Of a DNA stretch of 64,000 bases, positions 1 to 64,000 are shown in pieces; the first letter of the stretch is position 1; the number at the start of each line of letters is the position of its first letter. This stretch comes from Peptoniphilus equinus. Lineage in GTDB: Bacteria > Bacillota > Clostridia > Tissierellales > Peptoniphilaceae. Under the pieces are notes generated by a model. It saw nothing but the letters and a program-made list of their open reading frames with translations, did not search any database and was not told the origin of the DNA. The DNA lies in assembly GCF_027921445.1 (NCBI RefSeq), contig NZ_CP115667.1, forward strand, positions 1,054,001-1,118,000, written 5' to 3'. The translations under genes and the position numbers were made by a program.

Positions 1-335
1 GGAATAACGGATAAGCCGAGATTAACCGTGGCATCCACGCCGCCCATTTGTTTGGAGACGGTTGAAAATGCTCCGGCAAGTATGTAGATAATGCACATGA
101 TAATGATATTCTCATCACCGCATCCTTTGATAAAGGCATTGAACTTATCATCCATTTTGCCTTTGATCATCAAAAATGCTGCAATGATACCTATGATAAC
201 CGCTATAGGTGCTTTAAATCCATAAAACCCCATTGAATCGCCGTTAACGACCAGAGTGGTCCCTATTGCAAGATAAGAACCTATAAATAGTATAAATGGA
301 ACCAACGCCAAAAAATTAGGCTTCTTATTTTCCAT
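1..335 (-). CDS. NhaC-type Na+/H+ antiporter family protein (N-terminal part, cut by window edge)
   Basis: About 111 N-terminal residues are visible; the rest lies left of the window. The start at 335 follows a strong ribosome binding site (TAGGAGGG on the minus strand). At least three hydrophobic helices are visible, with a polar loop GKMDDKFNAFIKGCGDENI between the second and third, as in NhaC/Na_H_antiporter-type 12-TM carriers that exchange protons, Na+ or organic acids. It begins 12 bp after the upstream activator gene ends, so the two are probably co-transcribed and the activator may control this carrier. The substrate cannot be told from the fragment. Confidence 0.7.
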   Translation of the reverse strand, partial: MENKKPNFLALVPFILFIGSYLAIGTTLVVNGDSMGFYGFKAPIAVIIGIIAAFLMIKGKMDDKFNAFIKGCGDENIIIMCIIYILAGAFSTVSKQMGGVDATVNLGLSVI

Positions 336-347
336 ACTTTAACCCTC

Positions 348-1856
348 CTACATTTTATCAATTGAGTATTTTTTCATTCTGTTGATGAGTAACGTGTGCG
401 TTGTATGCAGTTTCTTGGCCGCACCTCGAATTGAGTTGGATTCTTTTAAAACCTTTTTTATGTACTGTTTTTCAAAGTTTTCCACAGCATCTTTGAGGCT
501 GCCGCTTTCCTGTTCGATCCCGACTTCATCATGATCGAACTTAATGTGTTTAGGTAGAACGTCACCGTTATTTGACAACACGACGGCGCGTTCAAGCACA
601 TTTTGGAGTTCTCTGATATTCCCCGGCCACGAATAATTTCTAAGCATATTCTTTGCCGCTTCGCTAAAGGTGATCGACGTTCTGTTATAGCGCTTACGCA
701 TTTTTTCCAAAAAATAATGGGTTAAAATATCCAAATCTTCCATACGCGCTCTCAATGGCGGTATTTCTACCGAAAAAGTATTCAGTCGGTAAAACAAATC
801 CAAACGAAATCTGCCTTCTTCGATGAGTTTAAGAAGATTTCTGTTAGTGGCCGATATGACCCGTGTGTTGACATCAATTTCCCGATTGGATCCGAGCCGT
901 CTGATTTTCCCCTCCTGAATCACACGCAACAGCTTAGCTTGAAGATGATAATTTAACTCGCCGATTTCATCCAGGAAAATAGAGCCGCCACTACACGCTT
1001 CAAAGATGCCCATCTTACCTGAAGACTTCGCCCCTGTAAAAGCTCCTTTTTCATATCCGAACAACTCCGATTCCAAAAGCTCTTCAGGAATGGCCGCGCA
1101 ATTGATGCCCATAAATTTTTCATTCGGCCTTGAATAGGAATGTATGGCTCGTGCAAACATCTCTTTTCCGGTGCCGCTCTCTCCCAAAAGGAGGATGCTC
1201 GCATCGGCATTGGCAAATAGCTTCGCCATCTCAACCGCATTGATCAAGCTCTCGGACTTGCCTACAATCTCGTCAAATGTAATATAGCTTTTCGTTGAAA
1301 AATCCGGTTCTCCAATCTCTTTTAACGTCACCAGATAGCCTATAAAAATATTTTCTTCAGAAAATAATTTGTCGGCATTCAATAAAAAATTTCTACCTTG
1401 TATCTGACAAATCTTGTTCTTGATCGTTTTATCGGCCGTACTGATCAGCTCATCCAATTCTGTATCCGAAATATGGGCGGTGATCGCCTCGCCATCTTTG
1501 ATAGTCACCAAATACTCTCGTGCAAGTTTATTGACATATTCAATTGTCCCGTTCTTACTAAGCAGCACCACCCCTTCTGAAATTAAATTGAGAACCGATT
1601 TAATTTCAATGTCTTTCTCTTCAAAACTCATGACGCCGATCTCTTCAATATGGTCGAATCCGTATACGTTTTCCCATTCCTCGTACACAGCTTCATAAAT
1701 TTCACTGGCTATTTCCGGCAATTTTAAGTAAATCACATTGCTGTAAACTTCCATCGAAAGGACCGGTATATCGTGAACCTGTAAGACCTTTAACATATCA
1801 AAAGTCAAATGCGGTCGGTTAATCTTAAATATAATTTTAACCCGTTTGATTTGCAT
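348..1856 (-). CDS. sigma-54-dependent transcriptional activator, TyrR-like (ACT-PAS-AAA-HTH)
   Basis: A 502-residue enhancer-binding protein. I chose the ATG at 1856, not the longer frame from 1934, because AGGAGGAG lies directly upstream and the protein then begins with an ACT-like domain (MQIKRVKII...) as in TyrR. A PAS domain follows (about residues 85-175), then the AAA+ domain with an intact Walker A GESGTGKE (about 225), an intact GAFTGA loop (about 271) and Walker B IFLDEIGE (about 293), and a C-terminal Fis-type helix-turn-helix ([22 protein letters not shown]). All residues needed to remodel sigma-54 polymerase are present, unlike the degenerate regulator at 15874. rpoN lies upstream and the antiporter gene directly downstream. 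The ligand is unknown; TyrR-like ACT/PAS sensors often bind aromatic or other amino acids. Confidence 0.88.
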
Positions 1857-2298
1857 GACTCCTCCTGTGTTCTCATCAAATATATTAGCAAATTTCATGC
1901 CATATATGCCGCTGTATAATACCTCATTTAGCATGATTAAAATCGTACCATTGGAATAATATTAAACCACTATGCTGATGTAGTAACCGTCGACAAATTA
2001 TGTGGATTATATTTAAACCAAAACGGAATAAAATAATTCCATTTTTGCCGTTTAAACTGCCACAACTCGCATAAAAACTCATTCATAAATCAAATTACTC
2101 ACTGTGAGCGCGCCCCTTCTCGTTCGTCGTAAACACTCCAGCCTACGACGTCTTCAGATGGAATCTGACGTCATCCGAACATGACAACATCCTTAAACTC
2201 GGCCATAGGTAGTTTGGTACGACTTTGCTTTTCATCACTCTTGAAACTGCGGTGCCTATGCCGGCGCCACAATCTTTGAAAAACTTTCCACTTCATCT
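1857..2298. other. non-coding interval with stem-loops between rpoN and the activator gene
   Basis: No convincing gene. Two adjacent stem-loops are visible: CGTCGTA (2125-2131) with TACGACG (2144-2150), and an imperfect hairpin 2147-2172 (GACGTC..TCAGA / TCTGA..GACGTC). A third potential stem (GGTGCC / GGCGCC) lies near 2252-2269. None is followed by a good T-tract, so I do not call terminators. I found no sigma-54 promoter with correct spacing for the activator gene. Confidence 0.4.
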
Positions 2299-3591
2299 TT
2301 AAACCGTCCGATCATCTCTGCGCCGCATTTGAGATGACGGTATGTGCATCGCATCACGATATTTTTGAACAGTTCTGCGTTTGATGGTAATGCCCTCTTC
2401 ATTCAGCAGTGCAACCAATTTGTTGTCTGAGAGAGGATGAACTTTGTCTTCGGCGTCAATCCGGTGTTTAATTCTATGTTTTATGTAGTCTTGAGAGACG
2501 CTGTTGTGTAACGTCATGGGTGTAAATAAATCCTTTAAAGGCATGACACCTTGATAATATTCCAAGTATTTTCCTTTGACTGCTCTTGAGACCGTGGAAA
2601 TGGAAAGGCTTAACACATCTGCCACATCTTTCATCCTAAGAGGTTGTAATGGGAGGTTGTATATAAAGAAGTCTTTTTGGTATGTAATGATGTATGCCGC
2701 CACATCCCTCAGCGTTTGATTCCTCATATCGACGGACTTCATAATCAGGGCACTTCGATTTAATCTGTTATGTAAATAGGCTTTCGTGTCCTCGTCAATA
2801 TTTTGAGAAAGCAGGTTCAAATAATAGTCATTCAAGTGAATAGTCTTCTCCAAATCCATATGTATAGCAATGTCTTGGCGTGCCACGCTGACAAATATTT
2901 CCGGAATGACATACTCAACGGTTCTATCTCCTTGGTAGACCTGTCCCGGTTTCGGATTGAGCCTTTTTATGGTTGCAGTTAAACTCTGCACCTCGCTTAT
3001 AGATAGGCCCATTTGTTTCGCAATCTTCTGCCATTTATTTTGCGCGATATCTTCCAAATGGTCTTGGATCAACCGAACTAATACGGTATCGGAGCGATCA
3101 ATTTGACTGATGAGACATTCCGACAAGTGCCGTGCACCCACCCCTGGCGGATCCAACGTCAACAGTATGCTGTGCGCGTTTGCCACACGCGCTTCAGGCT
3201 GCAACAACACGTCGGCGACCTCGTCAAGAGACATCGTTAGATACCCCGACTCGTCTAAATTCAAAATTAAGTAATGGATGATAAGCCGTATATCGCGCTC
3301 CACATCCAAGTCCCTAAGTTGCGACAACAAATAGTCCTGCAACCCCTCAGCGTTGTAAGCAAGCTCTTCTATCGGATTATCCCCATACGTGACGCTTTGA
3401 AGTGAGGATTTTAAACGGTTCACATAGTTGTCTTGCTCCAATCTCGATGTGAAATCCAACATCACATTCTCTTCGCTCTCCTCTTTTAAGAATCGATCCA
3501 GCTCAAAGATATTCATGGAAAGTACTTCCAGGGATTGGATGAATTTTGTGGAGATATTTAATTTCGGTTGCATTTGTAAATCCAATTTCAT
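2299..3591 (-). CDS. rpoN: RNA polymerase sigma-54 factor
   Basis: About 430 residues. The N-terminus (MKLDLQMQPKLNISTKFIQSL) is the Gln/Leu-rich activator-interacting region I; the core-binding region and the C-terminal helix-turn-helix follow. The RpoN box reads KRRTVQKYRD (family ARRTVAKYRE) near the C-terminus and recognises the -24 element. The ATG at 3591 is preferred over 3597 because the GGTGAG site abuts the first ATG. It supplies the sigma factor required by the intact activator at 348. It sits as a single gene between the YczE-like terminator and the structured interval; an extended -10 lies directly upstream. Confidence 0.93.
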   Translation of the reverse strand: MKLDLQMQPKLNISTKFIQSLEVLSMNIFELDRFLKEESEENVMLDFTSRLEQDNYVNRLKSSLQSVTYGDNPIEELAYNAEGLQDYLLSQLRDLDVERDIRLIIHYLILNLDESGYLTMSLDEVADVLLQPEARVANAHSILLTLDPPGVGARHLSECLISQIDRSDTVLVRLIQDHLEDIAQNKWQKIAKQMGLSISEVQSLTATIKRLNPKPGQVYQGDRTVEYVIPEIFVSVARQDIAIHMDLEKTIHLNDYYLNLLSQNIDEDTKAYLHNRLNRSALIMKSVDMRNQTLRDVAAYIITYQKDFFIYNLPLQPLRMKDVADVLSLSISTVSRAVKGKYLEYYQGVMPLKDLFTPMTLHNSVSQDYIKHRIKHRIDAEDKVHPLSDNKLVALLNEEGITIKRRTVQKYRDAMHIPSSQMRRRDDRTV

Positions 3592-3609
3592 AATCATCTC
3601 ACCAACAAA

Positions 3610-3618
3610 ATTATATCA
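3610..3618 (-). promoter_or_regulatory. probable extended -10 promoter of rpoN
   Basis: On the minus strand TGATATAAT (TGn plus a perfect TATAAT) lies about 20 bp upstream of the rpoN start. No good -35 is present at 16-18 bp, which fits an extended -10 promoter. The implied leader is very short, with the start near the GGTGAG ribosome binding site. Confidence 0.45.
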
Positions 3619-3703
3619 CACCCCATCCTTCAAATTGACTACTCAAGTTCTCTTTAAATAATCTGCCGGCAACGCTTCAACCCCATCTAGGACAGGTTCC
3701 AAT

Positions 3704-3732
3704 AAAAAAACGGACTTCCTAGCTGAAATCCG
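3704..3732 (-). terminator. intrinsic terminator of the oxidoreductase/transporter operon
   Basis: On the minus strand CGGATTTC-agctag-GAAGTCCG (8-bp stem, one G-U) is followed directly by seven T. It lies 30 bp beyond the stop of the YczE-like gene. Confidence 0.8.
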
Positions 3733-3761
3733 CTCTACTTTGAAATAATATATTTACGTCT

Positions 3762-4451
3762 TCACTCATCTTTAGGCCTGATCGCCGCTAAATCGTTCAT
3801 CGTCTGTCCAAATCGGGTCGCGCAGACAAAGTCATAACGCTGTGTGAACCAATCCATATATTTGCCCATCAGCCAGCCATTAAAGGCCATCATAAAGATG
3901 GTACCGATTCCCACACCGACTAAGCGCTGCAAAAAGACAAAGGTTAGCGACAACGAGCTCAGCACCATGATCAAGTCACAAACTGTTTTGACCCATCGCA
4001 CGGGTTTTCCTGTAAAAAGTGCCAAGTCTTTAACCACGACATCAAACGGCATGAGGGGCATCGCCGATAGGATAAACAATGTGGCACCGCAGCAAATTGC
4101 GATCCATCCGAGGGCAAAATAAAATAATTTAAAGGTCAACGCATCCGGCAAAAACATAATAACACTATCCGCACCATCCACCATCACTCCAAACACAAAT
4201 CCCACAAGAAACGAAATGGTATAGGAAGCTTTCGGTTGCTTGGTAATCATCATCACAATGCATAACACTACCGATTGAACGATAAAGTTCATCATGCCGA
4301 ATGAGATGTCCGGAACTATAGTATTCAATACTTTCGGCAGTGAACTTAATGTGGCAATGCCAAAATCCGATTTGACCAATAGGGACAACGATATACTGTT
4401 GATGCACATGGCCAGAGTAAAGGCAACTTCTTTAGAAAATTTCTTTTTCAT
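3762..4451 (-). CDS. YczE-like integral membrane protein
   Basis: A 229-residue protein with about six hydrophobic segments, including SYTISFLVGFVFGVMVDG and CGATLFILSAMPLMPFDVVVKD, a pattern I associate with the YczE/YitT-type membrane family. The start at 4451 (MKKKFSKEVAF) is preferred over the longer frame from 4532: it is 4 nt from the stop of the upstream transporter gene and implies translational coupling, and the extra 27 residues overlap that gene. It is the last gene of the three-gene operon and ends at a terminator. The function of the family is unknown; a transport or accessory role beside the anion transporter is inference. Confidence 0.65.
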   Translation of the reverse strand: MKKKFSKEVAFTLAMCINSISLSLLVKSDFGIATLSSLPKVLNTIVPDISFGMMNFIVQSVVLCIVMMITKQPKASYTISFLVGFVFGVMVDGADSVIMFLPDALTFKLFYFALGWIAICCGATLFILSAMPLMPFDVVVKDLALFTGKPVRWVKTVCDLIMVLSSLSLTFVFLQRLVGVGIGTIFMMAFNGWLMGKYMDWFTQRYDFVCATRFGQTMNDLAAIRPKDE

Positions 4452-4455
4452 ATAC

Positions 4456-5925
4456 TTATAATAACATTGCGCCGATAGGATAGCCAACAAAGGTAGCAAT
4501 GACAACAGAAATAAACATTGCAATGAAGCCATAGATCATCATCTGCGTCGTAGTGGTCCACCCTGACGAACCGGCAATGGCCACACAAGGCATAGCCGGC
4601 GGTGTGGCGAAAGCATAAGCCGCCATCATACCGATATTCACAATTAAGGAAGCCACATTCACTCCCTCAATATTGGCGGTGACTGTCAGCGCAGCTGCTG
4701 ATACTACCGTGGCGGTAACCATGTTCGAAGACAAATTGGTTTGCACTGCAGCCCATAAGGTAAAGACTAAAACCATAACGATCACAGGCAAGTTCGCTGT
4801 GAGTGGTGCCAATCTGTCGGATATCCACGCCGTGACACCAATATCACCATTCGTAATGGCAGATCCCAACGCCGTTGTGCCCGCGCACATAATGACAGAC
4901 GACCATGAGACCCCTTTGCTCATAGCTTCTGAAAAATTCAAAATCGGCTTGCCCTTGTCAGTGAGGATACACAGAATCACTAAGCCTAAAAGAGGCGGAA
5001 ACGCCGTACCCAGCGCATCAATTTTAGTTACTACGTTAAAGATGAGGCCTGTGGTAATTACAGGTGTGATCAAACTTGGCAGAACCCACAGGGCAACGAC
5101 GAGAATAAAAACCCACAACACAATTTTCTCTGCTCGAGTCGTTTTTCCCCTCACGCCGGTAATCCGAGCGGCATCAAATTTGGCAAAAGCAGATGTGTCC
5201 GGTTTCAATAGATATTTAAACGTCAAAATAACCAACCCCGCAGATATCAGCCCCACCGGAATTGCACTGGCCATATAGGGACCATAATTAATGGCTCGCC
5301 CATACATTTCTGAATAAGTACTCATGGCGAGTATGGGAAAGACGTGAGCAATTGGCGTCATGCCGGAAGAGATTCCGCACATAATCACCGTACCCATCAT
5401 CAACATGCCGGCAAATTTATGGCCTTTTTCAAGTTCCAACAGCGCATAAATTTCTTCCAAGATCGGCAAATAGACAAAGAATAATACTGTCGGCGAAATA
5501 AAACTGCCAATGAACAGAATGCTTGCAAAATATAAGGTCACAAAAATCCAAGGTCCACGCGACGCAATCGAGGAAGAAATAAAGGCGACGGCCGTACGCT
5601 TAATATACGTCGTCTGAGATAAGCTGTAAGTAACCACAAAGGTGAAGATCAAAAAGACAAATGTCGACCCACCATATGCACCTGCCAGTATCGACGCAAA
5701 ATTTAATTCCGGCACAAATGCCAGTGCACCAATCAACAAAATCGACGGCCAATCAATGGACACCGTCAACCATAGAATGAGAACACCTGCAAAAATGCCC
5801 AATACCTGCATCCCTGACGGAGATAACCCGGGAAAAGCCGGAACATACCGCCCGGCAAACATCAATACTAACGCAATGAGAATCGTCACAAAACGACCCA
5901 TACTTTTGTCTTGCTTCATTGTCAT
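4456..5925 (-). CDS. SLC13/DASS-type anion:Na+ symporter family permease
   Basis: A 489-residue polytopic protein with about 12 hydrophobic segments. The repeat motif near the C-terminus (QTNLSSNMVTATVVSAAALTV) resembles the SNT substrate/sodium motif of divalent anion:Na+ symporters, which import dicarboxylates, citrate or sulfate. GMTPIAHVFPILAMS in the first half may be the matching repeat. Two ATGs (5925 and 5919) both suit the AGGGGGAG site. It starts 10 bp after the FAD-oxidoreductase stop and ends 4 nt before the YczE-like gene, so the three form an operon. The transported anion is probably the substrate or product of the oxidoreductase, but it cannot be named. Confidence 0.75.
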   Translation of the reverse strand: MTMKQDKSMGRFVTILIALVLMFAGRYVPAFPGLSPSGMQVLGIFAGVLILWLTVSIDWPSILLIGALAFVPELNFASILAGAYGGSTFVFLIFTFVVTYSLSQTTYIKRTAVAFISSSIASRGPWIFVTLYFASILFIGSFISPTVLFFVYLPILEEIYALLELEKGHKFAGMLMMGTVIMCGISSGMTPIAHVFPILAMSTYSEMYGRAINYGPYMASAIPVGLISAGLVILTFKYLLKPDTSAFAKFDAARITGVRGKTTRAEKIVLWVFILVVALWVLPSLITPVITTGLIFNVVTKIDALGTAFPPLLGLVILCILTDKGKPILNFSEAMSKGVSWSSVIMCAGTTALGSAITNGDIGVTAWISDRLAPLTANLPVIVMVLVFTLWAAVQTNLSSNMVTATVVSAAALTVTANIEGVNVASLIVNIGMMAAYAFATPPAMPCVAIAGSSGWTTTTQMMIYGFIAMFISVVIATFVGYPIGAMLL

Positions 5926-5934
5926 ACGCTCCCC

Positions 5935-7185
5935 CTAAATTAAAGCATGTTGCTCACGTAAAATAGTTTGTATCTCTTGACAGTTCAACTGACCACGTTG
6001 GGCATAGTGTGAAGCCATGACACCGGCCGCATGGCCTGTGGCAAATCCGGTGCCCATGACACGCAGCGATGCCAAAGCAAGGGAATCACAGGAGATTGTT
6101 CTGCCCGCTGCAAATAGATTACACAAGTCCTTGCTGATTAGCGCGCCCATGGGAATGTCGAACCAGTCATTGTCTTTCACATCCATATAAATCAAGCCGG
6201 ATGAAGAGTGAATTTCAGCCGGCCAACCGGCCCGGGCAACAACCTCATCGGACTTTTTACAAGCCATGATATCTTCCCCCCTCACAGTCACCTTGCCGCG
6301 CATCCGTCGTGCTTCACGAATTCCAATCACAGGAGCCGTTGCAGATAGGTAGGTTCGTTCAAAACCTTGGGCATATGTCTGAAGGGCGTCGGTGTAGGCA
6401 TGAGCCTTCTTACGCAAGATCATCATTGAGGCGGTCAACTCCGGCCCGCTTAGATTGCGGATGGAAACACTGGGAATGGTTAAAAATCCATACGTATCAT
6501 CCGCCACCTTTACAATGAGACCTTTCTCTTTATCCAGACTCGATATACCCTCCTCTTTTCCCTTTTGTATAGCCTCTGTAAGCAGGGACATGACAATCTC
6601 TCCTCTGGGTATATTTTCCAACCATGCAGCCAAGGAAGACTGCTGGACTTCTCCCTGTTCATTGCCCCAATCCGTCTTTAGACCTGCCATATGAATCAGG
6701 TTGCCATTGCCCGTCGCATCAATAAACGAGGTAGCCATCACCAGGGTGTCCTCTTCGTCATCATGTATAGTGATTGAGTTTATTTTACCATGTTCCACTT
6801 GAACTGAAACCACCGACGTGTATAAACGATAATCGACAGACGACGCTTCCAAGAGATCATCCAATACCAGCTTGAGCACCTCCGGATGAAACCGCACCGA
6901 GGCATTGCCCGTACTTGGTGAAATCGTATAGCAAATATCTTCGCCATAGGCTTTTAATCGCTGCAAGACTTCATCGCCGATACCAAAAACAACTTGTTGC
7001 GGCACATCACCCTTCGTATAAAACCCGCAATAAGCCGATACCCATGAATTTGTCGCTTCACCACCAAAGGCACCATGCCGCTCAATTAATAGCGTCTTAG
7101 AACCATTACGGCTTGCAGCCAGTGCTGCGGCTACACCGGCACTGCCGCCTCCTGCAACAACCACATCAAATTTTAATTGCTTCAT
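5935..7185 (-). CDS. FAD-dependent oxidoreductase (FAD_oxidored type)
   Basis: A 416-residue flavoprotein. The start at 7185 (MKQLKFDVVVAGGGSAG) is chosen over 7218 because GGGAGG precedes it and the dinucleotide-binding GGGSAGVAAALAASRNG then sits at the N-terminus. ERHGAFGGEATNSWV follows the first beta-alpha-beta unit, and a second FAD contact (LFAAGRTISCDSLALASLRVMGTGFATGHAAG) lies at the C-terminus, as in the FAD_oxidored family of single-component flavoenzymes. It heads the operon with an SLC13-type importer and a YczE-like protein, pointing to oxidation or reduction of an imported organic acid. A TATAAT-like -10 is at 7217-7222 (minus) with a poor -35. The substrate is unknown. Confidence 0.75.
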   Translation of the reverse strand: MKQLKFDVVVAGGGSAGVAAALAASRNGSKTLLIERHGAFGGEATNSWVSAYCGFYTKGDVPQQVVFGIGDEVLQRLKAYGEDICYTISPSTGNASVRFHPEVLKLVLDDLLEASSVDYRLYTSVVSVQVEHGKINSITIHDDEEDTLVMATSFIDATGNGNLIHMAGLKTDWGNEQGEVQQSSLAAWLENIPRGEIVMSLLTEAIQKGKEEGISSLDKEKGLIVKVADDTYGFLTIPSVSIRNLSGPELTASMMILRKKAHAYTDALQTYAQGFERTYLSATAPVIGIREARRMRGKVTVRGEDIMACKKSDEVVARAGWPAEIHSSSGLIYMDVKDNDWFDIPMGALISKDLCNLFAAGRTISCDSLALASLRVMGTGFATGHAAGVMASHYAQRGQLNCQEIQTILREQHALI

Positions 7186-7218
7186 AATGCCCTCCCTCTG
7201 CCGTCTTGATTGTACCAT

Positions 7219-7645
7219 TATATTAAAAAATACCGTTATCCTAAATTCATAATTTATATAATACCTAATCGATTATTACTATGCACATCATCCATAGCGT
7301 AAAAATTCTCATTTACCTTTTGCCAAGGTAAAGCACACATTGATTCCGCCATGGAGTTTTTGTGTCTCGTTTCGTACCCAAACTAAACAGAACCCCCGGT
7401 ATAACTCGAAGGTTCTGTGGATAGAAAAAGAATTGCGCTACTCCAAGGATTCAGATTATGGAGCACCCCCTATAGTCTGAATCAGGTATGTAAATTCTTT
7501 TTCAATCGAAAAAAGTGGATAGTAAACGCCATGGTCCCTTGATTAGCTAGCCGCAGCCAAAATCGGTTCCCTTTTGACTATACATCTCAAAACCGTGATA
7601 CGAATAGACCAATCCCAATAAAAACAAAAAGAGGCACCACCGATA
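7219..7645. other. structured non-coding interval upstream of the FAD operon
   Basis: No gene is visible in 427 bp. A two-tier inverted repeat spans 7424-7503: outer arms GAAAAAGAATT (7424-7434) and AATTCTTTTTC (7493-7503), inner arms of 12 bp (7448-7459 with 7472-7483, one G-T). A smaller stem, CAGAACC (7388-7394) with GGTTCTG (7411-7417), lies beside it. It could be a leader RNA or a decayed mobile-element end. A possible -10 for the FAD operon is at 7217-7222. Confidence 0.45.
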
Positions 7646-8485
7646 TCACGCCATGCCGGTAAATACTTTGATATGCTTTATGGCATTCTCATACATACCC
7701 TCTGTCATTGCCTCGTTCAATCCGAAATAATCCGGCTTCACAGCACTTGAAAGATAGTTGTCGGCAAACTGTGTCACCTTGTTAAAGCTTGCCGTACCTA
7801 TATTAATCTTGGCAATCCCAAGAGATACAGCTTTGCGAAAATCATCATCTGAAAGGCCTGATCCCCCATGAAGCACCAAGGGTATTTGTGCACGCTCATT
7901 AATCGCATCCAGTATGTCAAAGGCAAGTTCAGGCGCCGTCGGATAGTCACCGTGTGCATTGCCGATGGCTACAGCAAGGGCCGATATCCCGGTTTTCTCA
8001 CAGAATTCCCGGGCAAGATCGGGATTGGTACACTGTATGCCGTGATCACTCAAACCGTCCTCACTGCCTCCGACTAAGCCGAGCTCACCCTCAACCGACG
8101 CGCCATAGGTCTTGGCACGTGCCACCACTTGCCGTGTTCCTTGTATATTGACATCAAAAGTATCCATAGAACCGTCGTACATCACCGATGTGAACCCCAG
8201 CTCAAGAGCTTTGGTAATGACGTGCATACTTCGACTATGATCCATATTAACCGCCACGTCCACCGTCGCTTCTTTGGCGGCACTCACCATAGCCGGTCCG
8301 ATATATTCCAACGGTGAATAGTGCAGCAGCCTTTCTGCGATCTGTATAATGATCGGCTTGTTAAGCGCCTCTGCAGCCTGAACCGCGCCTCGGATCATCT
8401 CCAGGCTGCCCACATTAAATGCCGGAATGCAACTGCTGTCACGCCACGCCCTTTGAACGAGGTACTCCATAGTTACTAAACTCAT
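7646..8485 (-). CDS. class II (zinc) fructose-bisphosphate aldolase family protein
   Basis: A 279-residue TIM-barrel aldolase of the FbaA/GatY/KbaY type. Visible motifs are NMDHS (catalytic/zinc DH), VEGELG, IGNAHGDYP (zinc His) and LHGGSGL with INIGTA (phosphate and metal loops). Classical members retro-aldol cleave ketose phosphates to DHAP plus an aldehyde. It is the last gene of the acid-sugar operon, after the GntP permease, so it probably cleaves a phosphorylated oxo-acid sugar made by the DUF1537 kinases and not fructose bisphosphate. The exact substrate is inference. Confidence 0.82.
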   Translation of the reverse strand: MSLVTMEYLVQRAWRDSSCIPAFNVGSLEMIRGAVQAAEALNKPIIIQIAERLLHYSPLEYIGPAMVSAAKEATVDVAVNMDHSRSMHVITKALELGFTSVMYDGSMDTFDVNIQGTRQVVARAKTYGASVEGELGLVGGSEDGLSDHGIQCTNPDLAREFCEKTGISALAVAIGNAHGDYPTAPELAFDILDAINERAQIPLVLHGGSGLSDDDFRKAVSLGIAKINIGTASFNKVTQFADNYLSSAVKPDYFGLNEAMTEGMYENAIKHIKVFTGMA

Positions 8486-8535
8486 ATTATCAACTCACTT
8501 TCTCAGCATTCTCACTATGCCTAGCTATATAAGGA

Positions 8536-8560
8536 CAGGCACCGCGGCGTGCGGTGCCTG
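8536..8560 (-). terminator. strong stem-loop between permease and aldolase genes (terminator or processing hairpin)
   Basis: A perfect 10-bp GC-rich stem, CAGGCACCGC-(5 nt)-GCGGTGCCTG, lies in the 113-bp gap between the permease and aldolase genes. The following minus-strand bases (TCCTTATATAG) are a poor U-tract, so it may stabilise mRNA or cause only partial termination. Confidence 0.5.
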
Positions 8561-8598
8561 CATGATAAGCATTGTATGACCAATCAGTCTAATACCAT

Positions 8599-10011
8599 TT
8601 ACATAAAGAAGCTTAAAATTATAATCTCCACGACTCCGACTGCCCAGGCAATCGTCGATGTTACCGACCATACCTGCAGCTGTTCCTTGGCCTCGGATAC
8701 ACCAAGGGTTCTGTTGACAACCCAGAAGTAGCTGTCGTTAAAGTAGCCGAAAAATAGCGAACCGACGCAGCAAGCGACAGCGCCCAGCATAGGACTGACA
8801 CCTGCGGCAATCAAAATCGGTGCCGAGATACTGGCCGCCGTGGTCATAGCAACAGTGCCCGAGCCTTGAATAAATCGCATTGCCGTTGAAATAACCAAAG
8901 GCAGAATAATCATCGGAATGGCTGTCTGAGCCAGTCCGTCAGCCATAAAGTTGCCCAGTCCGGAATCTTTGATAATCTGACCGAGGGCGCCACCACCACC
9001 GGTCACCAGCATGATAATACCGGCACTTGCCATGCCTCGCTCCATAGCGGTAAGCAGTTCCTCTCTACCAAACGGTCTACCCAGTGTAAAAATGGCAACG
9101 ATTAATCCCAGTCCGACGGCTACGATAGGCTGACCGAGGAAGATAAGGACTTGCATGAATCCATCCGTCTTGCCCAGCGCCGTCGCTACAGTATTGATGA
9201 GAATTAACACGATAGGAAGAAGCAGCGGCGCAAATGACTCGAAGGTGCCCGGAATACCTGACATGTCCATTTTAAACGCGGCCTCATAGTCCGGCTCCTG
9301 ATACTCAGCCTTGACGACTGTCCCGTCCGCCTGCATCAGTCGGTAAAACTTCTTTGAGAGCACCTGACGAGAATAGGCGATACAGGCAATGGTCATCGGC
9401 AGTGCCAGCACCAGAGTAAGCAGTATGAACTTACCCACATCAATACCGAATATCCCCGCAACACCAAGGGGGCCCGGTGTCGGCGGAACCAAAGAATGGG
9501 TGATAACAAGCCCTGAAGCCAGTGCCACGCCAAGTCCAATCACGGATTTACGTGTCGATTCCGAAAGCGCTTTAGCGATGGGTGCCAATACAATAAATCC
9601 GGAATCACAGAAAATAGGAATGGATACGAAGAAACCGGTGAGCGCAAGGGCTTCTTCTTCTCTGCCCTTGCCAAACAACTTAAGAAATGTATACGCCATT
9701 CGCTTCGCAGCTCCCGATACTTCGAATATCTCGCCCATCATAACGCCAAAGCCGATAATAATACCGATGCTTCCAAGTGTGCCTCCGAAGCCTGTAGTAA
9801 TAGAATTGACTATACCGAATGCCTTTTCCACACCGTCAACCTCAATGGTCTGTGTGGCAAGCGGCATGCCTCCGATGATGCCTACCAATACTGTCGTAAC
9901 GATAAGCGCCAAGAATGCCTGCACTTTTGTCTTAAGTACAAGAAGAATAAGAATTGCAATGCCAATCAGGAGCGCAATAAGCATCCTCTGACCGTCTAGA
10001 CCGTTTACCAT
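8599..10011 (-). CDS. GntP-family gluconate/acid-sugar permease
   Basis: A 470-residue polytopic carrier with the length and layout of GntP/GntT/YgbN: an N-terminal helix bundle, FGVMMGEIFEVSGAAKRMA, the SIPIFCDSGFIVLAPIAKAL region, SLVPPTPGPLGVAGIFGIDVG and a C-terminal GSGTVAMTTAASISAPI segment typical of the family. These carriers import gluconate, glycerate and C4-C6 sugar acids with protons. It lies between the PdxA2-like dehydrogenase and the aldolase, so it is the likely uptake system for the four-carbon acid sugar. Confidence 0.9.
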   Translation of the reverse strand: MVNGLDGQRMLIALLIGIAILILLVLKTKVQAFLALIVTTVLVGIIGGMPLATQTIEVDGVEKAFGIVNSITTGFGGTLGSIGIIIGFGVMMGEIFEVSGAAKRMAYTFLKLFGKGREEEALALTGFFVSIPIFCDSGFIVLAPIAKALSESTRKSVIGLGVALASGLVITHSLVPPTPGPLGVAGIFGIDVGKFILLTLVLALPMTIACIAYSRQVLSKKFYRLMQADGTVVKAEYQEPDYEAAFKMDMSGIPGTFESFAPLLLPIVLILINTVATALGKTDGFMQVLIFLGQPIVAVGLGLIVAIFTLGRPFGREELLTAMERGMASAGIIMLVTGGGGALGQIIKDSGLGNFMADGLAQTAIPMIILPLVISTAMRFIQGSGTVAMTTAASISAPILIAAGVSPMLGAVACCVGSLFFGYFNDSYFWVVNRTLGVSEAKEQLQVWSVTSTIAWAVGVVEIIILSFFM

Positions 10012-10038
10012 AATAATCCTCCTTCAATAAATAACTTA

Positions 10039-11037
10039 TTATTGCTTAAAGAATGGTGCATATTTTGCAGCCAATCTAATAGCCTCCTTCATGCTGACAG
10101 CACCGGCTATGCCCTTGCCTGCGATATCGAACGCCGTACCGTGATCGACCGAGGTACGCAGGATAGGCATCCCGTTGGTAATGGAAATAGTTTTGTCGAA
10201 ATCAAGTGTCTTCGTCGCAATATGTCCCTGATCATGGTATAGCGACAAAACACTGTTATATTTGCCCAGTGCGGCCTGATGGAATACCGAATCAGCTGGT
10301 ACAGGCCCGTCAACATTGAACCCTTCCGCCTTAAGTACTTCTACCGCAGGGGCAATCTCATTGACTTCTTCCCAACCGAAAAGGCCATGCTCTCCCGAAT
10401 GAGGATTCAACCCCGCAACCGCCATTGTTCCCTCGGTGACGCCAAGTCGTCTCAGTGCATCCGTGCATCGTTGCACATAGTCTATGATTCTATCTTTCTT
10501 GATATCATCAAGCATTGCTCTGAGCGACTTGTGTCGTGTGAGGAAGAACACTCTCAGTCCGTTGGTCTCGAACATCGTCAACGGATCATCCGTGCCCGTC
10601 AGCGCTCCGAATATTTCGGTATGACCGATAAAGTCAACCGCTGCGGCATGAAGCGACTCCTTATTGATCGGCGTTGTTGCCACAGCGTCCGCTTCACCTT
10701 GCATCGTAAGCTCAATGCTTTTCTTGATGTAGTCGAAGGCAGCCTGACCACACATGGCACTCACCTTGCCGTATTCGAACTTATCCATATCGATATTATC
10801 AAGATCGATCATGTTGAGCACACCATAGGAATAATCGCCCTCATCAGGAGCCTCCACAACATGGATAGTCAGATCCGCCTTGACAATTTTTATGGCCTGC
10901 TCCATTATTTTCCTATCGCCAATAACAATACATCTTGCAATATCAAAGATGTCTTTATCAGCTATTGACTGTGCTACGATTTCCGGCCCAATGCCTGCCG
11001 GATCGCCTAATGTTACCGCAATTAATGGTTTTTCCAT
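10039..11037 (-). CDS. pdxA2: PdxA2-like 4-phospho-acid-sugar dehydrogenase
   Basis: A 332-residue protein of the PdxA family. Visible family features are [13 protein letters not shown] at the N-terminus, [12 protein letters not shown], the metal-binding H in FIGHTEIFG, and [43 protein letters not shown]. True PdxA serves pyridoxine synthesis, but PdxA2 paralogues next to DUF1537 kinases oxidise D-threonate/D-erythronate 4-phosphate to a 3-keto acid that decarboxylates to DHAP. Two DUF1537 genes are directly upstream and no other vitamin B6 gene is nearby, so the catabolic role is preferred. Confidence 0.85.
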
Positions 11038-11189
11038 TTCTATGTCCTTTCATTCATAATGTGCATAATTTATCCATTGGCAGGCACATCGCCGGTCGCC
11101 TAGGGTAAAGGTTATGCCTCAAATAGTCCATCCGTCCACAACGCGCAGCACATTCACAGCACATTCAAAGTGCTACGCTATACGTTCGT

Positions 11190-12494
11190 CTATATATACA
11201 GCTTCTCCTTGAGATAGGTAATACATAGGTTAATGGCATCAGGCCCGCCCTGACTGCCGCCTTTTGTGATGATGTGCACACCGTCGAATGCGCCACCCAA
11301 AATTTTGCCGTAAGCAGCGAGCGGCAGCACCTCATCTCTCAATCTCAGTCCGACAGTTCCGAACCTCTCACATACAGCAACGGTAATATCACCGCCGCTT
11401 GTATACATAGCTCTAAAAGAAGGCTCCTGTTTAAATATTTCGTAGGTAATCTGTGCAAAAGCACTATTGATAATTGCAGTTACCTCATCGAGGGAGCATT
11501 GAAGTTTTTTCATATACAGTGTAAAATCCAGACGATTCTCAGGATAAATCCCGTCGCTGACAATGGTAGTCACCTGTTGCTGTCGACATCCTGACATGAC
11601 ATCTTCAATCACTCTGTCTATCTCGTGCTGACGAGCAGTCTCGCTCTCCAGCAGTTTTTTGGTCTCAATCATGACTCTGTGTGTGATTTGTGCCAGCCAC
11701 AGAGCTTCTATTTGAGTCCTGGCGTTCGGATTCACACTTCCTACCACAGCCAAAATACGACTGTTGACTTGCTTATCTCTGGGTACAATCAGCTTTCTTG
11801 CCAGTGTTGTGGTAAACACGCCGGGATCTACAGCCACAATGTTACGTCCACTTTCAATACACGCATCGGCAATAAGGTCAAGATCCTCTTGGCTTATACA
11901 ATCAAAACATATGATTCTGTGTCCGGCTTCAACATGTGCATTGATGACATCTGCCAGATGGTGCTTACCCGCCATAAGCTCCTTCAGCCTGACGGAGACA
12001 ACCCCATATCGACTCTGCCGACGAAATAGCTCCGCAACCTCGGATATGTTGACCGGGGTCTTGGGATCAAATGCAATATTGGTCTTGTGAAGCGGCACAC
12101 CGCCCACCAGCATATAGCCGCCGCACACGATGCGCGCCGTAGCCGGAAAGCAAGGTGCACACACCGCGATATAATCCTCACCGAGAACGTCGAGCATCGC
12201 ATCGGTTTCACTGCCGAGATTGCCTCGGAGTGTGCTGTCAATTCTATGAGAATATAAACGTACATCCTTACTCGCCAGGGTCTCACACGCTTCATACACT
12301 CGGTCATAGGCTGCTTGCGCATCCAAACCTCTGCTGTTGGTCGGATATATCACACACTCGCACTCTGCCAGCTTTATCGGGTCGATAGCTGAGAGATTCA
12401 ACACAGTGTGCGCCCTATAGTTCATCTTTTTAAGCAATACTCCTGTGGCATTGCCACCGGTAAGATCGTCAGCAATTACAATACACTCCGACAT
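11190..12494 (-). CDS. four-carbon acid-sugar kinase, DUF1537 family (D-threonate kinase-like)
   Basis: A 434-residue two-domain kinase. The N-terminal acid-sugar-binding domain starts IVIADDLTGGNATG and contains YSHRIDSTLRGNLG; the C-terminal nucleotide domain carries ITKGGSQGGPDAI. The family phosphorylates D-threonate, D-erythronate or 2/3-oxo-tetronate on the terminal hydroxyl with ATP. The short IADDLTG form next to pdxA2 suits a DtnK-like role. It starts 15 bp after the other DUF1537 gene; the two differ in sequence and length and probably act on different intermediates. A 152-bp gap separates it from pdxA2. Confidence 0.85.
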   Translation of the reverse strand: MSECIVIADDLTGGNATGVLLKKMNYRAHTVLNLSAIDPIKLAECECVIYPTNSRGLDAQAAYDRVYEACETLASKDVRLYSHRIDSTLRGNLGSETDAMLDVLGEDYIAVCAPCFPATARIVCGGYMLVGGVPLHKTNIAFDPKTPVNISEVAELFRRQSRYGVVSVRLKELMAGKHHLADVINAHVEAGHRIICFDCISQEDLDLIADACIESGRNIVAVDPGVFTTTLARKLIVPRDKQVNSRILAVVGSVNPNARTQIEALWLAQITHRVMIETKKLLESETARQHEIDRVIEDVMSGCRQQQVTTIVSDGIYPENRLDFTLYMKKLQCSLDEVTAIINSAFAQITYEIFKQEPSFRAMYTSGGDITVAVCERFGTVGLRLRDEVLPLAAYGKILGGAFDGVHIITKGGSQGGPDAINLCITYLKEKLYI

Positions 12495-12509
12495 AGGTTC
12501 TCCTTATCT

Positions 12510-13928
12510 TTACAATAGTTCCTCTACGGCTTCCTTAAGTGTGTCCGCCTCGCCGACATTGCCCGGAAATATCACGTATGGCGTCTTAGGAAATTTACTC
12601 TCACTTCCGGTCTGCCACACCGGAATGCCCGGCTTAATTTGCCCGAGAACAGTCGCTCGCTTTACCTTCAAAGCTTTTGTTCCTATATCACTTGATGTAA
12701 TGCCTCCTTTGGCGACGACGAAGCTCGGTGTAACTGAAAGTTTGCCGACCAGAGACTGTACGGCGTTCGAAATTCTTATCGACAGTCGGAGTTCATCTTC
12801 CTTGTCCCCGGTATTGGCGACAATAAGTGATCGCGATGTATAACAACAGACAGTCTTGCCGGCCTTAATATAGGTCTCTTCAAGCGCTACACATCTGTCA
12901 ACCTCGCTTTCAAAAGCAGCTTCATCCCGGACAAGATTGGCATTGAGCTCAATAAATGCTATCTCGGAAAGGGACTTGAGACACGCCAGCTGAGACGTCG
13001 TCTTTTTTGTATGCGATCCGACAACGATAATACCTCCGTGTGACGTCTCATTCACAATCATGTCTTCTCGACGCAGCAACGGTATATCCGTGACTGCGCC
13101 CATCACCTTAACCATAGCCGCCGCTGTGCGCAACATAAACATCTTGCCGGCATGCATAGCTCGATAGAGCGCCACACAAAACACTTTGATATCGGCGTAG
13201 TCTATGGCATTGACAATAATCTTGTTAAAATTCTCTGCAGATTTTAACTGCGTCTCGATACGGTCAAAATCCATGTTACGAATATCTTCAAGAGAAATGC
13301 AAATGACCGATTCCGCCTTATATTCTCCGCCGGTTTTCTCCTCTACATAAGCCGGCATATCAGAGGCCGTATAACCAAAAGTCCTATCCTTGGCAAATTC
13401 CGTCTCACAAGCCGGTACAAGAGTATCCCCGTCCTTGACATAGTGCACATTATCAATTGTGTATCTGCCGCCCTCTTTAAAAAATGGGCACAATATTTCA
13501 CCGTCGATTTTCACGCCGGTGTAAGTCTCGTAACAATCCTTAAGCAACTTAGTCTCAAGAGGATAATGACCTCTCAAGGTGCTGTCGCTTCGACTGATAA
13601 ATAAATAGTCTCTACCTGATTCTTTTGCGACCTTATCTACCACAGCGGCAATATCAAGATGAACCTTCGTGGTCTCCGCCTCGGTAAACCCCCTTGAATT
13701 GGTCAAAATATAGAAAAGATTGTTCTTTTCTGCAAAAGCGGATCTTATGCTATCCTCATCCCAACAGGTATACACCGAAATATCATGAACAGTCTGCACC
13801 CCCGTCGGGTCATCATCAAGTACGACTATCTTTTTGTTATTTTTCGCAATTTCTTCCGAGAGAAGTGCATCAACTGCAACTTCGTCAATTGGCTTATACT
13901 GTTTTAAAATATCACTGTGAATCGACAT
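12510..13928 (-). CDS. four-carbon acid-sugar kinase, DUF1537 family (second paralogue)
   Basis: A 472-residue DUF1537 protein of the longer subtype. It shows the acid-sugar motif VVLDDDPTGVQTVH, SRSDSTLRGHYP, and the nucleotide-domain motifs VVGSHTKKTTSQ and VAKGGITSSDIGTKAL. An N-terminal extension of about 30 residues precedes the first strand. The long form is the type often found with HIBADH-type dehydrogenases and class II aldolases, where it is expected to act on an oxidised acid sugar. Here it follows the dehydrogenase gene by 75 bp and precedes the other kinase by 15 bp. Confidence 0.85.
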   Translation of the reverse strand: MSIHSDILKQYKPIDEVAVDALLSEEIAKNNKKIVVLDDDPTGVQTVHDISVYTCWDEDSIRSAFAEKNNLFYILTNSRGFTEAETTKVHLDIAAVVDKVAKESGRDYLFISRSDSTLRGHYPLETKLLKDCYETYTGVKIDGEILCPFFKEGGRYTIDNVHYVKDGDTLVPACETEFAKDRTFGYTASDMPAYVEEKTGGEYKAESVICISLEDIRNMDFDRIETQLKSAENFNKIIVNAIDYADIKVFCVALYRAMHAGKMFMLRTAAAMVKVMGAVTDIPLLRREDMIVNETSHGGIIVVGSHTKKTTSQLACLKSLSEIAFIELNANLVRDEAAFESEVDRCVALEETYIKAGKTVCCYTSRSLIVANTGDKEDELRLSIRISNAVQSLVGKLSVTPSFVVAKGGITSSDIGTKALKVKRATVLGQIKPGIPVWQTGSESKFPKTPYVIFPGNVGEADTLKEAVEELL

Positions 13929-14003
13929 GTCATTTCCTTATTAATCCTCACCAAGGTTCCAAAGGCAGTTTCAAACCTGTGTCATCCCGTTGATCGCTTG
14001 ATG

Positions 14004-14888
14004 TTATTTCTGTTCCACACTACAATCTGCCAGCGTTTCAAAATACCGGACGATGCCGGCATGGTCATCGCCCATATACCCGTGCACCTTTAACACCTGC
14101 ATAATCTCATACAGCTGAGCACTATACGGTATGGGGGCATCGATAGCATGCGCCGTCTTAACAACATTGGTAATATCCTTGTGATTGACACGAATGGTGC
14201 CTCCCGGAACAAAGTGATGAGCTAACATCATCGGTGCTTTGGCATCGAGCACTGCACTGCCGGCAAGTCCCGATCGAATTGCTTTATATACTTTCTCCGG
14301 ATCTGCGCCCGCTTTAGCAGCAAACACCAGGGCCTCAGATACGATGGCGATAGTATTATTGACAATAATCTGATTAGCAAGCTTGGTAATACTGCCACTG
14401 CCGCTCTCTCCTGTCAATAGTATCGATGACGCATAAGCTTCCATAACCGGCTTGACCTTATCGAAAACCTCGTCATCACCACCAACCATAATAGCCAGCG
14501 AACCCGCTATGGCACCCGGCTCACCGCCGGAGACCGGCGCATCGAGAAATCCTATGCCCTTAGCTTTAAGCTTCTCATAACAAGCTTGCGATTCAACCGG
14601 TGTCACGGAGCTGTGATCAATAATAATCCCACCGCTCGGCATTGTCTCTGCAACACCACCTTCATCAAACAGAACAGACTGTACAATTTGAGCTGTCGGC
14701 AGAATGGTCATGACAACCTCACATGTTTCACCCATTTGCGCATAATTGCCTTTACTGGCCCCAAGAGAAACAAGCTCATCTTCAAGTTCAGTTTTGATAT
14801 CGGAAACCATAACTGCATGGCCTGCCTGAATCAGATGCTTTGCCATAGGTCGACCCATAATCCCAAGTCCTATAAAACCAACTTTCAT
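14004..14888 (-). CDS. beta-hydroxyacid dehydrogenase (HIBADH/GarR family)
   Basis: A 294-residue NAD(P)-dependent dehydrogenase. The start at 14888 (MKVGFIGLGIMGRPMA) is chosen because GGGAGG is 6 nt upstream; the frame extends to 14915. The Rossmann motif GLGIMG is followed by the substrate signature FLDAPVSGGEPGAIAGSLAIMVGG and the catalytic-lysine region GSGSITKLANQIIVNNTIA. Relatives include tartronate-semialdehyde reductase GarR and L-threonate dehydrogenase LtnD. Near the head of the kinase operon, a first oxidation of the acid sugar at C2 is most likely. Confidence 0.85.
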   Translation of the reverse strand: MKVGFIGLGIMGRPMAKHLIQAGHAVMVSDIKTELEDELVSLGASKGNYAQMGETCEVVMTILPTAQIVQSVLFDEGGVAETMPSGGIIIDHSSVTPVESQACYEKLKAKGIGFLDAPVSGGEPGAIAGSLAIMVGGDDEVFDKVKPVMEAYASSILLTGESGSGSITKLANQIIVNNTIAIVSEALVFAAKAGADPEKVYKAIRSGLAGSAVLDAKAPMMLAHHFVPGGTIRVNHKDITNVVKTAHAIDAPIPYSAQLYEIMQVLKVHGYMGDDHAGIVRYFETLADCSVEQK

Positions 14889-14911
14889 AGTCATCCTCCC
14901 TTTCATCCCTG

Positions 14912-15406
14912 TCATAGGTTAAATTTATTTGATACATAGTGGTATACTTCGTCAAATGCCGTCTGATTCCCGTCTCCGCTCAGAGTCCGCGCAATCCTAT
15001 ACCGAGTTCCCTGTGCATCGGTGAGAAACAAAACTTTTTCCCTGCCTTCGGCAATCCCAACCTCAAATTTATCCATTTTAGCAAAAGCATAGATCCTCAA
15101 AGACGGTTTCACCACAACCGCATAGCTATCAGTGAGCATAAGTCCCATGCCGCTAAAGCATCGTGCTGTCTTCAACTCGCACTCAAATGCGTCTCTATCG
15201 TCAATGTCGTTCAGTGCTTTCCTATATTCACTATGATTTTTCCAACTGACATAAACAAGTAAAAGCGCCATTACAATCAAAAAATATGCCGTATATGAGT
15301 CACTCACCAGTTTTATCACTACACCTATAATAAGCATCGTTGTCGACACGAGCATGGTTAGCTTAAGTCTGCTGTTACTTTTATCGAAAATGTCAAAATC
15401 ATTCAT
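14912..15406 (-). CDS. hypothetical membrane protein with two TM helices and a PH-like C-terminal part
   Basis: About 164 residues from the ATG at 15406 (the frame opens at 15472). Two helices (about residues 17-55: LKLTMLVSTTMLIIGVVI and YFLIVMALLLVYVSW) are followed by a soluble beta-rich region ending GTRYRIARTLSGDGNQTAFDEVYHYVSNKF. The helix-pair plus beta-domain layout resembles bacterial PH/YcxB-like proteins. The start is uncertain because the GGTGGGAG site is about 15 nt away. It is first in the acid-sugar operon; no link to sugar chemistry is visible. Confidence 0.5.
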   Translation of the reverse strand: MNDFDIFDKSNSRLKLTMLVSTTMLIIGVVIKLVSDSYTAYFLIVMALLLVYVSWKNHSEYRKALNDIDDRDAFECELKTARCFSGMGLMLTDSYAVVVKPSLRIYAFAKMDKFEVGIAEGREKVLFLTDAQGTRYRIARTLSGDGNQTAFDEVYHYVSNKFNL

Positions 15407-15472
15407 ATCTACAGTAAATTTTCTCCCACCGACACATAAGCCGACACTCGATATATAAATAAAAAAGCACAC

Positions 15473-15873
15473 TTCGTAACGATGAAAGTCGGAAACAATC
15501 TTCCCCTACGAAATGCGCCCTCTCCATTCTGTTGGATTGATGTTGCCTATCTTAATATTTGCGGATCTTTTTTTAAGTATAGCAAATATGCTTGCAAACG
15601 GTGCATAAATTTAATGAAATTTAATCACTTTTTAGTATATTTCAATGTAAAAATTCTCGACCAAAACCTCTTCATAGTTGCAAATGAAATCAATATGCTC
15701 TTTCAGCTAATCAAATATGCATTTGGTAAACGTAGTCCACTCTAAAACTCTTTGTTTTTATCTGCTTTTACAGCTATTGGGATGCCTTTTTTTAATGGCG
15801 CCGACAAAAAATAGTATTGTAAAGATTTTCTGCTAGCTGGAATTCATATGAACCATAACACGACTAGACTTTC
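15473..15873. other. AT-rich intergenic region at the head of the acid-sugar operon
   Basis: No supported gene; an 87-codon plus-strand frame here lacks a ribosome binding site and family features. It should hold the acid-sugar operon promoter (a TATATAT-like -10 near 15450-15456) and the 3' end of the regulator transcript. I see no clear terminator or operator. Confidence 0.35.
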
Positions 15874-17760
15874 TTAGGTTGTCTTCTTCAAGTCTCTCCA
15901 CAAGGAAGAACGGCTGATTCCAAGTTTTTGGGCAATCGAAGTGTTGGTGTCTCCCAGATAATATTTAAGCTGCTCCACAGCTTTTTGAAAATTGGGGGCA
16001 GCCATATCACGCTCTGCCAGACAGGGGTACAGGAGCTCCAACTCATGGTACAGATTATCCTCTCCAATAGATTCGATAACCATATGGTGAATGGTATAAG
16101 GGGTGATTTTGACATTCTCATCCAGAAAAAGCGAAAATCTTCCGGCAACCGCTTCCAGTTCGGAGGTACCGCCCGGCCAGCTATATAGCTGAAGTGCTTC
16201 GACTGCCTTCGGAAATCGCTCGATACGGAATTCCTGATTTCGTAGGTTGGAAATAGCTTCCTTAAAGAGGATTGGGATATCTTCCTGACGCTCTTTAAGA
16301 GGAGGAAGATCGATCTGCAGAGTGCAGAGACGACTCAGAAGATCAGGACGAATCTGTGATCTAGGCAGCGGGTAGTCAAAAATGCTGATAAATCGAACAT
16401 TGATACTGATAGGATCGTAACCACCAATGGGAATGATCTGATTGTTGGTCAGGACATCCAACAAGATATCCTGTACTGCAGGACAGGCATCCTGAACATT
16501 TTTCAAGATGATAGTCCCCTGTTTGGCCATCTCGATCAGACCCACATGAGAAGAATTTGAGTCTGTACTACCCAGCAGATGACGTCCCGCATCAGCCGGG
16601 GATATCTGGGGAAGGTTGATAACAATCAGGGGTTGATGGGCTCTCGATCCGCCAGTATGAATACTTTCAGCAAACAGCTGTCTATGAAGGCTGACATCGC
16701 CGACCAGGGCAAGAGGAAGCGAGGACATCGCATATTTCTTACCGAGTTCGATTGCCCGGTTCATACATTCAGACATTGATACCAGCTCTTTCCATTTTGC
16801 AAGATGCTGTCCAGTACCCAGTATATTTTTCTCATTTTTAAGCGTGTTATCAATGCGCAGAATCGTAAGCACACCGACTGGCTGACCTTTGGAATTGACA
16901 CGGACTTGCGTGCATCGAAAGCGGATCCCATCAATAATTTTAAAGGATTCTTCCCTCTGACTGTCTTTAAGCAGAAAGGCATCTGGCGATAGGTTGGGAA
17001 AGAGATCGCCGAGAAACCTCTTTTGGGAAAAATTGGATGGAAGATTGAGATAATTCAGGGCGATCTGATTGATGAGGCTGATCTGCCCGTTGACACTGGT
17101 AAAAATAATTCCGCAAGGAATGTTCCGTATCAAGGACTGGTTCAGTGCATGGTACGTCAGTTCCTTGCGCAGCTCTATGGCAAAATGGCGGGCACGGATG
17201 AGCGAACTACGAACGGTTTCTTCTCCCGCATATATCAGAACACTGCTTTTCCCAAGCTGCGCGGCAAAGCTGCATACCTGTGAAGCACCTATAAATACAT
17301 CATAGTCAGAAGATTCCATCAGCTCATATAATTCCGCACTATCTTCGTAGGAAAGACTGTCTGCGGGAACATTACATAGATCGGATAATAAGGACACATT
17401 GACTTCATGAGCAAGTCGATGCCAGACAACGGCAATCTTCTTCCCAATTTTGGAGGCCTTTTTCAAAGCGGACATATAATCCACATCACGAACAGCCAGT
17501 TCCAAAAGATGCTCCTGAGAATATCGAGAAAAAACAGCTGCATTGGCACCGCCGGCAATATAGATATCAAAGCCTTTGGTGGCTAGCTCACGTATCAACT
17601 CAGGTAGCTTTTCAGGAACACAGTCAATGACTTCAATAACACAACCGTCAAAAGGATATTTTGCAACCACCTCATTTGCTATCTCGGTCAATCTCTGGTA
17701 TCCAAGGAAGCATATCTTGATCGGTTTTAAAGATTGCGTGTAATGTTTCATATGTGTCAC
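15874..17760 (-). CDS. PrpR_N-domain regulator with degenerate AAA+ domain
   Basis: A 628-residue regulator with the layout of a propionate/RocR-type enhancer-binding protein: PrpR_N sensor (about 15-200), PAS-like region (about 210-305), AAA+-like region (about 325-560) and Fis-type helix-turn-helix (NTSIAQKLGISRSSLWRDLKK, about 605-626). The ATPase motifs are lost: Walker A is VGDVSLHR (about 353-360) instead of GESGTGKE, the GAFTGA loop is absent (about 396-407), and Walker B reads TIILKNVQ instead of LDEI. It therefore should not activate sigma-54 polymerase. It is divergent from the CoA-transferase operon, whose promoter looks sigma-A-type and sits beside nested dyads. Most likely it is a ligand-responsive regulator of that operon and itself. 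Confidence 0.8.
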   Translation of the reverse strand: MTHMKHYTQSLKPIKICFLGYQRLTEIANEVVAKYPFDGCVIEVIDCVPEKLPELIRELATKGFDIYIAGGANAAVFSRYSQEHLLELAVRDVDYMSALKKASKIGKKIAVVWHRLAHEVNVSLLSDLCNVPADSLSYEDSAELYELMESSDYDVFIGASQVCSFAAQLGKSSVLIYAGEETVRSSLIRARHFAIELRKELTYHALNQSLIRNIPCGIIFTSVNGQISLINQIALNYLNLPSNFSQKRFLGDLFPNLSPDAFLLKDSQREESFKIIDGIRFRCTQVRVNSKGQPVGVLTILRIDNTLKNEKNILGTGQHLAKWKELVSMSECMNRAIELGKKYAMSSLPLALVGDVSLHRQLFAESIHTGGSRAHQPLIVINLPQISPADAGRHLLGSTDSNSSHVGLIEMAKQGTIILKNVQDACPAVQDILLDVLTNNQIIPIGGYDPISINVRFISIFDYPLPRSQIRPDLLSRLCTLQIDLPPLKERQEDIPILFKEAISNLRNQEFRIERFPKAVEALQLYSWPGGTSELEAVAGRFSLFLDENVKITPYTIHHMVIESIGEDNLYHELELLYPCLAERDMAAPNFQKAVEQLKYYLGDTNTSIAQKLGISRSSLWRDLKKTT

Positions 17761-17845
17761 CCTTTTTCATTATTTTTAATGATTATAGCCTAAAACACGC
17801 TTCATTTGGGGACCGCAGTTTCCAAAATCCAAAATAATTTTACCC

Positions 17846-17890
17846 GAAATGTTTCAAAATGCTATGTATTTTGAAATCCAGAAACATTTC
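17846..17890. promoter_or_regulatory. nested perfect dyads, probable operator of the PrpR_N-type regulator
   Basis: GAAATGTTTC (17846-17855) pairs perfectly with GAAACATTTC (17881-17890). Nested inside, TTTCAAAAT (17852-17860) pairs with ATTTTGAAA (17868-17876). The sites lie about 30-75 bp upstream of the -35 of the plus-strand operon and about 90 bp from the regulator start, as expected for a shared operator. Confidence 0.7.
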
Positions 17891-17919
17891 AGGTGAAAAA
17901 CACCTCGAATTCTCCTTCG

Positions 17920-17948
17920 TTGAGAGAAAAATTCTCCCTTGCTAGAAT
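17920..17948 (+). promoter_or_regulatory. sigma-A promoter of the CoA-transferase operon
   Basis: TTGAGA (17920-17925), 17-bp spacer, TAGAAT (17943-17948), 47 bp upstream of the first start codon. A direct repeat AATTCTCC (17908 and 17930) brackets the -35. No GG-N10-GC sigma-54 element is present. Confidence 0.75.
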
Positions 17949-17994
17949 ACAGACATAACGGAAATCCCGAAAACTTAAAAAGGAGGAACTTAAA

Positions 17995-19188
17995 ATGAGC
18001 AAGGGATTATTAGACGGAATTGTTGTACTGGATCTGACCAGGGTGCTGGCAGGACCCTACTGCGCGGCACTGATGGCGGATATGGGAGCTACTGTTTATA
18101 AAATAGAGCAACCCGGAAAGGGCGACGACAGCCGCCAGATGGGTCCCTTTCAGAATGGGGAAAGCGCCTACTTTATCAACTGCAACCGCGGCAAGCTAGG
18201 TTGCACACTGAACCTGAAATCTGCGGAAGGCAAGCAACTGTTCTTTGAGATGGTAAAAAAGGCCGATGTGCTCTTGGAGAGTTTCCGCCCGGGTACTATG
18301 GAAAAACTGGGGTTAAGCTATGATACTCTGAAAGAGGTAAATCCGGGTCTGATCTATGGCTCGATTTCCGGCTTCGGTCACACCGGGCCCTACAGCAAGC
18401 GAGCGGGCTATGACATCATAGGTCAGGCAATGGGAGGTTTGATGAGCACGACCGGATGGGAGGATACTCCTCCTACCAGAACCGGTACACCGATGGGTGA
18501 TGTGCTGGGCGGACTCAGCCTTGCGATCGGCGTTCTGGCTGCACTGAACAATAAACAGCGGACCGGAGAGGGCGAGAAGGTCGATGTATCTCTGGTGGAT
18601 TCCGTAGTTTCCGCAATGATGAACATCAATATGATCTACTTTACCGAAGGCCGAATTCCCCGACGTATCGGTAATCGCTACGAGTCCACTTACCCTTACG
18701 ATTCCTTCAAGGCAAAGGACGGCGACGCAATCATCGGTGCAGGCAACGACAAACTGTTTGCTTTACTCTGCAAAGAGATGGGCAAAGAAGAGCTGGTATT
18801 AGACGAGAGATTCAACACAGTCACCAAACGTGTAGCGAACCATAAAGCCATAAAAGAGCTTGTTGAGGCATGGTCTGTCAATTACACCGTAAATGAGCTT
18901 TCCGATATTCTGAATAAAGCTGGTATTCCTGCTTCGCCTATTAACACTATTGATCGTGTAGCTGCCGATCCACACATTGCAGGAGCACGCAATATGTTCC
19001 CGGTATTGGAGCATCCCGTAGCCGGTAAGGTGAAGATTACCAACAATCAGCTGAAATTTACCAACAAAAAGGCCGATCCCTCCGCCTCTTCTCCTCTTCT
19101 GGGAGAACACAATGAAGAAATATTCTGCAGCTTTCTAGGGCATACCAAAGAAGAGTTTGAGACGTTTATTGAAATCGGAGCCATATAA
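17995..19188 (+). CDS. CaiB/BaiF family (class III) CoA-transferase
   Basis: A 397-residue formyl-CoA-transferase-type enzyme. The N-terminus LDGIVVLDLTRVLAGPYCAALMADMGATVYKIEQP is typical, GYDIIGQAMGGLMSTTG precedes the active site, and the catalytic Asp falls exactly at residue 169 (TPMGDVLGGL), as in Frc. It moves CoA between a donor such as succinyl-CoA or acetyl-CoA and a dicarboxylate. Its partner is the HMG-CoA-lyase-like gene 16 bp downstream, so the product is probably a branched 3-hydroxyacyl-CoA. It is first in the operon, behind AAGGAGGAA. By comparison with succinyl-CoA:(R)-citramalate CoA-transferase plus lyase pairs, citramalate is the leading candidate substrate. Confidence 0.88.
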   Translation: MSKGLLDGIVVLDLTRVLAGPYCAALMADMGATVYKIEQPGKGDDSRQMGPFQNGESAYFINCNRGKLGCTLNLKSAEGKQLFFEMVKKADVLLESFRPGTMEKLGLSYDTLKEVNPGLIYGSISGFGHTGPYSKRAGYDIIGQAMGGLMSTTGWEDTPPTRTGTPMGDVLGGLSLAIGVLAALNNKQRTGEGEKVDVSLVDSVVSAMMNINMIYFTEGRIPRRIGNRYESTYPYDSFKAKDGDAIIGAGNDKLFALLCKEMGKEELVLDERFNTVTKRVANHKAIKELVEAWSVNYTVNELSDILNKAGIPASPINTIDRVAADPHIAGARNMFPVLEHPVAGKVKITNNQLKFTNKKADPSASSPLLGEHNEEIFCSFLGHTKEEFETFIEIGAI

Positions 19189-19204
19189 TAGAGGGGCGTA
19201 AAAC

Positions 19205-20125
19205 ATGAACTATATTAAGATTATTGAAGTAGGACCTCGCGATGGGTTTCAAAATCTGAAGGCGTATATCCCGGTCGAGAAGAAGATAGCCACCATCGAG
19301 GCAATGATTGATGCGGGAGTAAAGCATCTTCAGGTCACCAGCTTTGTCAGTCCCAAAGCGATTCCTCAACTGAAAGATGCGGTTGAAATAGTAAGCGCCG
19401 TACGGACCAAACATCCGGATCTGGATATTTTTGCCCTGATTCCAAATTACTGCGGGGCGGAAAGTGCCCACAGCATCGGTCTGAAGAAGGTAACCAATGT
19501 GATTTCCCTGAGCGCCAGCCACAACATGGCAAATATCAGAAGAACTCATGACCAGAGCTTTGAAGAGTTAGAGAAAATCATCAAGTCCTTCCCTGACATG
19601 GAGGTTTGTCTCGATATCGCAACGGCGTTCGGCTGCCCCTTTGAAGGTAAGCAGCGGGATGTCAATAAGCTGTTGGCATTTGAACAGCGGGCATATAATC
19701 TGGGTGTGCGAACCTTCAACCTGTGTGACACCGTCGGTATGGCTGATCCCAAGCAAGTAAGGGATTTTATAGCGGCAACCCGAGCGGCATTTCCCGATAT
19801 CGATATCGAAATCCACATTCATGACACCCGTGGTTTGGGCATTGTATGTACTTTGGCAGGCATCGAAGCAGGTGTAGACGGTATACAGTCTACCCTGGGA
19901 GGACTGGGCGGCTGTCCATTTGCTCCAGGTGCTTCCGGAAATACCGCCACCGAGGATGTGGTTTTCATGATGGATGAGATGGGTATTGAGACCGGCATCA
20001 ATTTCAAAAAGATCCTTACTGCAGCCAAGGACATGTATCAGAGCATCGAAGGTAATTATTCCGGCTCCAACATCCGTGTGAATAATACCATCGACGAGCT
20101 GGCACAGAGTGCCTGTTTCCTATAA
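19205..20125 (+). CDS. HMG-CoA lyase-like enzyme, candidate (R)-citramalyl-CoA lyase
   Basis: A 306-residue DRE-TIM lyase. It has the N-terminal catalytic VGPRDGFQN, metal ligands in HIHDTRGLG, and the HMG-CoA lyase signature with the catalytic Cys in GGLGGCPFAPGASGNTATEDVV. These enzymes split 3-hydroxy-3-methylglutaryl-CoA or (R)-citramalyl-CoA to acetyl-CoA plus a keto acid. In this operon a LeuCD-type hydratase supplies the hydroxyacid, which fits citramalyl-CoA (products acetyl-CoA and pyruvate) better than leucine breakdown, since no acyl-CoA dehydrogenase or carboxylase is present. HMG remains possible. Confidence 0.85.
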   Translation: MNYIKIIEVGPRDGFQNLKAYIPVEKKIATIEAMIDAGVKHLQVTSFVSPKAIPQLKDAVEIVSAVRTKHPDLDIFALIPNYCGAESAHSIGLKKVTNVISLSASHNMANIRRTHDQSFEELEKIIKSFPDMEVCLDIATAFGCPFEGKQRDVNKLLAFEQRAYNLGVRTFNLCDTVGMADPKQVRDFIAATRAAFPDIDIEIHIHDTRGLGIVCTLAGIEAGVDGIQSTLGGLGGCPFAPGASGNTATEDVVFMMDEMGIETGINFKKILTAAKDMYQSIEGNYSGSNIRVNNTIDELAQSACFL

Positions 20126-20151
20126 ATTACATTGAACTTAAGGAGAACATT

Positions 20152-21414
20152 ATGAATTTTGCAGTTATTTCTTTAATCGTTTTTGTCTGCATTTTGTTTG
20201 TGGGCTACAAATCCAAAATCAATACCGGTTTGTTAAGCATTGCCTGTGCGATGATCCTTGGACATTTCATGGACATGGCAGACAAGACTATCATTGCCGG
20301 ATTTGCTACCACCTTGTTTGTACAGCTAACCGGCGTTATGCTTCTCTTTTCAATCGCCAGTGAAAACAACGCCCTTCAGTTGATTGCAAAGCGTGCAGTT
20401 GCCACCGCAGGCAAAAGAACCTACCTGATTCCGCTGATCGTTTACTTTGTCGCAGTATTCATGGCGGGCATCGGATGCGGCTGTGTCCCTGTTATGTCTC
20501 TTATGGCTGTTTTCTGTGCAGCACTCGCGGCAGAAATGAAGGTCAATCCTGTTCTATTGATCCCTATGGGCCTACTTGGTGCTCAGGGTGGCGGAACTAC
20601 GCCGTTGACCACCACCGGTATTCTTGGCGCGACTCTGGCAGCGGAAAATGGTATTACTGAATATATTGGAACTGGTCTTATGATGGGTCAGTTTCTCTGC
20701 AGTACTCTATTTGCAGTCACGCTGTACATCGTATTGAAAGGCTACAAGATCAAGGCGGACAATCCTGTTAATCTGTCCGATATTCCCAAGATGTCTAAAA
20801 AGCAGAAGCTCAGCTGCGTCGCAATCCTAGGTGTTGCCATTTGCGTACTGGTCTTCAAGTTTGATGTCGGTCTGAGTTCCTTTGTCGCATCTGTCATTTT
20901 GCTGTTGCTCAAGACCGCAGACCAAAAGAAAGCCATCGCAGGCATTCCATGGCAAACCCTGCTCCTGGTATGTGGTATCAATGTGCTGATGAACCTTGTT
21001 ATCATTGCCGGTGGTATTGACCTTCTAGCAAATAGTCTGGCCTCCATCATGACTGATCGAACTACTATTCCTTTGATCGGCGCGACTGCCGGCATCATGA
21101 GTTGGTTCAGTTCCACCTCCGGTGTTGTAATGCCAACTCTGATACCTACCGTCGCTCCTCTACTGGCAAACATGGGTACTACTCAGGTGACCGCTACCGC
21201 AATGGTTACTGCCATTACCGCTACCGCCCACACTGCAGGTGTGTCACCAATCTCATCCGGTGGTTCCATGGGTCTTGCTTCCTACTGTTCTCAGACCGGA
21301 TGCGGCGAAGAGGAAGAACGCAAGTTGTTTGCAGATCTTTTCGGTGTAGCAATCGGTGGCGTCATTTTCTGTACAATTTTTGGCTTCCTGGGCGGCTTCA
21401 GTATCTTCCACTAA
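20152..21414 (+). CDS. MatC-like/SLC13-type dicarboxylate carrier
   Basis: A 420-residue polytopic membrane protein with about 11-12 helices. The N-terminal half has GIGCGCVPVMSLMAVFCAALAAEM and GLLGAQGGGTTPLTTTGILGA; the C-terminal half repeats the pattern with SSTSGVVMPTLIPTVAPLLANMG and AHTAGVSPISSGGS. Duplicated G/P/T-rich hairpins are typical of MatC and other ion-transporter-superfamily dicarboxylate carriers. Its place between lyase and dehydratase genes makes it the likely importer of the operon substrate. Confidence 0.75.
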   Translation: MNFAVISLIVFVCILFVGYKSKINTGLLSIACAMILGHFMDMADKTIIAGFATTLFVQLTGVMLLFSIASENNALQLIAKRAVATAGKRTYLIPLIVYFVAVFMAGIGCGCVPVMSLMAVFCAALAAEMKVNPVLLIPMGLLGAQGGGTTPLTTTGILGATLAAENGITEYIGTGLMMGQFLCSTLFAVTLYIVLKGYKIKADNPVNLSDIPKMSKKQKLSCVAILGVAICVLVFKFDVGLSSFVASVILLLLKTADQKKAIAGIPWQTLLLVCGINVLMNLVIIAGGIDLLANSLASIMTDRTTIPLIGATAGIMSWFSSTSGVVMPTLIPTVAPLLANMGTTQVTATAMVTAITATAHTAGVSPISSGGSMGLASYCSQTGCGEEEERKLFADLFGVAIGGVIFCTIFGFLGGFSIFH

Positions 21415-21463
21415 TAGGCGAATGCTGAGCTTATAACCTGATTCAAAAGAAAGGAATATCATT

Positions 21464-22729
21464 ATGGGAATGACTATCAGTGAAAAAATTCTTGCAAACG
21501 CTTCCGGAATGACATCGATAAAGGCAGACGATATCGTCTGGGTCAATGTCGATAAGGCTATGATGGATGACATTTTGGGACCTCGTGTAGAAATTGCAGA
21601 TAATCTGGTAAAAATGGGTGCGAAGATATGGGATCCACAGAAGGTCGTTATCGTATCCGACCATTATACGCCTCCGGCCAATATCAAACAAGCAAACATT
21701 GTGAAATTCACCAGAGACTGGGCCTCAGAAAATAAAGTAAGTAACTACTATGAATTCGCGGGTCCTTGCCATCAGGTAATGGTGGATAAGGGCCATGTCG
21801 TTCCAGGAACTGTTGTCGTCGGTACGGATTCTCATACCACCACCTATGGTGCCTTGACCTGCTTCAGTTCCGGTATCGGTTCTACCGAAATGTCCGGTGT
21901 GCTGGCAACCGGTCAGATTTGGATGAAGGTGCCTCAAACCATCCATATCAACTGGGATGGCGAGCTACATCCGGGCGTCATGGCAAAGGATGTGTCACTA
22001 CATACCATTAAGCACCTGGGACACGCAGGCGCAACCTACAAGTCCATGGAGTATGACGGCAGCTCCATACGCCATATGATCATGGATGAACGTATGTGTC
22101 TGAGCAATATGGCAGTAGAGGCCGGTGCCAAAGCCGGCATTATCGGCTATGATCAGATTACCGCCGAGTATATGAAGCGTCGCTTCGGCATTACCGACGA
22201 TTTCAGCCAATTCAATTCCGATGCGGACGCCAACTATATCCAAACCCTGAATTTTGATGCAAGCCAGTTAGTACCTCAAGTAGCCTGCCCTCATGAAGTC
22301 GATAATGTATTCAATGTAGTGGACGTCAATGATGTCAAAGTAAATCAGGTCTATATCGGTTCGTGCACCGGTGGACGCTACCATGACCTGAAGATGGCTG
22401 CGGAGTTGCTGAAAGGCAAAACTGTGGAGCCTACTATCCGCGTGCTGGTATCTCCTGCTTCCAAGGACATCTATAACGAATGCCTGAAAGATGGCATTCT
22501 ATCCATTCTGGCAGATGCCGGCTGTATCATTCTCGGCTCCACCTGCGGTGCTTGTCTTGGTGTTCATTCCGGCAATATCGGTGACCATGAAGTATGTGTA
22601 TCTACCACCAACCGCAATTTCCTCGGTCGTATGGGTAGTAAAAGCTCCGGTGTATATCTAGTATCTCCTTTGACAGCCGCTGCTACGGCACTGACCGGTA
22701 AGCTGACAGATCCTCGCAAGTTCCTTTAA
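21464..22729 (+). CDS. LeuC-like aconitase-family dehydratase, large subunit
   Basis: A 421-residue [4Fe-4S] hydro-lyase large subunit of the 3-isopropylmalate/homoaconitate/2,3-dimethylmalate dehydratase group. Visible: GTDSHTTTYGALTCFSSGIGSTEM, the first cluster Cys in GSCTGGRYHDL, and the CxxC pair in GSTCGACLGVH. The small subunit follows 13 bp later. No leuA or leuB is nearby and the neighbours are a CoA-transferase and a lyase, so a catabolic role is preferred: hydration of citraconate to (R)-citramalate, or of dimethylmaleate or 3-methylglutaconate. Confidence 0.85.
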   Translation: MGMTISEKILANASGMTSIKADDIVWVNVDKAMMDDILGPRVEIADNLVKMGAKIWDPQKVVIVSDHYTPPANIKQANIVKFTRDWASENKVSNYYEFAGPCHQVMVDKGHVVPGTVVVGTDSHTTTYGALTCFSSGIGSTEMSGVLATGQIWMKVPQTIHINWDGELHPGVMAKDVSLHTIKHLGHAGATYKSMEYDGSSIRHMIMDERMCLSNMAVEAGAKAGIIGYDQITAEYMKRRFGITDDFSQFNSDADANYIQTLNFDASQLVPQVACPHEVDNVFNVVDVNDVKVNQVYIGSCTGGRYHDLKMAAELLKGKTVEPTIRVLVSPASKDIYNECLKDGILSILADAGCIILGSTCGACLGVHSGNIGDHEVCVSTTNRNFLGRMGSKSSGVYLVSPLTAAATALTGKLTDPRKFL

Positions 22730-22742
22730 GGAGGGAAAGAAA

Positions 22743-23231
22743 ATGACTAAAGGTAAAGTTTGGAAATACAAGGATAACATCAATACGGACATCATCACGC
22801 CACCAGAATCCATGGAACTAGATATCAAGTCGGCTGCAAAGTACTGTATGGCAAATTTGGATCCCACCTTCGCAGATGGCTTCCAGCCAGGCGATATCTT
22901 CGTTTGTGAACACAATCTGGGCTCAGGATCCAGCCGTGAGACTGCACCGCTCTGCCTGAAGGAGCTGGGCGTGCGAATCGTCATCGCCATGGATTACGCT
23001 CGTATTTTTTACCGCAACTGCATCAATGTGGGCATTATCGTGCTGGAATGTCCTGATACGGACAAGATCAGCAAGGATGATATGCTGGATGTTGATTACC
23101 TCACCGGTATCATCCTCAACGAAACTACCGGACAAACTTACCACTGCAACCCGATTCCCACCCACATTGCGCAGATTATTGAAAAGGGGGGCTTGATTAA
23201 CTATATCTCAGATAAGCTCCGAAAATCCTAA
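22743..23231 (+). CDS. LeuD-like dehydratase, small subunit
   Basis: A 162-residue swivelling-domain subunit. It has NINTDIITP near the N-terminus, the substrate-specificity loop HNLGSGSSRETAPLCLKELG (YLRM/GSSRE region), and ARIFYRNCINVGIIVLECP. Length and motifs fit the archaeal-type/DmdB-like LeuD group. It forms a heterodimeric dehydratase with the preceding gene and closes the operon; the next 175 bp lead to a large hairpin. Confidence 0.87.
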   Translation: MTKGKVWKYKDNINTDIITPPESMELDIKSAAKYCMANLDPTFADGFQPGDIFVCEHNLGSGSSRETAPLCLKELGVRIVIAMDYARIFYRNCINVGIIVLECPDTDKISKDDMLDVDYLTGIILNETTGQTYHCNPIPTHIAQIIEKGGLINYISDKLRKS

Positions 23232-23406
23232 ATATACTTTTAGAATAGGGATAAATAAAACTCTGTTCTACAGACATACCATACGATAATCTGTTGTTCT
23301 TCCTGTAACTCCCTCATTTCGACTTTGATAAAAAATGAAATTGGAATCCGTCTGATTGTCATGTTACAGCTCAACAGCCATGACAGACCAATTACCAAAC
23401 AACCGT

Positions 23407-23467
23407 ATCCCCAGCTTTTTTACCGGTTCCTTGTCTTTTTTCATCCGGTAAGAGGGCTGGGGATTTT
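23407..23467 (+). terminator. nested stem-loop ending the catabolic operon
   Basis: Outer arms ATCCCCAGC (23407-23415) and GCTGGGGAT (23456-23464) enclose inner arms TTACCGG (23420-23426) and CCGGTAA (23445-23451), followed by TTTT. It lies 175 bp after the dehydratase small-subunit stop. The short T-tract makes termination likely but not certain. Confidence 0.6.
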
Positions 23468-23599
23468 GACATCAATACGACCGTTTCCACGTGGCTTGAG
23501 TGGTCAGTATGGATAAATTTAATGATTTTTCAAAAGCTTAGTATGTGGGAACATAGCTATCTCTGATTATACATCATAAAAAATTATTTCTTACAATCC

Positions 23600-23627
23600 T
23601 TGACTTTAAGTATAATTCTGCTACAAT
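23600..23627 (+). promoter_or_regulatory. sigma-A promoter of the short RNA upstream of abiF
   Basis: TTGACT (23600-23605), 16-bp spacer, TACAAT (23622-23627). The predicted start near 23634 lies only about 40 bp before a terminator, so the promoter seems to drive a very short RNA. Confidence 0.7.
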
Positions 23628-23633
23628 TTAGCT

Positions 23634-23673
23634 AAGGAACAAGCCCTTGCCATACGTGGCGGGGCGTTTTTTT
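23634..23673 (+). ncRNA. putative ~40-nt RNA with intrinsic terminator, AbiF-associated
   Basis: Between the promoter and the AbiF start there is room only for a short leader and a hairpin: GCCCTTGCC (23643-23651), loop ATACGT, GGCGGGGC (23658-23665), then seven T (23667-23673). The stem pairs fully with one bulged T. Most transcripts should stop 13 bp before the abiF start codon. A small RNA that guards or guides the HEPN protein is inference; a simple attenuator is the alternative. Confidence 0.6.
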
Positions 23674-23686
23674 ATGAGGTGTGTAT

Positions 23687-24631
23687 ATGAGTAAACCGTT
23701 TAAAACTTATGATGAACAAATTGAAATACTCTCAAATAGAGGTTTAGATATTAATAATCCAGAATATGCTAAGATTATTTTATCACAAGTTAATTATTAT
23801 AACCTTATCAATGGCTATAAAACTCCATTTTTAGACAATAAATCTTATAATGAGGTAGAAGATGTATATAAAGATGGTAGTAGTTTTGAAGAAATTTATG
23901 CTCTTCATGAAATGGATCGTGAATTAAAAGAAGTGATTTTTTCTTCTCTGCTCCGTTTTGAGAAACTTCTAAAAACATCCTGTGCTTATCATTTTTCAGA
24001 CTTATACAGAGATGGACTATATCCTTACTTACAAATTGAAAATTATTCTGTATCAAAGCATCAGTTAAATTATGTTTTGAAAAATATAGGGACATTATCC
24101 AATGCCATAAGTAGAGAAAATAAAAATTCAAATGGCAAGAAACCTATTAAGCATTATATAAAAAAGCATGACCACATCCCTCTTTGGGTTCTTGTAAATT
24201 TCCTTACTTTAGGAAATATATCTTATTTTTATAATTCCCTAGATGAATCTCTTCAAAATAAAATTGCTAAAGATTTTGGTGAGAGATATAAAGAGAGTTA
24301 CCAGTCTAAAGAAAAAATTAGTAAGACTGAACTTATAGATATAATTAAAATCTGTAATTTTTTCAGAAATGTTTGTGCCCATGATGAAGTCATGTATTCA
24401 TTCTCATTGAATAAAGCTGGTCAAACTGCTATTTTTGAAAAGTTTTTCGATGAAATTTATACCGGCAAAAATTTACATGATTTAATACTGGTCCTTAAAC
24501 TAGTTATTCCCGAAAAAGAATACCAATCTTTAATCTCATCAATTAGCTCCATCAAAAATAAATATGAGGGCAAATTTACTAGCATCTCAATTGATGATAT
24601 ATTTGAAATATCAGGGTTTTCTAATAAGTAG
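23687..24631 (+). CDS. AbiF/Abi_2 family HEPN abortive-infection protein
   Basis: A 314-residue Abi_2-type protein. The start at 23687 (MSKPFKTYDEQI) is chosen because GAGGTG is 5 nt upstream; a GTG at 23681 lies inside that site. The N-terminal KPFKTYDEQIEIL..RGL and the C-terminal HEPN ribonuclease motif R-x4-H (RNVCAH, about 227-232) are characteristic. Such proteins cause abortive infection, probably by RNA cleavage. It is AT-rich compared with the operon to its left and sits at the boundary between metabolic chromosome and prophage, so it was probably acquired. The preceding short RNA unit may control it. Confidence 0.8.
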   Translation: MSKPFKTYDEQIEILSNRGLDINNPEYAKIILSQVNYYNLINGYKTPFLDNKSYNEVEDVYKDGSSFEEIYALHEMDRELKEVIFSSLLRFEKLLKTSCAYHFSDLYRDGLYPYLQIENYSVSKHQLNYVLKNIGTLSNAISRENKNSNGKKPIKHYIKKHDHIPLWVLVNFLTLGNISYFYNSLDESLQNKIAKDFGERYKESYQSKEKISKTELIDIIKICNFFRNVCAHDEVMYSFSLNKAGQTAIFEKFFDEIYTGKNLHDLILVLKLVIPEKEYQSLISSISSIKNKYEGKFTSISIDDIFEISGFSNK

Positions 24632-24656
24632 TTATTAACCTAGCTACTTATTTTTT
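24625..24656 (+). terminator. intrinsic terminator of abiF
   Basis: TAAGTAG (24625-24631) and CTACTTA (24644-24650) form a 7-bp stem followed by six T. The stop codon is part of the stem. Confidence 0.75.
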
Positions 24657-24744
24657 ATTTAATTACGATTATTTTCAATCGGTCATTGTAGTATTACACC
24701 AAATATATTGAGACTATAAGTTTAAACGATTTTAAAATCAAAAG

Positions 24745-24782
24745 ACCCGACTTGGTCCGCATTGTTAAGAGGCGTGTCGGGT
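24745..24782 (-). terminator. intrinsic terminator downstream of the recombinase operon
   Basis: On the minus strand ACCCGAC and GTCGGGT form a 7-bp stem with a large loop, followed by CTTTTGATTTT. It lies 87 bp past the last recombinase stop and may mark the left margin of the prophage. Confidence 0.6.
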
Positions 24783-24868
24783 ACTGTTAGTTATTATAGT
24801 ACACAAGTCTAGATATTTTGTCAAATCTTTTATTTCTCGTATAAGTTTTCAAACTCATTATATATGAG

Positions 24869-26434
24869 TTATTTCACTATTCCAATTTCAATTCCAGACT
24901 TGAATATTACTTTAAGCATTTCATCATAAACCACTATCTTATCCACTAGTTTTCTTACCAGTTCTTCATCATAGCTTTCTATTTCTAATTCCTGATTTTC
25001 TAAAAATTCTTCTAATTCCATTATTCTGCTTTGTTCATTCTTCTCTTCTGCCATATCTAGTAGTATCTTATCTTTTTCATTTCTTAACTCTTCGACCCTG
25101 TCTGCAAGGTCTGTGTAGTCTTTCTTGGCATTAGCTACTTTTAAAAGCTCTTCTTGAACCTCTAACATTTCTTTGTCTATTTCTTCTATCTGCCTACTTC
25201 CATCACCTGTGATGGCATTTTTAATGTTCTCTTTTATTATTTCTTTTAATTCACTGCTTTCAGCTATAAGCTGATTGATGGCTTCTACGACTGCCGCTTG
25301 TAGGTCTTCTTCTTTTATGGTTCTAGCATGGCAGGAGTCTGGGCCATGGGTTACTCTTGTACAGCATCTCCAAACGGTATATTTTTTCCCTCTATTATTC
25401 CATGCTATTCTCCTGTAAATATCCCCGCATTTAGAGCAATAGACGATACTTGAAAGTGCGTATTTACTTGAGTAGATCCTTCGTTTCCCTTTGCCACTCA
25501 CCATATTAGCACGTCTGTACATTTCTTCTCCAATTCGCATGAAAATTTCTTTTGGTATGATGGCTTCATGGCTATTTTCTACATAGTATTGAGGCGCAAT
25601 TCCATCATTTTTTACTCTCTTCTTATTCAGGAAATCCACTGTATAAGTCTTTTGTAAGAGGGCATCCCCCATGTATTTCTCATTGGTTAATATTTGATTG
25701 AGGTTTGATACATGCCACTTCTTATTTCCTGCTCCATTTACTATCTTGTCTTTCTCTAGTCCTTCCTTAATATCTCGTAGGCTTGCTCCTTCTAAATATT
25801 CTCTGTAGATCCTTTTTATAATTTTTGCTTCTTCAGGAACTATGACAAGTTTTCCCTCTTCGTCTTTTGTGTAGCCTAAGAACCTATTATGATTTACTTG
25901 GACTTGGCCCTGTTGAAATCTATATTGAAAGCCTAACTTCACATTTTGTGATAAAGACTGACTTTCCTGTTGAGCAAGAGATGCCATAATGGTAAGGAGA
26001 ACTTCTCCCTTGGCATCCATGGTATTGATGTTTTCTTTTTCAAAGTAAACTGGTATGTTATTTTCTTTAAGTTTTCTAATATACTTTAAGCAGTCTAGGG
26101 TATTTCTGGCAAACCTAGATATAGACTTTGTGATTATATAGTCGATATTTCCTTCCATGGCTTCTTCAATCATTTTATTAAAGCCAGCTCTTTTCTTGGT
26201 GTAAGTTCCACTGATTCCTTCATCAGAAAATACTCCCGCAAATTCCCATTCTGGATTTTTCTTAATATAATTTGTGTAATGGTCTATTTGAGTGTCATAA
26301 GAAGTTACTTGTTCATCGCTGTCTGTTGATACCCTTGCATAGGCTGCTACTCTTAGTTTCTTTTTTTCTGATTCCTTGATGGAATTTCCTTTTTTCTTCT
26401 TCGCTGGTATAACTATGACCTTGCTATTCATCAT
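24869..26434 (-). CDS. large serine recombinase (third of triad)
   Basis: A 521-residue site-specific recombinase. The resolvase domain has the catalytic Ser36 in [12 protein letters not shown], the arginine region [12 protein letters not shown], and the E helix [24 protein letters not shown]; the recombinase domain, a zinc ribbon (CSKCGD..CC..C, about residue 335-375) and a coiled coil (about 405-470) follow. It acts on att sites for prophage integration and excision. It overlaps the preceding small recombinase gene by 11 bp and ends near a terminator at the apparent prophage margin. Confidence 0.9.
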
Positions 26435-26840
26435 CTATCACCTCGATTAAATTGTACTGGTGGCTTGCTCGTTCAAAGGGATCTATGGGCAAAGTCTCTT
26501 CCTTCTTATATCTAAACTTGCAGGGAACTTTAATAGTTTCTTCTTCTTTTTTCCAAACTCGTCCCATGGCCACTGCCCTTTCTTTTAGCATTTGACCTGC
26601 CTTTTCAAAACTTTCTCTATCTATTATCTTGGGATAGATTTCGTTTCCTAAATATTTTTTATTGGTAAGGATTCTTTTAACGCTTGAGCTGTTTTTCTTT
26701 AAGCCTACAAGGTTCGCCGACTTTATAAGGGCATTTCCATCAAGATAGTTTTTAAAGATTTTTCTTATATTCTCCGCTTCTTTTTCCTGAACTTCTAATC
26801 TTCCATCTCTAATGGTATAGCCATAACATAACCTAGACAT
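26424..26840 (-). CDS. recombinase-domain protein without catalytic domain (second of triad)
   Basis: A 138-residue protein that resembles only the central recombinase domain of large serine recombinases: [31 protein letters not shown] and [21 protein letters not shown]. It lacks the Ser-containing resolvase domain and the zinc ribbon. It overlaps both neighbours by 8-11 bp, so it looks like a maintained part of a three-gene operon, not random debris. A DNA-binding or directionality role is inference. Confidence 0.75.
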
Positions 26841-28395
26841 CTCCTTTCATTTCCTCTCTTAATACAAGTCCACACTTTAAATGAAAATCAAGAGTCTCTC
26901 TATTGACAACTTGAATGTGGTCAATGATTTCTTCAAACAAGTCATCTTCAAAGTGATCTATCATTTTGCTTTTATCTAAGATTCCTATTAGTTTTTCAAG
27001 CTCTCTTATTTCTTCATCATTTCCAAGGATGGCTTTTTTACTTCTTTCCTTTTCTTTGTGTAGATTTCTTTCTTCACTTGAAATTTCACTGCTTTCCTTT
27101 GCGTAAATACTTGCATCTAAAACGCCTGAAGTTATTAGTTTACCTAGAACCTCTTTTCTTTCATTTAGATTTTCTAGGCTTTCTTCTATTTTATTTATTT
27201 TCTCTACTTCTTCCTTACTATCCACTCTCTTTAATGATTCTAAGAGTTGCATTAGGATACTATCTTTTCCAAAGATTAGCTTGTTAACTAAAGTTACAAA
27301 AGCTAATTTTATGTCCTTGTCTTTTATAAACTTCATAGAACATTTATTAATATCTTTAAGGTGTTCACTGCAAGTCCAAGCTATATATTTATCTTTGCCA
27401 TTATAGTGATGTCTTCTCTTAAAGCTTGAACCACACTCGCCACACTTTATTTTCCCCGATAGGCTATATCTATTTTGATATCTTTTAGTGTTTTCTCCAT
27501 TTCCTTTTGCTATAGCCCTAAGTCTTAATAATTCTTGAACTTTCTCAAAATCCTCTCTACTTACTATGGCTTCATGGTTATCTATTATCTTATACTGGTC
27601 TTCTTCTCCCTTATTTTTATGTCTATTATAATTTTCATCTGTATAAGTCTTTTGGTAGATAACATCCCCTGTGTATTTTTCATTTTTTAAGATGCCGTTT
27701 ATAGTCGACCCGTGCCAGCTTGCTCCTTTTTGTCCATTAATCTTTCTCTTATTTAAGTCATCTGCTATTTTATGTGTTCCCTTACCTGAAAGATACTCTT
27801 CAAATATTTCTTTTATTATTTTTCCTTCTTCTTCATTCACTACCATCTTTCCGTCTATATTCTCATAGCCATAAGGTGGGCTTGATATAATAAACGTTCC
27901 ATTTTGAAATCTCTTTCTTATAGACCATTTGTTATTTTCTGATATAGACCTGGACTCACTTTCTGCAAGGGATGAAAGTATGGATAATATCAACTCACTT
28001 TCCATGGTTCTTGTATCAATGTTTTCTTTTTCAAAATAGATACCAATGTTTAAGTCAAGGAGTCTTCGTACGATTTCCAAACAATCTGTCGTGTTTCTTG
28101 CAAGCCTTGAGATGGATTTGGTTAGGATAAAGTCTATCTTCCCATTCTCACAGTCTTTTAGCATTTTTAGAAGTCCATCCCTGCATTCTTTCTTTGTTCC
28201 AGTGATGCCTTCATCAAAGTATAGACCTGCAAATGTATATGATTCGTTCTCAGATATTATCTTTTCGTAGTGTGCTTTTTGCGTTTTAAGACTCACAAGC
28301 TGAGCTTCCTCATCTGTCGATACTCTTGCATAGACAGCAGCTCTTAATATAGATTCTTCTTTTTGATTCGCTTCTATTTTTGTTATCTTTTTCAT
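26833..28395 (-). CDS. large serine recombinase (first of triad)
   Basis: A 520-residue recombinase with catalytic Ser26 in VYARVSTDEEAQ, ISRLARNTTDCLEIV, the E helix LILSILSSLAESESRSISENNKW, recombinase domain, zinc ribbon (CGECGSSFKRRHHYNGKDKYIAWTC..C, split here for length as CGECG...WTC...C) and coiled-coil tail (about 425-480). Ribosome binding site AAAGGAGG precedes it. Together with the two following genes it forms a three-recombinase unit of the kind found on some Firmicutes mobile elements; the 3 proteins may recombine as a hetero-complex. Confidence 0.9.
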   Translation of the reverse strand: MKKITKIEANQKEESILRAAVYARVSTDEEAQLVSLKTQKAHYEKIISENESYTFAGLYFDEGITGTKKECRDGLLKMLKDCENGKIDFILTKSISRLARNTTDCLEIVRRLLDLNIGIYFEKENIDTRTMESELILSILSSLAESESRSISENNKWSIRKRFQNGTFIISSPPYGYENIDGKMVVNEEEGKIIKEIFEEYLSGKGTHKIADDLNKRKINGQKGASWHGSTINGILKNEKYTGDVIYQKTYTDENYNRHKNKGEEDQYKIIDNHEAIVSREDFEKVQELLRLRAIAKGNGENTKRYQNRYSLSGKIKCGECGSSFKRRHHYNGKDKYIAWTCSEHLKDINKCSMKFIKDKDIKLAFVTLVNKLIFGKDSILMQLLESLKRVDSKEEVEKINKIEESLENLNERKEVLGKLITSGVLDASIYAKESSEISSEERNLHKEKERSKKAILGNDEEIRELEKLIGILDKSKMIDHFEDDLFEEIIDHIQVVNRETLDFHLKCGLVLREEMKGDV

Positions 28396-28454
28396 CCATT
28401 CAACCTCCTTTCTGCTAGTGCTATATTCCCGTACAAATGAGTATATATCAAGTC

Positions 28455-28664
28455 TTATAGCAGTAATTCTGAAAGAATAGGTCTGAATTTTTTAATGTTT
28501 TCTCTTCTAATTTTCCTATATTCTTCAAGGCTAATTTCATCTAGAAGAAATAGATCTTGGATGAACTTATCCGATAGATAGAAATTAAGCTCTGCCTTTA
28601 AATCCCTTTCAGTGTATTCAGTTTTTATAACTTCTTTTTCACCTTCAAACTTCTCTACTCTCAT
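28455..28664 (-). CDS. SHOCT-like small protein upstream of the recombinases
   Basis: A 69-residue protein behind a perfect TAGGAGGTGG site. The C-terminal half (SDKFIQDLFLLDEISLEEYRKIRRENIKKF) matches the short SHOCT helix-turn-helix often found in mobile-element proteins. It is 59 bp upstream of the first recombinase and likely co-transcribed. An oligomerisation or excision-accessory role is a guess. Confidence 0.65.
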   Translation of the reverse strand: MRVEKFEGEKEVIKTEYTERDLKAELNFYLSDKFIQDLFLLDEISLEEYRKIRRENIKKFRPILSELLL

Positions 28665-28899
28665 GCTCCACCTCCTATATCACAGGCAAAGAAATTAAGG
28701 CTATTTTTAACCTTAGCTTTCTTTCCTCTATATTCCTTAGGACATAGAGAGTGGTTTTGAGTAATGAATTTTCATGAATATCGAAATTCTTGAGTAAACA
28801 AAAAAGACCTATTAGTATTTCAATTGAAATACTAATAGGTCTAAATAGCTAATTACATTTTTATTTGTTAATTTGTTACTATCAAATAATAGGTTTATA
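28665..28899. other. non-coding spacer at the RiPP cassette 3' end
   Basis: No gene. It contains the perfect palindromic terminator at 28805-28842 and probably the promoter for the SHOCT/recombinase operon, which I could not place. Confidence 0.4.
28805..28842 (-). terminator. terminator closing the RiPP cassette
   Basis: A perfect 38-bp palindrome (19-bp arms, AGACCTATTAGTATTTCAA and its complement) followed on the minus strand by TTTTTTG. It lies 58 bp past the last cassette gene. Confidence 0.85.
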
Positions 28900-29232
28900 T
28901 CATTTTTTTAATGCCTTTTTTAAATATAGAGATGCTAGAACCCCTATAAAAAAGAAAATTATACTTATGTAACTGGAAGGTTTACCATCGAAAAAATAAT
29001 AAATAAAAAATATATTCCACGCTAATGGAAATAATAGAATATACCACCAATATAATTTCTTATTATTATAAACCCATGGCATTAAAATGAGAGTGGGAAA
29101 ACAAAATGGGCTAAGTATATAATAATTGAATTCCGATAAAAATCCATACAATTGAGATGTACCTACGAAAAGAATTGGGATACAAGCTATTATTGTTAAT
29201 ATTAGTGAAATCACAAATATTTTATTTTTCAT
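28900..29232 (-). CDS. small membrane protein at the end of the RiPP cassette
   Basis: A 110-residue, very hydrophobic protein with three or four helices (IFVISLILTIIACIPILFVG, YYILSPFCFPTLILMPWVY, YWWYILLFPLAWNIFFIYYF, YISIIFFFIGVLASLYL). Its AGGAGG lies inside the end of the truncated ABC exporter gene and its ATG overlaps that stop (ATGA). I recognise no family. Location suggests an immunity or export accessory protein for the peptide. Confidence 0.55.
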   Translation of the reverse strand: MKNKIFVISLILTIIACIPILFVGTSQLYGFLSEFNYYILSPFCFPTLILMPWVYNNKKLYWWYILLFPLAWNIFFIYYFFDGKPSSYISIIFFFIGVLASLYLKKALKK

Positions 29233-30469
29233 TTGAAATATCCTCCTGCTAGTAAATAATCTATATCTAAATTTTTAATATCACAATCGTCTATTTTTAT
29301 TATCCCGTCATAATCTCTTAATAACCCTGAAATTATTTTTAATAAAGTTGATTTCCCGCTACCATTGGGACCATTAATTGTATATATCATACCTTTTTGA
29401 AAATTATATGAAAAATCATTTATTATTATATTATCATCCACTTTATAAGATAAATTCTTTATTATTAAATAATTTATTGAGCTTGTTTCTTGTTTTAATT
29501 TCTTATTCTTGTTTCCTACATAAGAAATGCTATCAATAATTTCATCTAAACTTCCAACATGGGCTGTGCATACATTCCAATCTCTCAAAATATCCATAAT
29601 TGAATCTGTATATCTTAATAATTGACTAGATAACGTAATAATCGTAGTGAACTCCCCGATAGTAATTTTTCTCTTTATCATAAAATAACCTAATAATAAT
29701 ATATATATGACTCTAAATATATTACTCATTAAGCTTGAAACAAATATATAAATGTTTTCATATTTTATTTGCTTGCTTTTACTTTGTTTAAAAAACCTCT
29801 TTTCATTATTTAAATCAGTTAATACCTTATTTTTTAGGGCGTTTAATTTTATATATTCTATTTTAATAATAAGTTTGAAGTATATAGAAAAATATTTTTC
29901 ATCAGATTTTTTATTTTTTATAACCGCATTCTTTAATTTATTTCTAAAAAAATAATTAATCAAAGCATAAAATGGAGCTATGAGAAATAATAAAAACGAC
30001 AAATTTTTATTGGAACTATATATTGTAAGTCCTATCAGACATATACTAAACAGGTTTGCGAATATAACGTTTATAAATGTTATGATGAACTTTGATATAT
30101 ATATTGAACGCTAGTTGTTAATCTTTTTATTAATTCTTCCTTGATATGTTTTTTAGTTCTTTCATAGTTTGAGTCCAAATATTTTTTTAATAAATTTTCG
30201 TTGAGATAAGTATCGAGCTCAAATTTTAATGTCTCTTGTAAGCAATTTCTAAAATAATTTAATAACTGTGATATTAATATTACTGGTAGAACCACCTCTG
30301 CAAATTTCAAAGAATATTTGAAATCTTTATATACTGAAAGTTCATCAATAAATATCCCCATTTTTTTCGGAATAATTATCGAAGTAATAGAAAAAATAAT
30401 TGTTAGAACTATATAAACACAAAAAACATATTTATGTTTTTTGAAAAATTCTATTAGTATTGATTTCAC
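29229..30469 (-). pseudogene. ABC exporter (TMD-NBD), frameshifted and 3'-truncated
   Basis: Two frames add up to one peptide/lipid-type ABC exporter. The first (30469-30080) encodes the N-terminal helices. The second continues as SKFIITFINVIFANLFS... to 29229 with further TM helices and a nucleotide-binding domain with Walker A GPNGSGKST. The break is at a TA-dinucleotide tract (30096-30105); removing one TA restores the frame. The ATPase domain stops about 45 residues after Walker A, lacking the ABC signature, Walker B and H-loop. The normal stop and ribosome binding site of the next gene follow at once, so an internal deletion is likely. It should be inactive unless complemented. Confidence 0.75.
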
Positions 30470-30485
30470 TTATTTTACCTAAATT

Positions 30486-31784
30486 TTAATACATCTTTGC
30501 AAATAAAATTTCTTTTTCCGATTCTTCTAATTCAGAATAAACTTTTATTGCATTAGTTATTTTTGTCCTGTTTAACTTACAAAATGGAGAATTACTCGAA
30601 TCATAATCCTCAAATATTATATTACTATGATAGCATCCACCAGAACATGTTGAGTAAGCAATACATTCATTGCACTTGTATTTTTTATTATATTTATTGT
30701 CATATTTACAGAGTTCAATGAATGATTTATTATTATCTCCAAGCTTCTTGTCTAAAAATCTTTGACATGGGATTATTTTAACGTCTGGTGTAACCGCTAT
30801 TAAACTTACCCCAGCCCCACAATGCCTTTCTTGCCTAACTGATAAATGTATTGATATTAATTGCTTTACTATGTCTTTAAACGAACTACATTTAGTATAA
30901 TCTTTTTCATGCAAACATTGCATAAAATAATTATAATAATTTTTTATTTCATTGTTTAAAACTGAATAGTTTATCATCTTTATTCTTTCATAAGACTCAG
31001 ACTGTGCAATAGAATTAAATCCCAATTCATACAAATGTTTATGGTTGTCTATTAAATCCATGTTGCTGTCTGTTATAGTTACTCTACCAATCATATTGAA
31101 GTTTTTGAGCAATTTAATGTTGGGCACTATGTAATTGTATGCTCCTTCCCCTGAAGCTGTTTTTCTATTTACATTTGTTTTTAACTCATTGCCATCAATA
31201 GATATTGTAATTGCGAATTTATTTTCTTCTAAAAACTTAACTATATTATGATCAAGTAAAGTCGCATTGGTTGTTATACTATAAAAAAATCTATCTTTCA
31301 AATTATTATCTAACTTTATAGATTCAACAACTTTTTTGATCATATTGAAATTTATAAGAGGTTCTCCACCAAAAAATATTAATGTACAATGTTCTTCAAT
31401 TGGCAGTTCTTTTAGCAAACTTATAAAAGAAGATAAACTTTCTTCGTTGAAAAAGGTTTCGTCATGGTCTTCTTGACTTCTCCCTTCATAACAGTATGTG
31501 CATCTTAAGTTACAACTATATGTCATGAACAATGTAATTGCTTTTATTTTATATTCAGAATTATTAGATTTTATTTTATATTCTTCTAACGAACTTTTGT
31601 TCTCTATGTCAATACCCATTAATGCATTTTCAATAAAATTGTCTGAGCTTTCTTTCAAGTACTCTCTTTTTTCTAAAAAATCATAAACTCCAAGATCAGT
31701 TTTCATTAAAATATTCTTTAAATTTAAATATATTAAACAATTTTCATCATTCTTACAATAGTAAATAGAGTTGATTCTTTTCAT
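30486..31784 (-). CDS. radical SAM/SPASM peptide maturase
   Basis: A 432-residue enzyme starting at 31784 (MKRINSIYYC), with GGGGGA upstream; the frame opens at 31808. The radical SAM cluster motif is CNLRCTYC (Cx3Cx2C, about residue 100), GGEP follows (about 146), and the C-terminal SPASM domain has many cysteines (HCGAG..., PCQRF, KCNECIAYSTCSGGCYHS, FCKLN) for auxiliary [4Fe-4S] clusters. The N-terminal ~75 residues may be a peptide-binding region. Such SPASM maturases install thioether or carbon-carbon cross-links in RiPP precursors. It is one of three radical SAM genes in the cassette and the only full-length SPASM one. Confidence 0.85.
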   Translation of the reverse strand: MKRINSIYYCKNDENCLIYLNLKNILMKTDLGVYDFLEKREYLKESSDNFIENALMGIDIENKSSLEEYKIKSNNSEYKIKAITLFMTYSCNLRCTYCYEGRSQEDHDETFFNEESLSSFISLLKELPIEEHCTLIFFGGEPLINFNMIKKVVESIKLDNNLKDRFFYSITTNATLLDHNIVKFLEENKFAITISIDGNELKTNVNRKTASGEGAYNYIVPNIKLLKNFNMIGRVTITDSNMDLIDNHKHLYELGFNSIAQSESYERIKMINYSVLNNEIKNYYNYFMQCLHEKDYTKCSSFKDIVKQLISIHLSVRQERHCGAGVSLIAVTPDVKIIPCQRFLDKKLGDNNKSFIELCKYDNKYNKKYKCNECIAYSTCSGGCYHSNIIFEDYDSSNSPFCKLNRTKITNAIKVYSELEESEKEILFAKMY

Positions 31785-31810
31785 AATTTTGAGTCCCCCA
31801 AAAAACAATT

Positions 31811-32650
31811 TTAATTTTGATAATATTTATAACAAACATTACAAGAATCAATATAATTATTCATGAATCTAGTTTCATTGTAATATTTATTTAATTCATT
31901 AATGTCCGGACAAATATTTATGCAGTTTCTCATTAAATCGGTAAATTTAGCTTCAAAAAAATTTCCTGCACATCTAGAAGCTTCAATCGCAAAAATTGAT
32001 CCGCATGGATAAATATTTCCATTATAATCAATTGTAATTATATTTCCTTCCGGACATCTAATTTTAATTTCATTATCGTATATGAAGTCAATGTCATCAA
32101 AATATATTGATGCCCTCCCGAATTTATAACATGGATGAATAAATATTCCTGTTGATATCAGTTCCTCCTTTAATTCAGTTATCAATTTTCCTATATCGTC
32201 ATTTTTTAAAATAGTAGTACCTACCACAACTTTTAATCCTATCTTCTTGCTCTCGTTAAGAATGTTTTTCATGTTATTTATGCTAATATTAGCCAAGTGA
32301 TATTTATCAATACTTATTTTTAATGTTACTAAATTATTGTTAACCAATCTCTCTAAAATATTTCTAGTTTTCCCCTTCTCAATTGCCCAGAATCCATTAG
32401 TTGTTATATTGAATATGCACTCATCTCTAAAATAGTTCATAATTTCTTCAATTTCGTCTAAATATATAAACGGTTCACCTCCAGATATTCCTATATATCT
32501 TATTCCATTGTCTATTGCAGCTTTAATAAATTTAATAGCATCCTTTTTATGCATTTTTTCATGTCGTTTTGGCGAACAATTAAAGCAGCATATCGTACAA
32601 TTTTCTGTACATTTTCTTGTATAAAGTAATCCTAAACACTTATAATTCAT
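31811..32650 (-). CDS. radical SAM enzyme with Cys-rich C-terminus
   Basis: A 279-residue radical SAM protein. The cluster motif CTENCTICCF (Cx3Cx2C) is at the N-terminus (about 14-23), GGEPFIYLDEIEEI at about 57, and the C-terminal part has several cysteines (RCPEG, YPCGS, SRCAG, NCINICPD, SCNVCYKYY) consistent with an auxiliary cluster. Its length and lack of an N-terminal peptide-binding domain recall YydG-type epimerases and other short maturases, but I cannot assign the reaction. It overlaps the permease stop by 11 bp and has GGAGG upstream. Confidence 0.8.
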   Translation of the reverse strand: MNYKCLGLLYTRKCTENCTICCFNCSPKRHEKMHKKDAIKFIKAAIDNGIRYIGISGGEPFIYLDEIEEIMNYFRDECIFNITTNGFWAIEKGKTRNILERLVNNNLVTLKISIDKYHLANISINNMKNILNESKKIGLKVVVGTTILKNDDIGKLITELKEELISTGIFIHPCYKFGRASIYFDDIDFIYDNEIKIRCPEGNIITIDYNGNIYPCGSIFAIEASRCAGNFFEAKFTDLMRNCINICPDINELNKYYNETRFMNNYIDSCNVCYKYYQN

Positions 32651-33401
32651 ATTTTTTCCTCCACAAAAGAATTATTATAATTAAACCGATTAGAAGATCA
32701 AAGATATATATTGAAAAATATGTCTGAAAATATTTTATATAGTCATATATCTCAAGATATACATTTATAATAGGGACTCTATAAAATATTATTGAACGCG
32801 TATTACTTAGACCAGGAATAGGATATGTTAAAAACATATTAGCAATAAAAGAACCTAAAATGCTTGTTATCTTATTGTTAGAAAAAGTAGCCACCAAGCC
32901 ACTTAATATCACGGTCATTGCTATTCCAAATAATAAATCTATATTGTACAAACCAAATCTTAGCCATGAATTTAAAACTATACTATCATTTAAAATTACA
33001 AGTCCGCTAGCATCAAAAATTTGATATGGTTCTAAGTTTTTTTGAATACCAAAACAAAATATTATTAATATATCAAAAGATAGGAAAATTAAGACAAATA
33101 TAAATGTAGCTAATAATTTATTGCTTATAACTTTTACAATATTTTTATATTTTATTACTTGATAGTCTAACGGCCCTTTTTTATATTCTTCAGAAAGAAT
33201 TTCCCCAATTATTACATATGTTAATATATTAAAGAAAAGAATAACATTATATAAATCTAAACTTGTATTAAAATAAAAATCAAAAAAATTAGTCTTATTG
33301 CTTTCTTTAAATATAAACATACTTAACATTAGTAGATTTAAATATGTTAAAAACTTAACACTTATCAATTTTCTAATCTTTTTTAATTCTTTAATCAACA
33401 T
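32640..33401 (-). CDS. ABC-2 type permease, immunity-like (partner of ATPase at 33391)
   Basis: A 253-residue protein with about six TM helices and no ATPase. A short N-terminal cytoplasmic helix (LIKELKKIRKLISVKFLTYL) precedes the first TM, as in ABC-2/LanE-LanG permeases. It overlaps the end of the ATPase gene by 11 bp. With the ATPase and the second permease at 35638 it forms a LanFEG-like set that usually protects producers from their own peptide. Confidence 0.7.
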   Translation of the reverse strand: MLIKELKKIRKLISVKFLTYLNLLMLSMFIFKESNKTNFFDFYFNTSLDLYNVILFFNILTYVIIGEILSEEYKKGPLDYQVIKYKNIVKVISNKLLATFIFVLIFLSFDILIIFCFGIQKNLEPYQIFDASGLVILNDSIVLNSWLRFGLYNIDLLFGIAMTVILSGLVATFSNNKITSILGSFIANMFLTYPIPGLSNTRSIIFYRVPIINVYLEIYDYIKYFQTYFSIYIFDLLIGLIIIILLWRKKYEL

Positions 33402-34278
33402 TATTTACCTCCAGTAAACTGAAGTAGAATTTTTCTAAGTTCATTTTGTTGTTACGAACTTCAACAACATTGATTTTGTTAGCTAATAGCTTATATAAAA
33501 CTTCATTTAAAAAATTTAAATTATAATCTTTTATTTCTATGATATTGGTGTTAACAAAAACTGTCTTATTTAAACTATCTGCAAATATGATTTTACAAAT
33601 CTTTGGTTCTAGGATTTTTTCTGTTATAATTGTATACTGCTGGTCTAGACTGGATAAATCTCCTTCATATAATATTAAACCTTTATTAAAAACAATTAAC
33701 TTGTCTACAACTTTTTCAACTTCTGATAATATATGGCTTGTTAATATTACGACCTTGTTCTTCTTTTTCGCTAATTCTATGATTATATTTCTTACATCAT
33801 AAATTCCCTTTGCATCCAAGCCATTTAATGGCTCATCTAAAATAATAAAGGGTCTATCTCCTATCAGAGCTAAAGCAATACCCAATCTTTGTTTCATTCC
33901 TAGAGAATATTCTTTTACTATTCTTTTAGAATCAAATTCGCTTAATCCAACCAAATCTAATAAGTCTATTACTTCTTTTTCATTATACTTTTCTTGGAAG
34001 AATTCTAAATTTTCTCTACCTGTGAGGTATTCATAATAAGAGGCTCCGTCTATTAAAGCACCAAAATAATCGTTTTCTTTATTTGTCCCACCTGAAATTA
34101 AAATTTTTCCCTTATCTGGTTTAGATAAACCAAGTATTATTCGTAATAAGGTAGATTTACCAGCACCATTTGGTCCTATAATTCCAAAAACTTCTCCACT
34201 TTCAACTTCAAAATTTATGTTTCTCAATACCTTAATACCTTTAAAGCTCTTTTCTATGCCAGAAACTTCAATTTTCAT
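33391..34278 (-). CDS. ABC transporter ATPase (LanF/BcrA-like)
   Basis: A 295-residue ATPase with Walker A GPNGAGKST, signature YSLGMKQRLGIALAL, Walker B FIILDEPLNGLD and switch-loop H (LTSHILSEVEKV). The ~80-residue C-terminal extension is typical of BcrA/LanF-type immunity ATPases. It is flanked by radical SAM A upstream and its permease downstream with an 11-bp overlap. It is complete, unlike the exporter at 29229, so self-protection may persist where export has been lost. Confidence 0.88.
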   Translation of the reverse strand: MKIEVSGIEKSFKGIKVLRNINFEVESGEVFGIIGPNGAGKSTLLRIILGLSKPDKGKILISGGTNKENDYFGALIDGASYYEYLTGRENLEFFQEKYNEKEVIDLLDLVGLSEFDSKRIVKEYSLGMKQRLGIALALIGDRPFIILDEPLNGLDAKGIYDVRNIIIELAKKKNKVVILTSHILSEVEKVVDKLIVFNKGLILYEGDLSSLDQQYTIITEKILEPKICKIIFADSLNKTVFVNTNIIEIKDYNLNFLNEVLYKLLANKINVVEVRNNKMNLEKFYFSLLEVNNVD

Positions 34279-34281
34279 GTA

Positions 34282-35657
34282 TTAATCCTCCAGTAAATAC
34301 CCAAAATCGTTTTTTATTATTATTGATAAAAAACTTAAGCTTTTTTCAAAATCTAAAATAGACTTGATACAGAAGTTTTTACTAGGTTTATAAAAATCAT
34401 GGTTATATATTAAATTCTCATATGGACATCCATTTCCACAATAAAGTTGTATAAAGCACTTAGAACATTTTTCTATGTCCCATCCTATTAATGGTATATC
34501 ATTACTTTTAATGTCTTTAATTCTTCCGAAGAGGAACTCATCTTTGCCAATTCCTCTATAACAACTATATAAATCACCTTTTGTAGAAGAAATAAGTCCA
34601 TGATTTCTCCTAGCAAAACAATTTACAGAAAATCTCTTTTTATATATTTTTTTGCCAAATCATAAATATTACAATATATATTATCTCTGTTGTTTTTTAA
34701 ATTATCAAATGTAACTTTTAATAATTTATCTAATTGCAAATTATAATCAATAAAGTCACATTCATCATATATAACATTCTCATCAAATACCAAATTAATA
34801 TATATCCTTTTTACACCTTTGCTCCATAAGTAATTTACAGAATCAAATAAATACTTGATGTCTTTTTTATTAACCGTTATTTGTGCAGACAAAGATTTTG
34901 CACATTTTGAAAATTTATGATAATTAATTAGCACATTGTCAAAAGTATCCATTCTACTTTTATCAGGTCTGTTTTTATTGTGTATAAAATACAACCCATC
35001 TATACTGATACTTATTTCAAAATTATTGCTATTAAGTAAATTTCTTATCTTAGTATTAAATATACTACCATTTGTTGTTACAATATATTGAATTTTTCTT
35101 TTTAGCTTTTCTATACTATTTAAGTATGAAACAACTTTTTCAATTAGTTCTATATTTAGAAAAGGCTCTCCACCAAAAAAATTGACGTAATATATTTTTG
35201 TTTTAGGATTTATATTTTCAATCCAATGATCGATTATTTTTTTAGCAACTTCCCAACTCATAAGGCTTTCTTTTCTACCATAATTTCCACCATCACCGAA
35301 ACAATATATACAGTCAAAATTACATTTTTCTGAAACATTTATGCTCAATGAAGAATATTTTTCTAATTCATTTAACTGTCTATAGATTGAATCTAATTTT
35401 TCTGACGTGTTTTTTCTATTCTCAAATATTGATTCTATTTCATTTATATCAAATTCTTTGTCTATTATTTTTACATCTTTCATCGCTGTAATAAACTCTT
35501 CATCATTTATAAAATAATAATATTTATCCATATAAAATTGGAGGAGTTTTGCTGTTGTATCATCTAAAAAATACAGATCTCCATTGGCACCATCAAAAAG
35601 TATATTAGAGTCTACACCTCTGATTAATCTAATCTGTTCATAATTCATAGTTTTCAT
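34282..35657 (-). pseudogene. radical SAM/SPASM maturase, interrupted by a frameshift
   Basis: Frame 1 (35657-34623) gives 344 residues with the N-terminal peptide-binding-like part, the radical SAM motif CNFDCIYC and GGEPF. It stops at 34623. A second frame directly after continues the protein as FSVNCFARRNHGL, SCYRGIGKDEFLFG, KCSKCFIQLYCGNGCPYEN and NFCIKS, a SPASM domain ending at 34282. The shift lies in an A7-TATATA-A5 stretch near 34640-34657; loss of one TA or gain of one A restores a protein of about 458 residues. It is either broken, frameshifted in translation, or a sequencing error. Intact, it would be the second full SPASM maturase. Confidence 0.75.
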
Positions 35658-36447
35658 AATACAAATTCCTCCTAAAATAATAGTTAAGTATGATCATATT
35701 AATTATACTTAACAATATTGAAAAGATTATTAATCCTATTGCTAGGTCTCCAAATTGTAAAAATTTAAGACTTCTCCAAGTATATTCAGAATTTAAAGGT
35801 AAATATCTATATAAACCATTAGATATATTAGTAAAAGAGAACATAACATATTCAACGACATTCATCATTGAAATTAAAGCTATTGTAAACAAAGCTGACT
35901 TTAAATAATTTTTGAATAAAAATATATTCAATATAAACAGTTCTAAAATAAATATAGAGCCTATAACTTGATTTAAATATAGAGTCAAAATATTAAATAA
36001 AGCATATCTTTGTTCAAAAATCACTTCAGTATTTACAACTACAAAAGAAAGATCCATACTTTTTACTTGTATGTTATTTTGGACTATAAATGCTACAAGA
36101 AATTGTATGGAATATGCAACAGCTATATATATTATGCATATTAATATTTTAAATATATATCTTTCCATGTGGTCATTCTTGTATAGCTTTAAAGCAAGCT
36201 CTATATTATTTTCATATTCTATAGAAAACATACTTCCAATAAAAAGCACTGTTATTATTGGAATATGAAAATTTCCATTTATGATTAAGGTCCTTATTAC
36301 TATAAAATTATCAATTATCTCGCCGTTTATAGAATCAAAAATAGACCACGCTATTATACTTGTCCATAACGCTTGGAATAGTAAAAAAAATAACAATATT
36401 TTCATATTGATAAATTTGATTAGTTCAAACTTTAAGCACTTTCTCAT
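35638..36447 (-). CDS. ABC-2 type permease (LanE/LanG-like), first gene after the precursor
   Basis: A 269-residue membrane protein with about six helices (LLFFLLFQALWTSIIAW; IPIITVLFIGSMF; IFKILICIIYIAVAYSIQF; IFILELFILNIFLF; ALFTIALISMMNVVEYVMF; LIIFSILLSIINMIIL). It begins with a short cytoplasmic lead MRKCLKFELIKF. It lies directly after the precursor and its hairpin, and overlaps radical SAM A by 20 bp. It is probably one permease of the immunity transporter with 32640 and 33391. Confidence 0.65.
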   Translation of the reverse strand: MRKCLKFELIKFINMKILLFFLLFQALWTSIIAWSIFDSINGEIIDNFIVIRTLIINGNFHIPIITVLFIGSMFSIEYENNIELALKLYKNDHMERYIFKILICIIYIAVAYSIQFLVAFIVQNNIQVKSMDLSFVVVNTEVIFEQRYALFNILTLYLNQVIGSIFILELFILNIFLFKNYLKSALFTIALISMMNVVEYVMFSFTNISNGLYRYLPLNSEYTWRSLKFLQFGDLAIGLIIFSILLSIINMIILNYYFRRNLYYENYEL

Positions 36448-36459
36448 TCACTCACCCCT

Positions 36460-36511
36460 AAAAAAAAGAGAATGAAAGGCTCAAAGACCAAAAACCAAAA
36501 ACATTCTCTTT
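36460..36511 (-). terminator. attenuator-like terminator after the precursor gene
   Basis: AAAGAGAATG (minus) pairs perfectly with CATTCTCTTT across a 27-nt loop, followed by a T-run (complement of 36460-36467). Placed 92 bp after the precursor stop and before the first cassette protein gene, it should make precursor mRNA more abundant than enzyme mRNA. Confidence 0.75.
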
Positions 36512-36602
36512 AAAATAATACCTATTTATATTTTTAGTTGCATGACCTTATAATTGTAAACCACTTATTAAATCAAGCCTTATTAAGTAATATATAAAAT
36601 CT

Positions 36603-36755
36603 TTAATGGTATTTTGGATTGCAAACCCCATCATACCAAGAACAAACATCATCTCCTCCACATAAGAAGAAACCTTTTTCTTTCATATCGTTTTTTGTTC
36701 CATTCACTTTTACAATTTTCAAAGTTTGTTTTTTTTCTGTATTTTCTTTATTCAT
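36603..36755 (-). CDS. Cys-rich RiPP precursor peptide with two C-x3-D motifs
   Basis: A 50-residue ORF too short for usual gene calling, behind a perfect AAGGAGG 6-9 nt upstream. The leader is Lys/Glu-rich (residues 1-28, containing TLKIVKVNG). The C-terminal 20 residues hold Cys32, Cys38 and Cys45: CGGDD (32-36) and CSWYD (38-42) each fit the C-x3-D pattern of PapA/freyrasin-type peptides in which a radical SAM SPASM enzyme links Cys sulfur to the Asp beta carbon; CNPKY (45-49) is a third C-x3 unit ending in Tyr. It is first in a transcription unit with three radical SAM genes and transporters. Function as an antimicrobial or signal is inference. Confidence 0.8.
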   Translation of the reverse strand: MNKENTEKKQTLKIVKVNGTKNDMKEKGFFLCGGDDVCSWYDGVCNPKYH

Positions 36756-36790
36756 TATGAACCTCCTTACGAATCTATAGATAGGTATAC

Positions 36791-36818
36791 ATTTAAATGC
36801 GTAAATTACACATTTAAA
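36791..36818 (-). promoter_or_regulatory. inverted repeat in the precursor leader
   Basis: ATTTAAATG (36791-36799) and CATTTAAA (36811-36818) form a dyad in the 5' leader between promoter and precursor. It may be an operator or an RNA hairpin. Confidence 0.4.
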
Positions 36819-36917
36819 AACAAAGTAACAAATAAAATATCCAGAGCCTAAGTTTGATATTACAAATTCAATTTTCTCAATGAAACCCCAAATGATTGCT
36901 CTTTATTCATTAAAATT

Positions 36918-36946
36918 AATCTATCATAGTTAAATATTCGTGTCAA
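36918..36946 (-). promoter_or_regulatory. sigma-A promoter of the RiPP cassette
   Basis: On the minus strand TTGACA (36946-36941), 17-bp spacer, TAGATT (36923-36918) with an extended TGA just upstream. It is about 160 bp before the precursor start and just inside the boundary terminator. Confidence 0.65.
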
Positions 36947-36966
36947 CTATTGTTGATAATTGCATT

Positions 36967-37015
36967 AAAAATAGAGCTTTAATTTTGTATATTCTACAAT
37001 TAAAGCTCTATTTTT
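36967..37015. terminator. bidirectional terminator at the upstream boundary of the RiPP cassette
   Basis: Perfect 17-18-bp arms (AAAATAGAGCTTTAATT and its complement) with a 13-nt loop, A-run on one side and T-run on the other. It insulates the cassette from late phage transcription arriving on the same strand. Confidence 0.85.
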
Positions 37016-37083
37016 TAATTTTTCATTTGTCAAATTAAACTAGACACGGATGCACTAATTTCATAAATTTTTCTAAAATCTTT

Positions 37084-37921
37084 TTATTTCGGTAGACCAC
37101 CACGTCTTAGTAATCCATTTGAATTCTCGTTTAACCCCCTTTGGCTAGGGCATCCTGGATCAGCAAAAAATATGGATATATCATTTTCGTTCGATACACT
37201 TTGCCAATTTGAAAATTCTTTTCCTCAGTCAAAGGTGATTGATTTAAACAGGTTTTTTTGTAGTTTACTTAGCCATTCATTAAGTCTATTTTCCACATCT
37301 TTGGCTGTTCTTCCTTTAGGTTTGAGGGTTATTATTGCCTTGCTAAGCCTTTCTACAAGTGTGATTACTGCACTTTTATGGTCTTTGCCTATGATTGTAT
37401 CTCCTTCTAAATGACCGAATTCTTTATCATGGGCTGGAAGCTCTATGGCTCTATCTTCTAGGCTTCTTTTAAAACTTTGTTTCCCTCTTTTTTCTTTATG
37501 TCCATTTTTCTTTCTTTTCCCTTTCATAGGCAATTTTCCTGGGTCATAATTTGGACTATCTTTAAATCTTCTGTACAAGGTTCTAGAAGACATAGATAGT
37601 TTAATTTCTCCTCTGCCTACAATCACGTCTGGAGTCCAACCAGCTTTGATTTTCTCATCAACATATTCTTTTTCTTGTGGGCTTAGTTCTTTCTTTGTAC
37701 GACCGCATTTTGATTTGTTTCTCTTATATCTTTCGTGGAAGCCTATGGTGGAAGCCTATGATTGTATGGCTATCTTCAAGGAAATTTATGACATTGTATA
37801 TTGTTTGTCTTGTTATATTTAGTTTTTTAGCTATCTCAGTTACACTCATTGTTTCTAAGTTATAATGCTCTATCGAAATGAGTTCATTTATGGTAAGATG
37901 TTTGTAAGCCGTTTTGTACAC
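37084..37921 (-). pseudogene. IS30-family transposase remnant
   Basis: Three pieces align with one IS30 transposase: the N-terminal helix-turn-helix (37921-37724; GTG start, MSVTEIAKKLNITRQTIYNVI), the central/catalytic part (37626-37225; HLEGDTIIGKDHKSAVITLVERLSK), and the C-terminal piece to 37084 (GKEFSNWQSV..., NENSNGLLRRGGLPK). A 13-bp tandem duplication (37735-37760) breaks the first junction. A TGA directly after ITFD, probably an altered TGG, breaks the second, and a TAA ends it early. The DDE residues are present in pieces. It is dead and abuts the RiPP cassette boundary, suggesting an IS-mediated event here. Confidence 0.85.
37735..37760. repeat. 13-bp perfect tandem duplication in the IS30 gene
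   Basis: GTGGAAGCCTATG occurs twice without spacer (37735-37747, 37748-37760). Thirteen bases shift the transposase frame. Confidence 0.9.
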
Positions 37922-38016
37922 TCTCCCTATCTTTGTTGTGATTGATATGGATTTAGTATATCATTAATGCATTTTCATTCTTTCAAGGTATCTAGCTTAA
38001 TTTTACTATCCAGGAT

Positions 38017-38208
38017 TTATAAATAATAAAAAAGCATTTCTAACGTTGTACATAGAACCCCAGCACAATCAAAAGCAATTTTTACTGTAGGAAGTTTTTT
38101 ACCGTTTTCTATTTCACTTATATATTGCCTACTAACATTTAATTTATCTGCTAATTCCTGTTGAGTAATTCCTTTCATTTGTCTGTAATATTTAATATTA
38201 TTTCCCAA
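38017..38208 (-). CDS. Xre/Cro-family helix-turn-helix regulator
   Basis: A 63-residue one-domain regulator: NIKYYRQMKGITQQELADKLNVSRQYISEIENGKKLPTVKIAFD is the classic five-helix HTH_3 fold. The start is TTG at 38208, set by AGGAGGG 7 nt upstream. Small stand-alone Xre proteins of this type occur near prophage lysis or lysogeny modules. It is transcribed alone on the minus strand between the IS30 remnant and the amidase. Confidence 0.8.
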   Translation of the reverse strand: MGNNIKYYRQMKGITQQELADKLNVSRQYISEIENGKKLPTVKIAFDCAGVLCTTLEMLFYYL

Positions 38209-38293
38209 ATACTATCCCTCCTTTTTCTTAGGAATATGATTATAATGTTCTTTATATTTTTTGTCAACTTTTGTTATGATTAGATGAGAATGA

Positions 38294-39103
38294 TTATAAA
38301 AGCTCATTTACTCTTCTCTGAACTGTATAATAATCATATCCAGCATTAGTTAATCTTCTTCTTCTCTCATCTCCATTACCCCATTTTCCATTTATAACCT
38401 GCCTTGCTAATTGGTCGATCGTTTTTCCAACTGGATAAACTATCTTACCATTGTCATCAAAAACTTTTAATCTGAATCTATCGGCACATCTTTTGGCATT
38501 ATCTAAATTCTTAAATGCACCTTTCTGACTTTTTACATCAGACCAGGATTTTCTAACTCTATATAAACAACCTACTGGTTTACTAACAGTATTATTTCCT
38601 CTGAGTCTTTTATTTACCTCACTTGCTATATATGGGAACTTACTTCCTAGATATGGACCAGGACAATTTGTATTTTTATACCACTCGTGTTTTTGAAGAA
38701 CGCCATCCTTACCTCCAGTATAGGTACAAGGATAGATTCCATTTCTTCTGCAGATGTCTGTCACCAAATCAATTAGTCTATTTAAAACGTAATCAGAAAC
38801 TAACCACTTAGGTCCTCTCGTAGAGTTTCCTACTTCTATTGTAACTGCTCTATTGTCACACCAGGAAGATGAGGTTGTCCAGGCTCTGTTAGATTCATCA
38901 ACCCCCAAAACAATTACTCCATCGGATCCTAAGTTGTAGTTAGCCGAGGCTTTTCTTGACCTTGGAACAAATATCCCAGCAAGATTTCTACCATTTATAA
39001 CTCCAGCTGCATGGTGGATTGCTATTTTAGTAATTTTTTGATTCCTTCTTCCACTATGGTTCGGTGAGAGAATGGTTGCTTGTACTAATGGGCTATTACT
39101 CAT
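38294..39103 (-). CDS. phage endolysin: N-acetylmuramoyl-L-alanine amidase with CW_7 domain
   Basis: A 269-residue amidase_2-type endolysin. The zinc site starts with IAIHHAAG (about 28-35); HEWYKNTNCPGPYL (about 140-153) holds the later His and Cys ligands. A middle SPOR-like part (LYRVRKSWSDVKSQKGAFKNLDNAKRCAD) precedes a C-terminal CW_7 peptidoglycan-binding motif (TIDQLARQVINGKWGNGDERRRRLTNAGYDYYTVQRRVNELL in pieces, about 228-269). It cuts the host wall at lysis. The holin gene ends directly at its start. Confidence 0.88.
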   Translation of the reverse strand: MSNSPLVQATILSPNHSGRRNQKITKIAIHHAAGVINGRNLAGIFVPRSRKASANYNLGSDGVIVLGVDESNRAWTTSSSWCDNRAVTIEVGNSTRGPKWLVSDYVLNRLIDLVTDICRRNGIYPCTYTGGKDGVLQKHEWYKNTNCPGPYLGSKFPYIASEVNKRLRGNNTVSKPVGCLYRVRKSWSDVKSQKGAFKNLDNAKRCADRFRLKVFDDNGKIVYPVGKTIDQLARQVINGKWGNGDERRRRLTNAGYDYYTVQRRVNELL

Positions 39104-39505
39104 TTATTTTTCCTCCTTGAATTGTTTTAAAATCGCCTTTAGTTTTTCTGGTACTGGCAAGCCTAGTGCTACAGAGTTTTCCAAAATAGAGAGTCCTTCA
39201 TTTGCTATATAAAAAAAGATGATGGCGCCTCTTACAGCAGTTCCATCACCTTTAATTAAATTTACATCACATAGGTTTGCGATTCCTACAACTATAAAAA
39301 TCATAATCTTTTTTGCTATCCCTTTAAATCCTATGGATGAGGATAGCTTTCTTTCGACCCCTGCTCTTAAAACCCCTGTTAAATAGTCAGCTATTACAAA
39401 AGCAAGTAGTGTGTATATAAAAGCATCTACACTTCCAAGATAAAATCCCAACCATCCTCCGATAGCTGTAAAACATACTTTTAGTATTTCAAAGAATTTG
39501 TTCAT
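39104..39505 (-). CDS. phage holin (TcdE/holin_4 type)
   Basis: A 133-residue membrane protein with about three helices: GGWLGFYLGSVDAFIYTLLAFVIADYLTGVL, KIMIFIVVGIANLCDV and VRGAIIFFYIANEGLSILENSVALG, and a basic C-terminus (EKLKAILKQFKEEK). ADYLTGV and NEGLSILEN are typical of the holin_4_1/TcdE group. It forms the membrane lesion that releases or activates the endolysin encoded immediately downstream. Confidence 0.87.
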   Translation of the reverse strand: MNKFFEILKVCFTAIGGWLGFYLGSVDAFIYTLLAFVIADYLTGVLRAGVERKLSSSIGFKGIAKKIMIFIVVGIANLCDVNLIKGDGTAVRGAIIFFYIANEGLSILENSVALGLPVPEKLKAILKQFKEEK

Positions 39506-39506
39506 T

Positions 39507-40892
39507 TTATTCCTCCTCTGTTAAGGTATATGTTATTTTCATTGTCTTATCTGTCGTTTTTAATATTGGACTTGATAAGTTATTAATTGTTCCAAGGTAT
39601 GGGGTGTGAAGAAATAGAAGTTTATAAAACGAATTTTCATAGCCTCCATAACCAAGTATTAATGGTCCTAATTGAAGCGGTGTGGACATTAAATACGGAA
39701 TGCTTCTACCTTCGTACTCTGTTTTATCATCTCTACGAATAATCTCGTCGTTCTTATTTATTGAAAATTTATGCCCTAGAATATAATCTCCCCAATTAAA
39801 TAAATACATATATTCACCAGAATAAGTAATTCTTTGAATATCATACTCTAGATCAAATTTGCTAATATCAACAGGATTATTAATGTTAATCTTGTATAAC
39901 AAGTTATCATCATTTCCAGCACCAATAGCATATAGATATCCGTCCTTTATACAGCTATATGCTCTTCTCTCACAATAGCTTGAATCTTGGTCTTTATAAT
40001 CTCCAAGTTTATATAAGCTAATGTCATTTAAAGACCATTCATCCACAGTAGTAGAATAATCTTTTTTGGAAATCTTCATCCTTATTAACTTATTGTACTT
40101 AGTCCCAAATCCATACCAATAACCATCTGGTCCGTTATAAAAACATGTTTCTTTCCAATAATATACTTTGTCAAAAAACTCCTTTGCATCTACAATCATT
40201 CTTTCTTCTTGATAATTTCCCTTTGTAAATATTGGATCATTTAAACCGATATCTGTAATTGATTCTCTAAATTTGACAATATCTATAGAAGTCTTGTTTT
40301 TAGGCCAGATTGATATAAGTGTACTGTTTTCAATATCATATTCTACACAACCTTGATAAATATCAGTAACATTTCTATCAGAATTCATTTTTGTTTTATT
40401 TAAAAGTAGGAACGGGTCTCTTCCGTGAGTATCTCCATAGAAATATTTTCCTCCTCTATAATGGGTCAACGCCAGTGACGATATTCTTCCATTAGCTTGC
40501 GATGTAGAAAAATCCCAAACAAATTTATATCCATTTTCTATGGGAGAAGATTCAGTTAAGTTTGCCGACCCTCTTTTTGATGCATCTGTTGAATTAACAT
40601 CATTGGATGCATAACCTATGATTTGATTATCAGATGGCGGAATTATTTTATTTGGATCTTCATCAAGAGGATTTTCAAATAATAAGATTCCACCATAGCA
40701 CTTATTGGCAATTGGAAAAATCTCTTCGTGAAATTTTGTTACAAGTTCCTCTCCGACTGGATACATAAGTCCCGATGGATTCAGTCTTAATAAATCTGGG
40801 ACTGCATTCGTTATTAAGTTTTCATCTTCATATATCTCCTTCGTATTTGTCCTCACATCAGTTAGTTCAATGACTGATTTACCCTTGAGCAT
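39507..40892 (-). CDS. putative phage tail tip/receptor-binding protein
   Basis: A 461-residue protein starting at 40892 (MLKGKSVIELTD), set by AGGAGG; the frame opens at 40946. No catalytic motif is visible. It looks beta-rich and ends with an acidic TLTEEE tail. Its place between the tail hub protein and the lysis genes is where siphophages of Gram-positive hosts encode receptor-binding or tail-fibre proteins. Assignment rests on position, so the exact role is uncertain. It overlaps the preceding gene by 14 bp. Confidence 0.55.
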   Translation of the reverse strand: MLKGKSVIELTDVRTNTKEIYEDENLITNAVPDLLRLNPSGLMYPVGEELVTKFHEEIFPIANKCYGGILLFENPLDEDPNKIIPPSDNQIIGYASNDVNSTDASKRGSANLTESSPIENGYKFVWDFSTSQANGRISSLALTHYRGGKYFYGDTHGRDPFLLLNKTKMNSDRNVTDIYQGCVEYDIENSTLISIWPKNKTSIDIVKFRESITDIGLNDPIFTKGNYQEERMIVDAKEFFDKVYYWKETCFYNGPDGYWYGFGTKYNKLIRMKISKKDYSTTVDEWSLNDISLYKLGDYKDQDSSYCERRAYSCIKDGYLYAIGAGNDDNLLYKININNPVDISKFDLEYDIQRITYSGEYMYLFNWGDYILGHKFSINKNDEIIRRDDKTEYEGRSIPYLMSTPLQLGPLILGYGGYENSFYKLLFLHTPYLGTINNLSSPILKTTDKTMKITYTLTEEE

Positions 40893-42750
40893 TTCCTTCC
40901 TCCTTATCTTTAAATGCTGTAGTAATCTCTTCTTTATATTTTCCAAGTATCAATCCTTGATATTTAAATCTTCTTACCTTCTCATTAAATACTAGTGGTC
41001 TTGGGACTTGTCTTTCTACTTTGTAGTTTGCTTTAAGTTTCCTAAGAAGAAATGAATGACTAAGTTCAATTCTCTTCCAAGATTCATCAATCTTAATTTT
41101 TCCATCCCAAGCTTCTGTAGAACCAAGAGACTGACCAGATATAGCTGCGATAGCATTACCGTTTCCAATCATGACCTTTCCTGATTCAAGCCTAATTAAT
41201 ACCGAGAAATTATTCATCGTCTTTTCCTGAAGTTTAGTTAGTGGATAAAAAAGATTTAGAATGTGGTCACCACTTAAGTAGGTTTCTTTTGGAATGTGAT
41301 GTTCTATTTTCGTATCATTAAAAACATAAGTAACAACTAGCCTTGTTGGTATTTCTATATTTTCAAGAAAGTCTAGTTTCTCTACTTCTTCTTTTTCTTC
41401 ATACTTTGGAGGATCATAGGACTTACCTTCTTCATCTAAAACCTCTACTTGTTTCTTGACCTTTCTAGATATCTTTCTAATTTTTTCTTCAGTATCACAA
41501 ATAATATTTAACAGGATAGAGGCATTAAAAATTGCCTCCGTTTCTTTATTGGAGGCAAATTCTATACGAATTATTGGCGTGTCTGTTGTAGAAAGATTAA
41601 AGGCAGAGTAATTGGAGTAGGCATGGACTACCAACTTTTCCGATTCAATCTGATTTAAAAGTCCTACTATATTTTTATCATTCTTGCTTTTGGCCTTGGA
41701 TAGGTACGGATTTTTACCTACTCCAAGAATCCTATGCTTTCCATTAATCTTGTACTCAATGTCAGTAATAAGCCCTTCTATATTTTCATCCATAAACTTA
41801 AGGCTTATTCTATCTCCTACATATAAAGACGGATCGCCAATGGTTATGGCATCAAAGGGTGTGTGATGAATTTTAGTAATTTCTGTAAGTAAGGCTTCAC
41901 ACATTCTTTTTCTTTTTTCGGGAAGTCCTAATTGCATCAGTGGATTGATACCAAGATTCATCGTTAAGCCATCATCATTTTCAAGGGCATAGTATTCAGC
42001 TATTTTCGTCTTTACATTTGTAGAGTTTATTGCCGTATAATAAGTCTTAAAATCGGATACAGATGAAGAAAATCTTTCTTTTGCCTCTATACTTGTAACT
42101 AAGTTTTCTCCATATGTCTTAATAATTAATTTTCCATCTCTGCTAATCTGGGCAAATCCACCTAAAACTTGGGAGATGTAATGAATAAAGTCTCTGTAGG
42201 TTTCTATGTCATGGTCTTGATAGATGGCAAGGACTTCAGTTCCGTTAACAAATGTAGACAGTTCTTCCTCCGTCATGCCAAATTCCACCTTACATTTTTC
42301 ACAGGATAGGCTAAGTAATTCAAAGGCTGTTCCAAAGGTGTCAGTTAAGGGGAAAGCTTTATCAAAGCGTAGCATATAATCATAGCCTTTTAGTTCTAAT
42401 ATTTTCTTTGACCTATTGGCTTCTGTTACATCAAAGATTCCCATGGGAATTGATTCTATTGTTCCATTATCCAACTCTTGATGATAAAAAAGTTCTAATC
42501 TTGAATTTTCTAAACTGTATCTATCTATATTAGAAAAAAGGCTGATACCAAACTCTGATGCATAGACTGTTCCAATTTCTAATTCAGAGGAGCCTGAACA
42601 GGAACGATGAATGTATCCGGAACCTTTTAGGATATTTTTATTTGTAAAAGGAATGATGGTTTCATCTTTTAAGATTATATTTCCCGTCCAATAAAACTTA
42701 CGAGAATTCTTCTTTATCGCTACTTTATATCCATCGCTTGTGGAATACAT
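40879..42750 (-). CDS. phage tail protein (tail hub/minor structural protein)
   Basis: A 623-residue structural protein. The N-terminal part (FYWTGNIILKDETIIPFTNKNILKGSGYIHRSC) and the later HYISQVLGGFAQISRDGKLIIKTYG and IGDPSLYVGDRISLKFMD motifs recall baseplate hub/gp27-like tail proteins of Gram-positive siphophages. A Lys/Glu-rich hinge (about 450-475) separates N- and C-terminal parts. It follows the distal tail protein as in the standard tape measure-Dit-Tal order. Confidence 0.65.
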   Translation of the reverse strand: MYSTSDGYKVAIKKNSRKFYWTGNIILKDETIIPFTNKNILKGSGYIHRSCSGSSELEIGTVYASEFGISLFSNIDRYSLENSRLELFYHQELDNGTIESIPMGIFDVTEANRSKKILELKGYDYMLRFDKAFPLTDTFGTAFELLSLSCEKCKVEFGMTEEELSTFVNGTEVLAIYQDHDIETYRDFIHYISQVLGGFAQISRDGKLIIKTYGENLVTSIEAKERFSSSVSDFKTYYTAINSTNVKTKIAEYYALENDDGLTMNLGINPLMQLGLPEKRKRMCEALLTEITKIHHTPFDAITIGDPSLYVGDRISLKFMDENIEGLITDIEYKINGKHRILGVGKNPYLSKAKSKNDKNIVGLLNQIESEKLVVHAYSNYSAFNLSTTDTPIIRIEFASNKETEAIFNASILLNIICDTEEKIRKISRKVKKQVEVLDEEGKSYDPPKYEEKEEVEKLDFLENIEIPTRLVVTYVFNDTKIEHHIPKETYLSGDHILNLFYPLTKLQEKTMNNFSVLIRLESGKVMIGNGNAIAAISGQSLGSTEAWDGKIKIDESWKRIELSHSFLLRKLKANYKVERQVPRPLVFNEKVRRFKYQGLILGKYKEEITTAFKDKEEGNAQG

Positions 42751-42786
42751 CTCATCACCTCCTAATCAAGTATCAACTTGTGACTA

Positions 42787-43149
42787 TTAATACTCTTCTA
42801 AATGAAAAGATACTTCCCACAGTCCTTTGTAAGAGGTATCTTTTATTAGTTTGACTTGAAACTTATCTATATACATTTGTGTCTCTTTTAATTCTAATGT
42901 TTCTGTATCTAGGTATTTAACCTTTAGATTGGATTTTTTTGTAAAACCACTTAAAATCTTTACCAGTTTCGGACTGCATGAAAACTCTACAGATATGCTC
43001 GCCACTTTATGTCTTACAATATCTCTTTGGATTGTTCCAGCTTCCGTTTCGCCACCTGTGTCCGCTTCTATGTCTCTATATTCTAAAGAATAAGAATCAG
43101 GAAGTGGGAGGTCTATATTTTCAATAATTAAATAGGTTTGGTGTTTCAT
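42787..43149 (-). CDS. small phage tail protein (DUF6711-like)
   Basis: A 120-residue protein between the tape measure and tail hub genes, the usual place of a distal tail or hub-adaptor protein. It starts MKHQTYLIIENIDLPLPDSYSLEYRDIEAD and ends with KGLWEVSFHLEEY, a layout I associate with small tail proteins of Clostridia prophages. No enzyme motif is visible. Confidence 0.6.
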   Translation of the reverse strand: MKHQTYLIIENIDLPLPDSYSLEYRDIEADTGGETEAGTIQRDIVRHKVASISVEFSCSPKLVKILSGFTKKSNLKVKYLDTETLELKETQMYIDKFQVKLIKDTSYKGLWEVSFHLEEY

Positions 43150-43153
43150 TTAT

Positions 43154-46100
43154 TTACCTTCCTCCACTTCTTAAATTCTTACGCATGGACGCATTGACAA
43201 TAACCTCATCTAGTAGAGTTCCTCCAAGATAAACCGGAATAACAATATCTCCGGTATTCTCTGATTTTAGGTTTATCTTTGATAGGGCTTCTGATATTTG
43301 TCTTCCAATATCTATTCCATTTCCTTCGCTTGAATTACCGCTCATTCCAACAGTAGCTAATTTAGGATTTATAACCATATCACTTGCCACATTTTTCATT
43401 GATGACTGTATAAGATTTCTACTTTTCTCAATTCCTTTAGATAGCCCTTCCATAAAGTCTGGCATCCATGATTCATAATCAGTAAGTGGGCCAACATCTG
43501 GAACTGAAAAGTGCAAGTAAGACCTAATAGTTGATGCCACATTCGATACAGCAGATGTCACATTGCTAATCGCACTTCTAATCCCTCTTGCAATTCCGTT
43601 AATCATATCTGCTCCCCATGTATAGGCTTGTGATGCCAAATTCTTAATGTGATTAACTGTATTATTAAATCCATTTCTAATAGTGGACTGAATATTTGAC
43701 ATGGTCGATGAAATACTAGATCTCATAGAATTAAAGGCAGACGATACTGCTGACTTCGCGGTATTTACTGCAGAGGAAATAGTCGACTTTATGGAGTTCC
43801 AAGCAGATGAAACAAAGGACTTAATGTTATTCATTGTTGCTGAGATAAAGGTCTTTATCCCATTCCAGATTGATTCAAGAACTGTCTTAATAGAAGTCAA
43901 GATAGTCTCAATAGTCGTTTTTATATTGGTCCAGGATGTAGAAATAAATTCTCCAATGGCAGTGATGACTGTTGTTAAGAACTCTTTTAGTCCATTCCAA
44001 ATGGTTTCTACTTTTACTTTAATTGCATCAAGAACTGTTGAAATTAAAGTCTTAATACCTTCCCAAGTAGTCTTGATAAACTCTCCAACTGCTGTAAATA
44101 CTTCTGTAGTTGTAGTTGATATAGCTGTCCATATATTGGTAAAAGTTGTTTGAATTCCCGTCCAGAGGCTCGTAAAGAATTCTCCTAAACTTTGCCATAG
44201 ACTCTTTGCTCCCTCAATAAAGGTATTCCAAGATTCAGTTAGAAAAGTTGTTATAGATGTCCAGATACTGTTCCATCCTTCAGAAAGTCCATTCCATAGG
44301 TTGGCAAAGAAGTCCTTGATGTCTTTCCAAGTAGTTTTAACTCCTTCAATAAATCCAGACCAAAATTCTGATAGAAAACTTGTGATTTCAGTCCAGGTAC
44401 TTGTCCAAGATTCTGATATTCCTTGCCAGAGGTTTACGAAGAACTCTTTTATCCCATTCCAAATAGCAACAGTTGATTCCTTAATAGTTTCCCATATGGA
44501 GATGACCCCTTCTCTAAACCAGTCGCACTTCTTCCATAAAAGAACAAGACCAGCTATTACTGCACCAATAGCAATAGGAACAATCCCAATGGCTGATACT
44601 ACTGCAGTAATTGCTGGTATAAGTGTACCTGTAAAGATTCCAACTATCTTAGTTATTCCTCCTACTATTAGAGGTCCTTTGGTCATAATAGTTCCTATTG
44701 ACCAGATAAGTTTTCCTACAATCATAAGTACAGGTCCAAGAGCAGCTATAAAAAGACCTATACCTGCAATAATACCTTTTACTGGACCTGGAAGTGCATT
44801 AAGTCCATTTACCAGTTTTGTTAATATATCTACTGCTTTTCTGACAGCAGGCATCAAAAGTTCTCCAAAAGATATGGCTAATTCTTCTAAGGCAGATTGT
44901 AGTATCTTTAATTGACCAGCTAGGTTATCCTGCATAGTAGCAGCCATTTTTTCTGCTGTTCCATCAGCGTTATATATGGCATCACTTAAACTGTTGTAGT
45001 CTTTCTCACTGGCATTTATAATTGCCAACATTCCAGACATAGCATTTTTACCAAATATCATGGATGCTGCTTGTGCTTTTTGAGTCCCATCTAAATTGGC
45101 AAAGGCTACTCTAAAGGTACTTAATGTCTCATCAAGTGAAAGACCCTGTACATCTTCAATAGATAAGCCCAACATGGACATTCCATTCATAACTTCTTTA
45201 GTTGGTGATGCCAGTCTTGTTAGTCCAGACCTTAAGGCTGTCCCTGCTTGTGAACCTTTTATTCCTGCGTTAGCCATTAAACCTATAGCTACTGCTGTAT
45301 CTTCAACTGAGTATCCAAGGGTCCCAGCAATAGGTGCAGCATATTTAAAGGTCTCACCCATTAATGAAACATTGGTATTGGCATTAGATGATGCAGCAGC
45401 AAGAACATCAGCAAAATGAGAAGAGTCTTCTGCTTTTAAACCAAAGGCTGTAAGGGCATCTGTAACGATATCCGAAGTAGTCGCTAAGTCCTCACCACTA
45501 GCTGCAGCAAGGTTCATGACTCCTTCAATACCACCAATCATATCTTTACTTTTCCAACCAGCCATGGCCATATAGTTCATAGCCTCTGCCGCTTCAGATG
45601 CTGAGAACTTGGTCTTGGCTCCCATTTCACGAGCCTTTTCTCTCAGAGCGTCAAAGTCGGACCCTGTTGCACCAGATACTGCTTTTACCTTTGACATACC
45701 AGAATCAAAATCTGATGCAGTCTTTACAGCTGCTACTCCAAGACCTGCTACTGCAAGAGATACTGGCATCATTTTTCTTCCCACGTTTTCTATATTTTGC
45801 CCTGTATTTTGCCATTTTTCTCCAGTAATAGCTATGTTTTGAAGAGTCTGATTTGTGGTTGCCCCTTGCCTTTCTAGAGATTTAAGGGCTTGTTCTGTTT
45901 CAATAATCTCTCGTTTAAGAGCATCATATTGCTCTTGGGAAATCTTTCCTTCTGCAAGTGCCTGTTCAGCTTGTTTCTGTGCCTCTTTTAAAGAGGTTAA
46001 TTTGTTCTTTGTTTCTTCTAAGGTCTGTCCTAATAGCTTATGCTTTTGGGAGATAAGTTCAGTGTTGCCAGGATCAAGTTTAAGAAGTTTGTTAACATCA

Positions 46101-46213
46101 CGAAGTTCAGACTGAGTATGTTTAATCTCCGTATTAACTTGTTTTAATGCAGTTTGAAGTTTGGTAGTATCCCCACCAATCTCAACAGTTATCCCTTTTA
46201 TTCTATTTGCCAA
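43154..46213 (-). CDS. phage tail tape measure protein (TP901 type)
   Basis: A 1019-residue protein starting at TTG (46213) after GGAGGTGAG. An N-terminal coiled coil (about 20-115) is followed by the TP901 core with SGATGSDFDALREKAREMGAKTKFSASEAAEAMNYMAMAGW (in pieces) and GLMANAGIKGSQAGTALRSGL, then a hydrophobic stretch (about 480-570) and Trp-rich repeats (TSWTNIKTTIETI, SIWNGIKTFI) up to about 850. It sets tail length and may enter the host membrane during DNA injection. A divergently oriented toxin-antitoxin promoter lies directly upstream. Confidence 0.92.
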   Translation of the reverse strand: MANRIKGITVEIGGDTTKLQTALKQVNTEIKHTQSELRDVNKLLKLDPGNTELISQKHKLLGQTLEETKNKLTSLKEAQKQAEQALAEGKISQEQYDALKREIIETEQALKSLERQGATTNQTLQNIAITGEKWQNTGQNIENVGRKMMPVSLAVAGLGVAAVKTASDFDSGMSKVKAVSGATGSDFDALREKAREMGAKTKFSASEAAEAMNYMAMAGWKSKDMIGGIEGVMNLAAASGEDLATTSDIVTDALTAFGLKAEDSSHFADVLAAASSNANTNVSLMGETFKYAAPIAGTLGYSVEDTAVAIGLMANAGIKGSQAGTALRSGLTRLASPTKEVMNGMSMLGLSIEDVQGLSLDETLSTFRVAFANLDGTQKAQAASMIFGKNAMSGMLAIINASEKDYNSLSDAIYNADGTAEKMAATMQDNLAGQLKILQSALEELAISFGELLMPAVRKAVDILTKLVNGLNALPGPVKGIIAGIGLFIAALGPVLMIVGKLIWSIGTIMTKGPLIVGGITKIVGIFTGTLIPAITAVVSAIGIVPIAIGAVIAGLVLLWKKCDWFREGVISIWETIKESTVAIWNGIKEFFVNLWQGISESWTSTWTEITSFLSEFWSGFIEGVKTTWKDIKDFFANLWNGLSEGWNSIWTSITTFLTESWNTFIEGAKSLWQSLGEFFTSLWTGIQTTFTNIWTAISTTTTEVFTAVGEFIKTTWEGIKTLISTVLDAIKVKVETIWNGLKEFLTTVITAIGEFISTSWTNIKTTIETILTSIKTVLESIWNGIKTFISATMNNIKSFVSSAWNSIKSTISSAVNTAKSAVSSAFNSMRSSISSTMSNIQSTIRNGFNNTVNHIKNLASQAYTWGADMINGIARGIRSAISNVTSAVSNVASTIRSYLHFSVPDVGPLTDYESWMPDFMEGLSKGIEKSRNLIQSSMKNVASDMVINPKLATVGMSGNSSEGNGIDIGRQISEALSKINLKSENTGDIVIPVYLGGTLLDEVIVNASMRKNLRSGGR

Positions 46214-46255
46214 TATCTCACCTCCTCTTTAAAGATATATTTATCAGTGTTTTTA

Positions 46256-46302
46256 TTGATGTTTTTATCAATTTTTGCTATACTTATCTTGAGGTGATAA
46301 GT
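46256..46302 (+). promoter_or_regulatory. promoter and operator of the Phd/RelE-type module
   Basis: TTGATG (46256-46261), 17-bp spacer, TATACT (46279-46284). A 7-bp dyad ACTTATC/GATAAGT (46282-46288, 46296-46302) overlaps the -10 end and the GAGGTG ribosome binding site, and a second dyad ATTGAT/ATCAAT sits over the -35. This suits antitoxin autorepression. Confidence 0.65.
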
Positions 46303-46626
46303 ATGAATTTTGTAAAAGAATTATCCAATAAGACTGTATCCATTTCTGAATTTAATCGAGGCCTAGCTGGACGTATTTTCGATGATGTCAAAGTGAACGG
46401 TTCTAAGGTCGTATTAAAGAACAACACTCCTGAGTGCATTCTTGTTTCCCCTGATGAATATACGAAACTCATTGATGAGCTCGAAGATGCAAGAGATCTT
46501 ATGCTTGCCAATACTAGGATGTCATCAATGGATAAATCCGATTTAATTTCTCAAGATGAATTTGAAGAAGCCTTCCATATCGATTTAAATGAAGTCTCTC
46601 CTCTTGATGAGGACGAAATCGAATGA
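46303..46626 (+). CDS. Phd/YefM-type antitoxin
   Basis: A 107-residue protein starting at 46303 (MNFVKELSNKTVSISEF), set by GAGGTG. SISEFNRGLAGRIFDDVKVNGSKVVLKNNTPECILVSPDEYTKL is the Phd/YefM DNA-binding fold; the acidic C-terminus (EVSPLDEDEIE) would wrap the toxin. It overlaps the toxin gene by 4 bp (ATGA). The pair is on the plus strand inside an otherwise minus-strand tail operon, so it is an inserted cargo with its own promoter. Confidence 0.85.
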   Translation: MNFVKELSNKTVSISEFNRGLAGRIFDDVKVNGSKVVLKNNTPECILVSPDEYTKLIDELEDARDLMLANTRMSSMDKSDLISQDEFEEAFHIDLNEVSPLDEDEIE

Positions 46627-46952
46627 ACTATAAACTATCCTTTATAAAAGAAGCCATCCAAGACTATAAAGCCTTAGATGGCTCTCAAAGAAAAATTGTC
46701 GATAAAGCACTTAAGAGGATCTTAATAAATCCTCTTCCTAATACTGAAGGTGGGTATGGCAAGCCTCTTTCTAACCTTTCTGATTCTAAGCTTGCTGGTC
46801 TTATGAAAATTAAACTTAAGAGTTCAGGTCTTAGGATTGTTTATAAATTGGAAAAATCAGATGACGAAGTTCTTGTCATTATTATCGGTGCAAGAGCCGA
46901 ATCCAAAGTCTATAAAGATGCTGAAAAAAGAGTAGCTAAGCTTGAAGATTAG
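46623..46952 (+). CDS. RelE/ParE-superfamily toxin
   Basis: A 109-residue RelE-fold toxin: YKLSFIKEAIQDYKALDGSQRKIVDKALKRIL is the N-terminal helical hairpin, GLMKIKLKSSGLRIVYKLEKSDDEVLVIIIGARAESKVYKDAEKR the beta-sheet with a conserved Arg (LRIVYKL). It is expected to cut ribosome-bound mRNA. Its stop overlaps by 4 bp the convergent end of the tail-chaperone T frame (46949-46951). Confidence 0.85.
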   Translation: MNYKLSFIKEAIQDYKALDGSQRKIVDKALKRILINPLPNTEGGYGKPLSNLSDSKLAGLMKIKLKSSGLRIVYKLEKSDDEVLVIIIGARAESKVYKDAEKRVAKLED

Positions 46953-47142
46953 AACTTATCATAATCTTCTTGCGTAGCTACTTCTTTGTATTTATAGTCG
47001 TCATTATTCTTTTCTGTAAACATATCATTTACAAGCCCAATTGTTAGTAGAGATAAATCAGAAACAGAAAGGCCAAGTTCCACTGCCCTTAGTAAAAACA
47101 AGGGTGTAGTCATTGGTCTTTCTGTTGGTCTTACTTTTTTTT
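46949..47142 (-). CDS. tail assembly chaperone, T part reached by -1 frameshift
   Basis: The open frame behind the chaperone stop has no own ribosome binding site but is joined in the -1 frame to the preceding gene through an A8G slippery run (47134-47142). The read-through adds about 62 residues (VRPTERPMTTPLFLLRAVE..., ends TQEDYDKF). This is the well-known gpG/gpGT arrangement of siphophage tail chaperones encoded just before the tape measure. An ATG at 47113 is present but lacks a Shine-Dalgarno sequence. Confidence 0.75.
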
Positions 47143-47487
47143 AGGAACTTCTTCCGATTTTATATTAAGTCCCCATAACTCAATTAGCTGAGGTAGAATT
47201 TGATAAATTGAAAAGGTTGAGAAATTATCTAACCATTCTTCCGGACTATCTGGCACAGATTTATCTCCATGCTTTGCCATTACATAGGCTATATTTTCAA
47301 ATAGTTCTAATGATCCTATATCAAGATTAGATTTATCTTCATCATTTTTCTTCATGGACTTTTCAAGTTCCATCAAGTCTTTGAAGATATCTCTACCAAA
47401 TTTAAGTCTATAGATTCTTGGAATAGCTGCTGATGCACCGAAAACAACTTCTTTCCCATCGATTTGAATTTTCTTGGTTAGTGCCAT
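47131..47487 (-). CDS. phage tail assembly chaperone (G part)
   Basis: A 118-residue protein between the major tail protein and tape measure, the standard position of the chaperone. It starts MALTKKIQIDGKEVVFGASAAIPRIYRLKFGRDI and ends EVPKKK at the slippery A8G; most ribosomes stop at TAA 47131-47133, a few shift into the T frame. It helps the tape measure fold and recruits tail tube protein. Confidence 0.8.
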   Translation of the reverse strand: MALTKKIQIDGKEVVFGASAAIPRIYRLKFGRDIFKDLMELEKSMKKNDEDKSNLDIGSLELFENIAYVMAKHGDKSVPDSPEEWLDNFSTFSIYQILPQLIELWGLNIKSEEVPKKK

Positions 47488-47489
47488 AT

Positions 47490-48086
47490 TTATTTACCTC
47501 CAACACTTGCTCTTGAAGGTGTTACTGTAGTTTCTGTTGGCATATAGACTGACTTATACCAACCATCGTAAGTTTCCTTCGTAGTCTCTTCACCTGTTCT
47601 AGCCTTTACATTTCCATTTGGAAGTGGTCTTGCTTGGATAGACAAGGTTTCTGGTTGGACTTCTCTTGACTCTTCATTAGTTTCTCCTTCAAGAGTAGGT
47701 CTTGCTGCTGAACAGTTATACATGACGTGACGGATTTTCTTTTGGTCTCCATCAAACTCAAAAAGAAGTGCGAAGTTCGCAGTTTCAGAATTTGAAGACT
47801 CAATAAGAACTTTATTGGAATCTGATTTTTCCATCAAAACATCAGTCCTAAAGGATTCTGGAATAAGAGCGATTTCCAAATCTCCGTCATATCCCATATT
47901 GTTTGAAATAGTGTAGTATTCAATTCCATCTGCATAAAAGCTTTCAGGCTCTCCATTAGGATCCAATGAAATTGAAACAGCACCAGGCATTGGTACAGGT
48001 GCCTTGTATTTAATAACGCCCTCTTCGGTCTTATCAAAGAGAGCGTAGTGGACATTACAGATGTTAAATTTCACTTTATTTGCCAT
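47490..48086 (-). CDS. major tail (tube) protein, phi13/TP901-1 type
   Basis: A 198-residue protein with the family pattern MANKVKFNICNVHYALF, an acidic beta-sandwich core and a conserved middle motif (GYDGDLEIALIPESFRTDVL). It would polymerise into the tail tube. It is preceded by tail-completion genes and followed 2 bp later by the chaperone, as in many Gram-positive siphophages. Confidence 0.82.
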   Translation of the reverse strand: MANKVKFNICNVHYALFDKTEEGVIKYKAPVPMPGAVSISLDPNGEPESFYADGIEYYTISNNMGYDGDLEIALIPESFRTDVLMEKSDSNKVLIESSNSETANFALLFEFDGDQKKIRHVMYNCSAARPTLEGETNEESREVQPETLSIQARPLPNGNVKARTGEETTKETYDGWYKSVYMPTETTVTPSRASVGGK

Positions 48087-48087
48087 T

Positions 48088-48417
48088 TTATTCCTCCTTA
48101 TTTAAATCTATGGTAAATTCATAGAGAACTTCATAGAGTCTTTCTGATTCAATCCAAACTTCCGATTTTTCATAATAGATTTTCTCTCTATCAAGTATCT
48201 CTTCTATCTTTTCTTCTAATTTTAAATCTTTCTTATCGGTGTATACTTCTAAGTCTATCTGGGTGTTTTTATAAAAGACTTCTCCATCTGCACCAAAGTG
48301 TTTATTCTTTGGAAATAGATAAACCATAAATGGTGGATCTGGACTTTCTCCTTCAGCAAAGTGCGAGTATGCAAATGGAAGTCCTATGTCTTCAATTATT
48401 TTTAATAGTCTATCCAT
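48088..48417 (-). CDS. tail completion/minor tail protein
   Basis: A 109-residue acidic protein (MDRLLKIIEDIGLPFAYSHFAEGESPDPPFMVYLFP...). The PPFMVYLFP motif and its site between the HK97-gp10-like gene and the major tail protein fit the tail-terminator class of Gram-positive phages. No further evidence. Confidence 0.6.
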   Translation of the reverse strand: MDRLLKIIEDIGLPFAYSHFAEGESPDPPFMVYLFPKNKHFGADGEVFYKNTQIDLEVYTDKKDLKLEEKIEEILDREKIYYEKSEVWIESERLYEVLYEFTIDLNKEE

Positions 48418-48438
48418 TTTTCTTCCTCCAAATTCTAA

Positions 48439-48504
48439 TTATAGAAAAATGTTCTCGTGCCCTACGATAGAAAGATAGAAATCTTTGATTTCGTACTCTT
48501 TCAT
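48439..48504 (-). CDS. 21-codon micro-ORF within a 74-bp dispersed repeat
   Basis: The ATG overlaps the stop of the gp10-like gene (ATGA) and the frame runs 21 codons (MKEYEIKDFYLSIVGHENIF, then Leu). The same peptide, with three synonymous and three conservative changes, is encoded in the repeat copy at 63072-63144. That substitution pattern suggests selection on the protein. No Shine-Dalgarno sequence is visible, so translation would rely on coupling. Confidence 0.4.
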   Translation of the reverse strand: MKEYEIKDFYLSIVGHENIFL

Positions 48505-48517
48505 CGGGAGGGTGCAT
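48444..48517. repeat. 74-bp dispersed repeat, copy 1
   Basis: About 89% identical to 63072-63144 with one indel. It starts GAAAAATGTTCTCGTGCC and ends GGGAGGGTGCAT. Here it covers the end of the gp10-like gene and the micro-ORF. Confidence 0.85.
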
Positions 48518-48890
48518 CTTGTAATTTCCTCATTATATTTTCTTCCAATTCTCTGATTCCTTTCTCCTCAGCTGGTCCAATGTGTGGCTTAGCAGATACT
48601 CTTCCTCCTTGTCTTAGGACATGACCTTTCTCAAGTAAGTGGGCTAGTTGATATCTGTTTCTTGAATGAACAACAAGTTCTATTGAGTTTGATGTTTCTC
48701 TTTCCTTTTTAACTGACCATGACTTAGAATATTTTCCTGTCTCACCTACAGGTGCATTCGCTTGGATATCTTTCTTTATATTATTCGCTGTCTTTTTAAC
48801 TTCCTTTTTTAGTTCATCAGCTGCCATATCAGAATATTCTTCTAAGCCTTTTATAATTTCTTCAGCCATATTTTCAATTTTTACATTCAT
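48501..48890 (-). CDS. HK97 gp10-like head-tail/tail component
   Basis: A 129-residue protein: coiled N-terminal helix (MAEEIIKGLEEYSDMAADELKKEVKKTANNIKKDI), then NAPVGETGKYSKSW and HLLEKGHVLRQGGRVSAKPHIGPAEE, the signature of HK97-gp10-like tail components that close the head-tail joint. It overlaps the adaptor gene by 4 bp. The C-terminal 6 codons lie in the 74-bp repeat. Confidence 0.82.
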   Translation of the reverse strand: MNVKIENMAEEIIKGLEEYSDMAADELKKEVKKTANNIKKDIQANAPVGETGKYSKSWSVKKERETSNSIELVVHSRNRYQLAHLLEKGHVLRQGGRVSAKPHIGPAEEKGIRELEENIMRKLQDAPSR

Positions 48891-49219
48891 CTAGTCACCT
48901 TCCTACATCTAAACTTAATGAACCTATTTTTGTAATTCATAAAGTCAATAGAAATGATGTTGTAGATTTCATCATCAAATAGAATTCTGTATTCTGAAGT
49001 GTTAATATTCTTTAACCTATTTTGAAATCTCACAGTAAAAGAAATATCTGACCTGTCTACTTCCATCCCAAGAAAAACTTCTTCTCCTTTACCTTGAAAA
49101 GATATATAGGCTGACGTTTCTAGATAATCCGTCCATACTGATTTATGGTTACCAATTTCATCCACCTCGACAGCTTTATTTTGAAAGGTTATTTTTCTAT
49201 TTAAATCTGATATTCTCAT
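48887..49219 (-). CDS. phage head-tail adaptor (head closure) protein
   Basis: A 110-residue protein with the head-tail joining pattern: RISDLNRKITFQNKAVEVDEIGNHKSVWTDYLETSAYISFQGKGEE and a beta-strand end FRILF-like (EYRILFDDEIYNIISIDFM). It docks on the connector and closes the portal vertex. Its neighbours overlap by 1-4 bp. Confidence 0.82.
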   Translation of the reverse strand: MRISDLNRKITFQNKAVEVDEIGNHKSVWTDYLETSAYISFQGKGEEVFLGMEVDRSDISFTVRFQNRLKNINTSEYRILFDDEIYNIISIDFMNYKNRFIKFRCRKVTR

Positions 49220-49491
49220 TAGAACTCAGCCCTTCTCATTCCAAACAATAAAGCCCTTAGAGTTAAGTTTAAGTCCTCATAATCTGCATCTTCCCTATGT
49301 TCATAAAGATAAGCAGTCATGTATAGGACAGCGATTTTACCATTTGGATTGTTCGATAGTGCTTCTTCACTATCGACTCTAGCCACATCTTTACAGTGAT
49401 TGATAGATGATTGGATGAGTGAATTAATCATCTCATCCTCATCATCAAAATCTACTCTAAGATAGGTCTTTGCTTCATCAAGAGTAATCAT
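49219..49491 (-). CDS. head-tail connector protein (gp6-like)
   Basis: A 90-residue helical protein starting ITLDEAKTYLRVDFDDEDEMINSLIQSSINHCKD, the gp6/YqbG-like connector pattern, directly after the capsid gene. It would ring the portal. Confidence 0.85.
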   Translation of the reverse strand: MITLDEAKTYLRVDFDDEDEMINSLIQSSINHCKDVARVDSEEALSNNPNGKIAVLYMTAYLYEHREDADYEDLNLTLRALLFGMRRAEF

Positions 49492-49502
49492 AATTTTACT
49501 CC

Positions 49503-50699
49503 CTATGCTCCAGCTCCAATTTTTAATAATTTAACTGCCTCTTTTAAAACCAAGATTCCATCAACTCTCTCTTTACCTAAGAAACCTACCATGCCATTTC
49601 CTGCAAAGAGTTCTTTTAAGTCTTGGAAAGACCTATGTCCTCTATCTCCAATTTTGTAGTATGAAAAGTCCCCAAAAGCAATGGCAAGTTTTCCTTTATC
49701 TGCTTTTGGCGCATAGGCTGATGTATAGGCAGGATAACCTAATAATCTATCAGGCTCACCATCTTTAAGTGAAGGTTGCCAAATATATGCACCATTAACA
49801 TCTTTTAATTTTCTAATTTGAGCAACTGTGGCATCATTTAATATAAAGGCTGCATTTTTTCTATATGGTCTATCTAGGGAATAAACTAAATCTATTAATT
49901 CATCAGCAGTGATGGTTGCAGCTTTTGTTGTAATTCCCAGTTCTCCACCTTTTGTAGCATGGAATATTCCTGTTGGTTTATTTGTTCCATCTCCATTTAA
50001 GAAGGCGTCTTCTTCAGCATTTGCTAGCGCTCTAGTAAATTCTTCAGTGATATATTTTTCCAGATTAAAGGCTGCATCATATAAAAGTTCTTCAGTTACT
50101 TTAATACCAACATGGAGTTTATGTGCATCAAGAGATACTTGGTCGAATGTACCATCTCCAAAGGTAAGCTGACCACCTTCTTCAACCCATAGGGCTGCTG
50201 GTTTTGTAGCTGCAATGTTAATTTTATGAAGTCCAGAAGTTTGCACTTTTGTAGTTAATTTTCTAACAATATTTTCATCTTCAAGGCCATTTACAATATC
50301 TGCTTCCATCTCTTCTGGAACTAAATATCCACCACTTTCATCTGTGCCTACTTTTAATTCATTTGAAATATCTCTGAAGTTAGTTCTTAATGCCTTCATC
50401 ATAGATTTCTTATAGACATTTCTTGCCCTCATTGGCTTTTCTTCTTCATTAAAAGTAGTAGGTTCATTTGTTAATGCTTGAGTAGTAGGTTTTTCTAAAG
50501 TTTTATCCATTTCTTCTTCCCTCTTCTTTCTATCAATTTCACGAGTGTAATTCTCGATAGTTCTCTCCATCTCTTCATATGTGTTAAAGTCTTCATCAGA
50601 CATTAGACCATTTTCATCCTTTTTAGATTCAGCAAAAGCCTTAGCTTCATCCCACGCTTTCGTTCTCTTTTCTAATAGTTCTTTAATAGTCAATTTCAT
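49503..50699 (-). CDS. HK97-family major capsid protein
   Basis: A 398-residue capsid precursor. An N-terminal coiled scaffold (KELLEKRTKAWDEAKAFAESKKDENG...YTREIDRKKREEEMD) precedes a processing region near RARNVYKKSM, then the HK97 fold (ESGGYLVPEEMEADIVNGLEDENIVRKL; SGLHKINIAATKPAALWVEEGGQLTFGD; ILNDATVAQIRKLKD). The start at 50699 follows GGAGG, with only 2 nt spacing. The protease gene overlaps its start. The mature shell probably begins after removal of about 95 residues. Confidence 0.92.
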   Translation of the reverse strand: MKLTIKELLEKRTKAWDEAKAFAESKKDENGLMSDEDFNTYEEMERTIENYTREIDRKKREEEMDKTLEKPTTQALTNEPTTFNEEEKPMRARNVYKKSMMKALRTNFRDISNELKVGTDESGGYLVPEEMEADIVNGLEDENIVRKLTTKVQTSGLHKINIAATKPAALWVEEGGQLTFGDGTFDQVSLDAHKLHVGIKVTEELLYDAAFNLEKYITEEFTRALANAEEDAFLNGDGTNKPTGIFHATKGGELGITTKAATITADELIDLVYSLDRPYRKNAAFILNDATVAQIRKLKDVNGAYIWQPSLKDGEPDRLLGYPAYTSAYAPKADKGKLAIAFGDFSYYKIGDRGHRSFQDLKELFAGNGMVGFLGKERVDGILVLKEAVKLLKIGAGA

Positions 50700-51382
50700 T
50701 ACCTCCATGTATTTTTAATTTTGTTTAATCTTTCTTCTACTTCACTCAATGAATGAGTCTTTACTTCTTTATTTATCTTTGTTAAAAGTGAGTTTGTAAC
50801 TGCTCGTCTTGAAAAAACCATGTTTGTTGCTATGTCTAAACTTCTTTTATCAGTAAGAGTTCCATCACAAAACCCCATATCCATGGCCTTATTCTTATCA
50901 AACCAAGTTTCTCCATCCATAAGATTTGAAATCTCATCTCTGGATAAACCCGTCTTTAACTCATAGGCATTGATGATTGATTCTTTTACCTCTTTTAGCA
51001 TATCTATGGCTTTTTGCATTTCTTTTGAGTCACCAATGGCTACAGTCAAAGGATTATGAATCATCATTAATGAGGTTGGACTCATTAATACTTCACTTCC
51101 TGCCATTGCAATAACCGATGCAGCTGATGCAGCAAGACCATCAACCTTTACAGTGACTTTACCTTCATGTTCCAAAAGCATGGTGTAAATTCTACTTGCA
51201 GCAATGCAATCTCCACCGGGAGAGTTAAGCCATAAGGTGATATCTCCATTTTTACTTTTTAATTCACTGGCAAATAGCTTAGGAGTCACATCGTCATCAA
51301 ACCATGAATCTTCGGCTATAACTCCGTCAATGTATAGGACGTTTTCGTTACTTGCCCAGTTCCAAAATACTTTTTTATTCAA
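50699..51382 (-). CDS. ClpP-like prohead protease
   Basis: A 227-residue Clp-type serine protease. TTG start at 51382, set by GAGGTG. Visible: INGDITLWLNSPGGDCIAASRIYTML (oxyanion-side), the nucleophile Ser in GLAASAASVIAMAG, and His in SLMMIHNP. It matures the capsid scaffold. A divergent copy of its first ~37 codons lies upstream at 51505-51630, directly coupled to the portal stop, so the present gene seems to have replaced an older 5' end. Confidence 0.88.
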   Translation of the reverse strand: MNKKVFWNWASNENVLYIDGVIAEDSWFDDDVTPKLFASELKSKNGDITLWLNSPGGDCIAASRIYTMLLEHEGKVTVKVDGLAASAASVIAMAGSEVLMSPTSLMMIHNPLTVAIGDSKEMQKAIDMLKEVKESIINAYELKTGLSRDEISNLMDGETWFDKNKAMDMGFCDGTLTDKRSLDIATNMVFSRRAVTNSLLTKINKEVKTHSLSEVEERLNKIKNTWR

Positions 51383-51468
51383 TATATTTTCACCTCAATT
51401 CTCCAAGTCAGCTCCGTCACAATTTTCTTATCTCCCTTTGGTCGATGAAAATTGGACTTCGTGACATC

Positions 51469-51512
51469 TGACCTACCAACGATTCGTGCTAAGCACTCAT
51501 CGGGTTAGGTCA
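51469..51512 (-). repeat. structured repeat element, copy A
   Basis: Outer stem TGACCTACC/GGTTAGGTCA; then a 4-bp stem CGAT/ATCG, a symmetric GA/GA internal loop (minus strand), and a GTGCT/AGCAC stem with a 1-nt apex. Copy B (54541-54581) has the same outer stem and GA/GA loop with different but still paired inner stems. Confidence 0.7.
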
Positions 51513-51630
51513 TAAAAAAGAGCCTTGGCGTGATCTCATCATCAAACCAAGACTCTTCTGCAATGACTCCATCTATATAGCCTTCATTGGAATCTTTCTT
51601 CCAATTCCAAAATATTTTATTCTTGTTCAT
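51505..51630 (-). pseudogene. 5' fragment of a second clpP-like protease gene
   Basis: A 41-codon frame starting ATG at 51630, overlapping the portal stop. It reads MNKNKIFWNWKK..., GYIDGVIAEESWFDDEITPRLF, closely like residues 1-37 of the intact protease (NKKVFWNWASNE..., YIDGVIAEDSWFDDDVTPKLF), then diverges into structured repeat A and stops. It looks like the original protease start interrupted by an insertion. Confidence 0.75.
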
Positions 51631-52867
51631 CTGAATTTACATCTTCTCCTTTCAAATTATTACTTTGATAGAAATTCCCCGCCTTATTAAGTGGTAGCAT
51701 ATTTCCATTGACTAGATATAAATCTCCACCTTCTTCAGCTAATATCCTATCCAAGTTTTCTAGTTCTCTTATATCATTAGCAGACATCCAACCGTTCTGT
51801 CTTCCAACTGCATAGCCATTCATTCTTGATTCATAGTCTCCACGAAGGAGTCCATCAAGGTTAAATTTAATAAAGTAGGATTCTTTTTCCTTTTTTGTTA
51901 GAAGTGATCTCTCCAAAGATTGTTCCCAACGAACAATCCAAGGATCAAGAGTGTATTTAACAAATTCAAGTGACTGCTGTTCTATATTTGAAAATGACGA
52001 CTTCTCCAAGTCACCAATCATATGAGGAGGAATTCTAAAAATTCTAGCTATTTCATTTATCTGAAACTTTCTAGTTTCAAGAAATTGCGCCTCACTTGGT
52101 GCTATGGCTATTGGTTGATACTTCATCCCTTCTTCAAGGACCGCCACTTTGTTGGCATTTTGTGGCCCTTGAAAGGCCTTGTTCCAAGACTCCCTTACTC
52201 TTTGCGGGTTTTTGATAATGCCTGGATGTTCTAAAACTCCACCTGGCTGTGCGCCATTTTGAAAGAATGATGCTCCATATTCTTCACAAGCCATAGCCAT
52301 ACCAATGGCATTTTTTGCCATTGTAATTGGTGAGTATCCAATAAGACCATCAAAACCAAGTCCAGGAATATGAAGGATATGTTCTTTTAAAAGATAAACA
52401 TCTTCATTTTTATGCTTGTACTTATAAAAAATTTCTCCGTCTTCACTTCTCATAACTGTCATCTTATTTGGCATTAATGGATAAAGGTTTATTACTTCTC
52501 CTCTTCCATTTCGAATTATCTGAGCATAGGCATTGCCCCACAATAAAAGATGGGTCATTAGTGTTTCTCTAAATACAAATGATGTCATTTCTTCATTTGG
52601 CTCATCATGAAGTAGGAAGTATAAAGGATGGTCTCTTGCTTTTTCTTTTGAATTTGAACTTTCTCTTTTATATAGATGTAGTGGTAGTCCTGCCAAGGTT
52701 TCAGCTAATACCCTTACACATGAATAAACTGCTGCCATCTGCATGGCCGTGAATTCATTGACATTCATTCCTGCTGTATTTCTACCAAACAAAAAAGACG
52801 ATGAAGATATCCTCTCCCCGTCTTTAGGTTTGTCTCTTGATTTGAATATTAAATTTAGAATGTTTAT
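51617..52867 (-). CDS. phage portal protein
   Basis: A 416-residue HK97-type portal if started at the ATA at 52865-52867. The frame upstream of the first standard codon (TTG 52792) encodes NILNLIFKSRDKPKDGER, a typical portal N-terminus, and AGGAGG is 7 nt before ATA; no ATG/GTG/TTG is available there. Core motifs: YSCVRVLAETLAGLPLHLYKR, NPQRVRESWNKAFQGPQNANK, ARIFRIPPHMIGDLEKSSFSNIEQQSLEFVKYTL. It forms the dodecameric DNA gate. Translation from AUA would be weak, so the start is unusual or an error. Confidence 0.85.
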   Translation of the reverse strand: MNILNLIFKSRDKPKDGERISSSSFLFGRNTAGMNVNEFTAMQMAAVYSCVRVLAETLAGLPLHLYKRESSNSKEKARDHPLYFLLHDEPNEEMTSFVFRETLMTHLLLWGNAYAQIIRNGRGEVINLYPLMPNKMTVMRSEDGEIFYKYKHKNEDVYLLKEHILHIPGLGFDGLIGYSPITMAKNAIGMAMACEEYGASFFQNGAQPGGVLEHPGIIKNPQRVRESWNKAFQGPQNANKVAVLEEGMKYQPIAIAPSEAQFLETRKFQINEIARIFRIPPHMIGDLEKSSFSNIEQQSLEFVKYTLDPWIVRWEQSLERSLLTKKEKESYFIKFNLDGLLRGDYESRMNGYAVGRQNGWMSANDIRELENLDRILAEEGGDLYLVNGNMLPLNKAGNFYQSNNLKGEDVNSDEQE

Positions 52868-52878
52868 ACTACCACCTC

Positions 52879-54468
52879 CTAAAAAATAAGTAGTCCTCTA
52901 TCGTCATACACAGATTCACTTGTATCATTACCGCACCTTATAGCCCTATCTAGAGCCATGATGGTAGCAATAACTCCATCTATCTTTTCTGTTGATTTTT
53001 CTTTATCTGCCTTTATATTTCCAGCAGGATCTGTTCGTATAAAGATATTGTCCATCATCCACCTTAGAACTGGATGGCCTCCATGAGCTATTCTTCTTTC
53101 AAGTGTAAGTTTCATTAATTCTTTTGTTGGAGGGGACATGTCTTTGAATCCTTGACCGAAGGGAACTACTGTAAAACCCATACCTTCTAAATTTTGAACC
53201 ATCTGCACTGCCCCCCACCTGTCAAAGGCTATTTCTCTAATGTTATACTTTTCTCCCAAGTCCTCTATAAATTTTTCTATGAAGCCATAATGGACTACAT
53301 TTCCCTCCGTGGTTTGGATGTAGCCTTGCTTTTTCCAAATGTCATAGTTTACATGGTCTCTCTTTACTCTTAGGTCAAGGTTGTCTTCCGGCAACCAAAA
53401 ATATGGTAGAATTTGAAATTTATCTTCTTCATCAAGTGGAGGAAAGACTAAAACGAAGGCGGTTATATCTGTTGTTGATGAAAGGTCTAGACCTCCATAA
53501 CAAACTCTGCCTTTTAGTTCTTCTTCATTGACAGTAAAATTGCATAAATCCCATTTATCCATTGGCATCCATCTTACTGCTTGTTTAACCCATTGATTAA
53601 GTCTTAATTGCCTAAATGAGTTTTCTTCAGCTGGATTTTGCTTGGCTGAGTTACAAGCCTGCCTAACCTTTTCGAGTGGGACGGTTATTCCTAATGAGGG
53701 ATTTGCTTTCTTCCATACTTTTTCATCTGTCCAATCGTCTTCTCTATTTGCTCCATAAATCACAGGATAGAAGGTAGGATCTGTTTTTCTCCCTTCAAGT
53801 ATATCTACTGCCTTTTGATGGGTTTCATAGCAGATAGATTTCGTATCTGTTCCTGCAGTTGTGATAAGGAAATATAGGGGTTGAGTTCTCGCATCTCCAG
53901 AGCCTTTGGTCATAACATCAAAAAGTTTTCTATTAGGCTGCGTATGAAGTTCATCAAAAACTACACCATGAATATTAAACCCATGTTTGGAATATGCCTC
54001 TGCCGATAAAACTTGATAAAAGGAGTTTGTAGGCTTATAGATTATCCTCTTTTGAGATGCTAGAATTTTAACCCTTTTAGAAAGTGCTGGAGACATTCTT
54101 ATCATATCAGCTGCAACATCAAAGACAATTGTTGCTTGCTGTCTATCAGCTGCGCATCCATAAACTTCTGCTCTTTCCTCACCGTCTCCACAAGTTAAAA
54201 GCAAGGCCACAGCTGCTGCAAGTTCAGACTTTCCTTGTTTCTTAGGTATTTCAATGTAAGCTGTATTGAATTGTCTGTATCCAGTTTCTTTTACGATTCC
54301 AAATAAGTCTCTTATGATTTCTTCTTGCCAATCAATAAGCTTAAAGTCTTTACCTGCCCATCTGCCTTTTGTGTGTTTAAGACATTCGATAAAGGTAACG
54401 GCATAGTCAGCTTTGCTTTTATCATAGTGGGATGATTCTAACATAAATTTACTTGGTTTATATTTCAT
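52879..54468 (-). CDS. terL: terminase large subunit (Terminase_1 type)
   Basis: A 529-residue packaging motor starting at 54468 (MKYKPSKFMLES), set by AAAGGAGG. ATPase: YIEIPKKQGKSELAAAVALLL (Walker-A-like), HGVVFDELHTQP (Walker B), LITTAGTD (coupling motif). Nuclease: GLDLSSTTDITAFVLVF (first Asp), IAFDRWGAVQMVQNLE and MALDRAIR at the C-terminus. It cuts and translocates DNA with the P27-type small subunit at 59471, here separated by over 5 kb of methylase and MetK genes. Structured repeat B lies just upstream. Confidence 0.92.
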   Translation of the reverse strand: MKYKPSKFMLESSHYDKSKADYAVTFIECLKHTKGRWAGKDFKLIDWQEEIIRDLFGIVKETGYRQFNTAYIEIPKKQGKSELAAAVALLLTCGDGEERAEVYGCAADRQQATIVFDVAADMIRMSPALSKRVKILASQKRIIYKPTNSFYQVLSAEAYSKHGFNIHGVVFDELHTQPNRKLFDVMTKGSGDARTQPLYFLITTAGTDTKSICYETHQKAVDILEGRKTDPTFYPVIYGANREDDWTDEKVWKKANPSLGITVPLEKVRQACNSAKQNPAEENSFRQLRLNQWVKQAVRWMPMDKWDLCNFTVNEEELKGRVCYGGLDLSSTTDITAFVLVFPPLDEEDKFQILPYFWLPEDNLDLRVKRDHVNYDIWKKQGYIQTTEGNVVHYGFIEKFIEDLGEKYNIREIAFDRWGAVQMVQNLEGMGFTVVPFGQGFKDMSPPTKELMKLTLERRIAHGGHPVLRWMMDNIFIRTDPAGNIKADKEKSTEKIDGVIATIMALDRAIRCGNDTSESVYDDRGLLIF

Positions 54469-54540
54469 TTGACCTCCTTTCCTGTAAAAATAGGCATAGT
54501 CGCTTTTTGACAAATCGAAGATTTGAAACAAAAAGGCATC

Positions 54541-54581
54541 TGACCTACCTACAACTCACTAACGTTCGTTGGGTTAGGTCA
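54541..54581 (-). repeat. structured repeat element, copy B
   Basis: Same outer stem (TGACCTACC/GGTTAGGTCA) and GA/GA internal loop as copy A, with inner stem CAAC/GTTG and a shorter terminal stem AC/GT. Both copies are flanked by GATG and CTTTTTTA (minus). Confidence 0.7.
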
Positions 54582-54641
54582 TAAAAAAGACTTTCTTAGT
54601 CTACTACGAGAAAAAGAGCCTAAGCCCTAAACCTCATTTCT

Positions 54642-54923
54642 TTATTTTTGCTTTAATGCCCATTCAATGGCATGACCATTATCCTCAAATCTTTCCTCTG
54701 AAACCTCCCTTAGTCCTATTAGGCTTTCACATGAATGTTCATCGTCATCTAAAAATTCATACACTGCTCTAAAGTATGATTTACCATCTAGACTATAAAG
54801 GTATCCTGCAAGTAAGACTCTATCACCAAAAGTTAATACTTTATCCCATCTTGTTTCTATGTCTTCCGGTGTTGTAGGGTTTGCAAGTCCATATTTTTCT
54901 GCTAGTTTTGTCATTTCACTCAT
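54642..54923 (-). CDS. hypothetical phage protein
   Basis: A 93-residue acidic protein starting at 54923 (MSEMTKLAEKYGLANPTTPEDIETRWDKV), chosen for AAGGGTGAG upstream; an in-frame GTG is at 54935. It contains VLTFGDRVLLAGYLYSLDGKSYFRAVYEF, suggesting a small beta domain. No family is recognised. It lies in the early-to-late junction before terL. Confidence 0.55.
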   Translation of the reverse strand: MSEMTKLAEKYGLANPTTPEDIETRWDKVLTFGDRVLLAGYLYSLDGKSYFRAVYEFLDDDEHSCESLIGLREVSEERFEDNGHAIEWALKQK

Positions 54924-54937
54924 CTTAGTGCTCACCC

Positions 54938-55185
54938 TTATTCATTCCTTTCTGAAAATTCATCGTAAGTAATAAGTCCTGCATCATAAAGTTCAAAGGC
55001 TTGATTTCCTTTAAATTTTTCTCTTTCCTTTCCTTTTCTTCCCTTACCTTTGCTCTTTTAAGGTATTCAGACCATGTGATTTTACCTTCATCATAAAGTT
55101 TTCTTTCCGGCTCCCTTTTATAAAGTTCTTCTTCCTTCTTTTTTAGCCTTGCCATTGATTCTTTAAAAATTTCTTGCTTTGTCAT
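54938..55185 (-). pseudogene. hypothetical phage protein with a probable frameshift
   Basis: The ATG at 55185 (MTKQEIFKESMARLKKKEEEL) follows AAGGAGAAG. The main frame has a charged helix and a LYDEGKITWSEYLKRAK motif, then becomes unlike a normal end (NFMMQDLLLTMNF..., stop 54925). The -1 frame from GAGAAAAATTT (near 55020) gives FKGNQAFELYDAGLITYDEFSERNE, a second copy of the same helix motif, ending at 54938. The intended protein is probably that fused product of about 82 residues. Confidence 0.55.
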
Positions 55186-55313
55186 CTTCTCTTCTCCTTT
55201 GCTTTTGGTAGTACTATATATCACTCTAAAAGCACATAATAGCAAGTTATTTTTTAAGAAAAGTGTAGTATTTTCAAGTGAATTATGATGAATAACATAA
55301 TTTCATAGTAAGA

Positions 55314-55493
55314 TTATTCTTTTTCCCCATAAATGATGAAATCGACATAGGATTTTCTATCTTCTTCTAAAAAATCAACTAATTCATAAAAATCCATATC
55401 ATAGGCGATTTTCTGAACAACTCTTACATCAAACATATTTGTAAGGCCTGTATCTCGGATTGTGAGAATCTGCTCTTTAACTTTCTGATTCAT
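55314..55493 (-). CDS. DUF5049-like phage protein
   Basis: A 59-residue protein starting at 55493 (MNQKVKEQILTIRDTGLTNMFD), set by CAGGAGGG. VQKIAYDMDFYELVDFLEEDRKSYVDFIIYG completes the DUF5049 pattern of small prophage proteins. Function unknown. It overlaps the DUF4314-like gene by 17 bp. Confidence 0.7.
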   Translation of the reverse strand: MNQKVKEQILTIRDTGLTNMFDVRVVQKIAYDMDFYELVDFLEEDRKSYVDFIIYGEKE

Positions 55494-55713
55494 CACTAAC
55501 CCTCCTGCAAAAATCTTCCCCATAAACAACGCTTAGACTACTTCCGTTATCCCAAGAAACCATAATGGAACCAATATCATCAACCCCTCTTACTGTTCCT
55601 TTTGTTCCTATAGGTGGTGCTTGAATATCTTCCATAGAAACAAGTTCCACTCTTGTTCCGATGGGATATTTACTTCTTAATCTCTGAACTATTTCTCCAC
55701 TTGGAAACTTCAT
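55477..55713 (-). CDS. DUF4314-like phage protein
   Basis: A 78-residue protein starting at 55713 (MKFPSGEIVQRLRSKYPIGTRVELVSMEDIQAPP), 8 nt after GGAGG. PPIGTKGTVRGVDDIGSIMVSWDNGSSLSVVYGED is the DUF4314 SH3-like beta barrel. Unknown role, usually co-encoded with DUF5049 genes, as here. Confidence 0.75.
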   Translation of the reverse strand: MKFPSGEIVQRLRSKYPIGTRVELVSMEDIQAPPIGTKGTVRGVDDIGSIMVSWDNGSSLSVVYGEDFCRRVSDESES

Positions 55714-55894
55714 CTTCATTACCTCCGTTTCTAAAAGCTGATGATCCGGAGAGCTTTTGAAGTAGAATTTTACGGTCCTTATCATAAGCAGCACTTGGCA
55801 TGCCTAGATACTTCGCTTTCCTTTCTAGAATTTCAGAAATAGCAGTGACAAGTAGCTTTCGTTCTGCTCCTGTTCTGTTAAATTCAACTTTCAT
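55670..55894 (-). CDS. truncated virulence-protein-like phage ORF
   Basis: A 74-residue frame starting MKVEFNRTGAERKLLVTAISEILERKAKYLGMPSAAY, the N-terminus of a longer phage protein family often called virulence-related. After YDKDRK it becomes unrelated and overlaps the DUF4314-like gene start by 44 bp, so only the 5' part of the ancestral gene remains. Probably a fused remnant. Confidence 0.5.
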   Translation of the reverse strand: MKVEFNRTGAERKLLVTAISEILERKAKYLGMPSAAYDKDRKILLQKLSGSSAFRNGGNEDEVSKWRNSSEIKK

Positions 55895-55928
55895 GTAAAC
55901 TACCTCCTTTGTTTTGGTAGTACATATA

Positions 55929-57440
55929 TCACTCTAAAAGCTGTAATATCAAGTTATTTCTGTATGTTTTTTGAAGAAAATATGAAATTCCTGCAAGCAC
56001 AAAGCACACATTTGGAAGAGCCACGCCATTACCCCACATTTTATATTCCGCTGAATCAGTATGGGGATTTTTAAGCCACTTTCTTATCTGCTTTTGACTT
56101 TTGGGTTTACTTGCTTTCGTCACTGTTTTTCGATAAGTTTCAAATACATCTATCCAAAACTTCATCTCTTCATCGGTAGGATTTTCTGTTTCAAGATTAT
56201 CACACCAACCATCTGGAAATCCCTGAAGTCTCCCACACTCTTTTGGCGTCAGCCTTCTTACAACATACCTTTTTCCATCTGAATAATTTACAACTGTAGG
56301 ATCCTTGTAATCGATGGCAACTAAGGTATTTGCCTTATCTATTAAAGCCACTGTATGGTGAGAATTTTTGCTTGTAGAACAGACAAGAGCTACTCCACCT
56401 TGATTAGCATCGGGTGAATTAAGACCTGTATTGATGGTTCTAGCTACATCCGTCTCGTAGACATTGGCTCTATGGTTTTTAGTATTTAGAGATGTCAGCC
56501 TTATATCAAAACACCTAGTATCTTCCACTACAAAAGGCTGATTATTTCCTCCAGTTCCAAGACTAGCCCCCAGTGTATTACTTACATCAATAGGACCTTT
56601 AAACCTACTATCTTGTCCGTGATTTTCAAATACGAGTGGTGGATGATTGCCTACACTTGCAGTAATTGTTCCACTTTTATCCTCGTAAACATCCATCCTC
56701 TGCCCACCTTGGTCATTTAAGCATATAATCCCGCTTGCTGTTTTAATGCCAGTTCCAAAATATCCGGCAGTTTCTTTCCACGCTTTTTGGCTCTCTCCAA
56801 AATTCCCTGGCAAGCCTTCTGACTTAAATAATATTTCTTCGGCACTTGTTCCATTAAAATCTGCGACAAGGTAGATACGTCTTCTTCTCTGGGGGACTCC
56901 CCAGTACTGAGCATCAAGTACCCTCCATGCGATGCTGAAATCATCTGCCATGATAAGTCCTGCTTTTTGCCATTTGTTAGGTCTAGTCGCATCAATTTTA
57001 TGTCCTTTGATACTTGCGATTTCTTTGAGGACTTTTTCAAAGTCATCTCCTTTGTTCGAGGAGAATGCCCCTGGGACATTTTCCCAAACAATATATCTTG
57101 GTTTTGTTCCATTTGTTTTCTTCCTCATTTCCTTAATAATTCTTATTGCTTCATAAAATAAATGAGAGCGAGAACCATCCAGTCCCGCTCTTTTTCCTGC
57201 GATGGACATATCTTGGCATGGACTGCCAAAGGTTATAATATCTACAGGATCTATCTCATCTCCCTTTATTTTAGTTACATCGCCAAAATGCTTTACTTCT
57301 GGCATTCTTTTGCTTGTCACTCTAATTGGAAATGGTTCAATTTCTGAACTCCAGATAGGTACAATTCCATTTAGCTTTGCCCCAAGTGGAAATCCTCCAC
57401 TTCCATCAAAAAGACTGCCAAGAGTTAATCCCTTACTCAT
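55929..57440 (-). CDS. DNA (cytosine-5) methyltransferase
   Basis: A 503-residue C5 methylase. SAM motif LGSLFDGSGGFPLGA, catalytic Cys in FGSPCQDMSIAGKR, ENVPGAFSS, QRRRRIYLVADF and a C-terminal VVRRLTPKECGRLQGFPDGW. The target-recognition part is about 230-370. It overlaps the ParB-methylase gene by 8 bp, and a SAM synthetase lies two genes upstream. Likely protects phage DNA from restriction or marks it; no cognate endonuclease is adjacent. Confidence 0.9.
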   Translation of the reverse strand: MSKGLTLGSLFDGSGGFPLGAKLNGIVPIWSSEIEPFPIRVTSKRMPEVKHFGDVTKIKGDEIDPVDIITFGSPCQDMSIAGKRAGLDGSRSHLFYEAIRIIKEMRKKTNGTKPRYIVWENVPGAFSSNKGDDFEKVLKEIASIKGHKIDATRPNKWQKAGLIMADDFSIAWRVLDAQYWGVPQRRRRIYLVADFNGTSAEEILFKSEGLPGNFGESQKAWKETAGYFGTGIKTASGIICLNDQGGQRMDVYEDKSGTITASVGNHPPLVFENHGQDSRFKGPIDVSNTLGASLGTGGNNQPFVVEDTRCFDIRLTSLNTKNHRANVYETDVARTINTGLNSPDANQGGVALVCSTSKNSHHTVALIDKANTLVAIDYKDPTVVNYSDGKRYVVRRLTPKECGRLQGFPDGWCDNLETENPTDEEMKFWIDVFETYRKTVTKASKPKSQKQIRKWLKNPHTDSAEYKMWGNGVALPNVCFVLAGISYFLQKTYRNNLILQLLE

Positions 57441-58686
57441 TGGCAGTCACACCCATCATATTTATGGTTTGTTCATAAGTATATTCTTTTCCATTTCTTA
57501 ATACATATACATTCTTGCCTGTTCCAACCTGTTCAATATATCTTTTTACAATCACATCGCAAAACTTTTCATCAAGCTCTATCATCCTACAAATTCTGTC
57601 AGTTTGCTCACAGGCAATAAGGGTACTTCCACTTCCTCCAAAAGGATCAAGTACAATGGAGTTTGTCATTGATGAATTTTTAATTGGATAGGATAAAAGT
57701 GAGATTGGTTTCATAGTAGGATGGTAGCCATTCTTTCTTGGTTTATCAAACTCCCAAATAGTAGATTCCTTTCTTCCTGTGTACCAATTATGCTTACCTT
57801 TTTTCTTCCAACCATAAAGTATTGGTTCATGTTGCCATTGATATGGACTTCTTCCAAGAACTAGCGATTGTTTCTTCCAAATACAAGTGCCGGAAAGATA
57901 GAAACCAGCATCTTGAAATGCCCTTCTAAAATTAAGTCCTTCTGTATCTGCATGAAACACATATATTGATCCATCATCTGCAAGATACTTTTCCATATTT
58001 AAAAAGGAGCTTAGTAGAAATTCGTAGAATTTACCTTGCTCCATATTGTCATTTTTAATTTTTCCGGCTGTTCCTTCATAATTCACGTTATATGGAGGGT
58101 CTGTAATAATGAGATTTGCCTTTAATTCTTCCATTAAGTTTTCATAGACTTTTTCATCGGTTGAATCGCCACAAATAACTTTATGTCTACCAAGAATCCA
58201 AATATCTCCTAATTTAGAAAAAGTGGGCTTTTGCAATTCTTCTTCTACATCAAAATCATCTTCTTCTACATTATTATCCAAATCAAAAAGCTGACTGAGT
58301 TCTTCACTTGAAAAACCTGTCAGCTCTATATTAAATCCATATTCCTCCAAGGATTCAATTTCAACTCTTAATAGTTCTTCGTCCCAACCAGCATCAAGAG
58401 CCATTCTGTTATCAGCTAAAATATATGCTTTCTTTTGTGCCTCATTTAAGTGATCAGCAAAGACACATGGCACTTCTTTTATACCTTCTTCCTTTGCGGC
58501 TAAAATCCTCCCATGTCCGGCTATGACTCCATAGTCTTGATCTATGATTACAGGATTGATAAAACCAAACTCTCGAATTGATGAGCGTAGTTTATTAATC
58601 TGATCTGCTGAGTGAGTTCTTGCATTATTTACATAGGGTACAAGTTTTTCAATATCGACTAATTTCATTTCTTTGGTTGTAATCAT
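57433..58686 (-). CDS. ParB-domain DNA methyltransferase (N4/N6 type)
   Basis: A 417-residue fusion starting at 58686 after GGGGG. The N-terminal ParB/Srx-type domain (LVDIEKLVPYVNNARTHSADQI, FGFINPVIIDQDYGVIAGHGRILAAKEEG; 1-130) is followed by a beta-class amino-methylase with ITDPPYNVNYEG (catalytic DPPY) and DPFGGSGSTLIACEQTDR (SAM site). Typical of Firmicutes phages, it probably methylates adenine or cytosine N. Shares an operon with the C5 methylase and MetK-like enzyme. Confidence 0.9.
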   Translation of the reverse strand: MITTKEMKLVDIEKLVPYVNNARTHSADQINKLRSSIREFGFINPVIIDQDYGVIAGHGRILAAKEEGIKEVPCVFADHLNEAQKKAYILADNRMALDAGWDEELLRVEIESLEEYGFNIELTGFSSEELSQLFDLDNNVEEDDFDVEEELQKPTFSKLGDIWILGRHKVICGDSTDEKVYENLMEELKANLIITDPPYNVNYEGTAGKIKNDNMEQGKFYEFLLSSFLNMEKYLADDGSIYVFHADTEGLNFRRAFQDAGFYLSGTCIWKKQSLVLGRSPYQWQHEPILYGWKKKGKHNWYTGRKESTIWEFDKPRKNGYHPTMKPISLLSYPIKNSSMTNSIVLDPFGGSGSTLIACEQTDRICRMIELDEKFCDVIVKRYIEQVGTGKNVYVLRNGKEYTYEQTINMMGVTANE

Positions 58687-59465
58687 ATGAGCCCCCACTT
58701 AGCAAATTCCTCAAAACCACCAATAGAATTAATGTAGTTTCTAGCAAATTCTACAATTTCAGAATACGGTCTACCATCAACAGTTTCATCACCAATAGCA
58801 CAGGATAATTCAATCTCTCTATTTTCCTCTTGTGCTTTTAGGTGGGCATAGATATTTACGGATACATCTGCCTTGGATAGGTCTTTTCCGTGAAGTCCTC
58901 CACCAGTAACAGATCTTCCCATATCTGATCCCAGTTTTCTATTTGTCGCTCCTGTATCTACCTTAAATCCACCAGTCCAATCTCCTAATGGATTTATAAC
59001 TGCCTTTGGGTAAATAGAATTTAATATTTTCGTTGGTACATTTGACTGACAGATGATAAGTTTATCTCCATCAAGGATGTACTTACCATCATACGGATAG
59101 TTGGAGTAAATTTCTCTAGCTATTAAAGATAGTTTCTTTTCTTCAGCATTTACAGGCACTCCCTTAAATATTCCATTATCTCCGCATCTTATCTTTTCTT
59201 TTTGATTATTTGATAGGTGTATATCTTGTCCTACAATTTTAATATCTACTATGACATCTCCAGCTATCCTCTTAATCGCTTCTCCGATTTCTTCTTTATT
59301 TAATTTACTGTCTGTTTCAATTATTACATGACAAATGCCATGTCCAATTAATACCTCAACTGCTATTTTAGGATTATCTTTTTCTTTATATGCTAAATCT
59401 ACAATGGATCCAGCAATACAATCTGCAATTTTATCTGGATGCTTTGGATTTACTTTTTCAAACAA
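58683..59465 (-). CDS. phage short S-adenosylmethionine synthetase (MetK-like)
   Basis: A 260-residue MetK-like protein, against about 390 for cellular enzymes. TTG start after GAGGAGG. Conserved parts: HPDKIADCIAGSIVD (methionine/ATP His), RCGDNGIFKG (GDQG phosphate loop), NPLGDWTGGFKVDTGATNRKLGSDMGRSVTGGGLHGKDLSKAD (in pieces; the central and ATP loops) and DETVDGRP. Most of the third domain is shortened. Directly upstream of two methylases, it probably raises SAM for phage DNA methylation. Whether the short form is active cannot be judged by eye. Confidence 0.85.
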   Translation of the reverse strand: MFEKVNPKHPDKIADCIAGSIVDLAYKEKDNPKIAVEVLIGHGICHVIIETDSKLNKEEIGEAIKRIAGDVIVDIKIVGQDIHLSNNQKEKIRCGDNGIFKGVPVNAEEKKLSLIAREIYSNYPYDGKYILDGDKLIICQSNVPTKILNSIYPKAVINPLGDWTGGFKVDTGATNRKLGSDMGRSVTGGGLHGKDLSKADVSVNIYAHLKAQEENREIELSCAIGDETVDGRPYSEIVEFARNYINSIGGFEEFAKWGLI

Positions 59466-59470
59466 ATTTA

Positions 59471-60043
59471 TTACCTCCTCTGCCTTAGTAATTTTTCCAT
59501 CATATCCTCCCCATAGTCTTCATAGACTTCCGTGCAGTTTTCTTTTACAATGTCATAAATCTCGTACCATAAAAGATTGGCTGTCTTTTGAAACTGACTA
59601 GACATCTGTACAAATGGAGATGCAATAACTCCACCAGTTGTAGGATGTTTCCCCAATAGTCCAAATTGACTTATTGCCTCTTCACATTGAATATATCTTG
59701 CAAAAGCCTGAGAGTAAGATTCTAATAATCTTGGATTTACTAAGTTTTCACAGTTTCTCTGTTTTAACCAAGACCATGTCTCTTTATATATTTCATCAGC
59801 ACCAAGTGGTATTCCATTCTTTTGCTTTGCTGATAGATAGTCACTTGGTGTAGGCATATCGGTTCCATCAAGAACTGCTCCGTCTGGTAAGTCAACAGCA
59901 TCTATTTCTTCTGGCGTGAATGTTGGAATATCATTCATTAGTATTTCTACTTTTTTACCTTTTTCTATTTTTTCAACAGCAGGCTGTGGTTTCCCTCCTG
60001 CTTTTACTCGTCTTCCACCTCTGTATGTTCCATCTTTAGCGAT
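59471..60043 (-). CDS. terS: terminase small subunit, P27 family
   Basis: A 190-residue protein if begun at ATC 60041-60043. The frame upstream of the first ATG (59938) reads AKDGTYRGGRRVKAGGKPQP, the usual P27 N-terminus, and GGAG is 8 nt before the ATC, where ATG is expected. The helical core ADEIYKETWSWLKQRNCENLVNPRLLESYSQAFARYIQCEEAISQFGLLGKHPTTGG is typical. It recognises packaging sites for TerL. A start-codon change or near-cognate initiation would reduce expression. A dense array of inverted repeats lies upstream. Confidence 0.82.
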   Translation of the reverse strand: MAKDGTYRGGRRVKAGGKPQPAVEKIEKGKKVEILMNDIPTFTPEEIDAVDLPDGAVLDGTDMPTPSDYLSAKQKNGIPLGADEIYKETWSWLKQRNCENLVNPRLLESYSQAFARYIQCEEAISQFGLLGKHPTTGGVIASPFVQMSSQFQKTANLLWYEIYDIVKENCTEVYEDYGEDMMEKLLRQRR

Positions 60044-60105
60044 AGTATCATCTCCATTTTTAATATATTTTTCAACTATTCTTTAATAAATTGTTAATAA
60101 GCTAT

Positions 60106-60290
60106 TTTATTTTCGAAGATCTACATACTTAATATATTAATTCACCATCGAAAATAAATGTCCATATTTGTTTAATATTCTTGTCTAAAAGAAAAATAAA
60201 AAATTTTTCTTTTAGACAAGAAGTGAGACCCATCTCTAAATTGAGACCGGTCTCACTTCGGTTGTTTTTCTATACTATTTTCGAAATAGT
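60106..60290. other. array of four inverted repeats upstream of terS
   Basis: (1) 11-bp arms TTTATTTTCGA/TCGAAAATAAA (60106-60116, 60148-60158). (2) 17-bp perfect arms starting CTTGTCTAAAAG (60180-60196, 60204-60220). (3) 10-bp arms AAGTGAGACC/GGTCTCACTT (60221-60230, 60249-60258) with inner TCTC/GAGA. (4) ACTATTT/AAATAGT (60274-60290). None has a convincing T-tract. Together they may be packaging, recombination or regulatory sites. Confidence 0.65.
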
Positions 60291-60325
60291 AGGACTTTTA
60301 TGTTTTCTAATATTTTTATGAAGTA

Positions 60326-60733
60326 CTATTTCCCTTCAATTTTAAATTCATACTCACTAAGACTTGTCATTGCAAAATGATATAATTCTGGAACATAGAT
60401 CCTTGCGTAGAGTTTTATGAGCGAAGCAACACAACTGTCATTTAAACTTGATAGTGCAGGAACTCCTTTTATTAGTTTTTTCTTAACACTCATAAAGTCA
60501 ATATCTTCATCCTTGTTGCGAGCAATTTCAAAAAAAATATTCAATAATTTATCATGCTCTTCCCATGTCAAATATTGACTCAAACTAAATACCGCAGGAA
60601 AAATTGGGTTTTGCATCGTATGGCCTAAATACTCAGCAATTTCTAGAACTGCGTGAGCCAGCACCTTTGGATCATACACAAAGCCATCAACAATACGCTC
60701 GGATATGATATCTCTATCTTTCATATTTCTCAT
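60326..60733 (-). CDS. hypothetical protein, cargo pair member
   Basis: A 135-residue soluble, mostly helical protein (MRNMKDRDIISERIVDGFVYDPKVLAHAVLEIAEYLGHTMQNP...). No family recognised; no TM or signal segment. It follows the secreted protein gene by 18 bp, so they form a two-gene unit. Such a cytoplasmic partner could be an immunity or chaperone protein, but that is only inference from position. Confidence 0.5.
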   Translation of the reverse strand: MRNMKDRDIISERIVDGFVYDPKVLAHAVLEIAEYLGHTMQNPIFPAVFSLSQYLTWEEHDKLLNIFFEIARNKDEDIDFMSVKKKLIKGVPALSSLNDSCVASLIKLYARIYVPELYHFAMTSLSEYEFKIEGK

Positions 60734-60751
60734 TGTATATGATTCTACTTC

Positions 60752-61207
60752 CTAGATCACTAAATCAATGATAGTCTTAACTGCATGGCCAATAGATCTC
60801 GCTTCAGCGCTACTAACCCCAAAATTATATAGAGTTCTATATATTGAATCATCTACTGCTTGTGCAGGTATTTCAGCCCATTTTAATAGCGGTTCAAGTG
60901 CTTCAGCTATTTTATCGTAATACTTTCCAACTTTTACAGCCATGTCACCACCAACATATCGCCCCACTAAATTAACTACTTTCCTTTGATTGCTAGGTTT
61001 AATTGCTGCTTTAATTGCTTTTTTTGATATCCACGATGGAATGCTACGCTCTTGTATTTTAGAATTTGCATTATCAAAATTATCATTAATGCTTAACTCT
61101 TGCTCGTAAATATAATCGCTGTTAGAACTAGCAAAACTTAAATTTGGAAAAATTGTAGTTCCTAGCAAAATCAAAGCTAATAAAACAATACTTTTTCTTT
61201 TTTTCAT
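60752..61207 (-). CDS. secreted small protein with signal peptide (possible prophage cargo)
   Basis: A 151-residue protein with a clear signal peptide: MKKRKSIVLLALILLGTTIFPNLSFASS, cleavage probably after FASS/ASA-like. The mature part ends with a helical Gly/Ala-rich region (SNQRKVVNLVGRYVGGDMAVKVGKYYDKIAEALEPLLKWAEIP; GVSSAEARSIGHAVKTIIDLVI). Start set by AAGGAGGAG; a good sigma-A promoter lies upstream. An antimicrobial or surface role is possible; I recognise no family. It separates HNH from terS, normally adjacent. Confidence 0.6.
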   Translation of the reverse strand: MKKRKSIVLLALILLGTTIFPNLSFASSNSDYIYEQELSINDNFDNANSKIQERSIPSWISKKAIKAAIKPSNQRKVVNLVGRYVGGDMAVKVGKYYDKIAEALEPLLKWAEIPAQAVDDSIYRTLYNFGVSSAEARSIGHAVKTIIDLVI

Positions 61208-61225
61208 ATATCTCCTCCTTTTTAA

Positions 61226-61254
61226 AAAGTACAGCTTTTAGTTTTAATTGTCAA
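61226..61254 (-). promoter_or_regulatory. promoter of the secreted-protein cargo
   Basis: TTGACA (61254-61249 minus), 17-bp spacer, TACTTT (61231-61226). The perfect -35 and weak -10 give the cargo its own promoter on a lysogen. Confidence 0.5.
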
Positions 61255-61496
61255 TTTTTTTCTCCACGGAAATATATCGACAATATTTTTTGTCTATTCG
61301 TTGATTTCACTCTATGTTTTTCCCCTCATTCTAAATAATAAGGCATTTTTATATTATTACCAACTTTCATATTCTATATACCGTATAGACTAAATTTTAA
61401 TACCCTCTTTGAACCTGTCTTTTTGTGCGTGAGAGGGCGGCACCGTTGGTAGGGAAATCAGCTTTTAAGATAACGACTCCCCCTCCCCACGGAAAA
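61255..61496. other. non-coding interval with G-rich segment after HNH gene
   Basis: No gene. Directly after the HNH stop the minus strand carries GTGGGGAGGGGGAGTC (near 61470-61490). In phages with HNH-terminase neighbours such G-runs and the nearby DNA can include the cos site; here the cargo separates it from terS. Confidence 0.35.
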
Positions 61497-61853
61497 CTAT
61501 CCTCCAAACCTATCTCCACGCTCAGCGTGAATCTTTGAGTGACAAGATTTACAAAGACTCATAAGATTATCTTCGTCATTAGTTCCACCACGAGAAAGAG
61601 GAAGTATGTGATGTACTTCCTCTACCTTTGTCATTCTATTTTCTTTTAAACACATCTCACAAAGTGGATGCTCTGCTACATATCTTTTCCTTATAACTCT
61701 CCATGCTTTTCCATAACGCTTATGAGTGTTAGGATCTCGTTTATATTTTTCATAGTTTTTGTTGTATTCTTTCTCATGTTTCTTACAGAATCGTCCATCA
61801 ACTAATTCTGGACAACCTGGATGTGAACATGGTCTCTTAGGTTTTCTCGGCAC
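61497..61853 (-). CDS. phage HNH endonuclease
   Basis: A 118-residue HNH nuclease. GTG start at 61853 (MPRKPKRPCSHPGCPEL) with GGAGTG 5 nt upstream; the longer frame to 61895 begins at TTG. Two zinc pairs (CSHPGCP...CKKH; CEMC...CKSCH) frame the HNH motif VEEVHHILPLSRGGTNDEDNLMSLCKSCHSKIH. HK97-like packaging needs such a nuclease with TerL/TerS. Usually it lies beside terS; here 1.5 kb of cargo separates them. Confidence 0.9.
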   Translation of the reverse strand: MPRKPKRPCSHPGCPELVDGRFCKKHEKEYNKNYEKYKRDPNTHKRYGKAWRVIRKRYVAEHPLCEMCLKENRMTKVEEVHHILPLSRGGTNDEDNLMSLCKSCHSKIHAERGDRFGG

Positions 61854-61972
61854 TTTATCACTCCATAAAGAAAGCCCTGAAGATTTTATCTCCAAGGCTC
61901 ATTTTATTATTCTTTTGCTATTCTAACTATACTACAACTACTTACTCTCATTCTATCAACTTTACTCTCCAC

Positions 61973-62030
61973 TTGACTTTTCTCTTAGAAGAAAATATAA
62001 TTTAGTTAGAAAGTACGAATTTCTAACTAA
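61973..62030 (+). promoter_or_regulatory. promoter and operator of the AbrB/RelE-type module
   Basis: TTGACT (61973-61978), 17-bp spacer, perfect TATAAT (61996-62001). Directly after it an 11-bp perfect dyad TTAGTTAGAAA/TTTCTAACTAA (62002-62012, 62020-62030) covers the start site up to the AAGGAGG. This is an obvious autorepression site. Confidence 0.8.
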
Positions 62031-62042
62031 GGAGGTTTTGTT

Positions 62043-62300
62043 ATGTTAGTTGAACTAAAAGCTAAATCACAAGTTACTATCCCAAAAGACATAGTAAACT
62101 CTATGGAATTAAATCAAGGTGACCAATTTGAAGTCATAGAAGATAATGGAAAAATTGTACTTGTTCCAGTTGCAATCTATCCAGAGCATGTCATAAAAAA
62201 TTTAAAAGCTGAAGTAAAAGAGATTAAAGAATCTATAAAAAATGGGAATCAACCTGTTTTTGACTCCATTGACTCCCTTTTTGAGGAGTTAGACAAGTAA
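62043..62300 (+). CDS. AbrB/MazE-fold antitoxin
   Basis: An 85-residue protein: N-terminal swapped-hairpin DNA-binding domain (VELKAKSQVTIPKDIVNSMELNQGDQFEVIEDNGKIVLVPV) and a helical C-terminus that would bind the toxin (IKNLKAEVKEIKESIKNG...SLFEELDK). It overlaps the toxin by 1 bp and is on the plus strand, opposite to the phage genes, with its own promoter and operator. Confidence 0.87.
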   Translation: MLVELKAKSQVTIPKDIVNSMELNQGDQFEVIEDNGKIVLVPVAIYPEHVIKNLKAEVKEIKESIKNGNQPVFDSIDSLFEELDK

Positions 62301-62566
62301 TGTCCTATAAAATTACTTATTCGAAGGCCTTTAAAAAACATTACAAAAAACTATCTGATACTGAAAAGAAACAAACGAAAAAGAAACTTAAATTTTTCGT
62401 AGAAAATCCTACCCATCCATCTTTAAGAACTAAGAAAATACAAGGTACAGATGGAATATGGGAGTCTTCTGTGAATATGGATATTCGCATTATTTGGTTC
62501 TATGAAAATAATGAATTGATATTTCTTTTAGATATTGGACACCACGATATCCTGGAAAAGTTTTAA
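62300..62566 (+). CDS. YafQ/RelE-type mRNA interferase toxin
   Basis: An 88-residue RelE-fold toxin: YKITYSKAFKKHYKKLSDTEKKQTKKKLKFFVENP..., HPSLRTKKIQG, DIRIIWFYENNELIFLLDIGHHDILEKF. The HHDIL end and Arg in DIRIIW match the YafQ/RelE group that cuts mRNA. It pairs with the preceding AbrB-type antitoxin and ends at a strong terminator. Confidence 0.87.
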   Translation: MSYKITYSKAFKKHYKKLSDTEKKQTKKKLKFFVENPTHPSLRTKKIQGTDGIWESSVNMDIRIIWFYENNELIFLLDIGHHDILEKF

Positions 62567-62611
62567 ATTTAATACTATAATAAATACACGAATTGAAAAC
62601 GAAAGTTTTGC

Positions 62612-62644
62612 GGGTGATGCATTTATGCGTCACCCTATTTTTTT
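62612..62644 (+). terminator. terminator of the AbrB/RelE-type module
   Basis: GGGTGATGC-atttat-GCGTCACCC (9-bp stem with one T-G) followed by TATTTTTTT. It separates the module from the convergent DUF1492-like gene. Confidence 0.85.
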
Positions 62645-63044
62645 ATACTTCTATATTTTTTAAAGCCTTACTATGCAATCTAAAAATATGCTGAATTGAG
62701 TAATTCATCTCAACCGCTATCTTCTCCCAAGATTCAAAACAAAGATATCTTTTTTCTAAAACGACTTGAAGTTCTTTATCTTCAATCTTTTTTATTGTTC
62801 TTACGATTTCTTTCTTTAAATCCACCAACCTATCTATATCTCTATTGATTTCTTCTTGAAGATCAATAATCTTAACAATAGTATCTTCAAGTTTTGATGG
62901 TCCTCTATTAGGACTCTTAGGCATATCTGATAAGGTCGATGTAACTTTTGTTGCTAATGCATTTAAACTTTCAACTTGCTCTAGCTTGCTGTTAATTCTT
63001 TTGTCTAAATAAAAAGCTTGTTTTAAATACTCTTTTGCATTCAT
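62643..63044 (-). CDS. DUF1492/sigma-like phage regulator
   Basis: A 133-residue protein starting at 63044 (MNAKEYLKQAFYLDKRINSKLEQVESLNALATKVTSTLSD). The mid coiled coil is followed by KELQVVLEKRYLCFESWEKIAVEMNYSIQHIFRLHSKALKNI, a sigma region-4-like helix-turn-helix. DUF1492/ArpU-like proteins control late phage transcription. The longer frame to 63158 includes the 74-bp repeat peptide; the AAAGGGGT site favours 63044. Confidence 0.75.
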   Translation of the reverse strand: MNAKEYLKQAFYLDKRINSKLEQVESLNALATKVTSTLSDMPKSPNRGPSKLEDTIVKIIDLQEEINRDIDRLVDLKKEIVRTIKKIEDKELQVVLEKRYLCFESWEKIAVEMNYSIQHIFRLHSKALKNIEV

Positions 63045-63071
63045 TTTCTTACCCCTTTCGATAGAAGGAAA

Positions 63072-63144
63072 GAAAATGTTCTCGTGCCCAACAATAGAAA
63101 GATAGAAATCTCTGATTTCGTTATCTTTCATTGGAAGGGTGCAT
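63072..63144. repeat. 74-bp dispersed repeat, copy 2
   Basis: Nearly identical to 48444-48517. In the minus sense it encodes CTLP-MKDNEIRDFYLSIVGHENIF, directly upstream of the DUF1492-like gene and behind a GGAGG at 63154-63158. Confidence 0.85.
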
Positions 63145-63237
63145 TTTCTTACCTCCATAAGTTTTGAGGTAAGTTATCCATATAACTTCTACTCTTGTAT
63201 TAATCTTAGCAAATTTTGATAGTGACATTATATGACA

Positions 63238-64000
<763 letters not shown>

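Follow-up and report, generated by a model that had tools for sequence, protein, structure and literature searches.

A Broken RiPP Cassette with PapB-like and Epimerase-like Radical SAM Enzymes in the Cargo Bay of a Peptoniphilaceae Prophage

The window analysed here, a stretch of 64 kb from a host genome of 1.71 Mb assembled as a single contig, contains a prophage that carries a RiPP cassette with three radical SAM genes and a precursor matching no family in Pfam or NCBIfam. We consider it probable that the cassette is lysogenic-conversion cargo whose intact ancestor made a cross-linked, probably epimerised and secreted peptide, likely antibacterial and accompanied by immunity, and that the cassette is now broken. 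We also propose, more tentatively and as a possibility rather than an expectation, that the bay of one Peptoniphilaceae prophage family is an exchange site for recombining RiPP cassettes, one of which may encode an undescribed class combining a PapB-type thioether with EpeE-type D residues.

Organization of the Prophage and the Cassette

Endolysin, holin, tape measure, terminase and major head proteins were identified in the prophage around the cassette. The operon-like block occupies approximately positions 36947-28805 of the minus strand (Table 1). The initial annotation placed it between the recombinases and the lysis genes, which was confirmed: endolysin and holin lie on one side and large serine recombinases on the other. 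In the order of transcription, a promoter-like site is followed by the precursor, a permease, rSAM1, an ABC ATPase, a second permease, rSAM2, rSAM3, an exporter, a 110-aa membrane protein and a terminator. Terminators had been proposed at both ends, and both are seen, although the upstream inverted repeat is recognized only by eye, because its loop exceeds the limit of the terminator scan. A degenerate version of this repeat occupies the corresponding place in Peptoniphilus lacydonensis, which also has a similar promoter-like site, TTGACA...TATGATAGT.

Table 1. Features of the cassette and of the bay that holds it (positions in the window).
Feature	Position	Strand	Evidence and remarks
Endolysin, one bay border	38294..39103	(-)	
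XRE-type regulator, 63 aa, bay start	38017..38208	(-)	homologs in P. lacydonensis and sactipeptide-bearing prophages
Broken IS30-type transposase remnants inside the bay	37225..37921	(-)	absent from the P. lacydonensis copy
Terminator-like inverted repeat, stem GAGCTTTAATT/AATTAAAGCTC, long loop	36967..37015	(-)	by eye; upstream of cassette
Promoter-like site TTGACA-17-TAGATT, extended TG	36918..36946	(-)	10/12 consensus in scan; upstream of precursor
RiPP precursor, 50 aa, core LCGGDDVCSWYDGVCNPKYH	36603..36755	(-)	ORF and ribosome binding site; homologs in P. lacydonensis and G147
ABC-2-like permease 1, 269 aa, intact	35638..36447	(-)	membrane protein; role inferred from position
rSAM1, PapB-like radical SAM/SPASM maturase	34282..35657	(-)	family search, frame comparison; FRAMESHIFTED at A7, 34653-34647
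ABC ATPase, LanF/gallidermin-protection-like, intact	33391..34278	(-)	Walker A, signature YSLGMKQ, FIILDEP
ABC-2-like permease 2, 253 aa, intact	32640..33401	(-)	PF12730 at E 0.19 only
rSAM2, YydG/EpeE-like radical SAM peptide epimerase, intact	31811..32650	(-)	family and structure searches
rSAM3, PapB-like radical SAM/SPASM maturase, intact	30486..31784	(-)	family search
Exporter ABC transporter, no C39 domain, broken	29229..30469	(-)	frame comparison, motifs, junction
Recombination junction in exporter	29241..29250	(-)	comparison with the P. lacydonensis cassette and L126
110-aa membrane protein	28900..29232	(-)	homolog of last gene of the sactipeptide cassette
Intrinsic terminator, 17-bp stem, cassette end	28805..28842	(-)	terminator scan
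Conserved 69-aa ORF, other bay border	28455..28664	(-)	90-99% identical in 19 prophages
Large serine recombinases	24869-26434, 26833-28395	(-)	138-aa recombinase-like ORF between (26424-26840)

The Precursor and Its Relatives

The precursor had been read as a short ORF with a strong ribosome binding site and with three Cys, of which two show C-x3-D spacing, and this reading holds (AAGGAGG; CGGDD and CSWYD). The core LCGxDDVCx4G[VI]C[ND]Px[FY]H is shared by the window, P. lacydonensis and a chromosomal cluster of G147, so that homologous short ORFs upstream of related radical SAM clusters, whose absence would have counted against the initial annotation, do exist. P. lacydonensis EL1 (G114, NZ_FNWF01000003) belongs with the window genome to one family, Peptoniphilaceae, and carries the same prophage and cassette at 83% DNA identity over 7.5 kb; it keeps the C-terminal half of the window precursor. 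G147 is of the same order and a different family, and its precursor is a 42-aa ORF, MKDNNLIKPINEEITEDKNDWILCGNDDVCDDCIGICDPTFH. The local alignment score between the window and G147 precursors is 75, the next best of 129 short ORFs reaching 28 and 2000 shuffled queries a maximum of 53. The two have the three Cys, DDV, G, P and the terminal His in common; the first C-x3-D (CG-x-DD) is kept in G147, whereas the second is not (CDDCI there).

In about 490 genome searches, a degenerate core pattern matched the window, G147 and G589, and a reversed control pattern matched nothing. The 391 genomes of the class yielded two hits, the window and G589 (CGEDDFCRSLQGMC), the latter probably by chance. No match to the precursor was obtained in IMG/VR, by peptide or by degenerate pattern, or in plasmids. 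The named Cys-rich precursor families Clo7bot, CLI_3235/CcpM, SCIFF and nif11 were rejected as candidates, the precursor having matched none of them in NCBIfam/Pfam. Judged by these comparisons, the ORF is a genuine gene and not a chance one; the core conserved with G147, the few pattern matches and the null control argue that its family is real and rare.

The G147 precursor heads an apparently intact cluster, whose downstream members are four radical SAM/SPASM genes, one YydG-like gene and genes for an M16-type peptidase and an ABC exporter. This cluster resembles the window cassette in the precursor core and in its orthologs of rSAM1 (41% identical) and of the epimerase-like rSAM2 (42%). It differs in the four SPASM enzymes, the peptidase, the apparently intact exporter and the absence of recognisable phage genes within 20 kb. 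It showed nothing clearly orthologous to the LanF-like transporter.

Maturation Enzymes and the Expected Product

Three radical SAM genes had been noted from the start, and the CxxxCxxC domains are there (35657-34623, 32650-31811 and 31784-30486), but rSAM1 proves to be frameshifted and rSAM2 epimerase-like. For both rSAM1 (motif CNFDCIYC; E 5.6e-45, 154 bits for the N part) and rSAM3 (CNLRCTYC; E 4.7e-68, 229.9 bits), the best family is PapB (NF047865), whose cut-off of 340 is not reached. The SPASM domain scores above its cut-off in rSAM3 and is out of frame in rSAM1. The best family of rSAM2 is YydG (TIGR04078; E 1.4e-32, 113.4 bits, below the cut-off of 300). The closest solved structures are YydG/EpeE for rSAM2 (E 2.6e-22) and the radical SAM protein 5wgg for rSAM3 (E 7e-33). 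Cys216 of rSAM2 aligns with the YPC Cys, residue 247 in the chain of the tagged YydG structures. If the tag offset is taken correctly, it may correspond to Cys223, the critical catalytic Cys of EpeE, an enzyme that inverts residues (PMC8326336). The LanFEG-like ABC transporter of the initial annotation is borne out as a LanF-like ATPase with two membrane proteins. The ATPase is closest to TIGR03740 (lantibiotic protection; E 2e-54, 184.8 bits, cut-off 309.75 not reached), and permease 1 has no significant match among family profiles. Since the curated cut-offs are unmet, we claim similarity to PapB, YydG and TIGR03740 rather than membership, and the chemistry may differ from that of PapB and EpeE.

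PapB forms a bond between Cys and Asp/Glu in Cys-X3-Asp/Glu and also accepts Cys-Xn-Asp with n from 0 to 6 (PMC9413430). By analogy, the likely product of an intact cassette would be a thioether-bridged peptide with D residues. The leader would recruit the two PapB-like radical SAM/SPASM enzymes, which would remove a hydrogen from an acceptor residue, Asp or another, and bond that residue to a Cys sulfur, for example within CGGDD and CSWYD, and the YydG/EpeE-like enzyme would invert one or more residues to the D form. The ABC exporter would then release the peptide, and the LanF-like ATPase with its two permeases would protect the producer. The PapB and EpeE chemistries are already known separately. 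No report combining them on one precursor was met in titles and abstracts that cover the literature in part, which is weak evidence.

rSAM3 is present in 2 of the 130 genomes of the family, and no close relatives of rSAM2 or rSAM3 were found in IMG/VR; L008 and L009, taken up as candidates, are distant SPASM proteins, with no such cassette around L008. On reading, the epimerase-like loci of G031, G187, G053, G036 and G442 revealed no precursor with the window core. AlphaFold models of rSAM2 and rSAM3, built with no deep alignment, had low confidence, at pLDDT 48 and 40, and were set aside.

Lesions and Selection

The proposal of a prophage-borne RiPP cassette holds with respect to the PapB-like SPASM enzymes, the C-x3-D precursor and the site typical of lysogenic cargo, but the cassette is not intact. 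rSAM1 is one base short in its A7 run; the 344-aa open part ends at 34623 and lacks SPASM, which a domain search recovered in another frame as an orphan of 125 aa. The exporter assigned to the unit is present, but a 2-base insertion in an AT repeat (about 30095-30106) disrupts its reading frame, and the ATPase part breaks off beyond Walker A, so that it has neither signature nor Walker B. Up to 29250 the exporter is 87% identical to the P. lacydonensis cassette; from 29241 on, the sequence matches the tail of a sactipeptide cassette (L126) at 82% identity and then, over 457 bases, at 95%. Read from these alignments, the truncation is a recombination junction with that tail. The sactipeptide-type tail makes the window cassette a mosaic of two peptide-antibiotic cassettes brought together in the bay.

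A functional cassette would combine an intact precursor, maturases and export; owing to the rSAM1 frameshift and the exporter without signature and Walker B, the window cassette does not. No Peptidase_C39 exporter was found elsewhere in the window genome. The suggestion that the lysogen makes a bacteriocin is therefore unsupported here, and peptide production by it appears unlikely. Production was probably switched off by the frameshift that cost rSAM1 its SPASM domain and by the cassette-tail replacement that removed half of the exporter ATPase.

The P. lacydonensis copy has lesions of its own: the precursor start and ribosome site are lost, rSAM1 contains a TGA, rSAM2 is frameshifted in a T8 run, and the exporter has a 20-base tandem duplication. 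In neither copy is the reading frame of rSAM3, the ABC ATPase or either permease interrupted. dN/dS between the copies is 0.28-0.29 in the permeases and 0.12-0.22 in the enzymes, the ATPase and the exporter, which implies purifying selection over most of the period since the copies diverged, and lesions of recent date.

The Cargo Bay in Related Prophages

The recombinase (E<=1e-150) is found in 37 of the 130 genomes of the family. The bay was compared in 19 related prophages with recombinases 90-93% identical, one genome being taken per species. The bay is empty in five, with the endolysin ~212 bases from the 69-aa ORF; in three others it was not delimited, there being no endolysin within the stretch compared. 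Two prophages (G001 and G125; also L030 and L038 in IMG/VR) hold a sactipeptide cassette that pairs a RumMC-like maturase (E 1e-125) with a putative CA_C0660-type precursor (E 2e-7) and ends in a homolog of the window's 110-aa membrane protein. Other bays contain ABC or ECF-type transporters with MATE-type proteins, an adhesin-like gene and further genes, all named by reading the sequences. Endolysin and recombinases are separated by a cargo bay, a site that lies between the lysis genes and the integrase and whose content varies among related prophages.

Alternative Explanations

In line with its low dN/dS, the cassette could still function: its frameshifts may be sequencing errors, or slippage or phase variation at the A7 and AT tracts may bypass them, with another transporter exporting the peptide. 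The A7 of rSAM1 followed by T forms a -1 slippery sequence (A-AAA-AAA), the exporter insertion lies in an AT repeat and the P. lacydonensis rSAM2 lesion in T8, and such tracts are prone to slippage and sequencing errors. The A7 site may thus be an error or be bypassed by slippage. The junction that truncates the exporter ATPase cannot, as it is no base call, and programmed frameshifting in rSAM1 was rejected as a rescue since the exporter would stay broken. With the independent loss of the precursor start and the rSAM1 stop in P. lacydonensis, and no Peptidase_C39 exporter in the window genome, we regard a functional cassette as highly improbable. A doubtful but more serious alternative is that selection keeps immunity, the ATPase and permeases resisting the peptide of other cells as a resistance or cheater locus. 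All three of these genes are intact in both prophages while production genes are broken in both. However, dN/dS is higher in the permeases than in any other gene of the set, rSAM3, likewise intact in both prophages and better conserved, is left unexplained by immunity alone, and the analogous transporter YydIJ confers only minor resistance in B. subtilis (PMC7026026).

The peptide might instead be a signal or another small molecule without antibacterial action. Response-regulator and AgrC-like membrane protein genes lie on the opposite strand after the G147 cluster, and a reference title in PMC8326336 links SCIFF ranthipeptides to quorum sensing. Nevertheless, the cassette has a LanF-like protection ATPase, and the bay elsewhere holds a putative sactipeptide bacteriocin, so we find a signalling role unlikely. 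Cargo once encoding an antibacterial peptide, and since broken, is the reading that we prefer.

Comparison with Known Systems

That prophages can carry peptide antibiotics is established from sublancin 168, whose genes in SPbeta are RiPP bacteriocin cargo with immunity that serves host competition and prophage maintenance (PMC8270828). The window cassette resembles this system in carrying RiPP bacteriocin-type genes with putative immunity on a prophage; unlike it, sublancin is an S-glycosylated glycocin, not radical SAM modified, and its cluster is functional. As in freyrasin (PapA-PapB), the SPASM maturases are nearest PapB and the precursor has C-x3-D spacing. However, the window precursor has three Cys in place of six C-x3-D/E motifs, and the cassette has two PapB-like enzymes (154 and 230 of 340 bits) plus an epimerase-like one. 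With epipeptides (YydF/EpeX, YydG/EpeE) the cassette shares an EpeE-like enzyme, with a Cys aligned to the YPC Cys, and an adjoining ABC ATPase/permease set, as in YydIJ. It differs in the Cys-containing precursor, unrelated in the family search, in the PapB-like cross-linkers and in the score of 113 of 300 bits for TIGR04078; neither a YydF-like precursor match nor a YydH-like protease was found among the cassette ORFs. A ruminococcin C/CA_C0660-type cassette occupies the same bay in sister prophages and is the donor of the window cassette tail, but it has a 65-aa CA_C0660-like precursor and a RumMC-like maturase (420 of 720 bits).

What is new is a precursor family paired with enzymes that point to two radical SAM chemistries, and the G147 cluster offers a place where this pairing can be tested. 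The bay, as a phage site at which cassettes of bacteriocin type are acquired, exchanged and damaged, also makes it testable whether phages retain them for lysogen competition. The operon, which looked intact from reading alone, is in fact not intact, a reason for caution with similar loci. The epimerase-like enzyme, the lesions and the cargo swapping at the site had all escaped the initial annotation.

Alternative cargo of the prophage bay

In sister prophages, the bay between the endolysin and the recombinases holds a ruminococcin-C-like sactipeptide cassette, which comprises a RumMC-like maturase, a 65-aa precursor (MLKVVDPMYKKEVTDDVAFSCRCYCNVQAQNHSTGKSGAWWPGDCGCACAPGNVRNHNSNSAVVG) and an ABC exporter. 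A 110-aa membrane protein, encoded by the last gene of two different cargo cassettes, is possibly an immunity protein; its gene in two of the sister loci (L123 and L126) is disrupted by frame changes. In the bay of the window, broken IS30-type transposase remnants separate the XRE gene from the precursor; the P. lacydonensis copy lacks them. The bay of another genome (G112, locus L139) encodes an adhesin-like surface protein, apparently of 1644 aa.

Other peptide loci

The precursor core of the window recurs in an apparently intact chromosomal cluster of G147, a genome of another family, which also encodes four radical SAM enzymes of the SPASM type, one epimerase-like enzyme, an M16-type peptidase and an exporter. 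Response-regulator and AgrC-like genes come after this cluster, on the opposite strand. In G031, a YydG-like gene has as neighbours a small ORF and a membrane-protein gene whose product carries an HELSH motif; this group looks like a classical epipeptide operon, in the same family of bacteria as the window. Also encoded on this contig are a lantibiotic-like precursor (..GGTANTHCHCYSGKDSCGHGCTITTECPFATLICC) and, downstream of a Cys-rich ORF of 61 aa, a 729-aa radical SAM protein.

Coordinates of cargo and peptide loci
Feature	Locus	Position	Also in
110-aa membrane protein	window	28900-29232	
IS30-type remnants	window	37225-37921	
Sactipeptide cassette	L123	4131-5744 and 5790-5987	L126, IMG/VR L030, L038
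Chromosomal cluster	L019 (G147)	4498-16804	
Lantibiotic-like precursor	L020 (G031)	3669-3896	
YydG-like locus	L020 (G031)	8790-10736	
Cys-rich ORF and radical SAM gene	L020 (G031)	14504-16865
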